In this document: positions 1 to 64,000 of the stretch, in pieces
Numbering within the stretch: position 1 is the first letter of the stretch
How the letters are laid out: each line of letters starts with the position of its first letter
DNA from: Spinacia oleracea
Taxonomy: Eukaryota; Streptophyta; Magnoliopsida; Caryophyllales; Amaranthaceae
DNA length: 64,000 nucleotides
Direction: 5' to 3'
Assembly (NCBI RefSeq): GCF_020520425.1
Contig: NC_079491.1
Span: 2,852,001-2,916,000 of the forward strand
Notes under the pieces: model-generated
Told to the model about the DNA's origin: nothing
What the model saw: only the letters and a program-made list of their open reading frames with translations
The model's database searches: none
Position numbers and translations under genes: made by a program

Positions 1-65
1 GCCAAAGTATGGTTCCAACCATTAATAGGTGAAACACATCCTCCCTAAACTTCGACACAAACACA

Positions 66-552
66 TCAATACTTCCTGCTGACCCTACCTTAATCACAGC
101 CCCATTACTAAGTAACCCAACAACAGAAACATTCTACTATCTCGGGCTAACGGGCCTAAGTGTAGGAGGTACAACATCTTTTGTAATAGACAAGGACGGC
201 AGTGACTCGATTAGAGTCACGGGTGTATGAGCTCTTGAGAGATGAGTTTCGAAAGGGAACGAGTCATCTACCAATGGCAGATGAGGTGGCGATATTTGAT
301 ACATGTTATGACCTTAGAGGGCAAGAAAGTGTGGAGGTTCCGGCAGTAGAATTTCACTTTGCTGGTGGTAAGAGTTTGGGCTTGCCGGAAAAAAATTATG
401 TCATTCCGGTCGACACAGAAGGGACATTTTGCTTGGCATTTGCACCAACAACTGCATCAATGTCTATAATTGGGAATGTGCAACAGGAAGGGATACGTGT
501 AGGATTCAATCTTGTTTATTCCTTAGTTACCTTTCAACCTAATCAATGCTAG
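66..552 (+). pseudogene. Aspartic protease (nepenthesin/ASPG-like) C-terminal fragment, broken
   Basis: Two reading frames together resemble the C-terminal lobe of a plant A1 aspartic protease. The first (about 66-200) contains TFYYLGLTGLSVGG, a hallmark of this family, followed by DKDGS. The second (202-552) contains VTRLESRVYELLRDEF, ADEVAIFDTCYDL, FCLAFAPTT and SIIGNVQQEGIRVGF and ends naturally at FQPNQC. They join in different frames near 198. The stretch that should lie there, holding the second catalytic Asp in a DSG/DTG motif, is absent. The N-terminal lobe with the first catalytic Asp is not in the window. It therefore cannot encode an active protease unless the true gene differs. 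It sits directly upstream of a truncated ankyrin-TPR gene on the same strand and probably arrived by rearrangement. The family call is firm; that it is dead is an inference from the frame break and the missing motif. Confidence 0.8.
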
Positions 553-703
553 TTTTTAATTACATTTAGGTGCACATGTATTATTATTATTTCAACTTCA
601 ATCATGTAACAATCAACTTATGATGACTTTTGGCATCTGTGATTAATCAGTTATTAGAAGCTATGTCTTTCATCTGCTGATTATTTTGTTATACTTGGTG
701 CAG

Positions 704-2186
704 CATGGTGCTGACCCGAATCTTGGTTTTCATGGAGAAAGACCTTTGATTGCTGCTGTACAAGAAGGCCTTATAGAGATTATGAAATGCTTGCTTAAAG
801 CTGGAGCTAATCCTAATGCTACTAATTTTGTGAGTGAAAGATAACATTCACACGCTTTTAAGAGTTTTGGCCTTAACCTCGTACTCCTGCTCAGAAGATT
901 AACTTGCTTTCATTCTTATTACCGTGTCTTCTATTTCAGTGTGATCTTACACCAATTGAAATTGCGGCTGTGGAAGGTAATCTTGAAATTGTAAACATCC
1001 TCTTTGATTTTACTGCTCCTATTCCTCATATTCCGACTTGGAGCATTCCTGGAATACACGAGTATATCAACTCTCGGGAAGTAAAAAATCAGGTTCATTA
1101 TGCAACCCTTTTATATTCTCAAAACCAAAAACAAAAAACTACTTATGTTAGTTCTTGGGGTTGCATTTGATGGTTTATTGTTACCACATTTCATAACTTG
1201 CAGCGCGAACTCAAAGCTGAAACAAGATTCTTAGAAGCAAATGAAAATGCAGCACAATCCGTCAGAGAAAATGATTACATGACTGCAGTTTACTGGTATA
1301 CAGAGGTAAAAACAATTAAAACTGAACTATAACTTGGCCTTCAATTATGCTGCAATCTGAGTATTACATGCAATTTACTGGTATAGAGGTAGTATACTGC
1401 AATCTTTTTATGCTGCAATCTGAGTATTGTTAGTATGCTGCAATCTTTTGATGCTGCAATCTGAATATTGTTGTTCTTTTCATTCTTTAATTGGATAGGC
1501 TGTCAGGATAAAGCCAACAGATGGGATAATGTTCTCGAACAGGAGCTTTTGCTTTATCCGCTTGAACCAGGGCAATCTTGCACTCTCTGATGCAAAAATT
1601 TGTATTAGACTGAGACAAAATTGGGCTAAGGGATATTACCGGGCCGGAGCAGCCTATATGATGCTGCAGGTCTATGTCTATATGATCATGTTTTAATTTC
1701 TACTTTCTGGAATAAGTTTTGATTTTTTTTTCCGAATTGTGATAACTTTGTATTGCCGTATTGGTGCAGGACTATCAAAATGCAGTAGCAGCATTTGGGT
1801 ATGCGTGTACGTATGAACCTCTCAATACGGAGCTCCGAGATGCTTACATGTAAGTTTGAAGAAAGAATGAAAAATTAAGCGTGATTTTTTTTGGGTGGGT
1901 TTTGGAATTTGGACAACTCAAAATTGCATTCTTAGTTATAAATTTGACCCGGCCTAAAAAGCCCGTTATGTTTGGCTCAAAATATCGGGTTTTGGCCAGA
2001 AATTTCCGACCCAAAGGTTGACCCGACCCGGCATAATGGGATTTTCTAAACTATTAGTTTGGCGCTGCCTGGCCTGCAATTTGATCAGGGTCTAGTATAT
2101 AATTTCTATGAGCGTTATTGATCCATTGTATATAAATATTTGGCAGTGAGGCGTTGGCGGAGTTAAAAGCACCACGGAACAGATGA
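704..2186 (+). pseudogene. 5'-truncated ankyrin-repeat/TPR gene (TPR10-like), copy 1
   Basis: Six exons read by eye: 704-829, 940-1092, 1204-1305, 1499-1669, 1770-1849 and 2147-2186, all with GT-AG borders and compatible phases. Together they give 223 codons plus TGA. The product starts inside an ankyrin repeat (HGADPNLGF, LLKAGANPNATNF), runs through the DLTPIEIAA repeat and linker, and ends with TPR motifs (AVYWYTEAVRIKPTDG, FSNRSFCFIRL, GYYRAGAAYMML). Exon lengths 153, 102, 171 and 80 equal those of the intact copy at 4217-8765. The exons for the N terminus and first ankyrin repeats are missing; an aspartic-protease fragment stands in their place. It is closest to the minus-strand copy at 14409-19224, sharing intron sequence and a 3' flank. 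The C terminus is slightly shifted in frame relative to that copy and ends early. Possibly transcribed, but lacking a start codon in context. Confidence 0.8.
1890..2098. repeat. Dispersed repeat family rich in GGCC/CCGG words, copy in intron 5
   Basis: A stretch beginning GGGTGGGTTTTGGAATTTGG and full of CCCGACCC/GGCC words lies in the last intron of ankyrin-TPR copy 1. Related copies occur at 2570-2775 (same orientation) and about 23094-23340 and 34066-34330 (opposite orientation), sharing the ACAACTCAAAA...TTAGTTATAA core. No coding capacity is seen. Probably a small non-autonomous DNA transposon; no clear terminal repeats or target duplication could be assigned. Confidence 0.55.
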
Positions 2187-2569
2187 TTTCAGCTGGCTCT
2201 TTGTTGACTGATTGTGTTCATTGCAATATGTAGTTTTGGTGACAGGAATTGAAAAGAACTTGGCACAACATTTTTATCTTGGTGATTGATGTAGAAATGT
2301 ATAAGGAATTACAAATAGTATGGCGGGAGTAGTTGTGTAGTTGTATATTTTGTTTCCAAACGCGGATTTTGGAATTGAATTCCTTCTTTTAAGATTTCAA
2401 ATTCGGTCTGGAATTGAAATGAATTCCATGTTTAAGCTTGTTGTTTGATTGTAGCTACTGTTTTAAATGTCTACTGCTAATTTGCTATGCATCAGTCTTC
2501 CTGTAGTACAGGACTGCAGGTGGTGTTATTGTTAATTGCAGTTTATGTTTCTCAGCAAATTTAAATTTT

Positions 2570-2775
2570 TTATTATTTGGGTGGGTTTTGAGCAACTCAA
2601 AAGTCCAGCTTTAGTTATAAGTTTGGTCCGGTTTGAAAATCCGTTATTTTTGGCCCATAATGTTTGGTCCCTTGTGGCCCGAAGTTTGGCCAGGCCCGGA
2701 TAGAATTTTCAAGTCCTGTCCGGCTGTCCCGACTTGAACCCGGCCGACCCGCAAATTTGATCAGGTCTAGATATT
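2570..2775. repeat. Second copy of the GGCC-rich dispersed repeat
   Basis: Shares GGGTGGGTTTTGAGCAACTC, TTAGTTATAAGTTTGGTCCG and a final TTTGATCAGGTCTAG with the copy at 1890-2098. It lies downstream of ankyrin-TPR copy 1. The rest of 2187-3061 is AT-rich with no gene that I can see. Confidence 0.5.
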
Positions 2776-3061
2776 TTGATTACAACTCTACCACTCGATT
2801 GTTAGATCATACTATGATCTAAAAAGGTATGATCTACAAGGAATCTAAGTTAAGTTAAGGAATCTAAAGAAGGTACTATGATCTAAAAAGGTACAAAAAA
2901 GTGGAAAGCTTTTGGCCGAAAAATATCGTACTATGAAATGACACGTCTCATTCTGTCTGTCTATTTTAATATAGAATTAAAGATAGATTTTACATAAGTG
3001 TTGATGAGTATGGGGTAATAAACTATAAATGAAAAATAATTATTGGTGCTACTAAGCATAC

Positions 3062-3474
3062 ATACACATAAAGATGGCCGTGGCCCGGGACGGGCTTTGG
3101 GCCGAGCCCAAAGGCCGTGGGCCTAACTGGGTCGTGCCACAGCAGGCCCACCTTGTATCGTGTTAGGTCGTGTTGGCCCAAAAAGTTCAAAACAAGGCCC
3201 AGGCTCGAGCCCACGGCCTTTCGTGCCGGGCCGGGGCCGACCTGTCGTGCCTAAGGCTAAATTTACTAAATTTGGCGTGTTTTGTCGTGTCGGGCTGACT
3301 CTTGTCGTGCCTTGTCGTGCTTTTTCCAAAAAATTAAGGCTCAGGCCCGCCCCACGGCCCATGACATCGTGCACGTGCGGGGCTTTTTTCTTGTTCGGGC
3401 CGGACCGGGCTTTTCGTGTCGGCTCGAGATCGGGCTTCTGGGCGGCCCGGCCCACAACCATCTTTACATACACA
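3062..3474. repeat. GC-rich non-autonomous element with inverted ends
   Basis: The ends TAAAGATGGCCGTGGCCCG and the reverse complement of CCCACAACCATCTTTACAT form imperfect inverted repeats. The interior is unusually GC-rich (GGCCC, CCGGGC, TCGTGC words) and opens long overlapping frames on both strands, which are compositional artefacts. A partial copy sits in a CRM-gene intron at about 28729-28893, and an end-like piece (GGCCCACATCCATCTTTAC) at 3958-3976. Confidence 0.55.
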
Positions 3475-3574
3475 TGGGTCGAGCAGGTCATGGCCAAAAA
3501 ATGGCTTGTTTTGAGGCAAGGCTTTGGGTCGAAACAATTCAAGCCAAAATTTGCTATTTAGGGTAAAAAATGTA

Positions 3575-3901
3575 CTCCCTCCGTCCCGGAATACTTGACC
3601 TGTTTTCCTTATCGGGCCGTCCCTTAATACTTGACCTGTTTCTAAAAATGGAAATATTCTAACAATATTATATCATTTCTCACTCCACCCCTACTAACCC
3701 ACCTACCCCCTACTCCATACAAAAAATAATTAAAAATTCAACCCCTACTCTCCCCAACCCCACCCCTTTACACATTTCCCACTAACTACATTAAAATAAT
3801 ACCCCACTATCAACTACTACCTATTAAATTAAATAAGTCAATTCAAGCCCCTTAAACTCTGTGCCGGTCAAACCGGGTCAAGTATTCCGGGACGGAGGGA
3901 G
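3575..3901. mobile_element. Stowaway-type MITE
   Basis: Starts CTCCCTCCGTCCCGGAATAC and ends with its inverse, GTATTCCGGGACGGAGGGAG, with a TA on both sides as expected for Tc1/mariner-type insertion. AT-rich interior, no coding capacity. Also contains a second internal CGTCCCTTAATACTTGACC copy of the inner terminus, so it may be a nested or rearranged copy. Confidence 0.85.
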
Positions 3902-4216
3902 TAGGTTTTTTGAGCGATTTTAGACTAAGTTAATTTATAACTAAAATTCAGAATTCGGCCCACATCCATCTTTACCTACTTAATTACTAGACCAATACCT
4001 CATTAGTTAGACGAGACCTTTTCGAGTCAGATCTAAAAACTTATTTTTAAGGTAAAGAAAATATATGTAGCTTTGGACAAAATCTGTACAAAAAAAGTAC
4101 AAATATGCAAAATATTTGACAAAAAGGACATAAATTCATACTCCGTATTATTTTCCGGGTTTTCCTCCCACTACTATTTTCTCAAGTCAAGTCTCATCAA
4201 CTACAGAAACAAAACA

Positions 4217-7200
4217 ATGGCTTCTCATTTTTCTGGTAACTTCTTTTCATCTTTCTTCTTCGTCTTCATTTTTTCCTTTTTATTTTTGGTCAATTATTAC
4301 TGAATTTTACTTTAATTTTTCGTACAGTTGATGAGACAAAGCAATGCTTCACCGCTGCTGCATTTGCAGGAAATCTCCGATACCTCAAGAGTAATTCCTT
4401 TTTATCATTATTCCTTTTCTTTCTAATTAAATCGTTAAAGAATATCAAAACAGTTTTGTTAAATGATCAAAAGGGTTTATATTTTTCAACCCCATCTCAA
4501 TTGGGTTCTTTTCCTTAGGATTATTTCATGAAAAATGCTGAAAAAATTACTTTTTTTTTTTTTGTGTGGTGGAAAAAACAGTTTTGAGAAAGAAACTTGA
4601 TGATGGAACTGGAATTGGAAAAGATTTGGAGGAAATTTGTGATGACTCTTTTGGTAGAAATGCCCTTCATGCCGCGGCGTCGAGGGGAAAGCTTGATGTG
4701 TGCAAGTATCTTGTTGAAGAACTTCAATTCGATGTCAATAAACAAGATGCAAATGGTAATTTTGGAAGTAAATTTTAATTTTGTTACTTATTAGGGTTTA
4801 TTGCTTGATTTTCATGCTTGTTGATCTTCTATGGAAATAATTTATAGGGTTTCTGTGTTTTAGTGTTAGTATTAGTTCATTGCAATTATAATATGGATCG
4901 AAATTGAGAATTGATTGTTCGATTTTGTCTCGTTCGATGTAGTGATTGATTAGGGTTTTAGAATTGTGTGAAAGAATGATATATTTTTGGGAAGAACTTC
5001 ATGTTTAATGGTTTACACAAGCAAAGTACTTATTTGCTATGTTGTTACCCGGACTCGGATACCCATATCCGACACGGAGACGTGTCCAAGTGTCTGATAC
5101 GGCTATTTTGTGAAAGTTGCATGATTTTGGATAAGTCTCCAAGTGTCTGATACGGCTATTTTGTGAAAGTTGCATGATTTTGGATACGTGTCCAAAGTGT
5201 CTTGACACAGCTATTTTGTGAAAGTTGCATGATTTTGGTCCAAAATGTAAGTGTCTAAGTGTCCATACCCATGTCACAGTGTCGAAAATCCGGCACGGGT
5301 ATTTGAGGTAAGATGAAGATCCGGGTAACATAGTATTTTTGTGTGAAATGTATTATCACTATCGGTTTGTGAGTAATATGTCGATTTAACAGGAGATACA
5401 CCATTACATATTTCTACTTTGGAGGAGGATTATGAAACTTCTGCTTATCTCCTTGATCATGGAGCAGACTCTAATATAGCTATGGATAAGGGATTCACCC
5501 CATTACATTACGCTGCACAAAAAGGTTAGTCGATAAACAATAGCAGTCGTTCATTCATGTTCTTGTTTCAAAATTTGTTGCCTATGTTTGGTAATAAGAG
5601 TATTTATTAGTTACATAACAATATCTTGAATTTTTTACAGGCCTTTTTTCGACTATATATGCACAAATTTAGACATTTATACACCGTTTTGTCTTTGCAG
5701 GACGAGCAAATCTGTTGCGTTTGTTGATCTCAAAAGGTGCAAAAGTGGATGCACAATCTCCTTTAGGAACACCACTGCAGGCTGCTGCTGTTCATGGCAT
5801 GACCGATGCTGTCATGTTTTTGCTTGATAACAATGCTAATGTAAATAGATGTCCTATTTCTGTTACTAATTTGAGGCTTTAAGTCCAACAATTAGGTCCA
5901 TTTGTCTTAAAATTGTGTCCTGTTTCTCAAAATTGTGTCCTGTTTCTCACTATTTCCTCTGTTTTCTTATACATATGCAGCCTAATCTGGTTTGTCCTAA
6001 TACGTTACCACCACTGATGTCTGCCATTTACGCAAAGTCCAAACTTTGCGTAAAGTCATTGATTGAGGTATTATGCTCCGTTATCACCCTATGTTATTCA
6101 ATGTCTAGCATATGAACTTCAAATTACAATGATGTTATTATGCTCCGCTATCATCCCATGTTATTCAATGTCATTGATGGATCAAATTACAATGATGTTA
6201 TTTCAAAAAGGAAATAGCTTGATTCGTTTCCCTTTTTGATGTTATTCCACTTGAGTTCTTTTATGTTGCTGCCTCTGATACCCTGACTCTTCGTTTTGGA
6301 CAAAAATCATGCAATTATTTTACAAAATAGACGTGTCGGGCCCGTGTCTGATATGGATATCCGACTATCCGAGTCAGGGTAACATAGGTTGTCGATATTG
6401 TTGTTTCTTCATCTTTTTCCATAGTTACCTAATCATCAAAGTTTGTGTGTGTAGTGGGGAGCTGATCCAAATGTCATTTCGCGTGGATTGACTCCCTTGA
6501 TCGTGGCTGCCTCCGAAGGACAAACTGACATAATCAAATGCTTACTTCTTCTAGGGGCTGACCCGGATATTCCCAACTTTGTGAGTATTGTTGTAACTTA
6601 CTCAGACGCCTTTTTTTGTTGCTTCCATAAAATTGTTTCTAATTGAAAATATAACTTGTATTATTCTATTCTTTCAGTATGATCTTACACCAATACAAAT
6701 TGCTGCACAACTCCGCAATCATGCTGATGTTATGGCTCTCTTACCTGTGACTACACCCATCCCGAGTATTCCCGACTGGAGCGTGCGTGGCATAATCGAG
6801 TACGTCAATTCTGCTGAAGCCAAAAAAGAGGTACAAGGAGTCTTCAATTTTTAAAACTACTCCCTCCGTCCCTAAATGTTCTTTACGTGTTCCTTTTTGG
6901 GTGTACCAAAATGTTCTTTACATTGTGGAATCTTTCCTTTTATATTATCACATAAACACCTAATATTCTAACAAAATTCGTGCCAAAAGATTATTTTAAC
7001 CAATTAAATTCATATGGGCGTTTAATCTCTTACACTTTTCCATTGGAGCATTAAATATTTCCCATTTTCCCAATGTCAGATTTTTATAAAAGTGAAAACA
7101 TTATAAATAAACGTAATTTTCCTTGTTTAAATAAAAAAATAGAGGAATCTCAATGCACATTTACTATTCGTTAAATAGCGTGCATAATAACAAACGTAAA

Positions 7201-8765
7201 GAACGAAAAGGGACAGAGGGAGTTGTAAATTTGGAGTTTTCTTTCTGGTTCTTGTTTAATAGAATTAGTTTAACTTGTAGGGAAAACTCAAACATGAAAA
7301 GAAGTTTCTAGAAGCCAAAGCGAAGGGAGCAGAAGCTGTTAAAAGGGAACATTTTCTGGATGCAGCGTACTGGTATAGCGAGGTAGAACAATGCAATCTT
7401 CTAGTTTCTGTGAAACTTGTAATTTACTGATTATGTAAATTACTGATTATTGCTGTTAAATTTGTAGGCAATAAGTTTGAGGCCAACAGATGCAGCAGTG
7501 TTATCGAACAGGAGTTTTTGCTGGGCCCGTTTGAAGGAAGGGGATCGGTCCCTTCATGATGCTTTGGCCTGCATCGAGCTGAGGAATGATTGGCCCAAGG
7601 CACATTACCGGGCTGGGGTGGCCTGGGGTCTTTTGCGGGTATGGATCAAACGTCGTAGTACTTATCTTTTAGCCCTGTTACAGACTAGTAGACTATAGAG
7701 TAGCTTTGTTTTCATTTTCCATGCCGAACTTCTAATTTACATTGAAACCCCATGATTAGAAAAAGGAATTTTTGTCATTTAACACCTTAAAAAAACATGT
7801 TTTTTGTATTTAACACCTTACTTTATTGTTATTATATTTCAACACCTCAAAAAACAAAATAAATTGGAAATTGACATCACTTAACGATTTTCATTAGGAA
7901 AAACGTTGGTTTTTAACTATGCTAAAGTTCGCAAGTCATTATTTGATGGTAGAAGGAGTTTTCATGCCTTGGAACTACAACATAGTTAAAACAAACGTTT
8001 TTTCTAACGAAAATCGTTAAGTGAAGTCGTTTTTTGTTTTGTTTTGTTTTTTTAAGGTATTTAAATATAATAAAACTTAAGTAAGGTGTTAAATTTAAAA
8101 AGTTGGTTTTTGTAAGGTGTTAATTGTTAAATGGCAAAATATCCTTAGAAAAATATACTCTATTTGTTATGTATTTCAAAATAATGCTTTCACTGTTATT
8201 TATTTATTATCATCTTTGTTGAGTATTTGTTATAAGCTTATAACATTGTGCTTGGGCTAATGCAGGATTATGAAAGTGCAAAAAAGGAATTTGAGATTGC
8301 TCTCAAGCTAGATCCCGAGAACACGGATCTCCTTGATTCATATAGGTAAGCCAATCAACCCGATTTTTAGTTCTTGAGGCGTTATTAGGATGCGAAAATT
8401 TCCATGTTAATGCTTTGTACATTTTTTTTAAAGTTCATAGATGTTAAATTTAGGGAAACAACCAATGCTTTGAGTTATATTAAAACAAAGATGAGCTAAA
8501 ATAAAATTTCCAAATCTATACAAGTAACACAACATTCATGTAATAGTGTAATACAAGTTTATGCTTCTTTTTTTACCATCAATCACGCGCTCCTTATAAG
8601 CTAAAATTTCACTTAAAAGTTACTCCGTAAAACTGTAATTTCAGGGAGGCCGTATTGGATGTCCACGCGGTAGAAATGTACAAGAAGAAACAAGAGCTCC
8701 CATCTCGGTATGACGAGGATCCACAGGACGAACTTTATGAAGAATATATTAACTCCATCCTTTAA
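4217..8765 (+). CDS. Ankyrin-repeat/TPR protein (TPR10-like), intact copy 2
   Basis: Twelve exons: 4217-4235, 4328-4390, 4582-4755, 5393-5524, 5701-5840, 5981-6067, 6455-6580, 6678-6830, 7281-7382, 7468-7638, 8266-8345, 8645-8765. All borders are GT-AG, phases agree, and 456 codons give a 455-residue protein. It starts MASHFSVDETKQCFTAAA. The first about 285 residues are ankyrin repeats (GRNALHAAASRG, GDTPLHISTLEE, GFTPLHYAAQKG, GTPLQAAAVHG, GLTPLIVAASEG, DLTPIQIAA). Residues about 300-420 are TPR motifs (YWYSEAISLRPTDAAV, LSNRSFCWARL, HYRAGVAWGLL, EIALKLDPENTDLL). The architecture matches Arabidopsis At3g04710/TPR10, a family proposed to bind chaperones through the TPR groove. The usual Asn of the first TPR clamp position (KxxxN) is Ala here (AKGAEAVK). 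Probably cytosolic: no signal or membrane segment. Several introns carry MITEs. Exon 1 is only 19 nt, so the start is the least certain part. Confidence 0.88.
5036..5333. repeat. Small inverted-end repeat element in intron 3 with internal about 53-bp tandem repeats
   Basis: Ends GTTGTTACCCGGACTCGGAT and (inverted) GATCCGGGTAACATAG. The interior repeats GCTATTTTGTGAAAGTTGCA three times. Relatives lie at about 6270-6390 in another intron of the same gene (CCGAGTCAGGGTAACATAG) and at about 23503-23685 inside the inverted gene fragment. No coding capacity. Confidence 0.6.
6860..7222. mobile_element. Stowaway-type MITE in intron 8 of ankyrin-TPR copy 2
   Basis: Begins CTCCCTCCGTCCCTAAATG and ends GGGACAGAGGGAG; inner parts TGTTCTTTACGTG and CGTAAAGAACG also pair. 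TA precedes the element; TT follows. It separates the ankyrin exons from the TPR exons and is removed by splicing in the model. Same family as 38516-38856. Confidence 0.8.
7763..8148. mobile_element. Long foldback element in intron 10
   Basis: The two halves are reverse complements over most of their length: TGTCATTTAACACCTTAAAA and ACGATTTTCATTAGGAAAAA at the left pair with GTAAGGTGTTAATTGTTAAA and TTCTAACGAAAATCGTTAAG at the right. A transcript would fold into one long hairpin of nearly 400 nt. It looks like a MITE or foldback transposon; no coding sequence. Confidence 0.7.
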
Positions 8766-9000
8766 TTAGTTTTGGTAAAAGAAAAGTTTTCATGTAATGA
8801 AAACGAACTTTAGCAATCGATGTGGGTGTAAAATTTTAGAAAACTTGATCTTTTGATAGTCTCTTGTAGTTGTAGGTTTAATTAGTTTTGGTAAAAAAAT
8901 GTGTTTTCATGTAATGAAAACGAACTTTAGCAATCGATGTGGGTGTAAAATTTTAAAAAACTCGATCTTTTGGTAGTGAATATGTGCCTCTTGTAGTTGT
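8763..9000 (+). repeat. Tandem duplication of the gene 2 stop codon and 3' UTR
   Basis: TAATTAGTTTTGGTAAAA, then TTTTCATGTAATGAAAACGA and CGATGTGGGTGTAAAATTTT, occur twice about 116 bp apart, the first copy beginning with the gene's own stop codon. The second unit continues into sequence (ACTCGATCTTTTGGTAGT...) repeated elsewhere in the window. A local event in the 3' UTR. Confidence 0.8.
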
Positions 9001-9104
9001 AAGTTTGATCTAAGGTTTGTGCACTTTTGTTCTCTATCTTGAAAAAAGGAACAATGATATGTTTTCGTCGTATCGATTTTGAAAAGTTCAAGTTTTAGCG
9101 TGAT

Positions 9105-9445
9105 TAGGGCTGCAAACGAGCCGAGTCAAGTTCGATCTAAGCTTGATAAGAAATATTAGTGTTCGAGCTAACTCGAGCTTGAATGAGCTTTGAAAATTTC
9201 TTGTACGAGCTTGACTCTTTAAGGATTTGGTTTGTTCGAGGTTTGTTCACGAACAAGCTTGTTTGCATTTCGAGTTTGACCTCGAGCTTGGACGAGCTGA
9301 AGTTGAGGTAGATAAAACAAATGAGCCTTAAAACCCAATTTCTATATGTAATAAAAAAAAATTATTTCATCTAAAGATATAGAAAGAAATTAAAATAATT
9401 TTAAAATGTCATAATTCGAGATATTAAGAGTCAAAGTCAAGTCTT
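9105..9445. repeat. Dispersed CGAGCTTG repeat, copy 1
   Basis: Dense in CGAGCTTG/GAGCTTGA words (TTTGTTCACGAACAAGCTTG, TTTGCATTTCGAGTTTGACC). Diverged copies lie at about 24180-24810, 39405-39740 (continuing after 41262) and 54440-55325. The first three share the sequence before the repeat (ACTCGATCTTTT...CAATGATATGTTTTC), so they were copied as larger blocks. Downstream, 9446-10314 is AT-rich with no gene that I can see. Confidence 0.6.
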
Positions 9446-10314
9446 TCCCTCGTTACGTACACACAAATCCCTCAAATCTCAAGGAACGTTTGAGGAGACG
9501 TCAAAAATATGAATTACCCATTACGTCATTCATTTAAATTTTTCTTTTAAATTTAAAAATCTACCTTCTATTTTGCAAACAATAAATTGATACTAATTGA
9601 CTTTATTAAAAAAAATGTTCCGTATATTTGATTATCTATAAAAAAAATTGTTTACAAGGAACTCTTCAAAAATTGTGAATTCACCTATTAATTTATTATT
9701 TAATTAACGCACGCAACCAAAAATTGTGAATTCTCTTATTAATTTATTATTTAATTGACACACGCAACACGTGCATATATGACTTGTTTTCTATGCACAG
9801 AATGCTTGCTTATAATTATAAAATACAGATCGAAATCGGTCCAGGCCAGAACGGATCTATCTAGATCAGATCCGATATGTCCGGATTATGTATAGATTAT
9901 ATTACCATAATTTTTTATACCTTGGGATCGTGCGCGCACGATCCAACAACTAGTTGTGTCAAAAACTCAAATTCAGGCTACCAAACTTTTTAGACCTTTT
10001 AGCCCATTAAGCCCATTAAGAGGCCCATCACGTAAGAAGTTTGTCTTTGTGGCTCTTGGGTTCGGTTCTTTTGGGCCTTGTCTACCAACAATTTGATTTG
10101 TTTTTCTTTTGAATTTTTTGCATTTCTTTTGGGAAACTTTTATATGAAAGTATATACTATGTAAATACGTACGGAGTATAATAACATACTAACAACTCTA
10201 ATTAAAGATGGTATTGGTGATATCACTGACTTAACATGTAATATTGACAGTTAAATAAATGTCAAGTGGTCTTTTACGGATAATTGTTTTATTTTAAAGG
10301 ACAAATCGAAAATT

Positions 10315-10383
10315 TTCAAGTCAATTCAAGTCCCTTAAACTCTGTGCCGGTCAAACCGGGTCGAGTATTCCGGGACGGAGGGA
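10315..10383. mobile_element. Stowaway-type MITE remnant (one end)
   Basis: Only the right end survives: GTGCCGGTCAAACCGGGTCG followed by AGTATTCCGGGACGGAGGGAG, nearly identical to the right end of the element at 3575-3901. No matching left end was found nearby. Confidence 0.7.
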
Positions 10384-10533
10384 GTAATAATCAATTGCAC
10401 GTTTATGTTGAACAAATAAACTTGATATATTATTGCACAAACAAAACAAATATACATTCATCTCCATTTATGTATTTGAAGAGAACGAACTAAGTTAATG
10501 TATTACAATTTACAAAATGAATTCTTGAAAAAT

Positions 10534-11661
10534 CTAATAACCGGGAACTAATGATATCATATGTGGAGGTTGGTGATGGAATACCCTCACTGCCGGGTAG
10601 AACAAAGTTCCATATGGAGTTGTACGTAATATCCCTGGACCCGGGCTCATAACCGGTCCAAATCGAACGGGCCCAATCATTGGTCTTGGCCCATACCCGT
10701 ACACCGGCCCATGCTGAAATCTTGGATCATATGGTGGTACCGGATAATGACCCATAGGGTACCCGGTTACCGGTCCATTAACGGGCTGAGGATAGGGCTG
10801 ATGGGCGGGTTCCATGTTGGTTGAAGTCGTTATTGACGTATCTTCTTCATTCTTCGTCTGTATCATCATCTTAGTAGAATCATAGCAAACTTGGTGAGGA
10901 AGTAAAGAAAGAAACCCTTGATCCGAATCCGAAATCCACCCGAATTCGGTAAATTTTGCAAAAATACTCGCAGTTAACAAACTATCAGAAGCACCATCAT
11001 GTTCTCTTCCAACTCGTTTAACACCAATCTGATTAGCTAATCTTTGTAACCCTAAATACTTATTTTTCCCAAATAAATTTTCATAATGTTTAGCAATTAC
11101 TTTAAGATCATACACTTTTCCGAAGTACCTCTGTACTACTTCCACAAACCCTTCTTCACCGTCTATGTTGTATGTCGTCGCCGTTGTTGTCGCCGTCGCC
11201 GGTGATGATTTTATCAACTCCGGTAATGGTTTTCTTTCAAGTAAAGAAACAAGGTGTGCAACATCAAAATAACCAGCAAAAGTAAACCATTTCACCTTTC
11301 CATGAAAATCTTGCATCAATTTCTTGAATCTTGTGATGAACTTCTTCGTAGGAATACATTCACGTAGCGTAATACCAGCCTTCTTAGATGGAAAAAAATC
11401 AAACCGCCAAGTTCTGCCTACTTCACCGCCATTATCGGACACCGTGATTCCGATTTCACGTAAATTGGAATGAATGAGATTGTACTTGAGATCTTCGTAG
11501 ATTTCAAGATCATTACCATTAATGTTTATATCCCGTTTGAACCATCCGAATTCGGTATCGATGGATATATTTGGGTAATTCTCCAATTTGTTACTAAGAT
11601 GATCGATTTGCTCTTTGAGATTGGAGGTTGATACTTGAACTACTTCAAGCTGGTTCTTCAT
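10534..11661 (-). CDS. CCR4-associated factor 1 (CAF1)-like poly(A) deadenylase, intronless
   Basis: A 375-residue uninterrupted frame. Residues about 30-245 match the DEDDh ribonuclease fold of CAF1/POP2, the deadenylase of the CCR4-NOT complex that shortens mRNA poly(A) tails. Likely catalytic residues: D35 and E37 (SIDTEFGW), D185 (VYDLKVIA), H221 and D226 (EHDGASDSLLT). The first motif reads DTEFGW where canonical CAF1 has DTEFPG. Residues about 95-135 and the PATATTTATT stretch near 154-163 are divergent or inserted. The C terminus from about 280 is a Pro/Gly/Tyr-rich tail (YPQPVNGPVTGYP, VYGYGPRPMIGPV) absent from standard CAF1 proteins of about 270-290 residues. Plants carry many intronless CAF1 genes, so lack of introns does not by itself mark a retrocopy. 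All five acidic/His residues are present, so activity is plausible. Confidence 0.87.
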   Translation of the reverse strand: MKNQLEVVQVSTSNLKEQIDHLSNKLENYPNISIDTEFGWFKRDININGNDLEIYEDLKYNLIHSNLREIGITVSDNGGEVGRTWRFDFFPSKKAGITLRECIPTKKFITRFKKLMQDFHGKVKWFTFAGYFDVAHLVSLLERKPLPELIKSSPATATTTATTYNIDGEEGFVEVVQRYFGKVYDLKVIAKHYENLFGKNKYLGLQRLANQIGVKRVGREHDGASDSLLTASIFAKFTEFGWISDSDQGFLSLLPHQVCYDSTKMMIQTKNEEDTSITTSTNMEPAHQPYPQPVNGPVTGYPMGHYPVPPYDPRFQHGPVYGYGPRPMIGPVRFGPVMSPGPGILRTTPYGTLFYPAVRVFHHQPPHMISLVPGY

Positions 11662-13843
11662 GGTGGTTAATGGAGTTCGTACGTGGTAAATGATCGAAAA
11701 GGAAAGTTTTTGATAAGAATGAAAAATTGTGTATTGATATTCCTATTCTTATACGTAAAATAGATATATCTAATTCTATAAGGTTTAGGAAGTAGAAAAA
11801 ATAAATATTGATATTCTTATTCTTATAAGGAATAGGAAATAGCAAGGTTAGATATTACTAATTCTACACGGACTAGGAAGTATATAATTTAGGTTTTACA
11901 GTTTATAGGTTAAGTCTCTCAAATTCTATTTACTCTTCAATTACGCCCAATAACTTGGAGTACAAGATTATCCAAATCTAGTAAATTACTTTATCCGTAT
12001 CTTTTTGTTTGTTCCTTTTGTCGTTTTTTTTTTTTAATTTACTAGGGACAACATTCAATTTCTCTATATACGATAGTAGCTCCAATCCTGTTAATTTAAA
12101 TACGGGTCTGGACCGCACCCGTCATCAAGAGAGAAAGTTCACTTAAGACCGTAGGAGGTTTCACCTTAAAACCATATGGCAATAAGGGGAGTAGCCCCTT
12201 GGCCTTACTTGAAAAGCCATTTCAAGAGCCCCAATGTATATAGGGTTTAAAAAAGTAAGACCCATACTCTAATCCTAAGATAGGGTGCGGGAACCGGGTG
12301 GGATCCTGGACCCGCTGCCTTCCCTAGTTGAAAGTAATGCTTAAAATTAATTAGTGTGTCAGTGGTCCTTGATTATAGATTTATAGGGACATGATTAGTC
12401 ATGAATATAATAGTGTTAATAGGTTTGTTTTTGTGCATTTAGACAACCAAGTTAGTAATGAAATTATGCTACCCTAGTTATAGTTATTGTAATGTGTATA
12501 TAAGGCCTATGTTTCTATTATTGTTTAATGGTTTGGATGAAGATTATACTACCTTTTTTTCCCCCTTCTTTCCCCTCATCTCTATTTGGGACACTAAGTT
12601 AGTAATCGATGTTCCGAATATTTTTTTTTTCTCTTTTAATCGATGTTCTAATTAATCGTTCATATAGGAATTTTGGTTAAGGGTGTTTAGATATGTAGTA
12701 CTACACTACTACGTATGAGTTACTAAGAATATATTAATTTGTTCAACGTAACCTTTTATTTCTACATAAATTTAATCGCCTTTTTTTTGGGAGTAGAGAA
12801 AGTTAATTTGATGTAGGTCTTTTTATTAATTTTTTATTCTTTTAAAAAAAAAACATAGTTTAAAAGAACATAAATAAAAGCAAGAACTAAACCTAAAACA
12901 GAAGAAAAAAGAGGCAATCTAATATGGTTCCAGCGAATGCCGAATAAAACAATGTCTTTCACAATCGCAGACTTAGACACAGATGAGCTTGGTGCACTTG
13001 AGATATTTCCTCTTGATGATACATTTGTGAAAAAGTTTTCCCTGACTCAAAATATTGGAGAGCGTCCATGCTTGACCAACATCCGAGTGACCACCTTGCT
13101 GCAAATTAACCAAAACTGTAGAATTTGTAAGTATGGAGATGAAGGAAATTGAACGCGAGAGAGCCATGGCCAACCCATTCCATATGAACAAGCAAGTGCC
13201 TCAGCATGCGAGGCAGACATCGTCAATCCGACAGCAGCGCTTCCTGTATTAAAAATATCCTGACCCAAAGTGGACAAGCTAGTGCCCAACCCGTACCTTC
13301 TCTAAGACAATTCCTATTCCAAGCCCCCATCAACCTTTAAATAGTAATCAATTTGCCCATCATCCGTTCTACCAATATTAACTATATAAACATGCAACTG
13401 TTGAATTGCTACTTGAATATGGAAAAAAAAAAAACCATACCAGGGTTTCTCGTTTGATGACGAAAAACCGAGTTATTCAGTGTAATCCAAAGGCACTCAT
13501 TTGACGATTTCTTAGTGAATGAATGTATACAAATAACTCCCACAATGTCATTAAAAAAATATCCCAAATGATAACTTGATTAACAAATTAATAAGGTACG
13601 TTCCCAAACATAAAAAGTCTTTTGGACCTTTTTTTTTTTTGTGACATTCAAGTCTTATGGACCTTTGACACAAGCAGAGAAACCGAGTTCACACATGTAT
13701 TCATGTACGCAACTACACATACATGGAATCCATTTCCATGGTTGAATTCAATTCCACACCAAACTTGTTATCTTACCCGAATGAATTCAATTCCAAAATC
13801 CGTGTTTGGAAAACATGATAATTGTCGCACACAACTACACAAG
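11662..13843. other. Intergenic, AT-rich, no confident gene
   Basis: Upstream of the CAF1-like gene (11700-11880) short imperfect repeats of TATTGATATTCTTATTCTTA occur. A diverged TRIM LTR piece lies at 12096-12212. A minus-strand frame at 13047-13289 contains MSASHAEALACSYGM, faintly like the RNase H of a LINE, but too short to call. Nothing else is recognisable. Confidence 0.5.
12096..12212 (-). mobile_element. Solo, diverged TRIM LTR fragment
   Basis: TTAAATACGGGTCTGGACCG, ACCGTAGGAGGTTTCACC and ACCATATGGCAATAAGGGGA closely match the LTRs of the TRIM array at 51040-51931. The match ends soon after CCCCTTGGCCTTA; the outer LTR part and the internal region are absent. Confidence 0.75.
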
Positions 13844-14224
13844 TAGACCTGGTTATTGGACAGGGTAGTCCAATGAATATAGGATTAGGGTCAAGTTAAT
13901 AGGGCTTTTATTGGGCAGGGCTCTTATTGGACAGGGCCTTTATTGGACAGGGTCATTATAGGGTCAAATTTATACTACAATTATTTTGAAAATTAAAATA
14001 GTAATGATACAAAAAATTACGTGTATAGCTTCGTATTTACTTGTACTTGCACATGGCTCTTTTGTTTTTCATTTTTTATTGCTCGTTTATTGACCCGCCC
14101 ACTAATGACCCGCAACCCGCTTTTGACCCGCCCATTATCGACCCGCTAAAAATGACCCTTTCAATACCCGACCCTCTTTTGACCCGCACCGACCCTGACC
14201 CGCCCCGCCCGATAACCAGGTCTA
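13844..14224. mobile_element. Inverted-end element with GACCCG-rich interior
   Basis: Begins TAGACCTGGTTATTGGACAG and ends with the approximate inverse (CCCGCCCGATAACCAGGTCTA). The left inner part repeats TTATTGGACAGGG three or four times; the right part repeats TTTTGACCCGC. The AT-rich centre has no gene. Probably a non-autonomous DNA transposon. Confidence 0.6.
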
Positions 14225-14944
14225 TACACAAGTACTCCGGCCATACTGTTTTGTAATTCCTCAGACATATTGTATCGTATTCTAAGATATACATTTTCTA
14301 CATCAATCACCAAGACAAATGTTGTGCCAAGTTCTTTTCTAGTCTAGTCAGAAAATATACACCACTTCTCTTCTATTCCAGTCACAAAACTACAGATTGC
14401 AATGAACACTAATCAACAGAGAGCTGGCTGAAATCATCCGTCAGTGGTGCTTGTAACGCCAACGCCTCACTGCCAAATATTTACGAACAATAGATCAATA
14501 ACACTCATAGAAATTATATATCCAAGTATTTTTCACGCGTATTTTACATTCATTATTCAAAATTACCTGTAAGCATCTTGAAGCTCCTTATTGAGAGGAT
14601 CATACTTACACGCATTGCTAAATGCTGCTACTGCATTTCTATAGTCCTGCACCAATTCAAAGTTATCACAATCCGTTTAGACGACAGACAATGTAGGAAA
14701 AAATCAGAACTTACTCCAAAAAGTAAAGATTAAAACATGATCATATAGACATAGATAGACGACCTTCAGCGTCATCTGGGCTACTCCTGTACGGTAATAT
14801 CCCTCAAACCAATCTGGTCTCAGTTTAGTGCAGTAATATGCATCCGAGAGTGCAAGATCGGCCTCGTTCATGCAGGACCAGCACAGGCTCCTGTTGGATA
14901 ACGATGTCGTATCTGTTGCCTTCATCCTTAAAGCCTATCCAGTT

Positions 14945-15225
14945 AAAGAATGAAAAGAACAACAATATTCAGACTGCAGCATCAAAAGATTGCAGCATAC
15001 TATCTCTGTATACCAGCAAATTGCATGTAATACTCAGATTGCAGCATCAAAAGATTGCAGCATACTACCCTCTGTAATACTCATATTGCAGCATCAAAAG
15101 TTAACAGTATACTAACAATACTCAGATTGCAGCATCAATAAATTGCAGCATAATGCTCAGATTGCAGCATCAAAAGAATGCAGCATAGTAACAATACTCA
15201 GATTGCAGCATAATTTAAAGCCAAG
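14945..15225. repeat. Minisatellite in intron 8 of ankyrin-TPR copy 3
   Basis: Units built of CTCAGATTGCAGCATCAAAAG and TTGCAGCATACTA, about 35-60 bp, occur five or more times with variation. The matching intron of copy 1 (about 1340-1475) holds a shorter version on the other strand (ATGCTGCAATCTGAGTATTG). The array predates the duplication and has changed in length since. Confidence 0.75.
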
Positions 15226-16224
15226 TTATAGTTCAGTTTTAATTCTTTTACCTCTGTATACCAGTAAACTGCAGTCATGTAATTGCTCTGATGGCTTGTG
15301 CTCCATTTTCATTTGCTTCTAAGAATTTTGCTTTAGCTTTGAGTTCCCGCTGCAAGTTATGGAATGTGGGAACAATCAAGGATCAAATGCAACTACAAGA
15401 ACTAACAAACGTAGTTTTTTGTTTTTGGTTTTGAGATTATAAAAAGGGTACAATATAGGTTGCATAATGAACTAGGAAAATAACCTGATGTTTTGCTTCC
15501 TGAGAGTTGATATACTCGTGTATTCCAAAACAGCTCCAGGTCGGAATATGAGGAATACGAGCAGTAATATCAAAGAGGGTGTCTACAACTGTAAGATGAC
15601 CTTCCATAGCCGCAATTTCAATTGGTGTAAGATCACGCTGAAATAGAAGACACGGTAATAAGTCAAGCATATACACTCAGAAAAAAGTAGAAAAGAATGA
15701 AGGATAAAAGCAAGTTAATCTTCTGAGCAGGAGTACGAGTTTAAGGCCAAAACTCTTAAAAGCGTGTAAATGTTATCTTTCACTCACAAAATTAGTAGCA
15801 TTAGGATCAGCTCCAGCTTGAAGCAAGCATTTGATAATCTCCTTATTGCCTCCAAATACAGCAACAACCAAAGGTTTTTCTAAACCAAGATTCGGGTCAG
15901 CATCATTCTGCACCAAGTATAACATGAGTACATGACTATCAGCAATCAGCAGGTGCTAAAAGAAGAATACTTAATATTTCTGCCACCCTAATTAAAGATA
16001 TGAGATGCTTTTATGATACAGAGTTAGTTGCATTCCTAACTCTACTCCCTAAAGTCATCATAAGTTGATTGAACTTTGAAATGAGGACATATATGAACTT
16101 CAATCATGTAACATTTGTACTACAAAAAAATCAAATAATTACCAGAATACTATTAAGACTATAACCATATGTGTATAGATATAAAATAATTTGTGTTATG
16201 CAACATAAGGTTAAACAAAAGCAA

Positions 16225-17060
16225 AGCACCGTCGTTTACTCAAAGCAGCATACAGTTTTCTTAGCAGCAGCATACAGTTTTCTATCAGGTCGAAACAGGA
16301 GAATCATCTCATCATTCAGAAACCCAGTGCCGCGGAAAATGAAACAACAGTATCCATTCCTAGGGATGTTAATTCTCCACACCCCAGCGCTGGACCAGTA
16401 AGCCAAGAAGTTCATACTGCAATTAAATCGTTCCCGGATGTGTTAATGGGGACAGGGAGTGCAATGAAGTTAGCTCTGAGTGCTGCAATTGAAGCTCAAA
16501 TTGGAGGTGAAAATGGCGGAAATAATGGAGTCCCTTCAACAGGAAAGCAAAGCCAAGCTGTGATGGTAATACAACATTATTGCTGCATTTGATAAGGTCT
16601 TTCTTATCCCAATGAACAAACACACTGTGAAAGGTTACCTTTGTTCAAAGTCCTATTTCAAATGTTGTTCCTTAAGCTGCAATCTTCAGCATAACAGCGG
16701 AGGAAGGCCTATCAGATTATCAAATTATATTGTTGATCGTGAGAACTTTGTTGATAAAGAAGCTGAGCGGTGGTCAGCTAATTATCAAGGGACTGCAATG
16801 AATTAGTTGTGGCAGAAGTCACAGATTCTAAAGCTGCTCTTAAAAACTTGAATAAAAAGGAGTTTGCAGGAGCTTCCGATAGGATAGGAAAAAGTAGAAG
16901 TGAGCTTGATTTTGGTTCAAAGTCAGTTGTGTGAGAGGCTGGTGACATCAGGTTACAAAAAATGGAGAATGATTGTCAGTTTCAACTAGCATAGACGTCT
17001 TGCACGAAAAACATGGCAATAGGATTTCTGACGCTCCAGGAATCCAAGAAGTGATTGGTT
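16225..17060 (+). other. Unidentified coding-like insert in intron 5 of copy 3
   Basis: This intron segment is less AT-rich than its flanks and reads like degraded protein sequence on the plus strand, antisense to the host gene. One frame near 16300-16560 reads AMKLALSAAIEAQIGGENGG; another near 16700-16800 reads GRPIRLSNYIVDRENFVDKE; a third near 16810-16935 reads KAALKNLNKKEFAGASDRIG. Frames change and stops intervene. I do not recognise the family. It may be a retrocopy or transposon-carried gene fragment. No poly(A) tail or target duplication was found. Confidence 0.4.
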
Positions 17061-19224
17061 TTAAAGAGCTTTTAGGCTCTTCAGCTAATTGTTTGCAGGG
17101 TATTGATGTTCATAACACAGATTATTTTATATCTATACACAACTATTATTTTAGTCCGGATTTATTAAGTATGGAGTACGTCCACCCGAAATGGCAAGTG
17201 ATCAAACATAAATATACAATGGTTCACAACTGTTCTCAAGAAAAATAAACAGAGAGGTAAATCTGTTTCAAAGATCCCTCGCAATAATATGGTTTCTTCT
17301 GTAAAGAAATACAACCACCAAAACTAACAACAAATGTAAAAAAAAAGAGGGTTAAAGAGACAAAGGCATATAACAGTACCTTCAGCAGTAGCCTTATGCA
17401 ATCAAGAGATTTGTCTAGGATGGCAACCATCAACGGGTTCAATAAGGGATGACTAGTATAATTTGGCTGCACCATGAAAGAAGAAGGTTCATTGCAAACA
17501 GAGAAGGTACCATCACGTTCATACAGAATTTACAAGATCTTTTTCATCTTATGTATTTGATATACATTTTTATAAATTAAATCATCAATTGTAAGATATC
17601 ACTAAAAGGAATATGTAACGTGTCAAAGCTCATGAGTCATGACAGTAGAGAAGGAAGAGCATTCATTTCCAACATCAAGTCAATTGATGATTGAATTCCA
17701 ACAACAAGGAATCAACATGCGCGCAAATTAAGCTCTGACTTGGGTATGGAAATTTGACACTTGACACTTAACTTTCGACCAAAAACATGGAAGTGGACAC
17801 TAGGCAACATACCACTACAGCACTACCCAAGGCCAAGTAACATAAAGCACATACATCAACAACAAAGACAATAATCAAAACATATCATTTCAGTCAAATA
17901 CATAATTAAGAAAATTAAGTGTCGTCACATACATTAGCTTTATGTTCAAGCAAAATCTTAAGAGCATCTCTCTTGCCATGGGCAGCAAATCGCAATGGCG
18001 TGCCTCTAGAAGCCGATGGCGCATTAACTACGTCACCTTTTGTTATTAAAAGTTTCACCTGGTCCTTCCTTCCTGCAACAGTAAAGCCAAGTTTAAAGGG
18101 CAGAACATTCTTATTTCAACTATAGCTTCACCCAAATGAACCGTGAACCTTTTTAGCCACAAGGATCATAAGACGTGTAATTTAAACTAGTAATGTGACA
18201 AGACTCATACATACAACAACGTAACTCAATAAGTTTTAGAAACCTTTTTTAGCAGCATAGTGCAATGCAGTTAATCCCGCATTGCATGTCATATTAGGAT
18301 CTGCACCATGATCCAGTAGAAAAGAAGAAGTCATGAAATTTCCTTCGAAAACCGCATAATGCAGAGGGGTGTAACCTGTAAAATAGCCCATATAAACTCA
18401 AAATAAACCCAAGAAAGCTTATTCTTATGCATATAGTACCCACGAAACATCAAAATACTAGTATTATTCAAGTTTCAAGATCACAATTCATAGCAAGACA
18501 ACAAAAATAAACAAAATATCTTTTACAATGCTAGGCATGGATGATATCAATTACTTATAAAGAAACAATATAAGAACAATCAAGTAATTGTAAATAAATT
18601 CAAGAACGCGAGAATTAACATTGGAATTTAAAAACATCACTACAAACAATAACACTAAAAAACCCCAATAATGGCACAATTCGATCAGTAATCGCAATTT
18701 ATATCACCTAATCTAATCCAATAATTCACATGATTCATATGATTAAAAGCTTAGAAGTTAAAACAACACACATTAACACTAAAAACCCTAAAAGTGCACA
18801 ATTCGATTATCATGCAAACCACCCACAATTCCACAAATCACAATTCGATCAAAAACAATATGTATAATTCTAGAAAGAATCATTTACCCATTCGATCTTT
18901 GCAATCAATATCAAATTTGATAGTGTCGACTAGGTATTTGCAGAATAAAGTTCGACCCTCGGAAGCAGCAACGTGAAGAATTGTATGCCCGCTCGAATCT
19001 TTTGCTCCCAAGATTTCTTTCGCAGTCTGTTCTCCAAACTTATCATTCAAATTTTTCACGATTTCTGCAAACAAAAAGTTGGCAAGAACTCAATTCCATT
19101 ATGAATTAATTACGAGTATTAGTTTTAATAAAAAAAAAAGCAAAAATGTAATAATAATAATAATACTGTTACCTTTGATGCGTTTAAGGTCTCCATTAGA
19201 AGCTGCTGTGAAGATGTCACTCAT

Positions 19225-20718
19225 GGTGGAAATTGAAGAAAATCTACGCCAAAAACAAAGAACTCAAACAAAAGATTTGATAACCGTAAAAGGAAGAAGA
19301 CGAAAACGAATAAATGTATCGAAGAGGTTTGATTTGTGCGCCTTTTTTTCGTTGTCTGTTTTATTTGTTAATTGGCGGTTAGAGGGAATTCCATGTAATT
19401 TATGGAAATACAATACGGCCTCCCTTTAAAATAGTAACTAGTCGGTAGTCCAAGCGTTGTTTCGGGTTTTGATTTTAATGGGTCGAGGTTTACTTTTTAT
19501 AATAATTAGATTAGGTCCCATGCACGCATGGATATTTGAAAAACTATTTTTTAACCATTTTTTATAAAAAATTTAATTGAATTATTTATCCCTTAATATC
19601 TTAAATCTATTGCGTAATTAGTAATCTCGAATGTGCTCATTTATCATATAATATACACGTAATATATTTTGTATGTTTATACGATGATCTGACTAAAATA
19701 TTTGATATATTTAATATGCTAATTTGACCAAAATATTGAGTAAGAATATTTTCTATTATTGAATGACGGTTTGACTAAAATATTACCAAAATTTTCTAAT
19801 AATGGCATATTCCATAATCCTATATTTTTTTCCATATATAAATATTTATACAAAAGGAGAGAAAATATTAAAAATATATATATATATATATATATGTGTC
19901 TTTTTAGGAAAGAGTTTTTGTCGGGAAAAATTTTCACCAGGAAGTGACATGTGTCATTCCTGGTGTCTCTTTTAGTATATAGTAATAGATAGATGTGCCC
20001 ATTTTAAAAGATTGCATTTTATATTTTAATTGTAAAAGATAACATGTGTCATGGGCTCATAGCTAGCTAAGATGGTAGGAAATGAGACTTTAATCCATGC
20101 AGTCTATTGTTCGGTCCTTGCTGCATGCTTTTTTTGTTGTCAATAACATACCATGATGCTTATTGGTGGTGTTGTGGCATAATAAGGAGGAGTATACGTG
20201 ATACATACTCATTTTTATAAACGCCTTTTAATATATTAGTATAAATAATAATAATAAAATAAAAATATTCTCAGATTATAGCAAATTTTCTAGAGTTAAA
20301 ATAAAAATGTAACCTAAGAATATACGGAGTACTCCGTAGTTAAATGTCGCCTTAAAATCTTTTTAAATGAAGTTAAATTGGGGTGAATCCCACGTGACAT
20401 GACTGATATTTTATGGGAAATGATTAGCTAAATGGCACGCAAGAAGTATATATGATAAAGTTAATGTTAATATTTCGGCCAAATGTAGGAGTTACTCCAT
20501 ACATTTTTATAAGATACGACTCCTATTTATTTTTTAAAAATAATGTATGTATGAGGTAATTTTCTCCAAAAATGCGATTTTATAAGATAGTTTTGAATTT
20601 TCCGAAAAATTATGTATATGTGTCTATAGGTGCGTGATTTGACGTACAAATCTATACTAAGTCTCGGCATGTTTAAAATATTTGCTGGAGTAAAATCAAG
20701 GGGGTCTTGTTTTAAAAC
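19225..20718. other. Intergenic, AT-rich, no gene seen
   Basis: Contains the 5' flank of ankyrin-TPR copy 3, a short (TA)n run at about 19877-19896 and ordinary AT-rich DNA. The short open frames here look accidental: they run through the low-complexity tract and lack any recognisable motif. Confidence 0.5.
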
Positions 20719-21413
20719 TTTTTCAATTATCATGTAAGCATTCCATCAATATTTAATAATTAATTTGTTGTTAAGACTCCTTAAGTTTCAATCAAAATTT
20801 AGCTCTTCATCCATCAAATTCATTTAAGACTTTGTAACTTTATGTATAATATTATTTTATTATTTTATTCAACTCACACACTAAGAGCATGATCAGCCCT
20901 AAGTCTTAAGACATGAATTGTGCTGACATGGCATATGATTCATCAATCTTAAGATTAGACATATAGAAATTATAGCATTGAAGTAGACAAGTCTTATCAA
21001 AGTCTTAAAGTGAGTCTTGAAAAATTAAGACTCAACTTAAGACTTTGTATGTGAGTTAAATAAAATAATAAAAATGATATTTTACATAAATTTACAAGTC
21101 TTAAATGATTTAATGGGTGAAGAGCTAAATTTAATTGAATCTTAAGGAGTCTTAACAATAATTTAATTATTTAATATTAATGAAATGCTGACATGGCAAA
21201 TAAAGAAAATCTTAAGACAAGACCTCCTTGATCTTGCTCTAAGTCTTAAGTTAAGTCTTAGTTTTCCAAGACTCAATTTAAGATTTTGTTAAGATCGTTC
21301 ACTTCAATGCTACAGTTCACTATGTTTGATCTTAAAACTGAAAAGTCATATGGCACATAAGCAAAACTCAAATCTTAAAACTTGGGGTTGATCGATCATG
21401 CTCTTAAGTGTGG
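20719..21413. mobile_element. Nested foldback MITE(s) with CTTAAGACTT words
   Basis: The arm about 20719-20882 (TAAGACTCCTTAAGTTTCAA, AAAATTTAGCTCTTCATCCA) is the reverse complement of about 21040-21190. The terminus AAGAGCATGATCAGCCC near 20882 pairs with GGTTGATCGATCATGCTCTT at 21389-21408. A third terminus-like piece, CCTTGATCTTGCTCTAAG, ends near 21243. One element appears inserted in another copy. No coding sequence. Confidence 0.65.
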
Positions 21414-21870
21414 AGACGGTTCAAAGGGCAAGACAAGAGGAGGCATAAGAGAATTGTCGTCACTTGTTTATAAACCGTTGGACTGTCGTGTTTGTCCTAA
21501 TATATTTATTTGTTGTATGATTGTTTATGAGAAGTGATTTTGGCACATCGACTTAAGAACACAGTTTGTGTAGCTGGACAATCTCTTTTTTAAATCTTCA
21601 CTATGGAGTATTACTTAATTTGATTGGTGAATATCTCTTGCCACTCAACACGGTAATTTCCAAGTCTATGTGTCAAGGGCACTTACACTAATTTCACTTC
21701 AATGTTCCACGTCATACATATTTATTTAAAAATGATAAATATGTGTGGTACAAGTTTCAACCCGTGACCTCAAATTTGTAAACCAATTATTTTACCACTA
21801 ATTTGAATCAAATTGCATGTCATATTTTCATAACAAAATATAATAAATGACCATTTAATAACTACGGCGT

Positions 21871-22038
21871 ATACCAATTGCCTGTTGGTTTATTGGTGAT
21901 TGAGGCTGAACTTGGTAGGAAGGACCCCGTGTTCGATCCCCCGCAATAACAATTGGGAGGGGACTGAAACCTATCCACTCAGAACTCGACCCGAATCCGG
22001 ATTAGCCTTAAGGATGAACCGGGTGATACACAGAGAAA
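21871..22038 (+). mobile_element. tRNA-derived SINE with 14-bp target duplication
   Basis: A 168-bp unit flanked by perfect copies of AATAACTACGGCGT (21857-21870 and 22039-22052). A box-A-like TGGTTTATTGGTG and a box-B-like GTGTTCGATCCCC, spaced as in a tRNA-type internal Pol III promoter, lie near the 5' end. The 3' end is purine-rich (CACAGAGAAA). These traits define a SINE. Not a functional tRNA: no cloverleaf. Confidence 0.85.
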
Positions 22039-22555
22039 AATAACTACGGCGTTCTGAATTTATTTGAAACTGTTATCCATGAATTAATACGGGTTATCGC
22101 CTGAGCCCAAATACTAATTCGTAATTATTAACCGTTGCTCAATCGTAAACTAGTTAGCACATTAGTAACACTTCAAGGCAGGTTAAGTGTGACGATTTTA
22201 ATTAACTTCCCTCTAGTGGATGGAAGGGCTCTATTCATGGTTGGACCGTGGCGTTGGGTAGTAACTAATTAAATGGCCTAGATCATACCATGAACCCGTT
22301 AAAAAAAACATTTGCCTATTTTTATTTTTATTTGGAATAAATTATTTTTTATCACTTAAAAATCGAAAATTTGTATTTTATAATTTTGTAAAAATTAAAA
22401 CTTGTATTTTACCACGTATAAAAAAATTAAAACCTGTTTTTTACCACGTATAAAAAAAATTAAAACTTGTTTTTACTACCTGAAAACAGGAAAATAGATC
22501 ATTTTTTCTAGATACAAGCTAAACAAAACCCTTAGTTTTTGTTCTACTACGAGGA

Positions 22556-22716
22556 GTTCTCACTGCTTTCGGCAAGTGGACTAACATCGCGCGTGAGCTT
22601 GTATGGGTACCTCGATGGGTTGCATCCTTCTCATTCGAGGTTTTTCCCATAATCAAAGCTCGAAATCGAGACCTTGATTAAAGAACAAGAGACTCTTAAC
22701 CACTCATGCTAACCTC
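22556..22716 (-). mobile_element. Second tRNA-derived SINE (minus strand)
   Basis: On the minus strand the unit starts TTGGAGGTTAGCATGAGTGG (box A like) followed by GGTCTCGATTTCGAGC (box B like), then TTTTTCCCATAATC-complement sequence and an end near AGCAGTGAGAACTCC. The order and spacing fit a tRNA-derived SINE of a different family from 21871-22038. Target duplication not identified. Confidence 0.6.
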
Positions 22717-23093
22717 CAATGGTGCACAAAACTATTATTTGAACAATAAAATTACGGTATTAATATTTTGTTAGGACCCACCAAACTTCAAAGCCCTGAA
22801 AGACCTTTTCGCAGGGCAAGTTCCAACTAAATTTTAAGAGTTTTCATTATGCATAAGGGGCCCTTCACCGACGGTTTTTCTCGGCCCCCGAAAATGTCAG
22901 GACCGATCATGTACCCTAGTACCACCAATGTATCTTGGGGTATGATGAATCTCCACCATAATCCAATCTTGGCTCAAAGGATGAGCTAAAATCATTGATA
23001 ACATATGCCTAAGTTACAAGGGATTCTTACTATCTCAAGCATAAATATGAAGGACTCCAACGACTCAGTGTTTAGAGTTGTAATCAAAATATC

Positions 23094-23340
23094 TTGACCT
23101 TATCAAATAGCGGGCCAAACCGGGCCAAGTTTAGGATTTTTTTAAAAAATCCCACTAGGTCGGACCTGGCCAAACTTCGGCCAAAAAATTCTGCCTGGAA
23201 TCCGCTATTTTGGGCCAAAAACAACGGATTTTCGAACCGGCCCAAATTTATAGCTAATGTTGGGCTTTTGAGTTGCCCAAAACCCAACCAAATAATTAAA
23301 ATTGTGGGCCGGGCCTTTAAAGACATCACATCTTCCCGAA
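23094..23340. repeat. GGCC-rich dispersed repeat, inverted copy
   Basis: Contains GGGCTTTTGAGTTGCCCAAA and AAATTTATAGCTAATGTTGG, the reverse of the copies at 1890-2098 and 2570-2775. Open frames on both strands reflect composition only. Confidence 0.5.
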
Positions 23341-23373
23341 GAAAGGGACCAGAAACAGTTACATCATCATACT

Positions 23374-23935
23374 TTGGCAAGTCTTGACTCCTATATTAGA
23401 GTCTTCCTCCAAAGTAGAAATATGCAATGGTGTATCTCATGATAAATCGACATCTTACTCACAAATCGATATTGATGATACATTTCACACAAACATACTA
23501 TGTTACACGGATCTTCATTTTACCTCAAATACTCGTATCAGATTTTCGACACTCTGATATGGGTATGCACACTTGGACACTTCATTTTGGGCCATAATCG
23601 TGCAACTTTCACAAAATAACTGTGTAACAATTGAACACGTACCACATAATATGGGTATCTGAATCCAGGATAACATAGCAAACATCTTGTGTAAACCATT
23701 AAACATGAATTTCTTCCCAGAAATGTATCATTATAAAACCCTAATCAAACACTACATCGAACTAGACAAATCGAACAATCAATTCTCAAATTTTGATCCA
23801 TAGTACTAACACTAAAAAGCCGAAACCCTAGAATTATTTCCATAGAAGATCAACAAGCATGAAAATCAAACAATAAACCCTAATAGTAATTAAATTAAAA
23901 TTTACTTCCAAAATTAGCATTTGCAAACAGGTTAA
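23374..23935 (-). pseudogene. Inverted fragment of ankyrin-TPR gene 2 (exon 3 end, intron 3, partial exon 4)
   Basis: Read on the minus strand, this begins with the end of exon 3 (GCAAATGCTAATTTTGGAAG). It continues through the whole of intron 3 (CCCTAATAGGG..., ATGGAAATAATTCTAGGGTT) including a diverged copy of the repeat at 5036-5333, and ends with exon 4 sequence (GAGATACACCATTGCATATT, CTACTTTGGAGGAAGACTCT). The middle of exon 4 is missing. Retained introns mean the copy was made from DNA. Non-functional. Confidence 0.85.
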
Positions 23936-23989
23936 ACCATTAGGGAGGATCAACCTAACTCATCCTTTTAGATGTTAAGGGAAATGGAG

Positions 23990-24810
23990 GGTCAAATTTA
24001 GAAAACTCGATCTTTTGATAGTCAATATGTGCCTCTTGTACGTAGTTGTAGCCTTAGGTTAGTACTGTAATATAGTCTACTTAGTTTGATCCAAGATTTG
24101 AGCACTTTTATTTTCTCTATCTTGAAAGAACAATGATATGTTTTTTATCGTATCAATTTTGCAAAGCAAGTTTTAGTGTGATTACGGTTGTAAACGAGTC
24201 GAGTCGAGTACTAGCTGAGTTTAATAAGAATTGTTAGTGTTCAGCTTTGAAAAAATATTGTTCGGGCTTGACTCATTAAGGATTTGGTTTGTTTGAGGTT
24301 TGCCCACGAACACGCTTGTTTGCATTTCGATTTTGACCTCGATTCCTCGAGCTTGGACGAGTTTAAATCGAGCTTGATAAAATAAATGAGCCTTAAAACC
24401 CAACTTTTACATGTAACGAATTTTTTGATATCATTTAAAAGATATAGAAAGAAATTAAAATAGCTTTAAATGTCATATTTCGAGATATCAAGATTCAAAA
24501 TTCATGTATTAGAGAATAGAGACCGTAAAGTTAACTATGGTGCAATATGTAAGGAACAAATGAATTTTTTGCTTATTGAGCTTGAACGAGTTTTAATGAT
24601 TCTTGAACATATTATTCTTACAAAATAACTTAAGCGAGTTGTTCATGAACATTAACGAGTTGAACATAAAGTTGTTCGATCTTGACTCGTTTACTTAACG
24701 AGCTTAGATGTTTTTGTTCAAACTTGTTTATTAATCTATCATATGAGCTTTGACCAAACTTATTCACGATAAGTTCACGAACCTAGCTAACAGCTCGACC
24801 ATTTGCTCCC
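23990..24810. repeat. Duplicated block: gene 2 3' flank plus CGAGCTTG repeat, copy 2
   Basis: Begins AGAAAACTCGATCTTTTGAT and AATATGTGCCTCTTGTACGT, matching the sequence after the tandem 3' UTR of gene 2 (about 8955-9060). It then runs into the CGAGCTTG repeat (TTGTTCGGGCTTGACTCATT, TTGCCCACGAACACGCTTG) and ends near ACAGCTCGACCATTTGCTCC. The adjacent gene fragment at 23374-23935 is in the opposite orientation, so this area is a composite. From 24811 to 25600 there is no gene that I can see. Confidence 0.65.
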
Positions 24811-25742
24811 TAAGTGTGATATAGATATCTAAGTATTATAAAACAGAGGTAGTATTAAGATACAGAGTAATTGCTAACATTATTGGTATGACTTGAAATA
24901 GAGGTCTTCAAATAGTATTACTAATAGGTTGTACTGTAATCTAGTCGTTCAGTTAGTTTGATCCAAGATTTGAGTACTTTTATTTTCTCTATCTTGATTT
25001 TGTGACTAGTAACCCGATTTTATTTGAACTCAAGTAATAGGTCAAAATTCAATCGAACCCGTTTTTGACCCGACCGATTAAAAATAATTGTATCTATAGT
25101 AATAGATGAGATTATGAGGAGTTTTAAGTATAGTAAACGTGTTGTTATAACTATTGTTGGGTGTAATATAATTTTAATTTGAATTATACGCCATTTTAGA
25201 GTTGAATTTGACTAAATATAAACTCGTGTGAGAAAATTTGTTAATTGTGTCCATATTTTGTATATTATTACCTATAATGAAAATATAATACTCGTCTTGA
25301 TATCTCTCACCCCGTTGGGTCGACCTGAACTCGAAAGTTTCGAGTCTTGAACAAACATTTATAAACCCGAAATTAATTTTTTTTATAACCAGGCCAACCC
25401 GAATTAACCCAAACCCCAAATTAATACGAAGTATTTTTCTTACAACTCGACCCGACTGGCCCGTTTGACAGGTCTAACTCTAGATACACTCAATCAAGCT
25501 GTGGCCTATGGGCCTATGGTGGAACTATAGAGAGTCCGGTGGGTCACATGACCCAACGAATAAAAAAAAAAGGGGAAGTAATTAAACCTTTTTTTTAAAA
25601 AAAATCGCCCAAAATGTACAATGTACAGACCCGAAAGAGTGAAAACGTCATTCAAACCAATTTCGCGTAACACCTTACTCCTCTCCTCTCTTGCTCCCCA
25701 TAGCGCCGCCCAGGCTGCCACTTGCCCAGCCATCTGCCGTCA

Positions 25743-25917
25743 CTGGTTCACCGTCACCGGCCCTCAGGTCCACCACCGTAACCGGATTACAGGTCCACCA
25801 CCGTAACCGGATTACAGGTCCACCGCCGTCACCGGCTTATAGGTCCACCACCGTCACCGGATTACAGGTTCACCACCGTCACCGGATTACAGGTTCACCA
25901 CCGTCACCAGCTCCGGG
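25743..25917 (+). repeat. 25-bp minisatellite in the probable 5' UTR of the CRM gene
   Basis: About six to seven head-to-tail copies of a unit such as CCACCACCGTAACCGGATTA, differing at a few bases. The region up to a possible donor at AGCGATCCAG|GTACAT (about 26048) is GC-rich and may be a non-coding first exon. A frame reads through the array (about 25691-25972) but its composition and repeats suggest it is untranslated. Confidence 0.7.
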
Positions 25918-26653
25918 GATCACCTCACCGCGCGTCCACTATGACGTAGTCAACGATAAGCTGAACTGCTGAAGATCCGCCGGACCGCCACTCACCAACT
26001 CCGCCGCCGTCTTACTCTACAAGGAGAAGGAGAGGTTCAGCGATCCAGGTACATTTTTATTGGTTTTAAAATTGAATTTTAATTTCTAATTCATGATTAA
26101 TTGTTTGGTTAGACTAGTTTACCTGTTTTAATTCGGTGGGACTAGTATTATTGAATCTGTTGCTAACACATTAATGAATGATGACTGGTGTGTTGGAGTT
26201 CTTTGTTAGGTTTTGAGTAGAGGTTCAAGCTGAGTAAAATTACAGAATCAAAAGTTTTTCAATCATTGAATCATATATTCTATACATGATCTTGTTAATA
26301 TTCAGCTCATAATTTTTAGAAGAATATGCCTCTTAATATTCCGCTCATAAGTTTTAGACTGAAACTATTTGGTTTATCATTCAATACTAAAGGGTTTTTG
26401 TTTGATTAATTTGGTGATAAAAAATGTCCGGTATACATTAGTTAATAAAAGATGTTTCCCATGGATGATGTTATAGATCGATATCAAAACATAAAAACTC
26501 GTACACAACAATTGTAATAATGTTGTAGATATTTGATTTGTATATGTACTTTTGGGACGAATTTTATTTTTACTTACTTTTATATATGTATTGTGTGTTT
26601 TTATATTGATTATTCCTGGATACGCCATTGCCAGCAAGTCTACCACAAGAGAA

Positions 26654-29600
26654 ATGCGGAGGGCGGCGCTTTCCTCCGCTTCATCGTCAATCTGCTTCCT
26701 CATCCGAAGCACTTCTTTTCAAAATGGTCTTCTCCCTTTTCGCCCCAACTCTCCCTTTCTTCATACACCCTGGTACCCTCTCTCTCTTCCTCTCTTCGTG
26801 TATACTTGTATTTGTGTATGAAATCTCTTATTGTTTGGTGCAGTTTTTCTTAATTGATTTTTATGAAGTTTCATTAGCATTTGATTACCCAAATTAATCA
26901 AAATTTTCGCTGTTTCAGTGACTTTTTGGGCTCTAATTATGTTATGCAAGTAGTTACTCCAATAACTTGACTTGCAGAAACTAATTTGCTTGTGTATCTT
27001 TGAAATTGATATATACTATAGTATATACTACTACACTATGAAACTTAATTGGTGGGTGATTGTATTGGCTAAATTAGATCATATTGTCTTGTAAATAGAT
27101 AAATTATACTGTCTAGTACTATAGTGTATACTATAGTGTATAGTGTGTATACTACTCCACTATGAAACTTCTTTGGTGGGTGATTGTATTGGCTAAATTG
27201 GATCATCTTGTCTTGTAAATGGGTAAATTATTTTTTGGATGAAAATTGATTGAGATGTTTATTAAGGCGGAGTTTTTATTGGATTATTGACACATGAGTT
27301 CTTCTGATGCCCGTGTAGTTACCGATACCCTCAGTCCTAAAATGCGGTCCGCAGTCATGTATACCTTCTTAAGACGTTTCGTAAAAGTTGTCACCTTTTC
27401 TATAGTGCTAATGATTTGCAATTGGGCTTGTTCCAATACACTTTTGCCTAAATTAAGTGATGAAAACAGAGTTCGAGTTCTCACCAACTACTAAAATTGG
27501 TGTTATAGTGAAACAATTACGAACCTTAACTCATGGGTGGAGGACATGTGATACTAGAGGGTCATGAATCATTATTGTATATGTCTGGACTCTGGAGAAT
27601 GATTTAGGGTGTCACCTATTGTTGCTGTTTATATCATCACCCTATGCTTGGGCAGAAATGTTGGGCGCTGTTTTATAAAATACCTGTTTAACTTATAGTG
27701 CACCCTATGTTGCTATGTCCATAGGTTTTCTTTTTGTGGGTTTGGGATATGTTTTAACTTGTTGTAGGATGCTTTCGTGGCTTTCTTATTTGTATATTTT
27801 ATAGTAATTATGCTGATGTTTTCATTTTGTACAAGTTTCTCTAGTGGTCTGCCCAAGGATTTCGTCCAAGGTTCTCATTTTCGGCCACTCCTTCGAGTTT
27901 CCTCCATTTCAGGCCATCGGGGCTTCCACAGTAGCCTGTTTTTGGACAGAGCTAATATTGACGGAGATACCTTAAAGAAATCTGAGAGGAGCTTTACTCC
28001 GGAGGATACGTCTACTAAGGTAAAGAGGAAAAAACTAAAGGGAAAGAGAGCAGTTGTAAGGTGGGTAAAGCACTTCAGGTGGAAAAAAAAGAAGGAGCAT
28101 CAAAGGATGACTGCTGAAGAGAAGATCTTATACAAGCTGAATAAGGTCAGCTGCTGCATTCTCTCACTCCTCTCCATCTGAACATTTTCATAGTCACCAC
28201 TTAGGATGTTTTGCGAAGGAAGTATTAAAACTGGTTTAACTAGAAGAATGTTCTTGCATCATGTCACAACTTGCTTCACTTAGGTTTAGAGCGTAGTTTA
28301 TCTGATTGGAAAATATGGGATGCTGAAATGTGCCTCTATTTTAAGAGTCACATCTGACAACTTTTGCATCCGATTACCTAAATACCTAATTACTCCGTTT
28401 TATACTGTTTTTCTGAGCATTGTAATATGCTGCAGCTTAGTAATGTGTGTGTGTAATGACTTCTAAGTATGACTTGTCACATAATTGCCCTATCATTCAG
28501 TTGGTCATTCCTCTTATCATGAGCAAGGCCTTAAGGAGGGAGGGAGTCGGGGAGGATAGGGTTCAGTCTTTCTTAGAGAAAGAAGCTGCCGCTTGATTTC
28601 CTTATGTGCAGACTTTTCTTCAAACATTATGTTTTCATCTAGTTGGTACACATCCGTTGTCAAATCTTTTGAAGGAATATTTATTACTCATATTCTAGCT
28701 CAACCATTACAATATATGTTTGGAAAAAGCACGACAAGTCACGCTAAATTAGTAAAAATTAAGCTTAGGCACGACGGCCCGGCACGAAAGACCGTGGGCC
28801 TGGAGGCCCTGGACCCTGTTTTGAACTTTTCAGTCCGACCCGGCCCTTCATGATGGAGAGTGGGCGTGGCCTGGCCCACATCCATCTTTATATGTTTGTC
28901 CTCCCTGTACCCTCCCCCCACCAAAAACTAGGAAAATAGCTGTTTCTGAGTTAGCTTCCATGCAGGCTCGGAAGAAAGAAGAAAGACTTATTGAGGCACT
29001 GAAGAAGTTAGAGCCGAAAGAGTGGTCGGAGGCAACTCATGATCCTGAGGTATTGACGCCGGAAGAGCATTTTTATTTTTTGAAAATGGGCATCAAGTGC
29101 AAGAATTATGTTCCTGTTGGTAGAAGAGGGATATACCAAGGTGTAATCCTCAACATGCATTTACATTGGAAGAAACACCAAACACTACAAGTAATTGTTA
29201 AGACATTTACTCCTCAAGAAGTGAAAGAGATAGCTACTGAATTAGCAAAATTGACCGGTGGCATTGTACTCGATATTCATGACGAGAATACGATAATCAT
29301 GTACAGGGGAAAGAACTATTCACAACCTCCGGCAGAAATTATGTCACCACGTGTCACCCTTCCTAGGAAGAAGGTAATATTTGCTTTTCTTTATTCGATG
29401 GCGATATATGTTATTGTTATATTTTCATGTTTTCATTACATATCATGAAGGAGAGTGGGCATAAAAAACTGAAAATTAATAAGGGGCTTGTCACTTGTAA
29501 ATTCATCATTTCTCAATGAATAGGAGAATTGTACTCTTAAGGGGTCTATCTTCTACTTATTTGCTTGAACAATCATCTTATTTTGCAGTTATACGTAGGG

Positions 29601-30894
29601 GGGAATTTTACCTCATATCATGGATTTTAATTGTTGGTGGTTGTATAAAAAATTCAAAGGACCTAGTGTAATTATTCTAATTTTTATGTATATTAAAGTA
29701 TAAAATTCAAAGGTGAGGATGCGTAGTAAAGATTTAACCAAAGCTCGGGATACAAGTGAAAATTTAATTTCAATCATGTAGTATTTGGGTTAATCTTTTG
29801 TGAAGTCCACCCCTACAAGTGGTCAGGGGAATAAAGAAATGGCTTGGACTTGCTATATAGTTTTCATTTTGCTAAGAACTTTGTTTTTTTTAGTGTTTGC
29901 CTCATCGTTAAATGCATCCAAAGTTTTACACAACACTGTTTAGCATCTTTTAACTATTCTCAATTTCTCATATATACTCCGTAGTCCGTACATGTGTATA
30001 TAACTTTTATTCCTTTCCACTGAAAGTTTGATGTAATACGTGTTGTATGCTTTCTTGAAACTCTTGGTATTTTGTAAAGCGCCAATACCATGTTGCTCTT
30101 TTGTGTATAATGCAAAAGGGCATTTTAATGCACTATTGTGTAGCAATGACTTGGAAGTATTATCTTTTTGTATCTTTATACCACAAGGGAATTTTAGTTG
30201 TTCAATTCTTGAACATAGAATCACTCTATACCTACATTGAGGAAATTTGATAGAATTTGAAGTATATTTTGGGCATAATTTCATGAATAGATCAGGAGCA
30301 TGCCTCGTAGTCGTAGCTCACCAATAGATGATATTTATTTCGTTGTAGGCATTGGACAAATCTCAATACAGAGATTCCTTGCGGGCTGTCAGAAGATACA
30401 TTCCGAGGCTTGAACAGGAACTTGAGTTGCTCATAGCGCAATTTAAAAACAAAGAGGATAATTCTTCCGAGATAACTGAAAATGCTGCCACGGTATCACC
30501 TGATACTCACAACATTTCTTCTGCTCCCTTACCAAGCTTGGAGTCACCCCCTTCGGATAAGCTAAGAAAATTGATGGATCAATATGATAAAACTGTGGAG
30601 GATGATTCATTTACAGATGCCAGCACGAATTCAGATTCAGAAGATTTATCTGACATTTTTGAGACAGATTCAGATAGTGTGGAAAATGTAGAACAGCCTC
30701 TATATTTGCATGAGTTTGATAAATTTCCTGCGAAGAATACAAACCCAGAAAGTTTTGCGGAAGATCTACGTCAGATGTCATTAGACTCAAAGGAGGCCGA
30801 GCTGTCGAGTGAAGGTGTTGACCTTGCTGACTTTGACGAGGTTGACCAAATCTTTTTGCGAGCAGCTGAACTTTTGAAGAATAAGAGACGATGA
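26654..30894 (+). CDS. CFM9: Single-CRM-domain RNA-binding splicing factor (CFM9-like, mitochondrial)
   Basis: Four exons: 26654-26772, 27836-28145, 28966-29373 and 30349-30894, giving 460 residues. It starts MRRAALSSASSSICFLIRST, an Arg/Ser-rich amphipathic leader typical of mitochondrial import. Next come GSHFRPLLRVSS, GHRGFHSSL, a basic segment (KVKRKKLKGKRAVVRWVKHF) and a coiled Lys/Glu helix. The CRM (CRS1/YhbY) domain lies at about 173-262: LTPEEHFYFLKMGIKCKNYV, then the nucleic-acid-binding loop GRRGIYQGV, then GGIVLDIHDENTIIMYRGKN. The conserved extension ALDKSQYRDSLRAVRRYIPR and an acidic Ser-rich C terminus follow. These match Arabidopsis At3g27550 (CFM9), which aids group II intron splicing in mitochondria; At3g25440 is a close relative, so the ortholog call is tentative. 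Exon 1 and its join (acceptor TACAAG) are the weakest part; exons 2-4 are firm. Confidence 0.87.
27005..27235. repeat. Tandem duplication in intron 1 of the CRM gene
   Basis: ACTATGAAACTTAATTGGTG and GGGTGATTGTATTGGCTAAA followed by GATCATATTGTCTTGTAAAT occur twice about 122 bp apart, with CTATAGTATATACTA palindromic words between the copies. Within an intron; no effect on coding. Confidence 0.75.
28729..28893. repeat. Partial GC-rich element in intron 2 of the CRM gene
   Basis: GCACGACGGCCCGGCACGAA, TTTTGAACTTTTCAGTCCGA and the end GGCCCACATCCATCTTTATA match the family at 3062-3474. Only one terminus is clear. Confidence 0.5.
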
Positions 30895-31195
30895 AGGTAT
30901 GTTGCACAACTAGAAATGGCTCTTTTAACGACGAATCTTTAACGACTGAAGTAAAAAACTAGTTGTTAAAACCGAGAAAGTACAAAAAGTTGAGAAAAGT
31001 AACGCGGGTTATCCAGAACTTTTAAACAAATAAGATAGAACGGATTTTTTGTACTTTTGTTTCGTTGTTAATGCATGTTTAAAGCCGCTAATAAAATTCC
31101 ACCAAACTCTCCAAAACCTAAATGAAAAAACCCTTTGTATTTTCTTTGTAATTTTTGGTTCTCTAGTTCTCTGTTCTTAAGTTCCATGGCGGCGA

Positions 31196-31379
31196 CTAGC
31201 GAGGGCTCTCTTATCATAGATTTGCTGATGGAATTACCTTTCCATTCAGGATTTGTTAAAGGCGGAGGTCCAGGTGGCGGGGGTCGTTTCTGGTTAGGGG
31301 TTACATCTGGAAAGGTGGCGGCATCGAAGAAGGTGATGGGAGCGACGGTGGTGGTAGCTTTATATGGCGGGGAAAATAG
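31196..31379 (+). CDS. Possible first exon of an unidentified gene
   Basis: ATG at 31196 opens a 61-codon frame (MAATSEGSLIIDLLMELPFH, then a Gly-rich run GGGPGGGGRFWLGVTSGKVA) ending at a good donor, AATAG|GTTAGT. Its base composition is far less AT-rich than the flanks. Candidate later exons are weak: about 33806-33870 (SFPTLEQLKSNFAVKFIPSL after a TTGTTCAG acceptor), about 33911-33975 (DSDLAPQCDTTSEEYSFLPY), and about 34930-35060 (ending in a Gln/Asp-rich tail, DTKQEDQDGQDLDLDL). I recognise no family. It may be a real small gene or one carried by the putative transposon. Confidence 0.4.
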
Positions 31380-32409
31380 GTTAGTAAGACGATTTCTGCT
31401 TGAATCTCGCTTTATTCAAGTTACAATCTTAATAGTTCATAGAGATTTTTTTTGTTGAATGTACTTTGTGTAATTGGTTAATTATTAGTCAATTAATCCA
31501 TTATTCTTTTGCAGAGTTCAATTAGTTTTAATAATTTCGGTATGGCTAATTGTTGTTTACATGAATTGAAATTTACAATTGAAGTCCATTCTCATAGAAA
31601 TCAGTTTGCAATTTATCCATTATATATTTTTATTCTGGTCAATTGCAAGACGAACATAGAGATAATAGAACACTATGGTTTCTCAAATCCAGTGGATTTC
31701 AGTTAATTGATCTTTCACAAGACTATTGTTGCTAACCCAAAAATTACTAGTTCTAGAAGGAATATGAAAATATAAGTGTTGGTTCCTAATGTCAGAGCTC
31801 CTAGCTAACATCCATGCCAATTGGCATCCACCAACTATAGGCAGCAATATTGATTGAAAAAGAACACTAAAAGTGTTAATGAACTTACTACATGTGTATA
31901 GCAACTCTGTTACTTTGGTTATATGGACAGAATTTCCTATGATCTTAATTATGGACTTACCTTTTGTTCTTTAGTTTTGTAATTAGTGACATGGTTTAGA
32001 CATACATTGATTCCTCTTGCTTATTCATATTGATGGAGCAGCCAATTTGGAGTTGATTTACCATCCCCTAGTTACTATTTAAACATTTAAATATCGGGTT
32101 GTAATAGATTCTATGCCTAAAACTTGGTTTACATATTATCGAATTCCATTGGAGACCTCGGAGTGATTTTGTATCTATATGGTTGTGTTTCAGGTTTGTT
32201 TGTCCAACTTTTGTTTAGCTACACAATATCTTGAATTTTTACTCTGGATTGCCTATTATTACAGATTTTTGATAGAAAACTGAACATATGCTTACTTAAG
32301 CCCTTTGAAACTGATCATTGATTAACATATTGGAGCTGTTATAATCATTCACTTGTTACTGACTATGAGTAGGCTGCAAGTGATGTATATAATTAGCCTT
32401 TTGTATTTA

Positions 32410-32665
32410 CTCCCTCTGTCCCAAATTATATTCCTGTTTTCTATTTCGGGGGTCCCAGATTTATGGTCCTCTTTCCTTATTTGGACATTACTTTTCCCAC
32501 TTTTCATACACTATATTCCTCTTTTTCACTTTCCATACAATATATTCCTCTTTTTACACTTTCTCATACACTATATTCTACTTTTCCACTTTCCATACAC
32601 TATATTCCACTCCTTAAAACCCGTGTTTTTTGTCAAACAAGACTATTATTTTGGGACGGAGGGAG
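32410..32665. mobile_element. Stowaway-type MITE
   Basis: CTCCCTCTGTCCCAAATTAT and the inverse TTTTGGGACGGAGGGAG, flanked by TA on both sides. The interior has four to five imperfect repeats of about 30 bp containing CACTATATTCCTCTTTTTC-like sequence, unusual for so small an element. Confidence 0.85.
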
Positions 32666-33564
32666 TAGTTTACTTGCACATGCTTGTAAGATTGAGTAAG
32701 ACACAAAAGCTAGCAAGCTTCAGTTTTGCTTCAAAATCTTTCAATAATGGCTACTTGGCACTCCTTGCTCGATTCTTTCACTTATCACTGAGGTTTCTGT
32801 GTGTTCTGTGCATACCACTTTAGGTATTCTCTTTGAGTAGAAAGTAGAATGGTAAGTTGGTCAAAATTAAATATATCCTCTTTGCATTTTGGATTTCTTG
32901 TTGCAATCTCTTTTATCTTATAGTCAAATCTTAATGTCATTATGCAGTAATCCATTGATTGGTTTTTCTATATAAGAACCTTTATAGCTAGAGTTGTAAG
33001 TTTATCCATGACTTATGTAGTTGTAAGCTTTTTCATAATAGGGATTAGGATAATTAGCTTATAGACTTTGATTTGACCAGTGATATGTTTGAATATGTTG
33101 AACTGTTGGTTAGCTTTTGATTGAAGGTTGATCCTTTTCTTGGTATGGATAATGTCTTTCTTAGCATCCCTGAATATTCGATGCCTTTGAGAAACAGTAA
33201 ATGTTTTTGCCTGTGAAAACTTTAGCTTTAAAGGAACCTCATTTTAGGTGGTAAAAAAAAATTGTCCTTATATTTATTTATGAATAAAATTATGAGAGAA
33301 ATTGGCCATTTGTTCACACCAGGTTGCCTGGTTTTAACTGGTCAACAAAAAAAGTCATGATTTTTTGTTGGTTCATTGATGCAGGTTCTTAAACGGTCCG
33401 CTTCAAACTATGTTTAAAGGCTTTGATTAGACATGCATTTCCCATGAATTTCCACTTCCCCCATTTTTTAATGTCAACCAAACAACCCCTTAGGATCTTT
33501 AACTTACCTATAGGTTAAGGGACATTAAAGGACACGTGATGTCATATATAGCTTCTTTATGTTT

Positions 33565-33764
33565 GATAGAATACGCATATATTTTGTAATATACTATTAC
33601 AAAATATATGCGTATTCTATCACACCCCCACAGTCGAAGCGGGAGGTTCGCGAACGCTTAGACTATCCCGGAAATCAGGAAGCTAATTATACGCTAGCAT
33701 AATCTCAGGAAACTAATTATACAATATTGACTGAATATATTACAAAATATATGCGTATTCTGTC
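33565..33764. repeat. 57-bp perfect palindrome and a direct third copy
   Basis: Positions 33565-33591 (GATAGAATACGCATATATTT...) and 33595-33621 are exact 27-bp inverted repeats around a TAC spacer. At 33738-33764 the same 27-mer recurs with one change. Between them is a GC-richer segment with CCACAGTCGAAGCGGGAGGT, which looks like transposon sequence. Could be the footprint of a nested insertion. Confidence 0.75.
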
Positions 33765-34065
33765 AATGTTAATCAGAATTTGTATCTGCTCCTTTCCTTG
33801 TTCAGAGTTTCCCAACTCTTGAACAGTTGAAGAGCAATTTTGCAGTAAAGTTCATCCCGAGCCTTGTAACTGCTTATTTAAAAATGCTTCTATCAAAAAT
33901 GTGATTGCAGATTCGGATTTGGCACCTCAATGTGATACAACTTCAGAAGAGTATAGCTTCTTGCCTTATTTGCAGTGTCAAGTTCTTGAACTAGGTATTC
34001 TGTTTCTGAAATTTTCTTCTCACAATTTATTTTTGGGATTTTTTTTTTTCAGATTTGCCAAATCC

Positions 34066-34330
34066 ATGTCTGAACTTAGACCTGATCAAAAGGCGGGCTG
34101 AGGCCTTAAAAATCTGCCCATTATGTCGGGCCAGGCCAAGCTTTGGGCCGCTTTTGTGTGCCCAAAACCCGCCTTTTCGGGCCATTCGGAGCAGACAAAA
34201 TTTATAACTAAAAGTGTGGTTTTACGTTGCCCAAAACCCCGCCAAATTTTTTATTCAGGTCGGGCCCAGAACCGGGCCTAAATATTCAGCCCAAACCCAC
34301 TTATTTTCGGGCCAGATCAGCAGACTGAAC
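34066..34330. repeat. GGCC-rich dispersed repeat, fourth copy
   Basis: GTGGTTTTACGTTGCCCAAA, ACAAAATTTATAACTAAAAG and repeated GGGCC words match the family at 1890-2098 (opposite orientation, as at 23094-23340). Non-coding. Confidence 0.5.
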
Positions 34331-35830
34331 TGTAAACCAAAATTTTTGCAACACTTCTTCCATCTCTTTCAACACACACTCAAAGAATAACTAAATTTGA
34401 GTCTCTGAAACAACCAGAAATGTAGCACTTGTCATTTTGTCAATAGACTCAATGTCAGAAAGCCCTATTTTTTGGTATGTTCTTGGATTGATAGAATACT
34501 CTGCATAATTTCTTGCTTCACACAAATATACTTTTCATGTTATTAATGTGAATTTATTTCTGTCTTGTATATTGGTTCAACAAGTTTTTAAATCAAAATG
34601 ATGTACGTGACTGATGATAACTTCTGTCAATTCATGATACGAATAATTTAGAACACTACTTAACTAATACGGAATCTGTCATGAACTTCCTCTGTTGTTT
34701 TTTAAGCTTATTTTCATGAAACTAAATTAGGAGATTAAACTTTAACGTTGGTTTACATTTATGATTTTAATTTTGCCATGGTTATATATGTTGTAGGATG
34801 GATTTCAATAAATAATTGAAGAACAGCCAATAATATTTCCCATGTCCATATTGAGGTAACTTTTCTTCCATATCCTTAAAGCTTTTATTTAACTTTATAT
34901 TTAACTTGTTTTCTTCTTTATATAGGAGCACAAATGGTTTTTAAGTCATGTCTCATAACACTTGAGAAATATCAGAAGAACTTCAATCTAAGTTCAATGA
35001 AGAAAACAAACTTACCAATCGTATGGACACGAAACAAGAAGATCAGGACGGTCAAGACCTCGACCTCGACCTCTATGATATTTGTTGTAGATTTTATTTT
35101 AGTTTAATTTGTCGGTGTTTTATTACGAGTACTATCTTTTAAGTTTAATTAGAACATAAAGACGAGATGATGTGGGTGTGATTGTTGGTTTCTCCTGAAT
35201 TGGAAGTTTATAAATGATGTCAAAAGAAAAATTTGAGCAATGAAGTTTCTATTTCTTTTTATTGTTATGTCATTTGAACAAAATACAATTGCTTCAAAAT
35301 TAAATATTAATGTTATTTTACGATGGATTATTTGGTCGTAATTATGTAATTGTTTGTTGTTAAAGTATCTATTGGTGACGAAATATTGTGTTGTCGTTAG
35401 TTATTAATGCCAAAAAATTAATTCTTCGTTAGTAACAAAACGACGAAACAGTAATACGTCGTTAATTGTTAACAGTGACAAGATTTTTTGTCGTTATTAT
35501 TCAATGACGATTATCGACAGTAAAACCAATAACGACTATCATTGTCGTTAAAACCAATAACGACGATAAATTTTCGCTGTTAAAAGTTTTAACGACGATG
35601 AACTTTTGGACATTTAACGACGAAAAATTCCATCGTTAAATGCTCTTCTTATAGTAGTGTTCAATTGTTAATATATAAGTTGTAGTTGCTGATATTCACT
35701 TTTTCTGCTTTATTAACACTTGAAATCAGTTTGATCTGTCGTATATTTAGATAAAATTTGCCCCAGGCCAAAACCGATTTTTCCAATTGAGATACGCTAT
35801 GTTCGGATTATGTATAGATCATAAACAATA

Positions 35831-36129
35831 CTTCCTCCGTCCCTTAACACTCGACCCGGTTTGATCGGTACAGAGTTTAAGGGACTTGAATTGACTTATT
35901 AGTTTAATAGATAGTGGGGTATTATTTTAATGTAGTTAGTGGGAAATGTGTAAAGGGGTAGAGTATGAGTTGAATATTTTATTATTTTTTGTATGGAGTA
36001 GGGTGTAGGTGGGTTAATAAGGGAGGAGTTGGAAATAATATAATATTGTTAAATATTTCCATTTTTAGAAACAGGTCAAAGGGACAGCCCGATAAGGAAA
36101 ACAGGTCAAGTATTAAGTGACGGAGGGAG
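35831..36129. mobile_element. Stowaway-type MITE
   Basis: CTTCCTCCGTCCCTTAACAC and the inverse TATTAAGTGACGGAGGGAG, with TA at both borders. Interior sequences such as CGGTACAGAGTTTAAGGGAC and AGACAGGTCA-like words match the element at 3575-3901 in reverse, so both belong to one subfamily. Confidence 0.85.
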
Positions 36130-36680
36130 TATGTCCACTATCTGTCCAGATCATAACCAATCTGCTCAGATCATATCTAGATCAGAATATTAATTCAATA
36201 TTTGATGTTAATGTTATTATTAATATATAATTCCATGTTAAGATTAATATTAATACATCAAAGCTTTGTTTCCTTCACCTTATTCTTATTGCATATCAGA
36301 TCATGTCAGAAAGCAAAAACACTCACATAAAACATTAAGATCATAGTAGATTAGACCAGACCATAAGCTAAAGAAATCAGACCAGATCAGGTGAAAAGAA
36401 CAAGGTCCAATTCAAAGAAACGTAAAAACATCTAGAACATTTGCAAAATAGTTTATGTCAACTTGAAACATGGCAATGAATAAAAGCTATGATAAATTAT
36501 TATTGATAATATACACTAATGGTACAAATAGTAATGTTCCGCAAATAGGAAGATATTGACTATTGTCACATAATAGTTACATCCAATTTTGAAGTATTGA
36601 ACTATGAATGTGTGATCTCAATCTGTTTTTTTATAGACCGAGATTATATTTCCTAATCAAAAAGTTTTATTTTTAGAATC

Positions 36681-37123
36681 AGGCAAATTTGTCAAATACA
36701 ACCTAATAAAGTTTTCTATTTGTCAATTACAACCTCAAATTTTAAATTTTGCCAATTACAACCTTAAACTTGTACACCTATTTTAAATTACAACCCTAAA
36801 CCATTTTCCGGCAAAAATCACCGGGAAATAATGTCATAACGTTATTAAAAAAAATTATAAAGTACTTAATATCTGTAAAAAAAAAAAAAATTCAATTATT
36901 TTATTTTAATTCTTATTTACTGATTTAAATTTTTTATAGAAAATATGTAACTATTTTTTTAATAACATTATTACATCATCTTCCGATGATTTTTTCCGGA
37001 AAATAATTTCGGGTTGTAATTTAAAATGGATGTATAAGTTTAAAGTTGTAATTGGAAAAAATAAAATTTGATGTTGTAATTGGCAAATAGAGAACTTTAT
37101 TAGATTGTATTTGACAAATTTTC
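36681..37123. mobile_element. Long-TIR foldback element downstream of PMEI copy A
   Basis: Left half (AATTTGTCAAATACAACCTA, CAATTACAACCTCAAATTTT, CCATTTTCCGGCAAAAATCA) is the approximate reverse complement of the right half (TAGATTGTATTTGACAAATT, TGTTGTAATTGGCAAATAGA). The paralogous site behind copy B (about 48876-48896) lacks it: TTTTTAGAATTACAAAGTTT runs straight through. Flanks TTTTAGAAT and CCTTAGAAAT suggest a 9- to 10-bp target duplication, as for Mutator-type elements. Confidence 0.75.
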
Positions 37124-37221
37124 CTTAGAAATTATAAAGTTTATAGATCTAGAGATCGAACATGTGGTCCGTTCAAGTCAACGGGCAAAGCTATAAATCG
37201 TTTTGGCTAGACTTAACTGAT

Positions 37222-37761
37222 TTACCTCGTATTAATCAACTGTTTAGTCAGCTTATAATCAGTTTCGATACTTAGAAGTCCTGAAAATACAGAAGGAGGT
37301 ATAGTAATTCCAGATGCAGAAAAAGTTGAACTACAAGTTATTAAATCTTTTGTAACAACTTCATCAATAGTTTTGCTAGCACCCGAAAAATCGCCAAAAA
37401 TAACTTGTCGTAGTATCCACTCACCTTTATGACTTAGAACATTTGTAATATAATCGTTCATTTTTTCGACGGCTTGTCTCGTTTTCGAGTCAGTGGTTTT
37501 ATCGTGGAGGATTTTTTCCACGTCTTGTACGAGTTTCGTAAGATCGCTATTGGCGCAATCAATCGTTGCTTTTATGAGATCTACGGCTACTTGGAAGTCT
37601 TTTCCGGCGTTGTTTACGCAGCTAGTGCATGCGACCGGGGCATTTGTTGCGTCGCACATTCGTTTTACGAGTAAATTGTCATTACCGGCATGTGTTTGAG
37701 AGATTATGAAAAGGATTAGAGAAATTATTAATTTGATGCTTTGATTGCAATAAAAAGCCAT
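37222..37761 (-). CDS. PMEI-like secreted inhibitor, copy A
   Basis: A 179-residue single-exon frame. Residues 1-25 (MAFYCNQSIKLIISLILFII, then SQTHA) form a signal peptide. The mature part has the cysteine pattern of the invertase/pectin methylesterase inhibitor fold: C36 and C45 spaced by eight (MCDATNAPVACTSC), with an extra C48. C69 lies in DCANSDLTKLVQDVEKI and C143 in DLITCSSTF. Length fits the family. PMEI proteins block cell-wall pectin methylesterases; related proteins block invertases; which target applies cannot be told. Overall similarity to canonical PMEIs is low, so this is a divergent branch. Copies B (48897-49338) and C (52577-53125) share MAFY/NAPV.CTSC, TDSKTRQ or TDPKTRQ, and SASGI.IP..VFSGL. 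The start is fixed by the signal peptide shared with copy C. Confidence 0.72.
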   Translation of the reverse strand: MAFYCNQSIKLIISLILFIISQTHAGNDNLLVKRMCDATNAPVACTSCVNNAGKDFQVAVDLIKATIDCANSDLTKLVQDVEKILHDKTTDSKTRQAVEKMNDYITNVLSHKGEWILRQVIFGDFSGASKTIDEVVTKDLITCSSTFSASGITIPPSVFSGLLSIETDYKLTKQLINTR

Positions 37762-38515
37762 TCAATTGAATTGAATTGAATTGAACTGAATTTTGTGTGT
37801 TTTTATTTGATTTTGTGAAATGTATGATTTTTTTTTTTGCTTATTTGATATATATACTCGTACAACCTTATTCATAAATAGATATGGTATTGTGCACCAT
37901 CCCCTTTTCCACTATATATAGTTTGCAAAATATAGTAAAATAAATCAAGATGCTTTCCGTCCTTACATTTTTTTTATTTAAATCGTCTTAATGAATATTT
38001 TAGGCACTTATAATTTTCATATCATTGTATCAAGGTTTGAACATTTCACCGTAAGATTTGTACTCTTTTCATTTCATAAAATTCCTCTGTTTTTTTCATT
38101 ATGCGCGGTTAACAATTTACTCCTTTAATCATTAATATATTTAAATATAATATGTGTTAGTAGAAATTATAAAAATCCAACAAAAATATTCGTCTTAATG
38201 AATATTTTAGGCAATTACAATTTACATATCATCGTATCAAGGTTAAAATTCTTCGCCGTAAGACTTACTCTTAATTTGTGTTACATGAAATTCCTCAATT
38301 TTTCATTATGCACGATTTTCAATACTTTATCCATTAATATCTTTAAACATAATAATACTCCGTAGAAATAAAAAATATCCAACAAGAAAATACTTTGTCT
38401 TATATCTTAACCAGCAACTACGGTCAAAGTTTTAAGGCACTAACCAAAAGAATAGTAAAAGCAAACAACTTTATAAAACTGGGGAAGTAGCTTACAATTT
38501 TATTACTCCCTCTGG

Positions 38516-38856
38516 GTTTTTTTTTTGTTATTTATGTTTTTTTGGTGTCTTAAAATATTCTTTACATTTCTTTTATAAATGCTTTAATATTATATCAAAA
38601 TTTGTGTCAAATGATTATTTTAACGAATTAAAATCATTTGGTCATTTAATCTCTCACACTTTTTTATTGTGACGTTAAATTTTTCTCATTTTCCCATATT
38701 AGAATTTTGATAAGAGTGAAAAAGTACTCTGTATATTATAAATAAACGTAATTTTTCTAGTTTAAACAAAAAATTAAAGGAATCTCAATGCACATTAATT
38801 AGTCGTTAATAAATGTTTAAAAGGCCAAACGTAAATAACAAAAAGAAAGGGAGGGA
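38516..38856. mobile_element. Stowaway-type MITE upstream of PMEI copy A
   Basis: CTCCCTCTGGGTTTTTTTTT at the left and AAGAAAGGGAGGGAG at the right, bordered by TA. Interior AAATTCTTTACATTTC-like and CAATGCACATTAATTAGTCG words match the element at 6860-7222. Absent from the corresponding place upstream of copy B. Confidence 0.7.
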
Positions 38857-39189
38857 GTAATAGTTAAAGTATCATTTATTAGTAGTACACTTTTTTTTTT
38901 ATTTGAATAGTTTATTTCATATTTAGATGTTTTGTTTTTGGTGCGAATGAGTCACATGTGAAATATAATTTATAAACGGGGGTGTGAGATTCGAAGCAGG
39001 GACATTTCATATCATATACAGACCATCAATTTTAATCTAACATATACAAACCATCAGTCTTAAGTCTTAACCATATATGTGGGTGTAGTTAGAAGGCTAG
39101 ACGAATACTCAGTATATGCCTCTTTATTTTTTATTTTGATAAGAAAAGAAAACCAGTTTAGATCCTTAAAAAGGACACCTAACTCATTC

Positions 39190-39740
39190 TTTCGGATGTT
39201 AAGGAAAAGGGAGGGGTCAAATTTAGAAAACTCGATCTTTTAATTTGGTAGTCAATATGTGCCTATTGTACGTAGTTTTAGCCTTGTAGGTTGTATTGTA
39301 AGTTTGTAACCCAAGCTTTGAGCACTTTTATTTTATCTATCTTGAAAGAACAATGATATGTTTTCATCGTATCAATTTTGCAAAGCTCAAGTTTTAGTGT
39401 GATTAGGCTGTAAATTAAACGAGTCAAATCGAGTTTAAGTTGAGCTTGATAAGAATTATTGGTGTTCGTGCTAACTCAAGCTTGAACAAAGTTTGAAAAA
39501 TTCTTGTTCTAGCTTAACTCGTTAAGAATTTGGTTTGATCGAGTTTTGTTCACTAACAAGCTTGTTTGCATTTCGAGTTTGAACTCGAGCTTGGATGAGC
39601 TTAAATCTAGCTTGACAAAATAAATGAGCCTTAAAACCCAATTTATACATGTAACAAAAAATTTCATCATTTAAAAGATATAGAAAGAAACTAAAATAGT
39701 TTTAGAATGTCATACTTCGAGATATTAAGAGTCAAAGTCA
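39190..39740. repeat. Duplicated block: gene 2 3' flank plus CGAGCTTG repeat, copy 3
   Basis: GAAAACTCGATCTTTTAATT, TCAATATGTGCCTATTGTAC and GAACAATGATATGTTTTCAT match the blocks at 8955-9100 and 23990-24150. The CGAGCTTG repeat follows and is interrupted by the transposon at 39755-41261; it resumes at 41262 (TTGAACGAGTTTTAACGATA). Confidence 0.65.
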
Positions 39741-40049
39741 TGTACGTAGTATTAGGCCCTGTTTAGTTCACCTTATTTCTCCTGATCTGATCTAGTCTTG
39801 TCTGATCTGGTCTGGTCTGATCTGAACTTATATTTTCTGATCTGATCTGATCTGATCTGATTTAATTTGATTCTTCAGAATCAAGTTTAAACAAAAATCT
39901 ACATTTATTAATATTAAACGACTTACGTGTAAAATAAATGTTACACAAATTATAATATTGTTATTATTTATTTGACTTTGGTCGTGATTTAACTATTCCT
40001 TATATTAGATAGACCTATACATGATCTAGATAGATCGGTTATGATCTAG

Positions 40050-40520
40050 ACATATAAGTTCTGATCTGAATATGATCTGTACAGATCGGTTATGATCTAG
40101 ACATGATTTGTACAGATCAGTTCTGATCTGGACATGATCTGTACATATCAGTTCTGATCTGGTCATGATCTGTAAAGACCAGTTCTGATCTAGTCATAAT
40201 CTATACAAATCAATTCTGATATGTACATGATCTTTGCAGATCAATTCTGATCTGAACATAATCTATACAGAGTCGATATCTAGACCAGTTATAATTTGGA
40301 CATATCGATTCTGATCTAGACATGATGTGTACAAATCGGTTTTGATCTTAACATATTGTAAGGATCGGTTCTGATGTAGACAAGATCTTTGCAGATTTGA
40401 ACATGATCTGGACATGATCTGTACATATCAGTTATGATCTAGATATTATCTGATCCGATCAGTTCTGGTCTGGATATATAATGGTTCTGATATATTAAAA
40501 TCAGTTCTGCTATGGGCATG
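40050..40520. repeat. Minisatellite of GATCTG/ACATGATCTGTA units
   Basis: More than ten diverged copies of a unit of about 30 bp such as AGTTCTGATCTGGACATGAT followed by CTGTACAGATC. Every unit holds two or three GATC sites. Confined to the transposon at 39755-41261; GATCTG-rich remnants also occur near 36140-36400 and 43640-43760. Confidence 0.8.
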
Positions 40521-40730
40521 ACCTGATCATATCGTTTCTGATCTGGACTTAATGGTTTTAATTTGGACGTAATGAATTTGAATGTTTTGTTAATGTTTTT
40601 TTATGCCTTACATAATAGATCTTAATTGGACCGACAACAACATTATTTTTTATTAAAGCAATAATAGTAATAAAATATTAAATATAATAACAATGATATA
40701 AACATATACCAATAATAATAATAATAAATA

Positions 40731-40989
40731 CTCCCTCCGTCCCGGAATACACGTACCGGTTTGACTTTTTGCACTATTCACATAATTCACTTTGACCCTA
40801 TTTTATTTCTAGTATATGAAAACAAAAGTTAGCATATAATATATTGTTGGCTTCATCTTAACATATATTTTAAAAATATTAATATTTCATAAGTTTTTAT
40901 AATATGTAGTTAAAGATATTGGTGGTCAAAGTTGTGTATTGACAACCGTGTCGACTCGAACCGGTGCGTGTATTCCGGGACGGGGGGAG
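40731..40989. mobile_element. Stowaway-type MITE nested in the PIF/Harbinger-like element
   Basis: CTCCCTCCGTCCCGGAATAC at the left, GTATTCCGGGACGGGGGGAG at the right, TA on both sides. It sits inside the AAT-rich part of the larger element, so it arrived later. Confidence 0.88.
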
Positions 40990-41007
40990 TACTAACAATA
41001 AAATAAT

Positions 41008-41040
41008 AAAAATAAAATAATAATAATAATAATAATAATG

Positions 41041-41106
<66 letters not shown>
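41008..41106. repeat. (AAT)n microsatellite
   Basis: About 30 nearly perfect AAT/TAA triplets within the element at 39755-41261. Confidence 0.9.
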
Positions 41107-41107
<1 letters not shown>

Positions 41108-41452
41108 GAGTAATAATAGTAATAGTAATCTGGTCTGGTCTTATCTGATATGATCTGAACTTATTTTTTCTGATCTAATCTGGTCTGGTCTGGTCTGATT
41201 TGATCTGATTAAATCTGAAATAAGTAATAAGGTCCTGAAATAAGGTGAATTAAACAGGGCCTTAGAGAGCATAAAGTTAAGCATGATGCAATATTAATTT
41301 ATTTTTTGAGGTTGAACGAGTTTTAACGATACTTGAACATAACTGATATGTCCAGATCATGAAGAGATCAGAACCGATATGTCCTGATGGTGACCAATCT
41401 CCTATCTAGATTAGAATATTGATGCAATATTTGATGTTAATGTTATTATTAA

Positions 41453-43557
41453 CGGTTTTTTCATGAAATGCCCCTGAGGTTTCACGAAATTCACCAAATA
41501 CCCCTGCGCGTTTCAAAATACATAATATACCCCTATTTTTTTTCCTATTGTTCACCAAATACCCCTATTTTGACTTTCTGTTAGTCCTCCGTTAAGTCAT
41601 GTTTATAATTCACCAAATGCACCTATTTATACACTTTTTGCACAATATACACCTATTTGTAAACTTGTTTGCACCAAATACCCAAACTGCTTTTAAACTG
41701 CATAATTTAAATCTTACGGCTTTGCAGTTCTAATCAGAGCTGTTTGTAACAAATTAGAGCAATAAATAGGGATTATATTCCATAAAAGATGATTAATTTG
41801 CATAGTAACTTTACAAAAACTTTGATTGCCATAATCTATTTGTGCATAAGGTTTAGGAATCAAAGCTGAATTTTGGTCAGTCCAACTTATATTGCAATGA
41901 GCCTTGTCTCCTGGACAAACATCAGCAATCTGGCTTTTGGATGGCACATCTTTTTGTGGCTTCCCTAATCTGTCTCAAACGCTTTTCCATGGTTGGTTGA
42001 TATCGGAAGACGGAACTACTGGAAGTATAGAATAAAGAAAAAAATCAAGGGAGCAGAACGCATTTGTGAACACTTTGCTACAAACAAAAAGTATTAGAAG
42101 AAGGCAATGCTTGTGAAAGCCTTCGGTTGTATGACTTTGCAAACTTGACAAACCCCTGTTATTCCTTGTCCTAGATTGCAAGCCTTTTATTTTAGTTTAA
42201 TCCTTCACTTGCCGCACAAGAGTGTGTTGAAAATTTATATGGAATAACATATGATGAAGTTTCATTTTCTTTTGAGAAAACGCAAACTAAGGATTTACTC
42301 TGATCTTCTCAAAGTTCTGCTCCTCATTTGATCAAGAAATTCCCATTAAAAGTTTTAATCTGTTTTTCGCAAAATATACACAATGGATTGACACCCAATC
42401 CCTTATATTATAAAAAAAACAAAATCTCACTCTTAAGAACTGACTTTTTGCACCTCATATGACCAGAAATTTCAAATTAAAAAAGTGAATGCTGAGCACT
42501 TTTATTCTGATTTTAACAAAATATACACAAAGGATTAACACTCAATCCATGTTTTGTTTGATCTTGATGATCTTCTCAAAGTGCTGCAAGTCATTTGATC
42601 AGGAAATTCACATTAAAAAAGTGAACATTGAACATTTTTATTCTGTTTTTTCCCAAAATACACACAGAGGATTATCATTCAATCCCTTTAGCAAAATACA
42701 CACAAAAAATGACATTGAAAAGCCTGCCAATCCCTTGCAAACCAATTAGCTTTTCGAACGTGATATTTGATCAAAATAGTGTTGAGTGGTTCCGTTCGAA
42801 ATTATAATAATGCAATTGCAATTTGCAAGGTCTTAGATCGCGATGTATTACCAAAAAGCTTCTTATACCTTCAGCCTGCTCAGCCAATTTGGCCAAGTAC
42901 ACATTCTCTTCCCGAGATCCTTCTACAGGCGACATTGTTTCTCACTTCAAGCAAAAATTAACGACCTAGGAAAGCATTCGGGTCAGGGTTCCTCCGTCTG
43001 GAGTTTGGTAGGGGGAAGGAGGTGGTTTGAGGAGAGAGAATTGAGAAGGCGTCGCCGTCTTCTCCTTCATTCGCTTCCGTCGCGCTTAATCCTCTCCTCT
43101 CAATGAATTTGTCCAGTAAAATGGATTCGTCGGACTTCCTCGATCTCTTCTCGCCGCCAGCCTTCAAGTCTTCAACCTTCATCTGCGGAAATGGTGGATT
43201 CACCGGACTTCCCACCACCTGCACTACCCAATCACCGGAAGAAGAGGCTTGTATTTCTGGGTAGTTTGAGGTGAATCAATGGCTATTGATGAATTGGGGG
43301 TGAGATCGAAGATGGGTTAGAACTAGGAGATGAGAGGAGAGAGAAGAAATGAGATTTATTTTTTTAAGTTAAAATATAGAATATTAGGTAAATAAGGGTA
43401 TAATCGTAAATTAAAGCTAACGGAGAACTAACGGTCGTTAAATACAAGGGTATTTGGTGCACTTTAAGTTTAAATAGGGGTATATTATGTATTTTGAAAC
43501 GCGCAGGGGTATTTGGTGAATTTCGTGAAACCTCAGGGGCATTTCATGAAAAAACCG
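41453..43557. mobile_element. Mutator-like element (MULE), non-autonomous, 9-bp target duplication
   Basis: Terminal inverted repeats of about 85 bp (left CGGTTTTTTCATGAAATGCC ... CGCGTTTCAAAATACATAAT; the right end is the inverse) are flanked by perfect 9-bp copies of TATTATTAA (41444-41452 and 43558-43566). The paralogous segment at about 36205 has TATTATTAA once and nothing inserted. Long TIRs and a 9-bp duplication define a MULE. Inside are three degenerate repeats of about 125 bp (42290-42720, with AAATATACACAAAGGATTAA-like words). There are also coding-looking stretches: minus strand about 41714-42030, and plus strand 43103-43264 (KMDSSDFLDLFSPPAFKSST). No MURA transposase is present. 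The coding pieces may be captured host exons, but I recognise none. Confidence 0.88.
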
Positions 43558-45684
43558 TATTATTAATATACTTTTTCATGTTAATATTATTATTAATAAA
43601 TCAAGATTTTGTTCTCTTCACTTTATTCTTATTGCATATCAGATTAGACCAAATTAGCCTAGATAAGACCAGAAAAAAAAAGCAAGAAGCACTCAAAGAA
43701 AACATTAAGATCGGACTAGCTAGATTAAACCATACCAGAAACTAGAAAAATCTGAACCAGATCAGGTAAAAAGAACAAGACCCAATTCAAAGAAACTTAA
43801 AAATACCTAGAACATTTGCAAAACAGGTTATGTCAACTTGAAAGATAGCAATGAACAAAAGCTATGATAAATAATTTATATTTATTGATAATGTACACTA
43901 ATGGTCACTACAAAAATATAGAGCAAGGAGGGCGACACTTTTCAAACAAAGAGGGCGATTAAATTGTCGCCTTTAAATAATTAACCAACTAGGGCGACAT
44001 TATATCGTTGTCGTACACATGAACAATAGGGGCGAAATGGGTAGAGTCGCCCTTTTTGTTAAAAATACGAAAACAATAAGGGCGAACAGGGTGGGGTCGC
44101 CCTTTTTGTTAAAAATACGAAGACGTCAAGAGTTGCCCTCTTTGAAAATCCCAAATTCGTTATCAAAATAATAAAACATAAGTCAGAGTTCTCGAAAATC
44201 CCAAATTCGTTATCGGCCATTATGACTCCTACTCTTCTGCCAGAGTTCTTCAAGAAACTCCAAACACAAACCCTAAAATCCCAAATTCGTTTTCCATAGA
44301 AAAAAATCAATCGACTCAGTTTTTTTGTTGCCCTCTCTCTCCCTGATTCTCTCCCGAATTCCTTCCTAGATTATCCTAATTGATTGAATTTCTCAACTTC
44401 GTCTATGCTTAGTTCGTAACCTCGGGGATTTGTTCGAAAAAAGCCCGATTTATGCTGAGATTTGTTTGAGAGAAGATCAATTTCCGCAGATATTTGTTCG
44501 AGAGAAGGCCGATTTCTGCTTACTGGTATCATCTACTTCTTTTGAATTTTCCATGAATGTGGCAAGTGTTCTACACTTCTACTTGCATTGTTGTATCCTG
44601 TATGGTTAATGTTGTAATTGATGAAATTATAATATGGTTAATGTTGTAATTGATATCACGAAGATTGCGTTTTATTGATTTGGTTGTCGACTTGTCGGAA
44701 TAATGTTCAATTTGATTAGTTATTGAATTTGTTCTCGTTGGATTTTAACACAATCATTTCATATCGTCAATTACAAGAGATTACTACAGTGTGATAACAA
44801 ATCCCTGATGGAGTTAATCAGGTAAATATATATTCATTTGTGGCCTCTCGCTTGGAGTGTGCGATAATCTGGATTGGAGAAAAAAGGTGTTTTTCCATAT
44901 CGATTTGGTTCTAAAGGAGTACAAGTAAAGTTCAGTCAAGAATATATATATGGAGTATTATTGGGAAGATAATGCTTATAGAAGTAGAACATATGCTTCA
45001 TTTGTTATATTGAGGATAAGTTGACTCTTTATTGATAATATGTTAATAGTGTTTGGAATATTGTGGAGATGTATTGGAACTCCATTTTTGGAAGCTTCAC
45101 TTTATATTATTACTGCAGTTGCAATATTGTGGAGATCTATTGGAACCCCATTTCTGAATTGTTTATTTGATCCCAATATTGAGGCTGAAGGCGCATCAAA
45201 ACTCTCGTTAAAAACCTATTTGTCGGACTAATCTCAGTGTTGCAATGACTACAAACAATACCACTCCCTTTTTTGTTAGGGAAACTAATTAAGGGATAAT
45301 GTTACTGACTTAGTAAATCATAATATAACCAAGACCTTTCTATATAAAATTCACAAATTTAAATGTTAAAAATCCCTTTTCTAGTGGATCTAATCCTGCC
45401 CCAATTTTCCAATAGATATGCTTTGTTTGGTTATCAGCAATTTGCCAGACGAATAAGTGGATTCAGACAAACTAGCTTTTTGCAGGAGTAAAGCCAAAGT
45501 GCTTATTGAATTGGAGTCTAAGTCTGTAACTAGTTTATGGTGCTAAGTGCTAACACAGTGAATGAATCTGCTAACACAGGGATAGCCTGATGGACCTTTG
45601 TACACATGCCTTGTCCAGATATCCTGCTGTTAGAGCCATTTGAGGTTTCCCGTTGCTAATGCATAACTTTAATCATTAATAGTC

Positions 45685-45786
45685 AGGGAGTGTTGGAGCT
45701 AAAACGGCAAACCTCGGAGCTTAATGAGCTAGACAACTTGATGATACCTTCTGAAAACGACGAGTTTGCTGTCTACATTCATAATG

Positions 45787-45841
<55 letters not shown>

Positions 45842-45975
45842 ATTTGATATTGAAGATGGTGACAGTAACAATAATAATAATCATAAGCTGATTTTGAAAG
45901 CTTCATTGTGTTGTGAAGATAGGCCTGATCTCTTTGCTGATCTTAATGGGGTGTTGAGTTCTTTGAATTTGCTTA
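45685..45975 (+). pseudogene. bHLH transcription factor C-terminal fragment captured in the CACTA element
   Basis: The frame reads SVLELKRQTSELNELDNLMI, PSENDEFAVYI, an Asn run coded by (AAT)n, then LILKASLCCEDRPDLFADLN and GVLSSLNLL. This order is characteristic of the bHLH30/bHLH106-type plant factors, where the end of the second helix (VKELKRQT) leads to an ACT-like domain (LKASLCCEDRSDLL). The DNA-binding basic region and first helix are missing, and the ACT-like domain stops after its first helix, where an intron or break begins (TATATATATGAATAA). It lies in the plus orientation upstream of the transposase gene. The poly-Asn run (about 45788-45840) is a microsatellite. A host gene fragment carried by the transposon is the simplest reading. 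Confidence 0.72.
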
Positions 45976-46345
45976 TCTATATATATATGAATAATTAAAT
46001 AATAGTCAGGAATATAAATCAGATTAAAACGTACATAATATGAATCAATTATTTTTCTGTCAAGATTAGGTTTCTACTTTCAGGTACTCATATGTCTCTT
46101 TGATCAGTTCACTACGAGTACAAATTGACGACATTTACCTTGATCATGTTTGTTTCTTTGCTTAATTTTATCCTCATGACTGTTATTTTATCTCTCTCTT
46201 TGCCAGACTAGACTTTGCTTATTTTTATTTAGTTTTAACAGTAGTTTCATATTCTTTGTTGTTCATGTTATTTTATGATCAAGTTTGCAGTAGTTTCATA
46301 TTCTTTGAATGACTAGTATAGTATATGTTCTTGTGATTAGATAGC

Positions 46346-48550
46346 ATGGATAATGATAGGAGTTGGATGCATATACAAGGGTTGAGAAATCGGCTACAAC
46401 CAACTTATCGAAATGGTGTTCAAAATTTTCTCGATTTTGCTTTCAAAGACACAATCCCTAATACCGGGGCTAAGAAAAGGTGTCCTTGTTTGAAGTGTCG
46501 AAATTACATCGACCATAATCGAGAGACAATGCGGGCTCATCTTTTGCGAGTAGGAATGGAGCCTGACTATAATCCGTGGATATTCCATGGAGAAGAACAA
46601 CTTGACATGGGAAACATGGAAATGTCCGAGGAGGAAGGTGATTTGTTTGATGATGAAGATCCTCTCGTATCCGAGGAGATGGCTGCTTTGGTGCATGATG
46701 CCACAAATGTAGTGCCCGAGAATTTGAATGATAGAGATGAAGAGGATAAAGACCATCCTGAAATTCCTGATAAGTTTTATAGGTTAATGAAAGATGCAGA
46801 AGAAGAATTATTCTCGGGTTGTAAAACCTTTTCAAGGTTGGAGTTCATCGTAACTCTCTTACATCTCAAGGTTAGTGGACATTGGCATGATAAGTCCTTT
46901 ACTTTGCTGCTTAGTGCGTTACATAAGGCCTTCAATTATGATCCTAAATTTCCAAAGAGCTCCCGTGAAGCCCAGAAGTGCACAAAAGATCTTGGGTTGA
47001 ATTATGTGAAGATCCATGCTTGTGTAAATCATTGCATTCTTTATAGAAAGGAGTATGAAAATGTCGATTCATGCCCTACTTGTGAGGAGTCCAGATGGAA
47101 AGAAGGTAGTGGTGAATTTGATGATAGTGTCACATTTTCGGAATCTCAAGGGACCTCACAACGGATTCCTAGAATACCTCGTCTAGTTCTTCGTTATTTT
47201 CCTTTAGTTCCTAGGCTTCAAAGGCTTTTTATGTCTTCAAAAATTGCTAAGCACATGAGATGGCATAAGGATAGGAAGCGAGTTGATAAGGACGTATTAA
47301 GGCATCCATCTGATTCAAAGGCATGGGAGAAGCTCGATGATTCATTTCCTGATTTTGCAGCAGATCCACGTAATGTGAGATTAGGTCTTTCAACTGATGG
47401 TTTCAATCCTGGTGCACATTTAGGCACTAAGTACAGTATATGGCCAGTCTTTTTAGTGCCATATAATCTCCCACCATGGATGTGTATGACAAGTCCTTAC
47501 ATCATGCTATCACTCTTAATTCCTGGTCCAAAGTCCCCCGGAAATGATATAGATGTGTTCTTGGAGCCGTTGATCGATGAATTTCAAGAGTTATGGGAAG
47601 TTGGGGTGAAAACTTATGATTCACATAGTCGCCAAAATTTTAATATGAAGGCAGCGCTATTGTGGACAATGAGTGATTTTCCTGCTTACGGGAATCTGTC
47701 TTGTTGGAGTACTTGTGGTAAACTTGCTTGCCCAACATGTCATAAGCATACTTGGCACAAGCGGTTAAAGCATGGATCGAAAGAATGCTTTAAAGGTACT
47801 CGTATGTTCTTGGAACCCGATCATAGGTGGAGAAATGACAAGAAATCTTTTGATGGGGAAAAGGAGAGACGACCACCTCCTATTCCTTTGTCAGGGGATG
47901 AGATATTAGAGGCATTTGATGGTGTCCCCAATGTGATTTTTGGGAAGAAGCGAAAGAGAACCGATCGATACTTGTTTGACCAATGGAAGAAGTTGAGCAT
48001 CTTCTTTAGACTTCCTTATTGGAGTAAGCTTTTGATAAGACACAACTTAGATGTCATGCATATTGAAAAGAACATTTGTGACAGTATATTAGGAACAATA
48101 CTTGATATTCCTAACAAGAAAAAAGACACCTTGAAAGCTCGAAAGGATTTGAAGGAGATGAATGTGCATCATAATTTAATTCCTATTAAGATAGGTGATA
48201 AATATGCCATCCCTAGAGCACCATATCAGTTGACATCTATAGAGAGGCGTAAAGTATTGGAGTTCTTGTCCAAGGTTAAAGTGCCAGATGGTTACTCTTC
48301 TAACATAGCTCGATGTGCAAGTATGGAAGACGGAAAAATCTCAAACATGAAAAGTCATGATTGTCATGTGTTCTTGCAAGATTTGCTTAAACCGGCATTT
48401 CAAGGTATCTTACCTAAGGAGGTGCTAGAACCTTTGGTTGAGCTTAGCTTATTTTTTAAGCAATTATGTTCTAAAACTCTAAAAATTGATGTGTTGGAGA
48501 AGATGGAAAAGAGTATTGCAATTACTCTTAGCAAGCTTGAAAAGGTATAA
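46346..48550 (+). CDS. CACTA transposase (TNP2-like, Transposase_21), C-terminally truncated
   Basis: 734 codons from ATG at 46346. Residues about 4-80 form the transposase-associated zinc domain (RSWMHIQGLRNRLQPTYRNG, FLDFAFKDT, CPCLKCRNYI). Residues about 345-600 are the Transposase_21 core: LGLSTDGFNPGAHLGTKYSI, YNLPPWMCM, LLIPGPKSPGNDIDVFLEPL, AALLWTMSDFPAYGNLSCWS, ACPTCHKHTWHKRL, then HNLDVMHIEKNICDSILGTI. The frame ends inside the following DUF4218-type segment (LVELSLFFKQLCSKTLKIDV, TLSKLEKV), then stops directly at the element's subterminal repeats. Full TNP2-like proteins continue for several hundred residues, so this one is truncated by an internal deletion or rearrangement at about 48547. 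The remaining frame is free of stops. Whether it transposes itself is doubtful; it may be moved by related enzymes. Confidence 0.88.
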   Translation: MDNDRSWMHIQGLRNRLQPTYRNGVQNFLDFAFKDTIPNTGAKKRCPCLKCRNYIDHNRETMRAHLLRVGMEPDYNPWIFHGEEQLDMGNMEMSEEEGDLFDDEDPLVSEEMAALVHDATNVVPENLNDRDEEDKDHPEIPDKFYRLMKDAEEELFSGCKTFSRLEFIVTLLHLKVSGHWHDKSFTLLLSALHKAFNYDPKFPKSSREAQKCTKDLGLNYVKIHACVNHCILYRKEYENVDSCPTCEESRWKEGSGEFDDSVTFSESQGTSQRIPRIPRLVLRYFPLVPRLQRLFMSSKIAKHMRWHKDRKRVDKDVLRHPSDSKAWEKLDDSFPDFAADPRNVRLGLSTDGFNPGAHLGTKYSIWPVFLVPYNLPPWMCMTSPYIMLSLLIPGPKSPGNDIDVFLEPLIDEFQELWEVGVKTYDSHSRQNFNMKAALLWTMSDFPAYGNLSCWSTCGKLACPTCHKHTWHKRLKHGSKECFKGTRMFLEPDHRWRNDKKSFDGEKERRPPPIPLSGDEILEAFDGVPNVIFGKKRKRTDRYLFDQWKKLSIFFRLPYWSKLLIRHNLDVMHIEKNICDSILGTILDIPNKKKDTLKARKDLKEMNVHHNLIPIKIGDKYAIPRAPYQLTSIERRKVLEFLSKVKVPDGYSSNIARCASMEDGKISNMKSHDCHVFLQDLLKPAFQGILPKEVLEPLVELSLFFKQLCSKTLKIDVLEKMEKSIAITLSKLEKV

Positions 48551-48716
48551 GACCAAAGAGGGCGCTTATTATTATTTGCCCTGAAAAGCTAATACGACGG
48601 TTGTAACAGGGCGATGTTGAGGGCGATTATAGGGTCGCCTTTGTAGCTTAACAGGGCGATATTTTGATCAAAGAGGGCGACTTATTTCGCCCTCTTTGGT
48701 CTTATATGTTGTAGTG
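48547..48716. repeat. CACTA right end with a duplicated inverted terminus (hairpin)
   Basis: TATAAGACCAAAGAGGGCG at 48547-48565 is the inverse of CGCCCTCTTTGGTCTTATA at 48688-48706. So the inner part of a terminus occurs twice, inverted, about 120 bp apart, and the left copy is fused to the transposase frame. Confidence 0.8.
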
Positions 48717-48896
48717 GGTACAAAATAGTAATGTTCCGCAAATAGGAAGATATTGTCACAAAATAGTTACATCCCAATTTTAAGTATTGAATTATGAATG
48801 TATGATTTCGATCTATTTTTTATAGACCAAGATTATATTTCCTAAGTAACCAAAACAAGAAGAAAAAAAATAGTTTTATTTTTAGAATTACAAAGT

Positions 48897-49338
48897 TTAT
48901 AGATTATCGAACAAATCACCCTTGTCAATTAGTTGTTTAGAGAGTTTAAAATCAGATTCGGCGCTAAAAAGTCCTGAAAACACAGGAGGAGGTATAGTAA
49001 TTCCAGATCCAGAAATGATTTTACTGCAAATTATCAAATCTTTTGTAACAACTTCATTAATAGTTTTGCTAGCACCCTTAAAATCGCCACTAGAAATTGT
49101 TTCTTTTATCCACCCACCTCTATGACTTAAAACTTTCGTAATGTACGAGTTCATTTTTTCCATGGCTTGTCTCGTTTTCGAGTCAGTGGTTCTATCGTGG
49201 AGAATTTTTTGCACGTCTTTTTTGAGTTGATTAACATCGTTAATCGCGCAATCAACCATTGATTTGATGACTTCTACGCCTTTTGTAAATTCTTTGTGGG
49301 TGTTGTTTATGCAGCTAGTGCATGCGACGGGAGCATTA
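48897..49338 (-). pseudogene. PMEI-like copy B, signal peptide and start lost
   Basis: From NAPVACTSCINNTHKEF to the stop at 48897 the frame matches copy A throughout (TDSKTRQAMEKMNSYITKVL, SGDFKGASKTINEVVTKDLI, SGSGITIPPPVFSGL). Upstream of NAPV the match ends abruptly at about 49338. Instead of the first conserved Cys and signal peptide there is sequence (ACATGTAAATACTTTGTCTT) that corresponds to DNA roughly 600 bp upstream of copy A (about 38330-38400). A deletion thus removed the promoter, start and signal peptide. The frame stays open to an ATG at 49394, but that start gives no proper signal peptide and lacks the first Cys. Probably dead or mislocalised. Confidence 0.8.
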
Positions 49339-49488
49339 ATTATAAAAATAACATGTAAATACTTTGTCTTATATAACATCTTTAAACATAACATGTACCG
49401 TATGTGTTAGTAGAAATATAATTATAAAAATCCAACACGTAAATACTTTGTCTTATATCTTAACCAACAACTATGGTCAACGTTTTAA

Positions 49489-50021
49489 GGGGTAGTTTGG
49501 TTCGCACGGGGTAAATGGAATGGAATCAAGAATGGGATAGAATTAAGGGAATGGAAATCATTCCCTTTGATTTAAAAAGTTGTTTGGGATGCTTATATTC
49601 ATTTTTTCCATTCATTTTCTCTCTCACCACTCTTTCTGCCGCCGACCGCCGCCAACCACCCGCTTCCACCTCTGTCTCCGCCCCCTCCACCCTCTCCCCT
49701 CTGTCAGAGCCCCCTCCTTCCCCCTCTCCCCTCTGTCGATGCCCCTCCTTCTTCCTCTGCCGACGTCGCCGCCACTCCCCCTCCCCTCTATCAACGTCGC
49801 CGCCACTCCCCCTCCCCTCTATCGACGTCGCTACTTCTCCCTCTCTCCTCTGTAGACGCCCCTCTCCCTCCCTCCCTCTGTCGGTGCGGATGTGTCAGCG
49901 TAGATGTGTCGGCGGAGCTGGTTGTTGACGGCGGTCGGCGGGGCTGGTTGTTGATGGCGGTCGGTAACCTAGAAGGTGGCCGGAATTTGGTGGTCGCGTG
50001 GTCGGAGGTTAGATCTAGGGT

Positions 50022-50064
<43 letters not shown>

Positions 50065-50260
50065 GTGGGGGAAGTGAAGATGGGAAAGGGAATGGAAAAG
50101 TCTTGGGAGGGTGGGGAATGAGGGTAGAGGGTTTTGGGGTAAACTCAAAAAGGAAAAAGGGTAAAGGGAATGATGAAAGAGGTCTAACAAACAATAACAA
50201 AGGGAATGATTGTAGCCCATTCTCTTTCCCTTTAAATATTACCCCCAACCAAACGCCCCC
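49489..50260. mobile_element. Non-autonomous inverted-end element (PIF/Harbinger- or hAT-like)
   Basis: AGGGGTAGTTTGGTTCGCAC at the left and the inverse (ACCAACCAAACGCCCCCTT) at the right form short inverted repeats. Next to them TCAAGAATGGGATAGAATTA/AGGGAATG words recur inverted. The paralogous region upstream of copy A lacks it. The centre is a C/T-rich tract (49630-49900, CTCCCTCTCC words) and a (GA)n run at about 50022-50060 that open meaningless frames on both strands. Confidence 0.6.
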
Positions 50261-50350
50261 TTACAAAATACATTGTTTTAGTATCATCTATTAATAGTTT
50301 TAGTATCATTTATTAATTTTTTTTTTTAATTTGAATAGTTTATTTCATAT

Positions 50351-50383
<33 letters not shown>

Positions 50384-50408
50384 AAATGAGCCACATGCAT
50401 GTGAAATA

Positions 50409-50634
50409 CTTCCTCCGTTCTTTTTTAAATGACACAATCATTTAGGCATGTTTGCCAATGCACGATTTCAAACATTAATATCTCTAATTGTGTATCGGAA
50501 AAAATTATAAAAAGTTAATAAGACCCCACACGACTATATTTTTTCTTATGTATAAACCACAAAAGGAAGTCTAATGTGTTCGTGTGAATAGTGTCTAAAA
50601 CCCCATTGTGTCATGTAAATAAGAACAGAGAAAG
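50409..50634. mobile_element. Stowaway-like MITE, diverged
   Basis: CTTCCTCCGTTCTTTTTTAA and the inverse TTATTAGAACAGAGAAAG-like end, with TA borders; inner TGACACAATCATTTAG and CATTGTGTCATG also pair. Follows a poly-T run at about 50352-50380. Confidence 0.65.
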
Positions 50635-51039
50635 TATAAATTATAATTCGGGGCATGGCATTAGAACCAGAGTCCTATTATACACAGATCATTTGTGTTA
50701 AACATTAAGCCAAGACCTCATTTATATATTTAGACAATAATGTTAAAGATTTAGATTTAACATATCGTATACAAATCCTTAATCTTTACCACTAGCAAGA
50801 TCGATCCCATTGGTTTTTCATCTATTTTTCATATTCCGGCCTAGTTAATTAACATATTAATTAGTTAGCCCCTTGTACGTAAAATGGTAAAGTACGTACT
50901 CAATATGAGTATATAAAATTTTCCGTGGGCGTACGTGTAAATGTGTAACTACGTATATGTAACAATTTTTTTTGTTTTGAATAATAGCAATACAAACTAC
51001 AAATGGAAAATTAAACTTGAATTTGTTTCCTACAAAATT

Positions 51040-51931
51040 TGTTAAATACGGGTTTGGGCTGCATCCGTCATTAATAGAGAGAGTACACTTAACAAAATCG
51101 TAGGAGGTCCCACCTTAAAATCATATGGCAATAAGGGGAGTAGCCCCTTGGCCTTATTAAGTGTTTAACACTCTTTTCTCTTTTATCAATGTGGGACTCT
51201 CACACGTGATGTTTCATGGGTCAGATCTAACACTTTCCCTCACGTGTGAGCTTTTCAATATGGGTCACATGTGATGTTTCATGGGCCAGAGTGTCTTTAT
51301 CACTCTCCCTCACATGGATCCCGTTCAGTTGGCCCAGAATACAGTACAGTAATGTCTCAACTGTGGGTCTGGCTCTGATACCATGTTAAATAAGGGTTTG
51401 GGCCGCATCCGTCATCAAGAGAGAGAGCTCACTTAACAAGTCCAAAGGAGGTTCCACTTAAAACCATATGGCAACAAGGGGAGTAGCCCCTTGGCTTTAT
51501 TAAGTGTTTAACTCTTTTCTCTTTTATCAATGTGGGACTCTCACACAGTCACACGTGATGTTTCATGGGTCAGATCTTAACACTTCCCGTTACGTGTGAG
51601 GTCTCTTTTCAATATGGGTCACATGCGATGTTTCATGGGTCAGAGTGTCTTTTATCACTCCCCCTCACATGGACCCGCTCAGTTGGCCCAGAATACAGTA
51701 CAGTAAGGTTCCAGTTGTGGGCTTGGCTCTGATACCATGTTAAATACGGGTCTGGGCCGCACCCGTCATCAAGAGTGAGAGTCCACTTAACAAGACCGTA
51801 GGAGGTTCCACTTTAAAACCATATGGCAATAATGGGAGTAGCCCCTTGGCCTTATGAAGTGTTTAACACTTTTTTCTCTTTTATCAATGTGGGGTTCTCA
51901 CACGTGATGTTTCATGGGTCAGATCTTAACA
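51040..51931 (-). mobile_element. Tandem TRIM retrotransposon (LTR-internal-LTR-internal-LTR)
   Basis: Three LTRs of 193-199 bp (51040-51232, 51384-51582, 51738-51931), each TGTTA...TAACA, separated by two internal regions of about 150 bp. On the minus strand each internal region begins with TGGTATCAGAGCCA, complementary to the initiator tRNA-Met 3' end, directly after an LTR end. Each closes with a purine tract just before the next LTR (GTGAGGGAAAG; changed to ACGGGAAG in one). A perfect 5-bp target duplication AAATT (51035-51039 and 51932-51936) flanks the whole array. No coding capacity: a TRIM, dependent on other elements. Confidence 0.9.
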
Positions 51932-52111
51932 AAATTTAACCAATATGATAAATTAATAATTAATATTGAAATCACAAGAGAAATAATAAGACCGTAATTA
52001 AACTTAGGCTCCTCCCTCCTGTATTAATGGTCTCAAAGACTATTTTAATATGTTCTAAAAATGTTACTTCGTATAACAATTCCTATGATCATATTTTTGG
52101 ATGAGATTTTA

Positions 52112-52350
52112 TACTACAAGAAATGGTAGCATTAATGACGGAATATCCCATCACTAAAGACCAATAATCGTCATAAAAGGGGGCCACCATTAATGAAAAA
52201 TTCCGTCGTTAACCCGTCGCAAAAAGACATTTGCGACGGTTGTTCTCGTTTTTGTTTGATTATTATCCCCGTCGCAATTAAAGGCTTTTACGACGGGATT
52301 TTTAATCCGTCGTAATTAGATTGTCGTTAAAGATACAAATTCTTATAGTG
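52112..52350. mobile_element. CACTA-type MITE
   Basis: Left end TACTACAAGAAATGGTAGCA (first base changed from C) and inverted right end CACTATAAGAATTTGTATCT. The interior holds TTTGCGACGG, CCCGTCG and TTAACGACGG words. Same family as 54563-54810, 56079-56334 and 56936-57341. It lies downstream of PMEI copy C. Confidence 0.8.
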
Positions 52351-52576
52351 TTTTAAGCTGATATATTATTCCGCAAAAAGGAAGATATTAAAAAAAAGGT
52401 AATATTACATACAATTTTAAGTATTGAAGTATGAATTTTTTATCTCTATTTGCTCCTATAATCGAGATCATATCTCCTAAGTAAACAAAAAAAAAAAAAC
52501 TTTTGTTTTTAGAATTACAAGTTTATATATCTAGAGATTAAACATGTCTCTCGTTCAATAGACAAAAAAATCGTCC

Positions 52577-53125
52577 TTAATCCTTAGGTTTTAAGGTAAT
52601 TAATTGATTAGAGAGCTTATAATCAGATTCGATATTAAAAAGTCCAGAAAATACAGGACGAGGTATATTAATTCCAGACGCGGAAATAATTTGACTACAA
52701 GCTCTCAAATCCCCAAAAACAATTCCATTAATCATAACGGTAGCTTCCTTAAAATTTCCCAAATTAACTTTTCCTTGTATCACCCTATTTTTAGATGACA
52801 TACTTGAAATGTAAGGTTCAATTTGTTGGATGACTTGTCTCGTTTTCGGGTCCGTGGTTCTAAGGTCACGTATCATGGTCACGTCTTCTTTTAACGTCGT
52901 AACGTCGTTATCGGCGCAATCAAGCATTGCGTCGACGACATCTACGCCCGTACGAATGTCTTTTCCGATGCCGTGTACGCAACTCGTGCATTCGACGGGA
53001 GCATTTGTTACGCTACACATTTGGTTGATGAGTGTAACGTTAATGACCTTACCATGTGTTTTGGAGATTATTATGCAAATGAGAGAAATTAGTAGTATGA
53101 TGTTTTGCTTGTAATAAAAAGCCAT
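52577..53125 (-). CDS. PMEI-like secreted inhibitor, copy C
   Basis: A 182-residue single-exon frame. Residues 1-24 are a signal peptide (MAFYYKQNIILLISLICIII, SKTHG). The PMEI-fold cysteines are C37 and C46 (MCSVTNAPVECTSC, with extra C49), C70 (DCADNDVTTLKEDV) and C143 (DLRACSQII). The end SASGINIPRPVFSGLFNIES matches copies A and B. It is more divergent than A is from B. The expected location is the apoplast or secretory pathway and the expected role is inhibition of a cell-wall enzyme; neither target nor activity can be read from sequence. A TATA-like TATATATATACC lies near 53233-53244, about 110 bp upstream. The minus-strand leader holds (CA)n/(AC)n and poly-A runs. Confidence 0.72.
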   Translation of the reverse strand: MAFYYKQNIILLISLICIIISKTHGKVINVTLINQMCSVTNAPVECTSCVHGIGKDIRTGVDVVDAMLDCADNDVTTLKEDVTMIRDLRTTDPKTRQVIQQIEPYISSMSSKNRVIQGKVNLGNFKEATVMINGIVFGDLRACSQIISASGINIPRPVFSGLFNIESDYKLSNQLITLKPKD

Positions 53126-53451
53126 TGAATTTGATTTTTAAATTTGTGTGTGTGTGTGTGTTTGTGGGTGTGTTTTTTTTTTGTTTTTTTTTTTTTATAT
53201 ATGTAAATGTATGTTTTGTTTTGCTTACTTGAGGTATATATATACCTTATTCCTAAATAGATATGGTATCTTGCACCATCCAATATTGATCTCCAACTAT
53301 AGTAAAAGAAATCAGGATGCATGTTTATATATGTCCGTCTTAGAATAATGGTTTACATTGTGTTATTCATTGCTTACATGTTTAGCATCAGTGTCGGAGC
53401 TACGATTATGTCGTGATTATGGGTTCTGTGCAATTTCTCAATTCGTGGACT

Positions 53452-53703
53452 ATGGACCGTGGTGCACATAGAGCTACGTGCACCAAAAAAACATATGTGC
53501 ATAAGTAAAAGAACACGAAACTACGGCAAAAGAACATGCGATATAATATTTCACTTTTTTATTATAAAAATAATATTTATTTTACTATTTATTAAAACCT
53601 AAATAAAAAAAATACTCATGTTCTTTTCTCGTAACCAGATATTCTTTCAATTATATACTAATGTTCTTTTGGTGCACGTAGCTCTATTTGCACCATGGTC
53701 CAC
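53452..53703. mobile_element. MITE with 32-bp inverted ends
   Basis: ATGGACCGTGGTGCACATAG ... GCTACGTGCACC at the left pairs with GGTGCACGTAGCTCTATTTG ... CACCATGGTCCA at the right. AT-rich centre with no gene. From 53704 to 54437 the sequence is AT-rich; a minus-strand tRNA-like stretch (TTGAACCCATGACCTGG near 53788) may be a SINE or transposon remnant. Confidence 0.75.
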
Positions 53704-54439
53704 CTTCTAAATTGCGAAAATAAAGCCCTTACTCAACTAATTAAAAGGAAAAAAAAGGAAAGAGAATTAAAAAAGGAATTGTTAAGAATTGAACCCATGA
53801 CCTGGTTATAACATAACAACACCTTTACCACTACAATTTTTTTTTTAAACCCTGTAGAATCTAATTATATTAATATCTAAAATTTGGGGCATGTGTGGTG
53901 GCTCACCCCACACACCCCAAGAACCGCCTATGTTTAGCATTATATTTATAGTTTTATTAATGTAAATCAGGCTGAAATCAGGTTATTCATGCTTACATGT
54001 TTAGCGTTATATTTACACGATTTTCACTGATATGTACTTGTTTGAACTGAACTGAACTTATCGAAAATTACGTTAATGGTAAATTATATTCGTAATTGGT
54101 TAACCTTTATCTCAACTTATTGATCACGAAATAATTAAGTGAAAACAAAATGGGATTAAAAAAAACCATAACCTAATTAATTGCGTGCATGTGAATTTTA
54201 AGACCATGTTTTATGATGAGATTAACTTGTACTACTAATTTTGAGATAAATTAATTCTTCGTACGTTATCAATATCTTAATCACACAAACTTTCTATTAT
54301 GAGTAATAATTCCAGAAACTAACCTTCTTTGAGTTGGATGTTTGATCGATTTCTTCCATGTTATCTCTATAATATGAAGCAATAAAATCGCACTTACCCA
54401 AATTTTGAGTGTTGTATGGGCAAATCAAGAGATGTAGAC

Positions 54440-55325
54440 TAGCTGAGTCGAGTCGAGTCGAATTTTAGTCTTTTTGAGCTGAGTTGGATAAGAGTTTTTA
54501 GTGTTCGATCTAACTCGAGTTTGAACTAGCTTTGAAAATTCTTATTCGAGCTTGGTTCGTTATACTACAAAAAATTGTACCATTAACGACGGAAAATCCC
54601 GTTGCTAAAGGCCAATAATCGTTGACTAATGACGGAATTTTCTGTCCTGAACCCGTCATAAAAGGGGGTTGTCATTAATGGAAATCCCGTCGTAAATCGT
54701 AAAAGACATTTGCGACGGTTGTTCCCGTCTTTGTTTGGTTGTTAGCCCTGTCGCAAAAATTTTGACCCGCCGTAATTAAGTTGTCGTTAAAGATACAAAT
54801 TCTTGTAGTGTTATGACTTTGGTTTGTTCGAGCTTTGTTCACGAACAAGCTTGTTCGCATTTCGAGTTTGAGCTCGAGTTTAAACGAGTTGAAATCGAGC
54901 TTGATAAACTAAACGGGCTTTAAATTGAAGTTATCATTATAACCAAAAAGTTATTGGTTCATTTATTATATTAAGTTTTTACAAATGTTTCTACAATAAA
55001 TATATAGGACCAATTACTGGTATACACAATGAGAATTTTGATTTCATTTAAAGAAATATGTCGAAAGAAACTGAAATAGTTTTAAATTTTCATATATTTT
55101 TTCGAGCTTAAACGAGATTTTAATTTGAACATAATTACGATTGTAAAAGAACTTAAATTACTTGTTCACAAATGTTAACGAGTCGAACATGAAGGTTTTC
55201 GAGCTTGACTCGTTTACTTAACGAGCTTAATTTTTTGTTTAAGCTTGTTTATTAATTTATCAAACGAGATATGACTGAGCTTAATTGTTCGCGAATAGTT
55301 CACGAACGTATCGACTCATTTACTC
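54440..55325. repeat. CGAGCTTG dispersed repeat, longest copy
   Basis: Runs from TGAGTCGAGTCGAGTCGAAT to ATAGTTCACGAACGTATCGA, with both ends rich in ACTCGTTTA/GAGTCGAG words of inverse sense. Interrupted by a CACTA MITE at 54563-54810. It may be an element with imperfect inverted ends; no coding capacity. The following 55331-56078 is AT-rich with a (TA)n run at about 55935-55962 and no gene seen. Confidence 0.55.
54563..54810. mobile_element. CACTA-type MITE nested in the CGAGCTTG repeat, TSD TTA
   Basis: TACTACAAAAAATTGTACCA at the left, CAAATTCTTGTAGTG at the right, flanked by TTA (54560-54562 and 54811-54813). In the uninterrupted copy at about 9210-9240 the host sequence is continuous. 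Confidence 0.82.
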
Positions 55326-55929
55326 CTCTAGGCAAACGCAATCAATCTCTATTATACAAGTCAAAAGGTGAGGTTCTTTTAGTAAATCCACCTTTTTGTC
55401 CACATTATATTACTAAAGTACCCTCCTCGCTTATAGAATAGAGAAAATAATGACAACCTACCCAATAGGAAAAGCTCAAAGAAGCATTTTAATCAATCTA
55501 GCCCCTTAAATAAATTATTAGCTCGTTAATAAATCTATTTATATGCGTTCTTCTCTATCTAACTTATATGTTATCGCACTTATATTTATTTTTTACATGT
55601 TATTTCAGGTTTAAAGTAATAACACAAATACATTTCTTATATATATTCGCACGCATCGCGTACATATAAAACTAGTCTTATACAAGTAAAATACGGACGA
55701 CAAACAAAGCAATATATTTTTGGCACATCTTGTAACAAGATGGATGTTAATGAGTCGAAGTTTGTATGGTTATACGATTTCCCCAAAGTTCTTAACTTTG
55801 ACGAATCTTAATTTACATTAATAAAATCGAAAATGATAAAGGTCGCAACATGTGACCTTTAAGTCGTGTTACAATGATGACATGGCATTCTTATGTGTCA
55901 TGATTTAAATTGGAATCTGAAATACTTAA

Positions 55930-55962
<33 letters not shown>

Positions 55963-56078
55963 TACTATACATGTTTAAAATAATGGTAGGAAAATCTTAA
56001 TATTCTAATTTGTTTTTTTCTTTATATCGATTACCTTATTTACATATTTTCATAGTAAAATTTTTGTATTGATAGTAA

Positions 56079-56334
56079 CACTACAAGAATTTATATCTTT
56101 AATGACAACCTAATTACGACGGGTCAAAAATCCCGTCGCAAAAGCCTTTACGACGGGAATAACCATCGCAAATATCTTTTACGACGGTTTTACGACGAAT
56201 TCACGACGGGATTTTCTATTAACGACGGCCCCCTTTTATGACGGGTTCGCGACAGGAAATCACGTCGTTAATCAACGATTATTGGTCTTTCGCGACGGGA
56301 TTTCCCGTCGTTAATAGTACAATTACTTGTAGTG
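56079..56334. mobile_element. CACTA-type MITE, TSD TAA
   Basis: CACTACAAGAATTTATATCT at the left, GTACAATTACTTGTAGTG at the right, flanked by TAA on both sides. Interior GACGGG/CCCGTCG words. Orientation opposite to the copies at 52112 and 54563. Confidence 0.85.
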
Positions 56335-56935
56335 TAAAAAAATTATGATGACTCATAGTTTACGTGGCGCTTATATGTACCAATTAAACTTCGACATGTA
56401 AAATTGCGACAACTAAATGTTATCGCAAATTGCGACCTTTATCATCATCCAAATAAAATTATCCGTTGAACGTTTCTTTTAAGAAAAGAAAACAAAGTAA
56501 TACAAATTCCTTAAAAGAACAAGGCAATATAAATAATCCACAGACAATAAATGAAGCACACAATATGGTTACATGAAAACCCCAATACGGAGAGAAAAAC
56601 ACGATACTCTTTTCACTAATTACGAATTCAATGAATAAGTTCCACACAAACATCACTAATAACAATCTTGGAACAATAAGTTCTCCACAATTATATAATT
56701 CTACAAGTGGTAATTATAATTAAATGGAGATTGTTACTAAAAATTAAATGAAAATACCTATTAGCGTTGAATATGTAGGTTGGGTTGATTTATATCCGCG
56801 ATTATCACACACAATCCCTAATTCTTAATCAATATGTATGTCAAGACATTGTTAATATTAAAATTACAAGAGTGAAATAATAAGACCGCCTTTCAAAAAA
56901 AAAAAAAAAAAAAATACCAGACCCACACTACAAGA

Positions 56936-57341
56936 AATTGTACCATTAATGACGGGAAATCCGGTCCGTTAAAGGCCAATAATCGTTAATTAACGACGGG
57001 ATTTCCTTTCGCGAACCTGTCATAAAAGGGAATTGTCGTTAATGGAAAATCCCGTCGCTAACCCGTCGTAAATGACATTTGCGATGGTAAAATGTGTATC
57101 TTTAACGACAATCTAATAACGACGAGTCAAAAATTCCGTCGCAAAAGCTTTCTACGACGGAGCTAACAACCAAACAAAGACGGGAACAACCATCGCAAAT
57201 GTGTTTTACAACGGGATTTACCATTAATAACGCCCCCTTTTATGAAGAGTTCGCGATAGAAAATCTCGTCATTAATAATGATTATTGACCTTTAGCGACG
57301 GAATAGAATTTCCCGTTGTTAATGGTACAATTTCTTACTTA
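56936..57341. mobile_element. CACTA-type MITE, longer rearranged copy
   Basis: Begins CACTACAAGAAATTGTACCA; the right end, GGTACAATTTCTTACTTACC, has lost the final TAGTG. About 405 bp: the interior contains both a left-type half and an inverted half, so it may be a fusion of two copies. A poly-A run precedes it. Confidence 0.7.
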
Positions 57342-57400
57342 CCGTAATTTAAATTAAATGTAGGCTCCTCCCTCCGATGTTAATAGTCTCAAAGACTATC

Positions 57401-58507
57401 TGTTCCACTTTGAAGTCACAAGAGGAGCAACACAGTTACATATCAAGAGGTCTAAATGCTCACAAGAACTATCACAGACTCATGGCCACGAGTTCCTTTG
57501 TTAGACAAAGAGGAACTCATCATTGTTCCAGAGCTGGAACGTCTGAAGCTTCTGAGTTGCAAGTTCCAGACAAAAGGAAGACATAAAAGTCTAGGTAGTC
57601 TACTGTACTTAGAATTTTATGTAAATATTAATTTTGCAAAATATATATAGGATACTCAAGGAACTTGTGATTTAATTAGGCCATTTATTTTACTGGAAGG
57701 AATTTTTATGAAAACATGTAATTAAATAAAAATAAGTTTTTAATATAAAATAGATTTACGTTTTATATTATTTTATCAAAAATTATTTTCCTAAAAATTT
57801 GCCACAGTTTTTGTAAACAAATAAAATCTGTTTTAGAAAATCTTTTAGGGTTTGATTGAGTCAAACCACTAACTGCCCTGTTACTGAAACGTGGGAAGTG
57901 GTCTTCCCCTTGTTCCTCAAGTCAAGGGACGTGAAGAACAAAGCACTGGCAGTTGGCAGTTGAGGTTTTGAAGGGAACTAACCCTAGGGATAAATCTATA
58001 AAAGGGCAAGTTTGTTTTCTGGAAAATCACACAAACATTCTAAGAGTTCTTGCTTTCTTAAAACACGTATTGTCAAAGATTTTCTAAAAACATTTTGTGT
58101 CCTAGTTAATTCAAAGTTCCTAAGTGCCCTATATCCACACAAAAGCATCATTAATATATCTAGAGTTATCCAAACACGAATTGTATTTTGTATTAGTGAG
58201 GATAGAGTTATCCTGTTTAGACTTAGAGGTTAAGTCCGAGAGAGAAGTAAAAGAGTTGTACTCAGAGTAGATTACTGTGAGGAACACGAGTTTGAGAGGA
58301 ACTTGTGTTTGAGAGATTATTGTAATCGAGGTATTACTATAATAAAAGGAATTCTCTTCTTGATTAGTGTCAAGAAGTTTTCACAATTATTGTTATTGTC
58401 TTCTCTATTCTCAGTTCCTTGATTGTTTCTAAGTTCCGCAAGAAACTTTACCAAAGTTCCAATTACAATTCACCCCCCCTCTTGTGCGTGTTCCTACTGG
58501 AATAACA
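57401..58507 (+). repeat. 5' LTR of the copia element
   Basis: 1107 bp, beginning TGTTCCACTTTG and ending TACTGGAATAACA, so the ends are TGTT/AACA inverted. It ends two bases before the primer-binding site. No second copy is in the window, so the 5' border rests on the end motif and the paralogous breakpoint. Confidence 0.75.
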
Positions 58508-58509
58508 GT

Positions 58510-58522
58510 TGGTATCAGAGCC
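58510..58522 (+). other. Primer-binding site (initiator tRNA-Met)
   Basis: TGGTATCAGAGCC, complementary to the 3' end of plant initiator tRNA-Met, two bases after the LTR. It primes minus-strand DNA synthesis. Confidence 0.92.
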
Positions 58523-58573
58523 AGTACTCACTAAAAACACAGGAAACCCTATTTGAGTCAAGTTCCTGATAGT

Positions 58574-60406
58574 ATGAACTCACAAGAGAAACTGGAAGAA
58601 GGTTACTCAACGCAAAGGCCACCTATGTTCAATGGCAAGTTCTACTCATACTGGAAGAACAGAATGGAGATATTCATCAAAGCTGAAAATTACCAAGTTT
58701 GGCGTGTAATTGAAGTTGGAGACTTCGAGGTAACAAAGACCAATGCTGAAAACGAGGTAGTTCCTAAACCAATGTCTGAATTTTCTAAAGAAGACTTTGA
58801 TAAATATGAGATGAATGCTATGGCTGTCAAAATCTTGCATTGTGGACTTGGACCTCATGAACACAACAGAGTCATGGGGTGCCAGAACGCAAAACAGATT
58901 TGGGAGTTGCTACAAGTAACCCACGAAGGAACTAATGAAGTTAAGCGTTCCAAAATCGACCTTTTGATGTCTAAATATGAAAGATTTGAAATGCTTCCAA
59001 AAGAAACTATTCAAGAAATGTTCACTAGATTTACTAACATAACTAATGAATTAGTTTCTCTTGGTAGAATCATTCCCACAGATGAACAGGTGAGAAAAAT
59101 ACTAAGAAGCATGCCACAAGATGATCGTTGGAGAACAAAGGTCACTGCACTGTTTGAGACCAAGGACTTTACAAAGTTCAACATTGAACAACTTGCTGGT
59201 TCCTTGATGACACATGAATTGCACCTTGGAGCTGCTGTTCCTGAGAGCTCTAGAAACCGAGGACTTGCTCTAAAAGCTGAGGAACTCGACGAATCTGAAC
59301 CAGATGAAGAAGAGGCTGCCATGCTGGTTAGAAGAATGAGAAAGCTCTACAGGAACTTCAAACCAGGAAATCAGAAAGGAAGGAACCTTGCTAAGAAAAT
59401 CTCTAGTTCCAAAACTGAGCAAGGTTGCTTGAAATGTGGAGAAACTGATCATCAAATTCGTGAATGCCCTCTGTGGGAGAACGACAAAACCAGAGGAAAA
59501 GGGAAGGAACAGGTCAAGGATCGCTTTAACAAGTCTACCTTCAACAGGCCAAACTTCAAGAAAGCCATGATAGCTGCATGGGGCGAAGCAACAGACTCAG
59601 AAGACGATGAGGAATTACCAAATGAAGAAACCGCAAATCTCTGCCTTATGGCTAGAACAGAAGGAACTGATCAAGTTCCATCAGAAGAAGTAAGTTCCTC
59701 CACTCTTCAGTGCCTTTCAAAGTCAAAACTAATTGAACTGTTGCTAGAAACTCTAGATGATTACAAAAAGCTAAGTATGTTAAAAGCACAAAGTGATAGA
59801 GCCTTGGAACTCAGTAAAGACCATATAAATTATCTGAACAATATTAGATCTGATGTTCAAGGCAGGTTCTTTGAATTACTAGATAGAAATACCTCTATTA
59901 ATGAGTCATTCGAGAAAATTAGAAATGAAAACATCCTTCTACAAGTACAACTCAGTCAATATAAGATGTTTAATCTAAGTTTAGATCCTACAAAATCCTT
60001 GGAGATCAACATGGGAGTTTTTAACATCGACTTAGAAAATTTAAACAAAGATCTGATCACCACAAAGGAACAGAAAGAGAAACTAGAGAGGGAACTAGCC
60101 ATGGCCAGGGCACAGAGACAACCACCTAAAGTTCCTCCCAAATGGATTGAGAATGCTCAATCTAAGAGAACAGAAGGATTGGGCTTTAATCATAAAACTA
60201 GTCATAAGAAAAAGTATGTGGATCTTCCTAGTGTGAAAGTCTGTTTCTCATGTGGAAGTGGAAGTCATGTAAGTACTGAGTGTTCCAAGATGAAGGAACA
60301 GGATCAAAGAAACATAAATTATGTAAAGCAAAAATGGGTTAAGAAGTCAGAAGTTGTAGTTGAAAAGGAACTCGAGGAAACCCGAGTTCCTGTAACTAAC
60401 CTTTGA
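58574..60406 (+). CDS. gag: Copia Gag polyprotein
   Basis: The first ATG in frame is at 58574 (MNSQEKLEEGYSTQRPPMFN), about 610 codons. Residues about 15-230 are the UBN2/retrotran_gag capsid region (YSYWKNRMEIFI, QIWELLQVTHEGTNEVKRSK, TNELVSLGRIIPTDEQVRKI, LRSMP). A CCHC zinc knuckle lies near residue 283 (CLKCGETDHQIREC). A long coiled-coil-like Glu/Lys-rich spacer is followed by a second CCHC knuckle near residue 556 (CFSCGSGSHVSTEC). The stop TGA (60404-60406) separates gag from the pol frame, which opens across it. The body is intact. Confidence 0.85.
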   Translation: MNSQEKLEEGYSTQRPPMFNGKFYSYWKNRMEIFIKAENYQVWRVIEVGDFEVTKTNAENEVVPKPMSEFSKEDFDKYEMNAMAVKILHCGLGPHEHNRVMGCQNAKQIWELLQVTHEGTNEVKRSKIDLLMSKYERFEMLPKETIQEMFTRFTNITNELVSLGRIIPTDEQVRKILRSMPQDDRWRTKVTALFETKDFTKFNIEQLAGSLMTHELHLGAAVPESSRNRGLALKAEELDESEPDEEEAAMLVRRMRKLYRNFKPGNQKGRNLAKKISSSKTEQGCLKCGETDHQIRECPLWENDKTRGKGKEQVKDRFNKSTFNRPNFKKAMIAAWGEATDSEDDEELPNEETANLCLMARTEGTDQVPSEEVSSSTLQCLSKSKLIELLLETLDDYKKLSMLKAQSDRALELSKDHINYLNNIRSDVQGRFFELLDRNTSINESFEKIRNENILLQVQLSQYKMFNLSLDPTKSLEINMGVFNIDLENLNKDLITTKEQKEKLERELAMARAQRQPPKVPPKWIENAQSKRTEGLGFNHKTSHKKKYVDLPSVKVCFSCGSGSHVSTECSKMKEQDQRNINYVKQKWVKKSEVVVEKELEETRVPVTNL

Positions 60407-63085
60407 TCTCTTTACAGATTCTAGTGAAGGGGAACAGCTCGTGGTATCTCGACAGCGGGTGTTCCAAACACATGACAGGAGAGAAATCTAAATTCCTCTC
60501 ACTAGAAGCCTACAATGGAGGAACTGTGACCTTTGGAGACAACATGAAAGGAGAAATTGTTGGAATTGGAAAAGTTGGAAGGTCAAGTTCCTATGCCATT
60601 GAAAATGTATTTTTAGTCGAGGGTTTAATGCACAGTCTACTAAGCATTTCTCAATTTTGTGACAAAGGAAACTCTGTAAGTTTTACTTCTGAAAATTGTC
60701 AAATCATCAATAATAACACTGGGAAGGTTATTTTGGAAGGAACTCGTAAAGGGAACACATATTCTGTGGATCTCAATACAGTTCCCAGGAACAATTTAAC
60801 ATGCCTCAGTGCCTTTGAAGAAGATTCCCTACTATGGCACAAGAGGTTTGGACATGCTAGTTTCTCCCTGCTTGACAAACTAAGATCAAAGGAACTGGTT
60901 CGAGGACTCCCCTCAATCAAGTTCCTAACTGATAAAGTGTGTGATGCATGTGCAAAAGGCAAGCATGTCCGAAGTTCCTTTAAGTCTAAGAAATTGGTAA
61001 GTACCACAAAACCATTGGAACTCATCCATATGGACTTATGTGGCCCAATGAGAATTCAAAGTAGAAGTGGGAAAAAATATGTATTAGTTATTGTTGATGA
61101 TTACTCTCGCTTTACTTGGGTCATATTTCTAACAAGCAAGGATGAAACGTTTGATGAGTTTTTTTGCATTTTCAAAGAAAATTCAGAAAACCACAGGTCA
61201 TCAACTGATCCATATAAGATCAGATCATGGAACAGAATTTGAAAATTACAAATTCGATGAATACTGCAAGGAACAAGGTATGGACCACAATTTCTCAGCT
61301 CCCAGAACTCCACAACAAAATGGAGTTGTTGAGAGGAAAAATAGAACCTTAGAGGACATGGCAAGAACCATGTTAATAGCCAGTTCCCTGCCTAGGAACT
61401 TCTGGGCTGAAGCAGTCAATACAGCTTGTTATATTATAAATAGAGTTATGATTCGAGCAATCCTAAACAAAACCCCCTATGAGCTACTAAAAGGTATAAA
61501 ACCCAACATCTCTTACTTTAGAGCCTTTGGTAGCAAATGTTTTGTCCACAACAATGGAAAAAGGAACTTGGGGAAGTTTGATGAAAGAAGCGATGAGGCA
61601 GTGTTCCTAGGATATGCCTTAAATAGCAAAGCTTACAGAGTTTATAACAAAAGGTCTATGTGTGTTGAGGAAAGTGTACATATAATATTTGATGAATCTA
61701 ACAAAACTGTTATAGTACAGGAACAAGAACATTTCGAGATTGGTTTATCTCGTGCTGCAGAAAATGATGAGGAGTTCCAACCAAGCAAACACACAGCCAG
61801 AGGAACTGCTCAACAAAATCAAGAAGTTCCCGTACTAGTGGAACACGAAGAAATCCAAGAAGATCCAGAAACAACACCAGAACCAGAGGAACTCCACAAT
61901 GACCGACAGGGAACTCAGGTCATAGAAGGAACTGACGAAAATGCCACAACACCAGTAGCTCAGTTTCAACCTAAACCTTGGAAGCATCAAAAGTCTCACC
62001 CAATGGAACTCATTATGAGTGACATCAGAAAAGGAACTCAGACAAGGTCACAACTAAGGAACTTTTGTGCATTCCACGCGTTCCTCTCCATATTTGAGCC
62101 AAGAAATCACAGTGAGGCTCTGGAGGATGCTGACTGGATCATAGCCATGCAAGAAGAATTAAATGAATTCAAAAGAAACAAGGTGTGGCACTTGGAACCC
62201 AAACCAAAGCACCAGAAAGTGATAGGGCTGAAATGGGTGTTCCGGAACAAGAAAGATGAACATGCAACAATCATAAGGAACAAGGCAAGGTTAGTGGTCA
62301 AAGGTTATAACGAACAGGAAGGTATTGACTTTGAAGAAACATTTGCACCTGTTGCTAGATTAGAAGCCATTAGAATCTTAATTGCTTTTGCTGCCTTCAT
62401 GGGTTTTAAACTTTATCAAATGGATGTTAAATGTGCTTTCTTAAACGGTTTCTTAGAGGAAGATGTTTATGTGGAACAACCCCCTGGATTTGAAAATCCC
62501 GAATTTCCAAATCACATTTACAAACTAGATAAGGCTCTCTATGGACTAAAACAAGCCCCTAGATCTTGGTACGAGAGATTATCAAAGTTCCTCCTTCAAA
62601 ATGATTTTAAAAGAGGTAGAATAGACAAAACTTTATTTTTAAAATCTAGAGGAACTGACTTGTTAGTAGTTCAAATTTATGTTGATGATATATTGTTTGG
62701 AGCAACTAATGCGAATTTGTGCAAGGATTTTGCAAACTTGATGAGCAGTGAATTTGAAATGAGCATGATGGGGGAACTCAACTTCTTCCTTGGTTTACAA
62801 ATCAAGCAAACTGAGGAGGGAATCATGATACACCAACAAAAGTATGTGAAGGAACTCCTAAAGAAATATGAGCTAGAATCAGCCAAAGTAAACCACACTC
62901 CCATGGGAACAGCTACCAGATTAGACTCTGATCCAAATGGGAAAAGTGTGAATCAAACGAAATACAGAGGTATGATTGGATCACTATTATATTTAACAGC
63001 CAGTAGACCTGACATTTCTTTTAGTGTAGGACTATGTGCAAGATTTCAATCCAATCCAAAGGAGTCCCATCTAACTGCTCAGAAA
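60407..63085 (+). pseudogene. pol: Copia pol (protease, integrase, reverse transcriptase), frameshifted and truncated
   Basis: The protease active site is WYLDSGCSKHMTG. The gag-pre-integrase zinc finger follows (LLWHKRFGHASF ... DACAKGKH). Integrase begins LIHMDLCGPM and continues VIVDDYSRFTWV. A run of seven T at about 61158-61165 then shifts the frame by one. The rest reads on in the second frame: SDHGTEFEN and the integrase Glu in [11 protein letters not shown]. Reverse transcriptase follows ([49 protein letters not shown]) with the catalytic YVDD at about 62680-62691. Sequence ends at about 63085 before RNase H. The frame break could be a homopolymer error, but the missing 3' end is real. 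Confidence 0.88.
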
Positions 63086-64000
63086 TACTCAAAATATATG
63101 AAGATAGATTTGTCAGCAATCGATCTCAGTTTTTTTTTATCAAGAGTTGTTACTCGCATAGAAGCTAGGCCCAACCTCTGAATATAAATAACCCCCATGA
63201 TTATTTCTTTTACATCATTGAAGACGAAGCCAGACAACACAACGAAGAAGGAGCTCACGCTTTCCAAGTTAAATCTCGACGGAGCAACTATAAATATACC
63301 TCCATAATCTGTCAATTTTTAATCACCACCAACTATATTTTGTATATTGAAGCCCGTGGAAGGAGCTGTCCGTTCGTGCCAGACGCATAGCTGCTTGAGT
63401 CTGTATTTGATTCCGAAAGGAGATCTGCGTCCGTTTGTTTGAACGTTCTTCCATGGGTCTGATTGGAGCTTGTCGAGTACCGGTCCTGCTCGCTGAGGTT
63501 TGAGCTTTCCATCGCTGTCGTCGAAGAGTTGTCCGTTTTGAGGAGCGTCGCTGCTTACTGTCCATGAAGGCGTTTCCCGTGGGTCCGATAAGAGCTTGTA
63601 AAAGACATCGTCCTGCTTCTTCCGAGACTTTGCTTCTTACCGGTATGTGTTTTGATTATTCATCTTTCAGCAATCTTGAAATCTCTGTTTGAAAACCTTG
63701 CTTATTCTCTCTGTTTTATGCTACTGAACCTTAATTTTCTTTACAAAATCACAAATCACAAATGGTAATTGATGAATGATGATGGGTGATGGATGATGAG
63801 TTGATGACAATGGTGGGCCCCAACATTGTTTTTTTCTCTTTCTTTCTTTCCTTCTTTTTCACGTGAATCCCTCTTTTCTTTTCTTTTTTCTTTTTTTTTT
63901 CTTTCGAAATAACCAATGAATGTGATAATGGATGATGTCGAGGGCTATATACCTTTTTTTTTTTCTTCACATGACTTTGCTGCTTCTTTTCTCTCTCTTT
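63086..64000. other. Right-hand end: no identified gene
   Basis: After the copia break the sequence changes character. A GC-richer stretch (63360-63640) holds two imperfect direct copies of a module with GGGTCTGATTGGAGCTTGTC / GGGTCCGATAAGAGCTTGTA and TTCCATGG/TTCCCGTGG, then a good donor, CTTACCG|GTATGTG, at about 63642. It could be the 5' UTR exon of a gene continuing to the right. From 63750 to the end is a T/C-rich low-complexity run. Confidence 0.35.

Follow-up and report, generated by a model that had tools for sequence, protein, structure and literature searches.

Insertion beside a preserved empty site

The window analyzed here, a 64-kb stretch of spinach DNA, contains two similar segments with PMEI-like genes (A and B), one of which is split by an insert with the ends of a CACTA transposon. 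This raises the question of whether the sister segment retains the exact empty site of the insertion and, if so, whether the duplication or the transposon came first. As stated in the initial annotation, which had called A and B duplicates, the flanks of the insert do align with A, in one alignment of 480 columns at 79.6% (E 2e-120) and one of 404 columns at 80.4% (E 4e-105), and are true paralogues. Their divergence amounts to 10.9% in the flanks and 15.6% in the PMEI part. The coordinates of all features are collected in Table 1.

The initial annotation gave the right end of the insert correctly as 48716 but placed its start at 43916, 10 bp late, and its length of 4801 bp was 10 bp short: with a first base at 43906 (CACTACAAAAAT...) and a last base at 48716 (...TTGTAGTG), the insert measures 4811 bp. 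The exact empty site that had been claimed for the paralogue is indeed there, since the site is uninterrupted in A and the GGT that is single in A is doubled in B, as a 3-bp target site duplication. Within the whole 64-kb window, the 20-mer ACACTAATGGTACAAATAGT is present only at 36513, in A. When the flanks of B are joined after removal of one GGT, they match A across the joint, as anticipated, except that the run of A bases immediately beyond the joint is one base longer in segment A (ACAAATAGT) than in segment B (ACAAAATAGT). Joins displaced by at most 8 bp at each flank, as well as 200 random joins, were scored against A. The best score, 353, was shared by the GGT join, the three joins equivalent to it and one join at +3/+3; the random joins had a mean of 25 and a maximum of 302.

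Internal proof of this kind had been described as rare, an assessment that we do not share: empty-site comparison is routine practice, and the same A/B pair holds two further one-sided insertions. These are a 2.1-kb TIR element at 41452-43558, present in B only, and a MITE at about 36672-37133, present in A only. A third PMEI-like paralogue (C, with an ORF at 52577-53137) was considered as another witness of the empty site and dropped, because its homology breaks off immediately to the right of the site, beside a different CACTA-type end.

Table 1. Features of the paralogous segments and of the inserted element (window coordinates)
Feature	Position	Strand	Details	Basis
Paralogous segment A	36200..37790	+	Open PMEI-like frame, 179 aa (37222-37761, minus)	Segment comparison, ORF
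Empty site in A	36513..36532	+	ACACTAATGGTACAAATAGT, one GGT	Word search of window
Paralogous segment B	43560..49337	+	Split by element; PMEI-like gene without 5' part	Segment comparison
Left GGT	43903..43905	.	Target-duplication copy	Window sequence
CACTA element	43906..48716	+	Internally deleted	Termini, GGT duplication, empty site in A, 17 copies compared
Left terminus	43906..44102	+	CACTACAA and subterminal GGGCGA/TCGCCC repeats (5 plus, 2 minus hexamers)	Hexamer map
Variable leader	44755..46243	+	Between shared 5' part and transposase part; apparent host-derived pieces	Copy/genome comparison
Apparent host piece	44790..45100	+	C3:76631863-76632181; 9/296 aligned bases differ, 38 gap bases	Genome match
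Apparent host piece	45327..45578	+	C4:143116912-143117165; 17/252 aligned bases differ; also partly in 20-kb C6 copy	Genome match
Apparent host piece, 58 bp	45581..45638	+	C3:12682925-12682982 (minus); 3/58 differ	Genome match
bHLH-gene piece, 42 bp	45638..45679	+	Part of the gene lying between its two coding pieces (L013 3832-3873); 38/42 identical	Alignment
bHLH-gene coding piece	45683..45971	+	Second coding stretch, gene on C1 (L013 4169-4424); 250/256 aligned identical	Alignment
Stretch common to L021 copy	45980..46100	+	98.3%	Alignment
Second piece of TENA_THI-4 upstream locus	46122..46185	+	L067 4616-4545; 3/64 differ, 8 gap bases	Genome match
Truncated tnp2 transposase ORF	46346..48550	+	734 aa: Transpos_assoc, Transposase_21, first 28 aa of DUF4218	Pfam, ORF
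Internal deletion joint	48548..48552	.	About 3 filler bases	Comparison with relatives
Right 165-bp terminal module	48552..48716	+	4 plus, 1 minus hexamers	Hexamer map, genomic copies
Right GGT	48717..48719	.	Target-duplication copy	Window sequence

A defective member of a CACTA family

Both ends of the element carry CACTACAA, an 8-bp perfect terminal inverted repeat that starts with CACTA, followed inward by GGGCGA/TCGCCC hexamers in both orientations at each end; 12 of the 15 such hexamers in the 64-kb window sit no more than about 200 bp from one or the other end. Given these termini, the 3-bp duplication, the subterminal repeats in both orientations and a tnp2-type transposase, the insert can be assigned to the CACTA (En/Spm-like; CMC) superfamily, in agreement with its first identification. 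Dozens of copies of the family are present in the genome, most of the listed ones matching within the right terminal module. Seventeen copies, taken from a longer list of terminus pairs, were checked at both ends. Their end bases are identical on the right in all 17 and on the left in 16, so that the termini assigned here are shared by these copies rather than lying elsewhere; one copy lacks the CACTAC start. A 3-bp target duplication was found in 14 copies (the other three have no clean one), which adds to the empty site in fixing the duplication as initially proposed.

The transposase ORF (PF02992, E 9.4e-93; PF13963, E 4.1e-20) ends at a stop codon created at the deletion joint, inside DUF4218. 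At this position relatives have 3.4 to 8.4 kb that the window element lacks, from the DUF4218 cut to the last 165 bp, a stretch that holds a DUF4216 exon in the C6 copy. The nearest full-length relative, of 12,843 bp, has 64 aa of DUF4218 and a DUF4216 exon. Without the complete transposase of an autonomous CACTA element, the window copy is a defective, internally deleted family member; since it retains both ends, it could in principle be moved by transposase made elsewhere. The right terminus, which reads the same when inverted, may have served as template for the roughly 3 filler bases, a stretch too short for proof. A search of IMG/VR for relatives of the transposase gave 10 pattern stretches, none of which was confirmed.

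The transposase part matches the 12,843-bp relative at 99.2% over 2305 bp (0.8% divergence). Over the first 782 bp, divergence from the nearest full-length copy is higher, at 2.5% with gaps left out (36 gap columns and 19 mismatches in 801), and the element is a mosaic between relatives.

Apparent host DNA in the leader

The leader upstream of the transposase appears to be a patchwork of host DNA from at least four host loci, with pieces of 42 to 311 bp from four loci on three contigs. Neither these pieces nor the internal deletion had been mentioned in the initial annotation. The least diverged of the longer pieces is that of the bHLH gene from C1. It lies in sense orientation, is found in two places (the window and the C1 locus) and ends inside a coding stretch that continues at C1. 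The two coding stretches of this locus hold HLH and ACT-like domains, the ACT-like match having 24.8 bits, below the Pfam cut-off of 27.6. For the piece on its own, Pfam returned nothing relevant, a PDB search only two weak matches via runs of N, and a literature search with its peptide words no match, so its identification rests on the donor locus. The 42-bp piece is more diverged than the exon piece (4 of 42 bases differ). The two bHLH pieces, between which 295 bp of their donor are absent, are flanked by two pieces of the TENA_THI-4 upstream locus. The first of these flanking pieces matches the upstream side of the TENA_THI-4 ORFs, about 2.9 kb off. An ORF that we take for the beginning of a sensor histidine kinase gene lies about 1.2 kb downstream of the C3:76631863-76632181 match.

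In two relatives the shared part of the leader is followed by different DNA: in one by a stretch that matches a C4 locus, in the other, L035, by a protein-coding Vps62 piece. Among the six loci seen, gene direction was assigned for four, and all four are in sense (bHLH, TENA_THI-4 upstream, kinase-like upstream and Vps62), a sample too small to exclude chance; the gene assignment of the TENA_THI-4 and kinase-like upstream pieces comes from neighboring ORFs. One could speculate that an exchange slot lies directly before the transposase gene in this family, with repeated sense uptake of 5' and intron-exon parts of host genes, which might supply the transposase with promoters, leader exons or splice sites of the host, an idea that we regard as unlikely.

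Order and course of events

Very probably, the tandem duplication came first, and much later the CACTA element, now defective and with host pieces in its leader, entered the GGT of B. This order, also proposed in the initial annotation, fits because the paralogues diverge by 11 to 16% and the element by only 0.8 to 2.5% from its nearest full-length copy, a value that dates a common ancestor and not the insertion. The reverse, in which the insertion preceded the duplication and the copy in A later disappeared, through precise excision or gene conversion, is extremely improbable. Cut-and-paste elements do leave sites by excision, and gene conversion between tandem copies occurs, but the single clean GGT in A bears no footprint, the two divergences differ as described, and A and B differ close to the insertion site too, so that no recent conversion tract is seen.

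Under the duplication-first order, a tandem duplication would have given rise to A and B, and the transposon would then have been cut and pasted into the GGT of B, doubling it and leaving A unoccupied. The insertion, its target and its ends are shown by the sequence, and the cut-and-paste biochemistry is taken from superfamily membership. The tnp2 gene of the element is cut inside DUF4218, with loss of the stretch up to the last 165 bp, and the leader would have gathered pieces from at least four host loci; deletion and capture may have taken place in situ after the insertion. For the bHLH piece, copying ran from host to element, as follows from the donor being a coding gene, and for the other three loci we infer that the direction was probably the same. 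Conversely, the pieces might be element sequence that spread into host loci, given that C4:143116912, C3:12682925 and C3:76631863 show similarity only, each with a single listed place outside the family. This is very unlikely, as the bHLH piece stops within a continuing coding stretch at a locus where HLH and ACT-like domains are encoded, L035 carries a Vps62 piece that codes for protein, and the 9.9 kb around each of the three other loci gave no match to other element parts (E 1e-4). How the host DNA entered is less clear-cut. The most likely route, at about even chances, is template switching while breaks that arose at excision or within the element were being repaired incorrectly. A hybrid route, in which two neighboring elements whose terminal deletions complement each other are mobilized together, has been proposed for Pack-CACTA elements in the accounts cited (PMC13317346, PMC8903248) and agrees with the mosaic structure; for the capture step we consider it possible but doubtful, since four loci on three contigs contributed short pieces, and the bHLH pieces, with 295 bp of their donor missing between them, are flanked by two pieces of one other locus, which would need several rounds or template switching.

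In the one assembly analyzed, the insertion is thereby well bracketed by its ends, target, empty site, nearest full-length relative and the donor locus of part of its cargo. The examined members differ in their DNA at one internal position, which makes the family a workable system for how DNA transposons acquire genes and suits it to asking whether this position reflects mechanism or only what selection tolerates.

Comparison with known systems

Gene capture by CACTA elements is already known. In the description of Tgm-Express1 from soybean, intron and exon pieces of five unrelated host genes are carried by an element that lies in an intron and whose pieces are spliced into host transcripts (PMC1947982). 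The window element likewise carries pieces of several loci, apparently at least four; in contrast, its site is not within the coding part of the gene copy, which lacks its 5' part, and it has kept a long transposase ORF. Closer in layout are Chenopodium CACTA elements, reported to hold host fragments (Neprosin, AP2) in the 5' region before the first transposase domain, where the authors remark on regions seemingly prone to capture (PMC8978399). The apparent host pieces in spinach are also upstream of this domain, but involve other genes and, compared with that report, combine several loci in one member, with relatives that have other cargo after the shared leader and with a bHLH donor locus that was found.

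Pack-CACTA, or Pack-TYPE, elements contain coding DNA that was captured, in many cases from several loci, and are described in the cited accounts as non-autonomous, recognized by coding-gene hits and set apart from potentially autonomous families (PMC8903248, PMC13317346). The bHLH coding piece is such captured host coding DNA and stands beside pieces of other loci, yet the window element keeps most of tnp2, largely retained but broken, next to them. A variable region often resembling genic and non-genic host sequence is reported for Hatvine-6 of grapevine as well (PMC2528002), an element of the hAT rather than the CACTA superfamily. Both the insertion beside a sister empty site and the scraps apparently copied from host genes belong to the ordinary biology of plant transposons, which is visible here in unusual detail.

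Insertion site and order of events

The insert lies in segment B between two copies of GGT, and the matching site in its paralogue, segment A, is uninterrupted with a single GGT, as the initial annotation had proposed. That annotation had also placed the insert at 43916..48716 (4,801 bp); the right end stands, whereas the start and the length are corrected to the values in the table. When B, freed of the insert and of one GGT, was aligned with A, the match carried through the joint; the A run that follows is longer by one base. A and B are paralogues of ~80% identity. Among the joins tried, the GGT join and its equivalents scored best, with an equal score also at +3/+3. With substitutions alone counted, the divergence of A from B is 10.9% for the flanks and 15.6% for the PMEI-like region.

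Four features identify the insert as a CACTA element: its ends, the duplication of 3 bp, GGGCGA repeats crowding both termini (12 of the 15 in the window) and the transposase domains (Transposase_21, E 9.4e-93; Transpos_assoc, E 4.1e-20). Genome searches covered the 894-Mb assembly of 242 contigs, whose contig C5 contains the 64-kb window. The right end gave at least 45 match rows at at least 40 copies (40 of 187 candidates scored), five of the 45 being opposite-strand matches inside copies already listed; the left end gave at least 40 rows (40 of 42 candidates scored). The termini of other copies had been named beforehand as one place where the delimitation could fail. Across 17 copies compared at both ends, the window copy included, TAGTG occupies the same end position in all 17 and CACTAC starts 16, while 14 carry a 3-bp duplication and three do not. 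The family also includes a uniform shorter subfamily with the same ends, two of whose four copies miss a clean 3-bp duplication.

The window copy is defective. Past the point where its ORF breaks off, the DNA continues in all five relatives examined (L014 to L017 and L021, copies elsewhere in the genome) and the translation in all three translated (L021, L033 and L035), L033 and L014 being one and the same copy; the L021 frame has its own stop further upstream. The closest full-length copy, which has the DUF4216 exon and 64 aa of DUF4218, holds 8,394 bp in place of the window copy's ~3-base joint; at this position L021 has 3,436 bp and L015 to L017 have 5,530 to 5,759 bp. Identity between the closest full-length copy and the window copy is 99.2% in a stretch of 2,305 bp, 99.1% in one of 330 bp and 98.2% in the final 165 bp; in the first 801 columns, with 19 mismatches and 36 gaps, it is 93.1%.

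Taken alone, the empty site could also reflect an exact loss of the insert from A. However, the divergence between A and B is large and that between the element and its relative small, which makes duplication first and insertion later, the order originally claimed, by far the simpler account. The latter divergence does not date the insertion, since the relative could have split from the window copy before or after it.

Coordinates of the insert, related copies and further features (positions with no contig label are those of the window; C1 to C6 are contigs of the assembly)
Feature	Position	Details
CACTA insert	43906-48716	CACTACAAAAATATA to TTATATGTTGTAGTG; 4,811 bp
GGT copies	43903-43905, 48717-48719	flank insert
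Uninterrupted site in A	36513-36532	single GGT
ORF of insert	46346-48550	734 aa; stops 28 aa into DUF4218
Closest full-length copy	C6:11725781-11738623	12,843 bp; duplication ATT
Shorter-subfamily copies (4,251-4,255 bp)	C4:185735618-185739870	
	C1:113466877-113471127	
	C1:5693383-5697637	
	C3:36224956-36229207	
Leader piece	C3:76631863	9/296 bases differ; ~1.2 kb upstream of ORF
Leader piece	C4:143116912	17/252 bases differ
Leader piece	C3:12682925	3/58 differ, second piece 3/64; upstream side of TENA_THI-4 ORFs (PF03070)
Match of 12.8-kb copy leader	C4:40058446-40059298	97% over all 866 bases
Element in left flank of B	41452-43558	2.1 kb; 87-bp perfect terminal inverted repeats; ATTATTA both sides
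MITE-like inverted-repeat element in A	~36672-37133	
PMEI-like copy B	48897-49406	5' part missing; homology to A ends at 49337
Possible mini-CACTA beside copy C	~52113-52350	other family (CGACGG repeats)
CACTA-type termini 3' of copy C	54792-54810	CACTACAAGAATTTRTATC-like, at most 2 mismatches
	56079-56097	same
	56926-56944	same
Polyprotein ORFs	58535-63181	three, long, overlapping

Neighboring elements and PMEI-like copies

A is also continuous where B holds the 2.1-kb element, a second one-sided insertion. The MITE-like element of A is missing from the corresponding position of B and, judged from alignment spacing, of C. Beside copy C, the right end of the possible mini-CACTA lies ~10 bp from the position equivalent to the B insertion site; its left end, placed by visual reading, lacks a clean duplication. 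The cluster of three 3' of copy C and the terminus at 52332-52350 bring the CACTACAAGAATTTRTATC-like termini in the window to four, versus 0.23 expected. The polyprotein ORFs are of Copia type. The name PMEI is weakly backed: copy A has 22.3 bits versus a cut-off of 29 and copy B has 13.6. For copy B, Herpes_U44 scored higher and above its own cut-off, which was taken for a chance match.

Apparent host-derived pieces in the leader

The window copy is a patchwork from the end of the shared 5' part, near element base 849, to the start of the transposase part, near base 2339 in C6 copy numbering. In the genome search, bases 1778-2066 of the element had one other match, on C1, where a first coding stretch contains an HLH domain (PF00010, E 1.3e-8) and a second, 2.9 kb further, resembles the plant bHLH ACT-like domain (PF22754, E 2.7e-5, with 24.8 bits falling short of the 27.6 cut-off); we took both for putative exons of one bHLH gene. 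Piece and donor are identical at 250 of 256 aligned bases, with 33 gap bases within AAT and AAC/AAT runs. Two differences fall in the first 98 bases and none in the last 90, the remaining four lying inside or directly after the AAT run. A second bHLH-derived piece of 42 bases (38/42 identical) originates from the interval that separates the two coding stretches; the element lacks the 295 donor bases between it and the coding piece.

Element bases 850-1735 matched nine places. Besides the element itself these were three loci that we took as host loci (C3:76631863, C4:143116912 and C3:12682925 in the table), two relatives and three short matches of 41-52 bp. The ORF near the C3:76631863 piece was read as a sensor histidine kinase, Pfam giving a dCache match alone, below cut-off. 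Element bases 1038-1195, part of this piece, also occur in the 12.8-kb copy, and bases 1422-1635, part of the C4:143116912 piece, in the 20-kb copy L035; these two captures are therefore older than the window copy.

Two other members carry other cargo. The C4 locus matching the 12.8-kb copy's leader showed no similarity to six family sequences at E 1e-4 in the 0.85 kb and 0.81 kb beside it. In L035, two frames match Vps62 (PF06101, E 3.5e-51 and 4.9e-12); on its right, this gene piece joins the transposase part at base 4223 rather than 2339, because the stretch between was lost, so that its slot equals that of other members on the left side only. Different cargo after the shared leader part is thus shown in three members, L035 with this restriction, and is likely in five, as the L021 and L037 leaders are unlike those of other copies.

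Comparison with known systems

The host pieces may well have entered by template switching during break repair, which fits their being several, short and shuffled. The hybrid-element route put forward for Pack-CACTA is a somewhat less likely alternative here. That a CACTA element can take up several pieces of host genes is documented by Tgm-Express1 (PMC1947982) and by Pack-TYPE surveys (PMC8903248). Capture upstream of the transposase is described in Chenopodium, of spinach's order Caryophyllales (PMC8978399), and variation among copies in a region resembling host sequence for grapevine hAT elements (PMC2528002). The element therefore belongs to a known kind.
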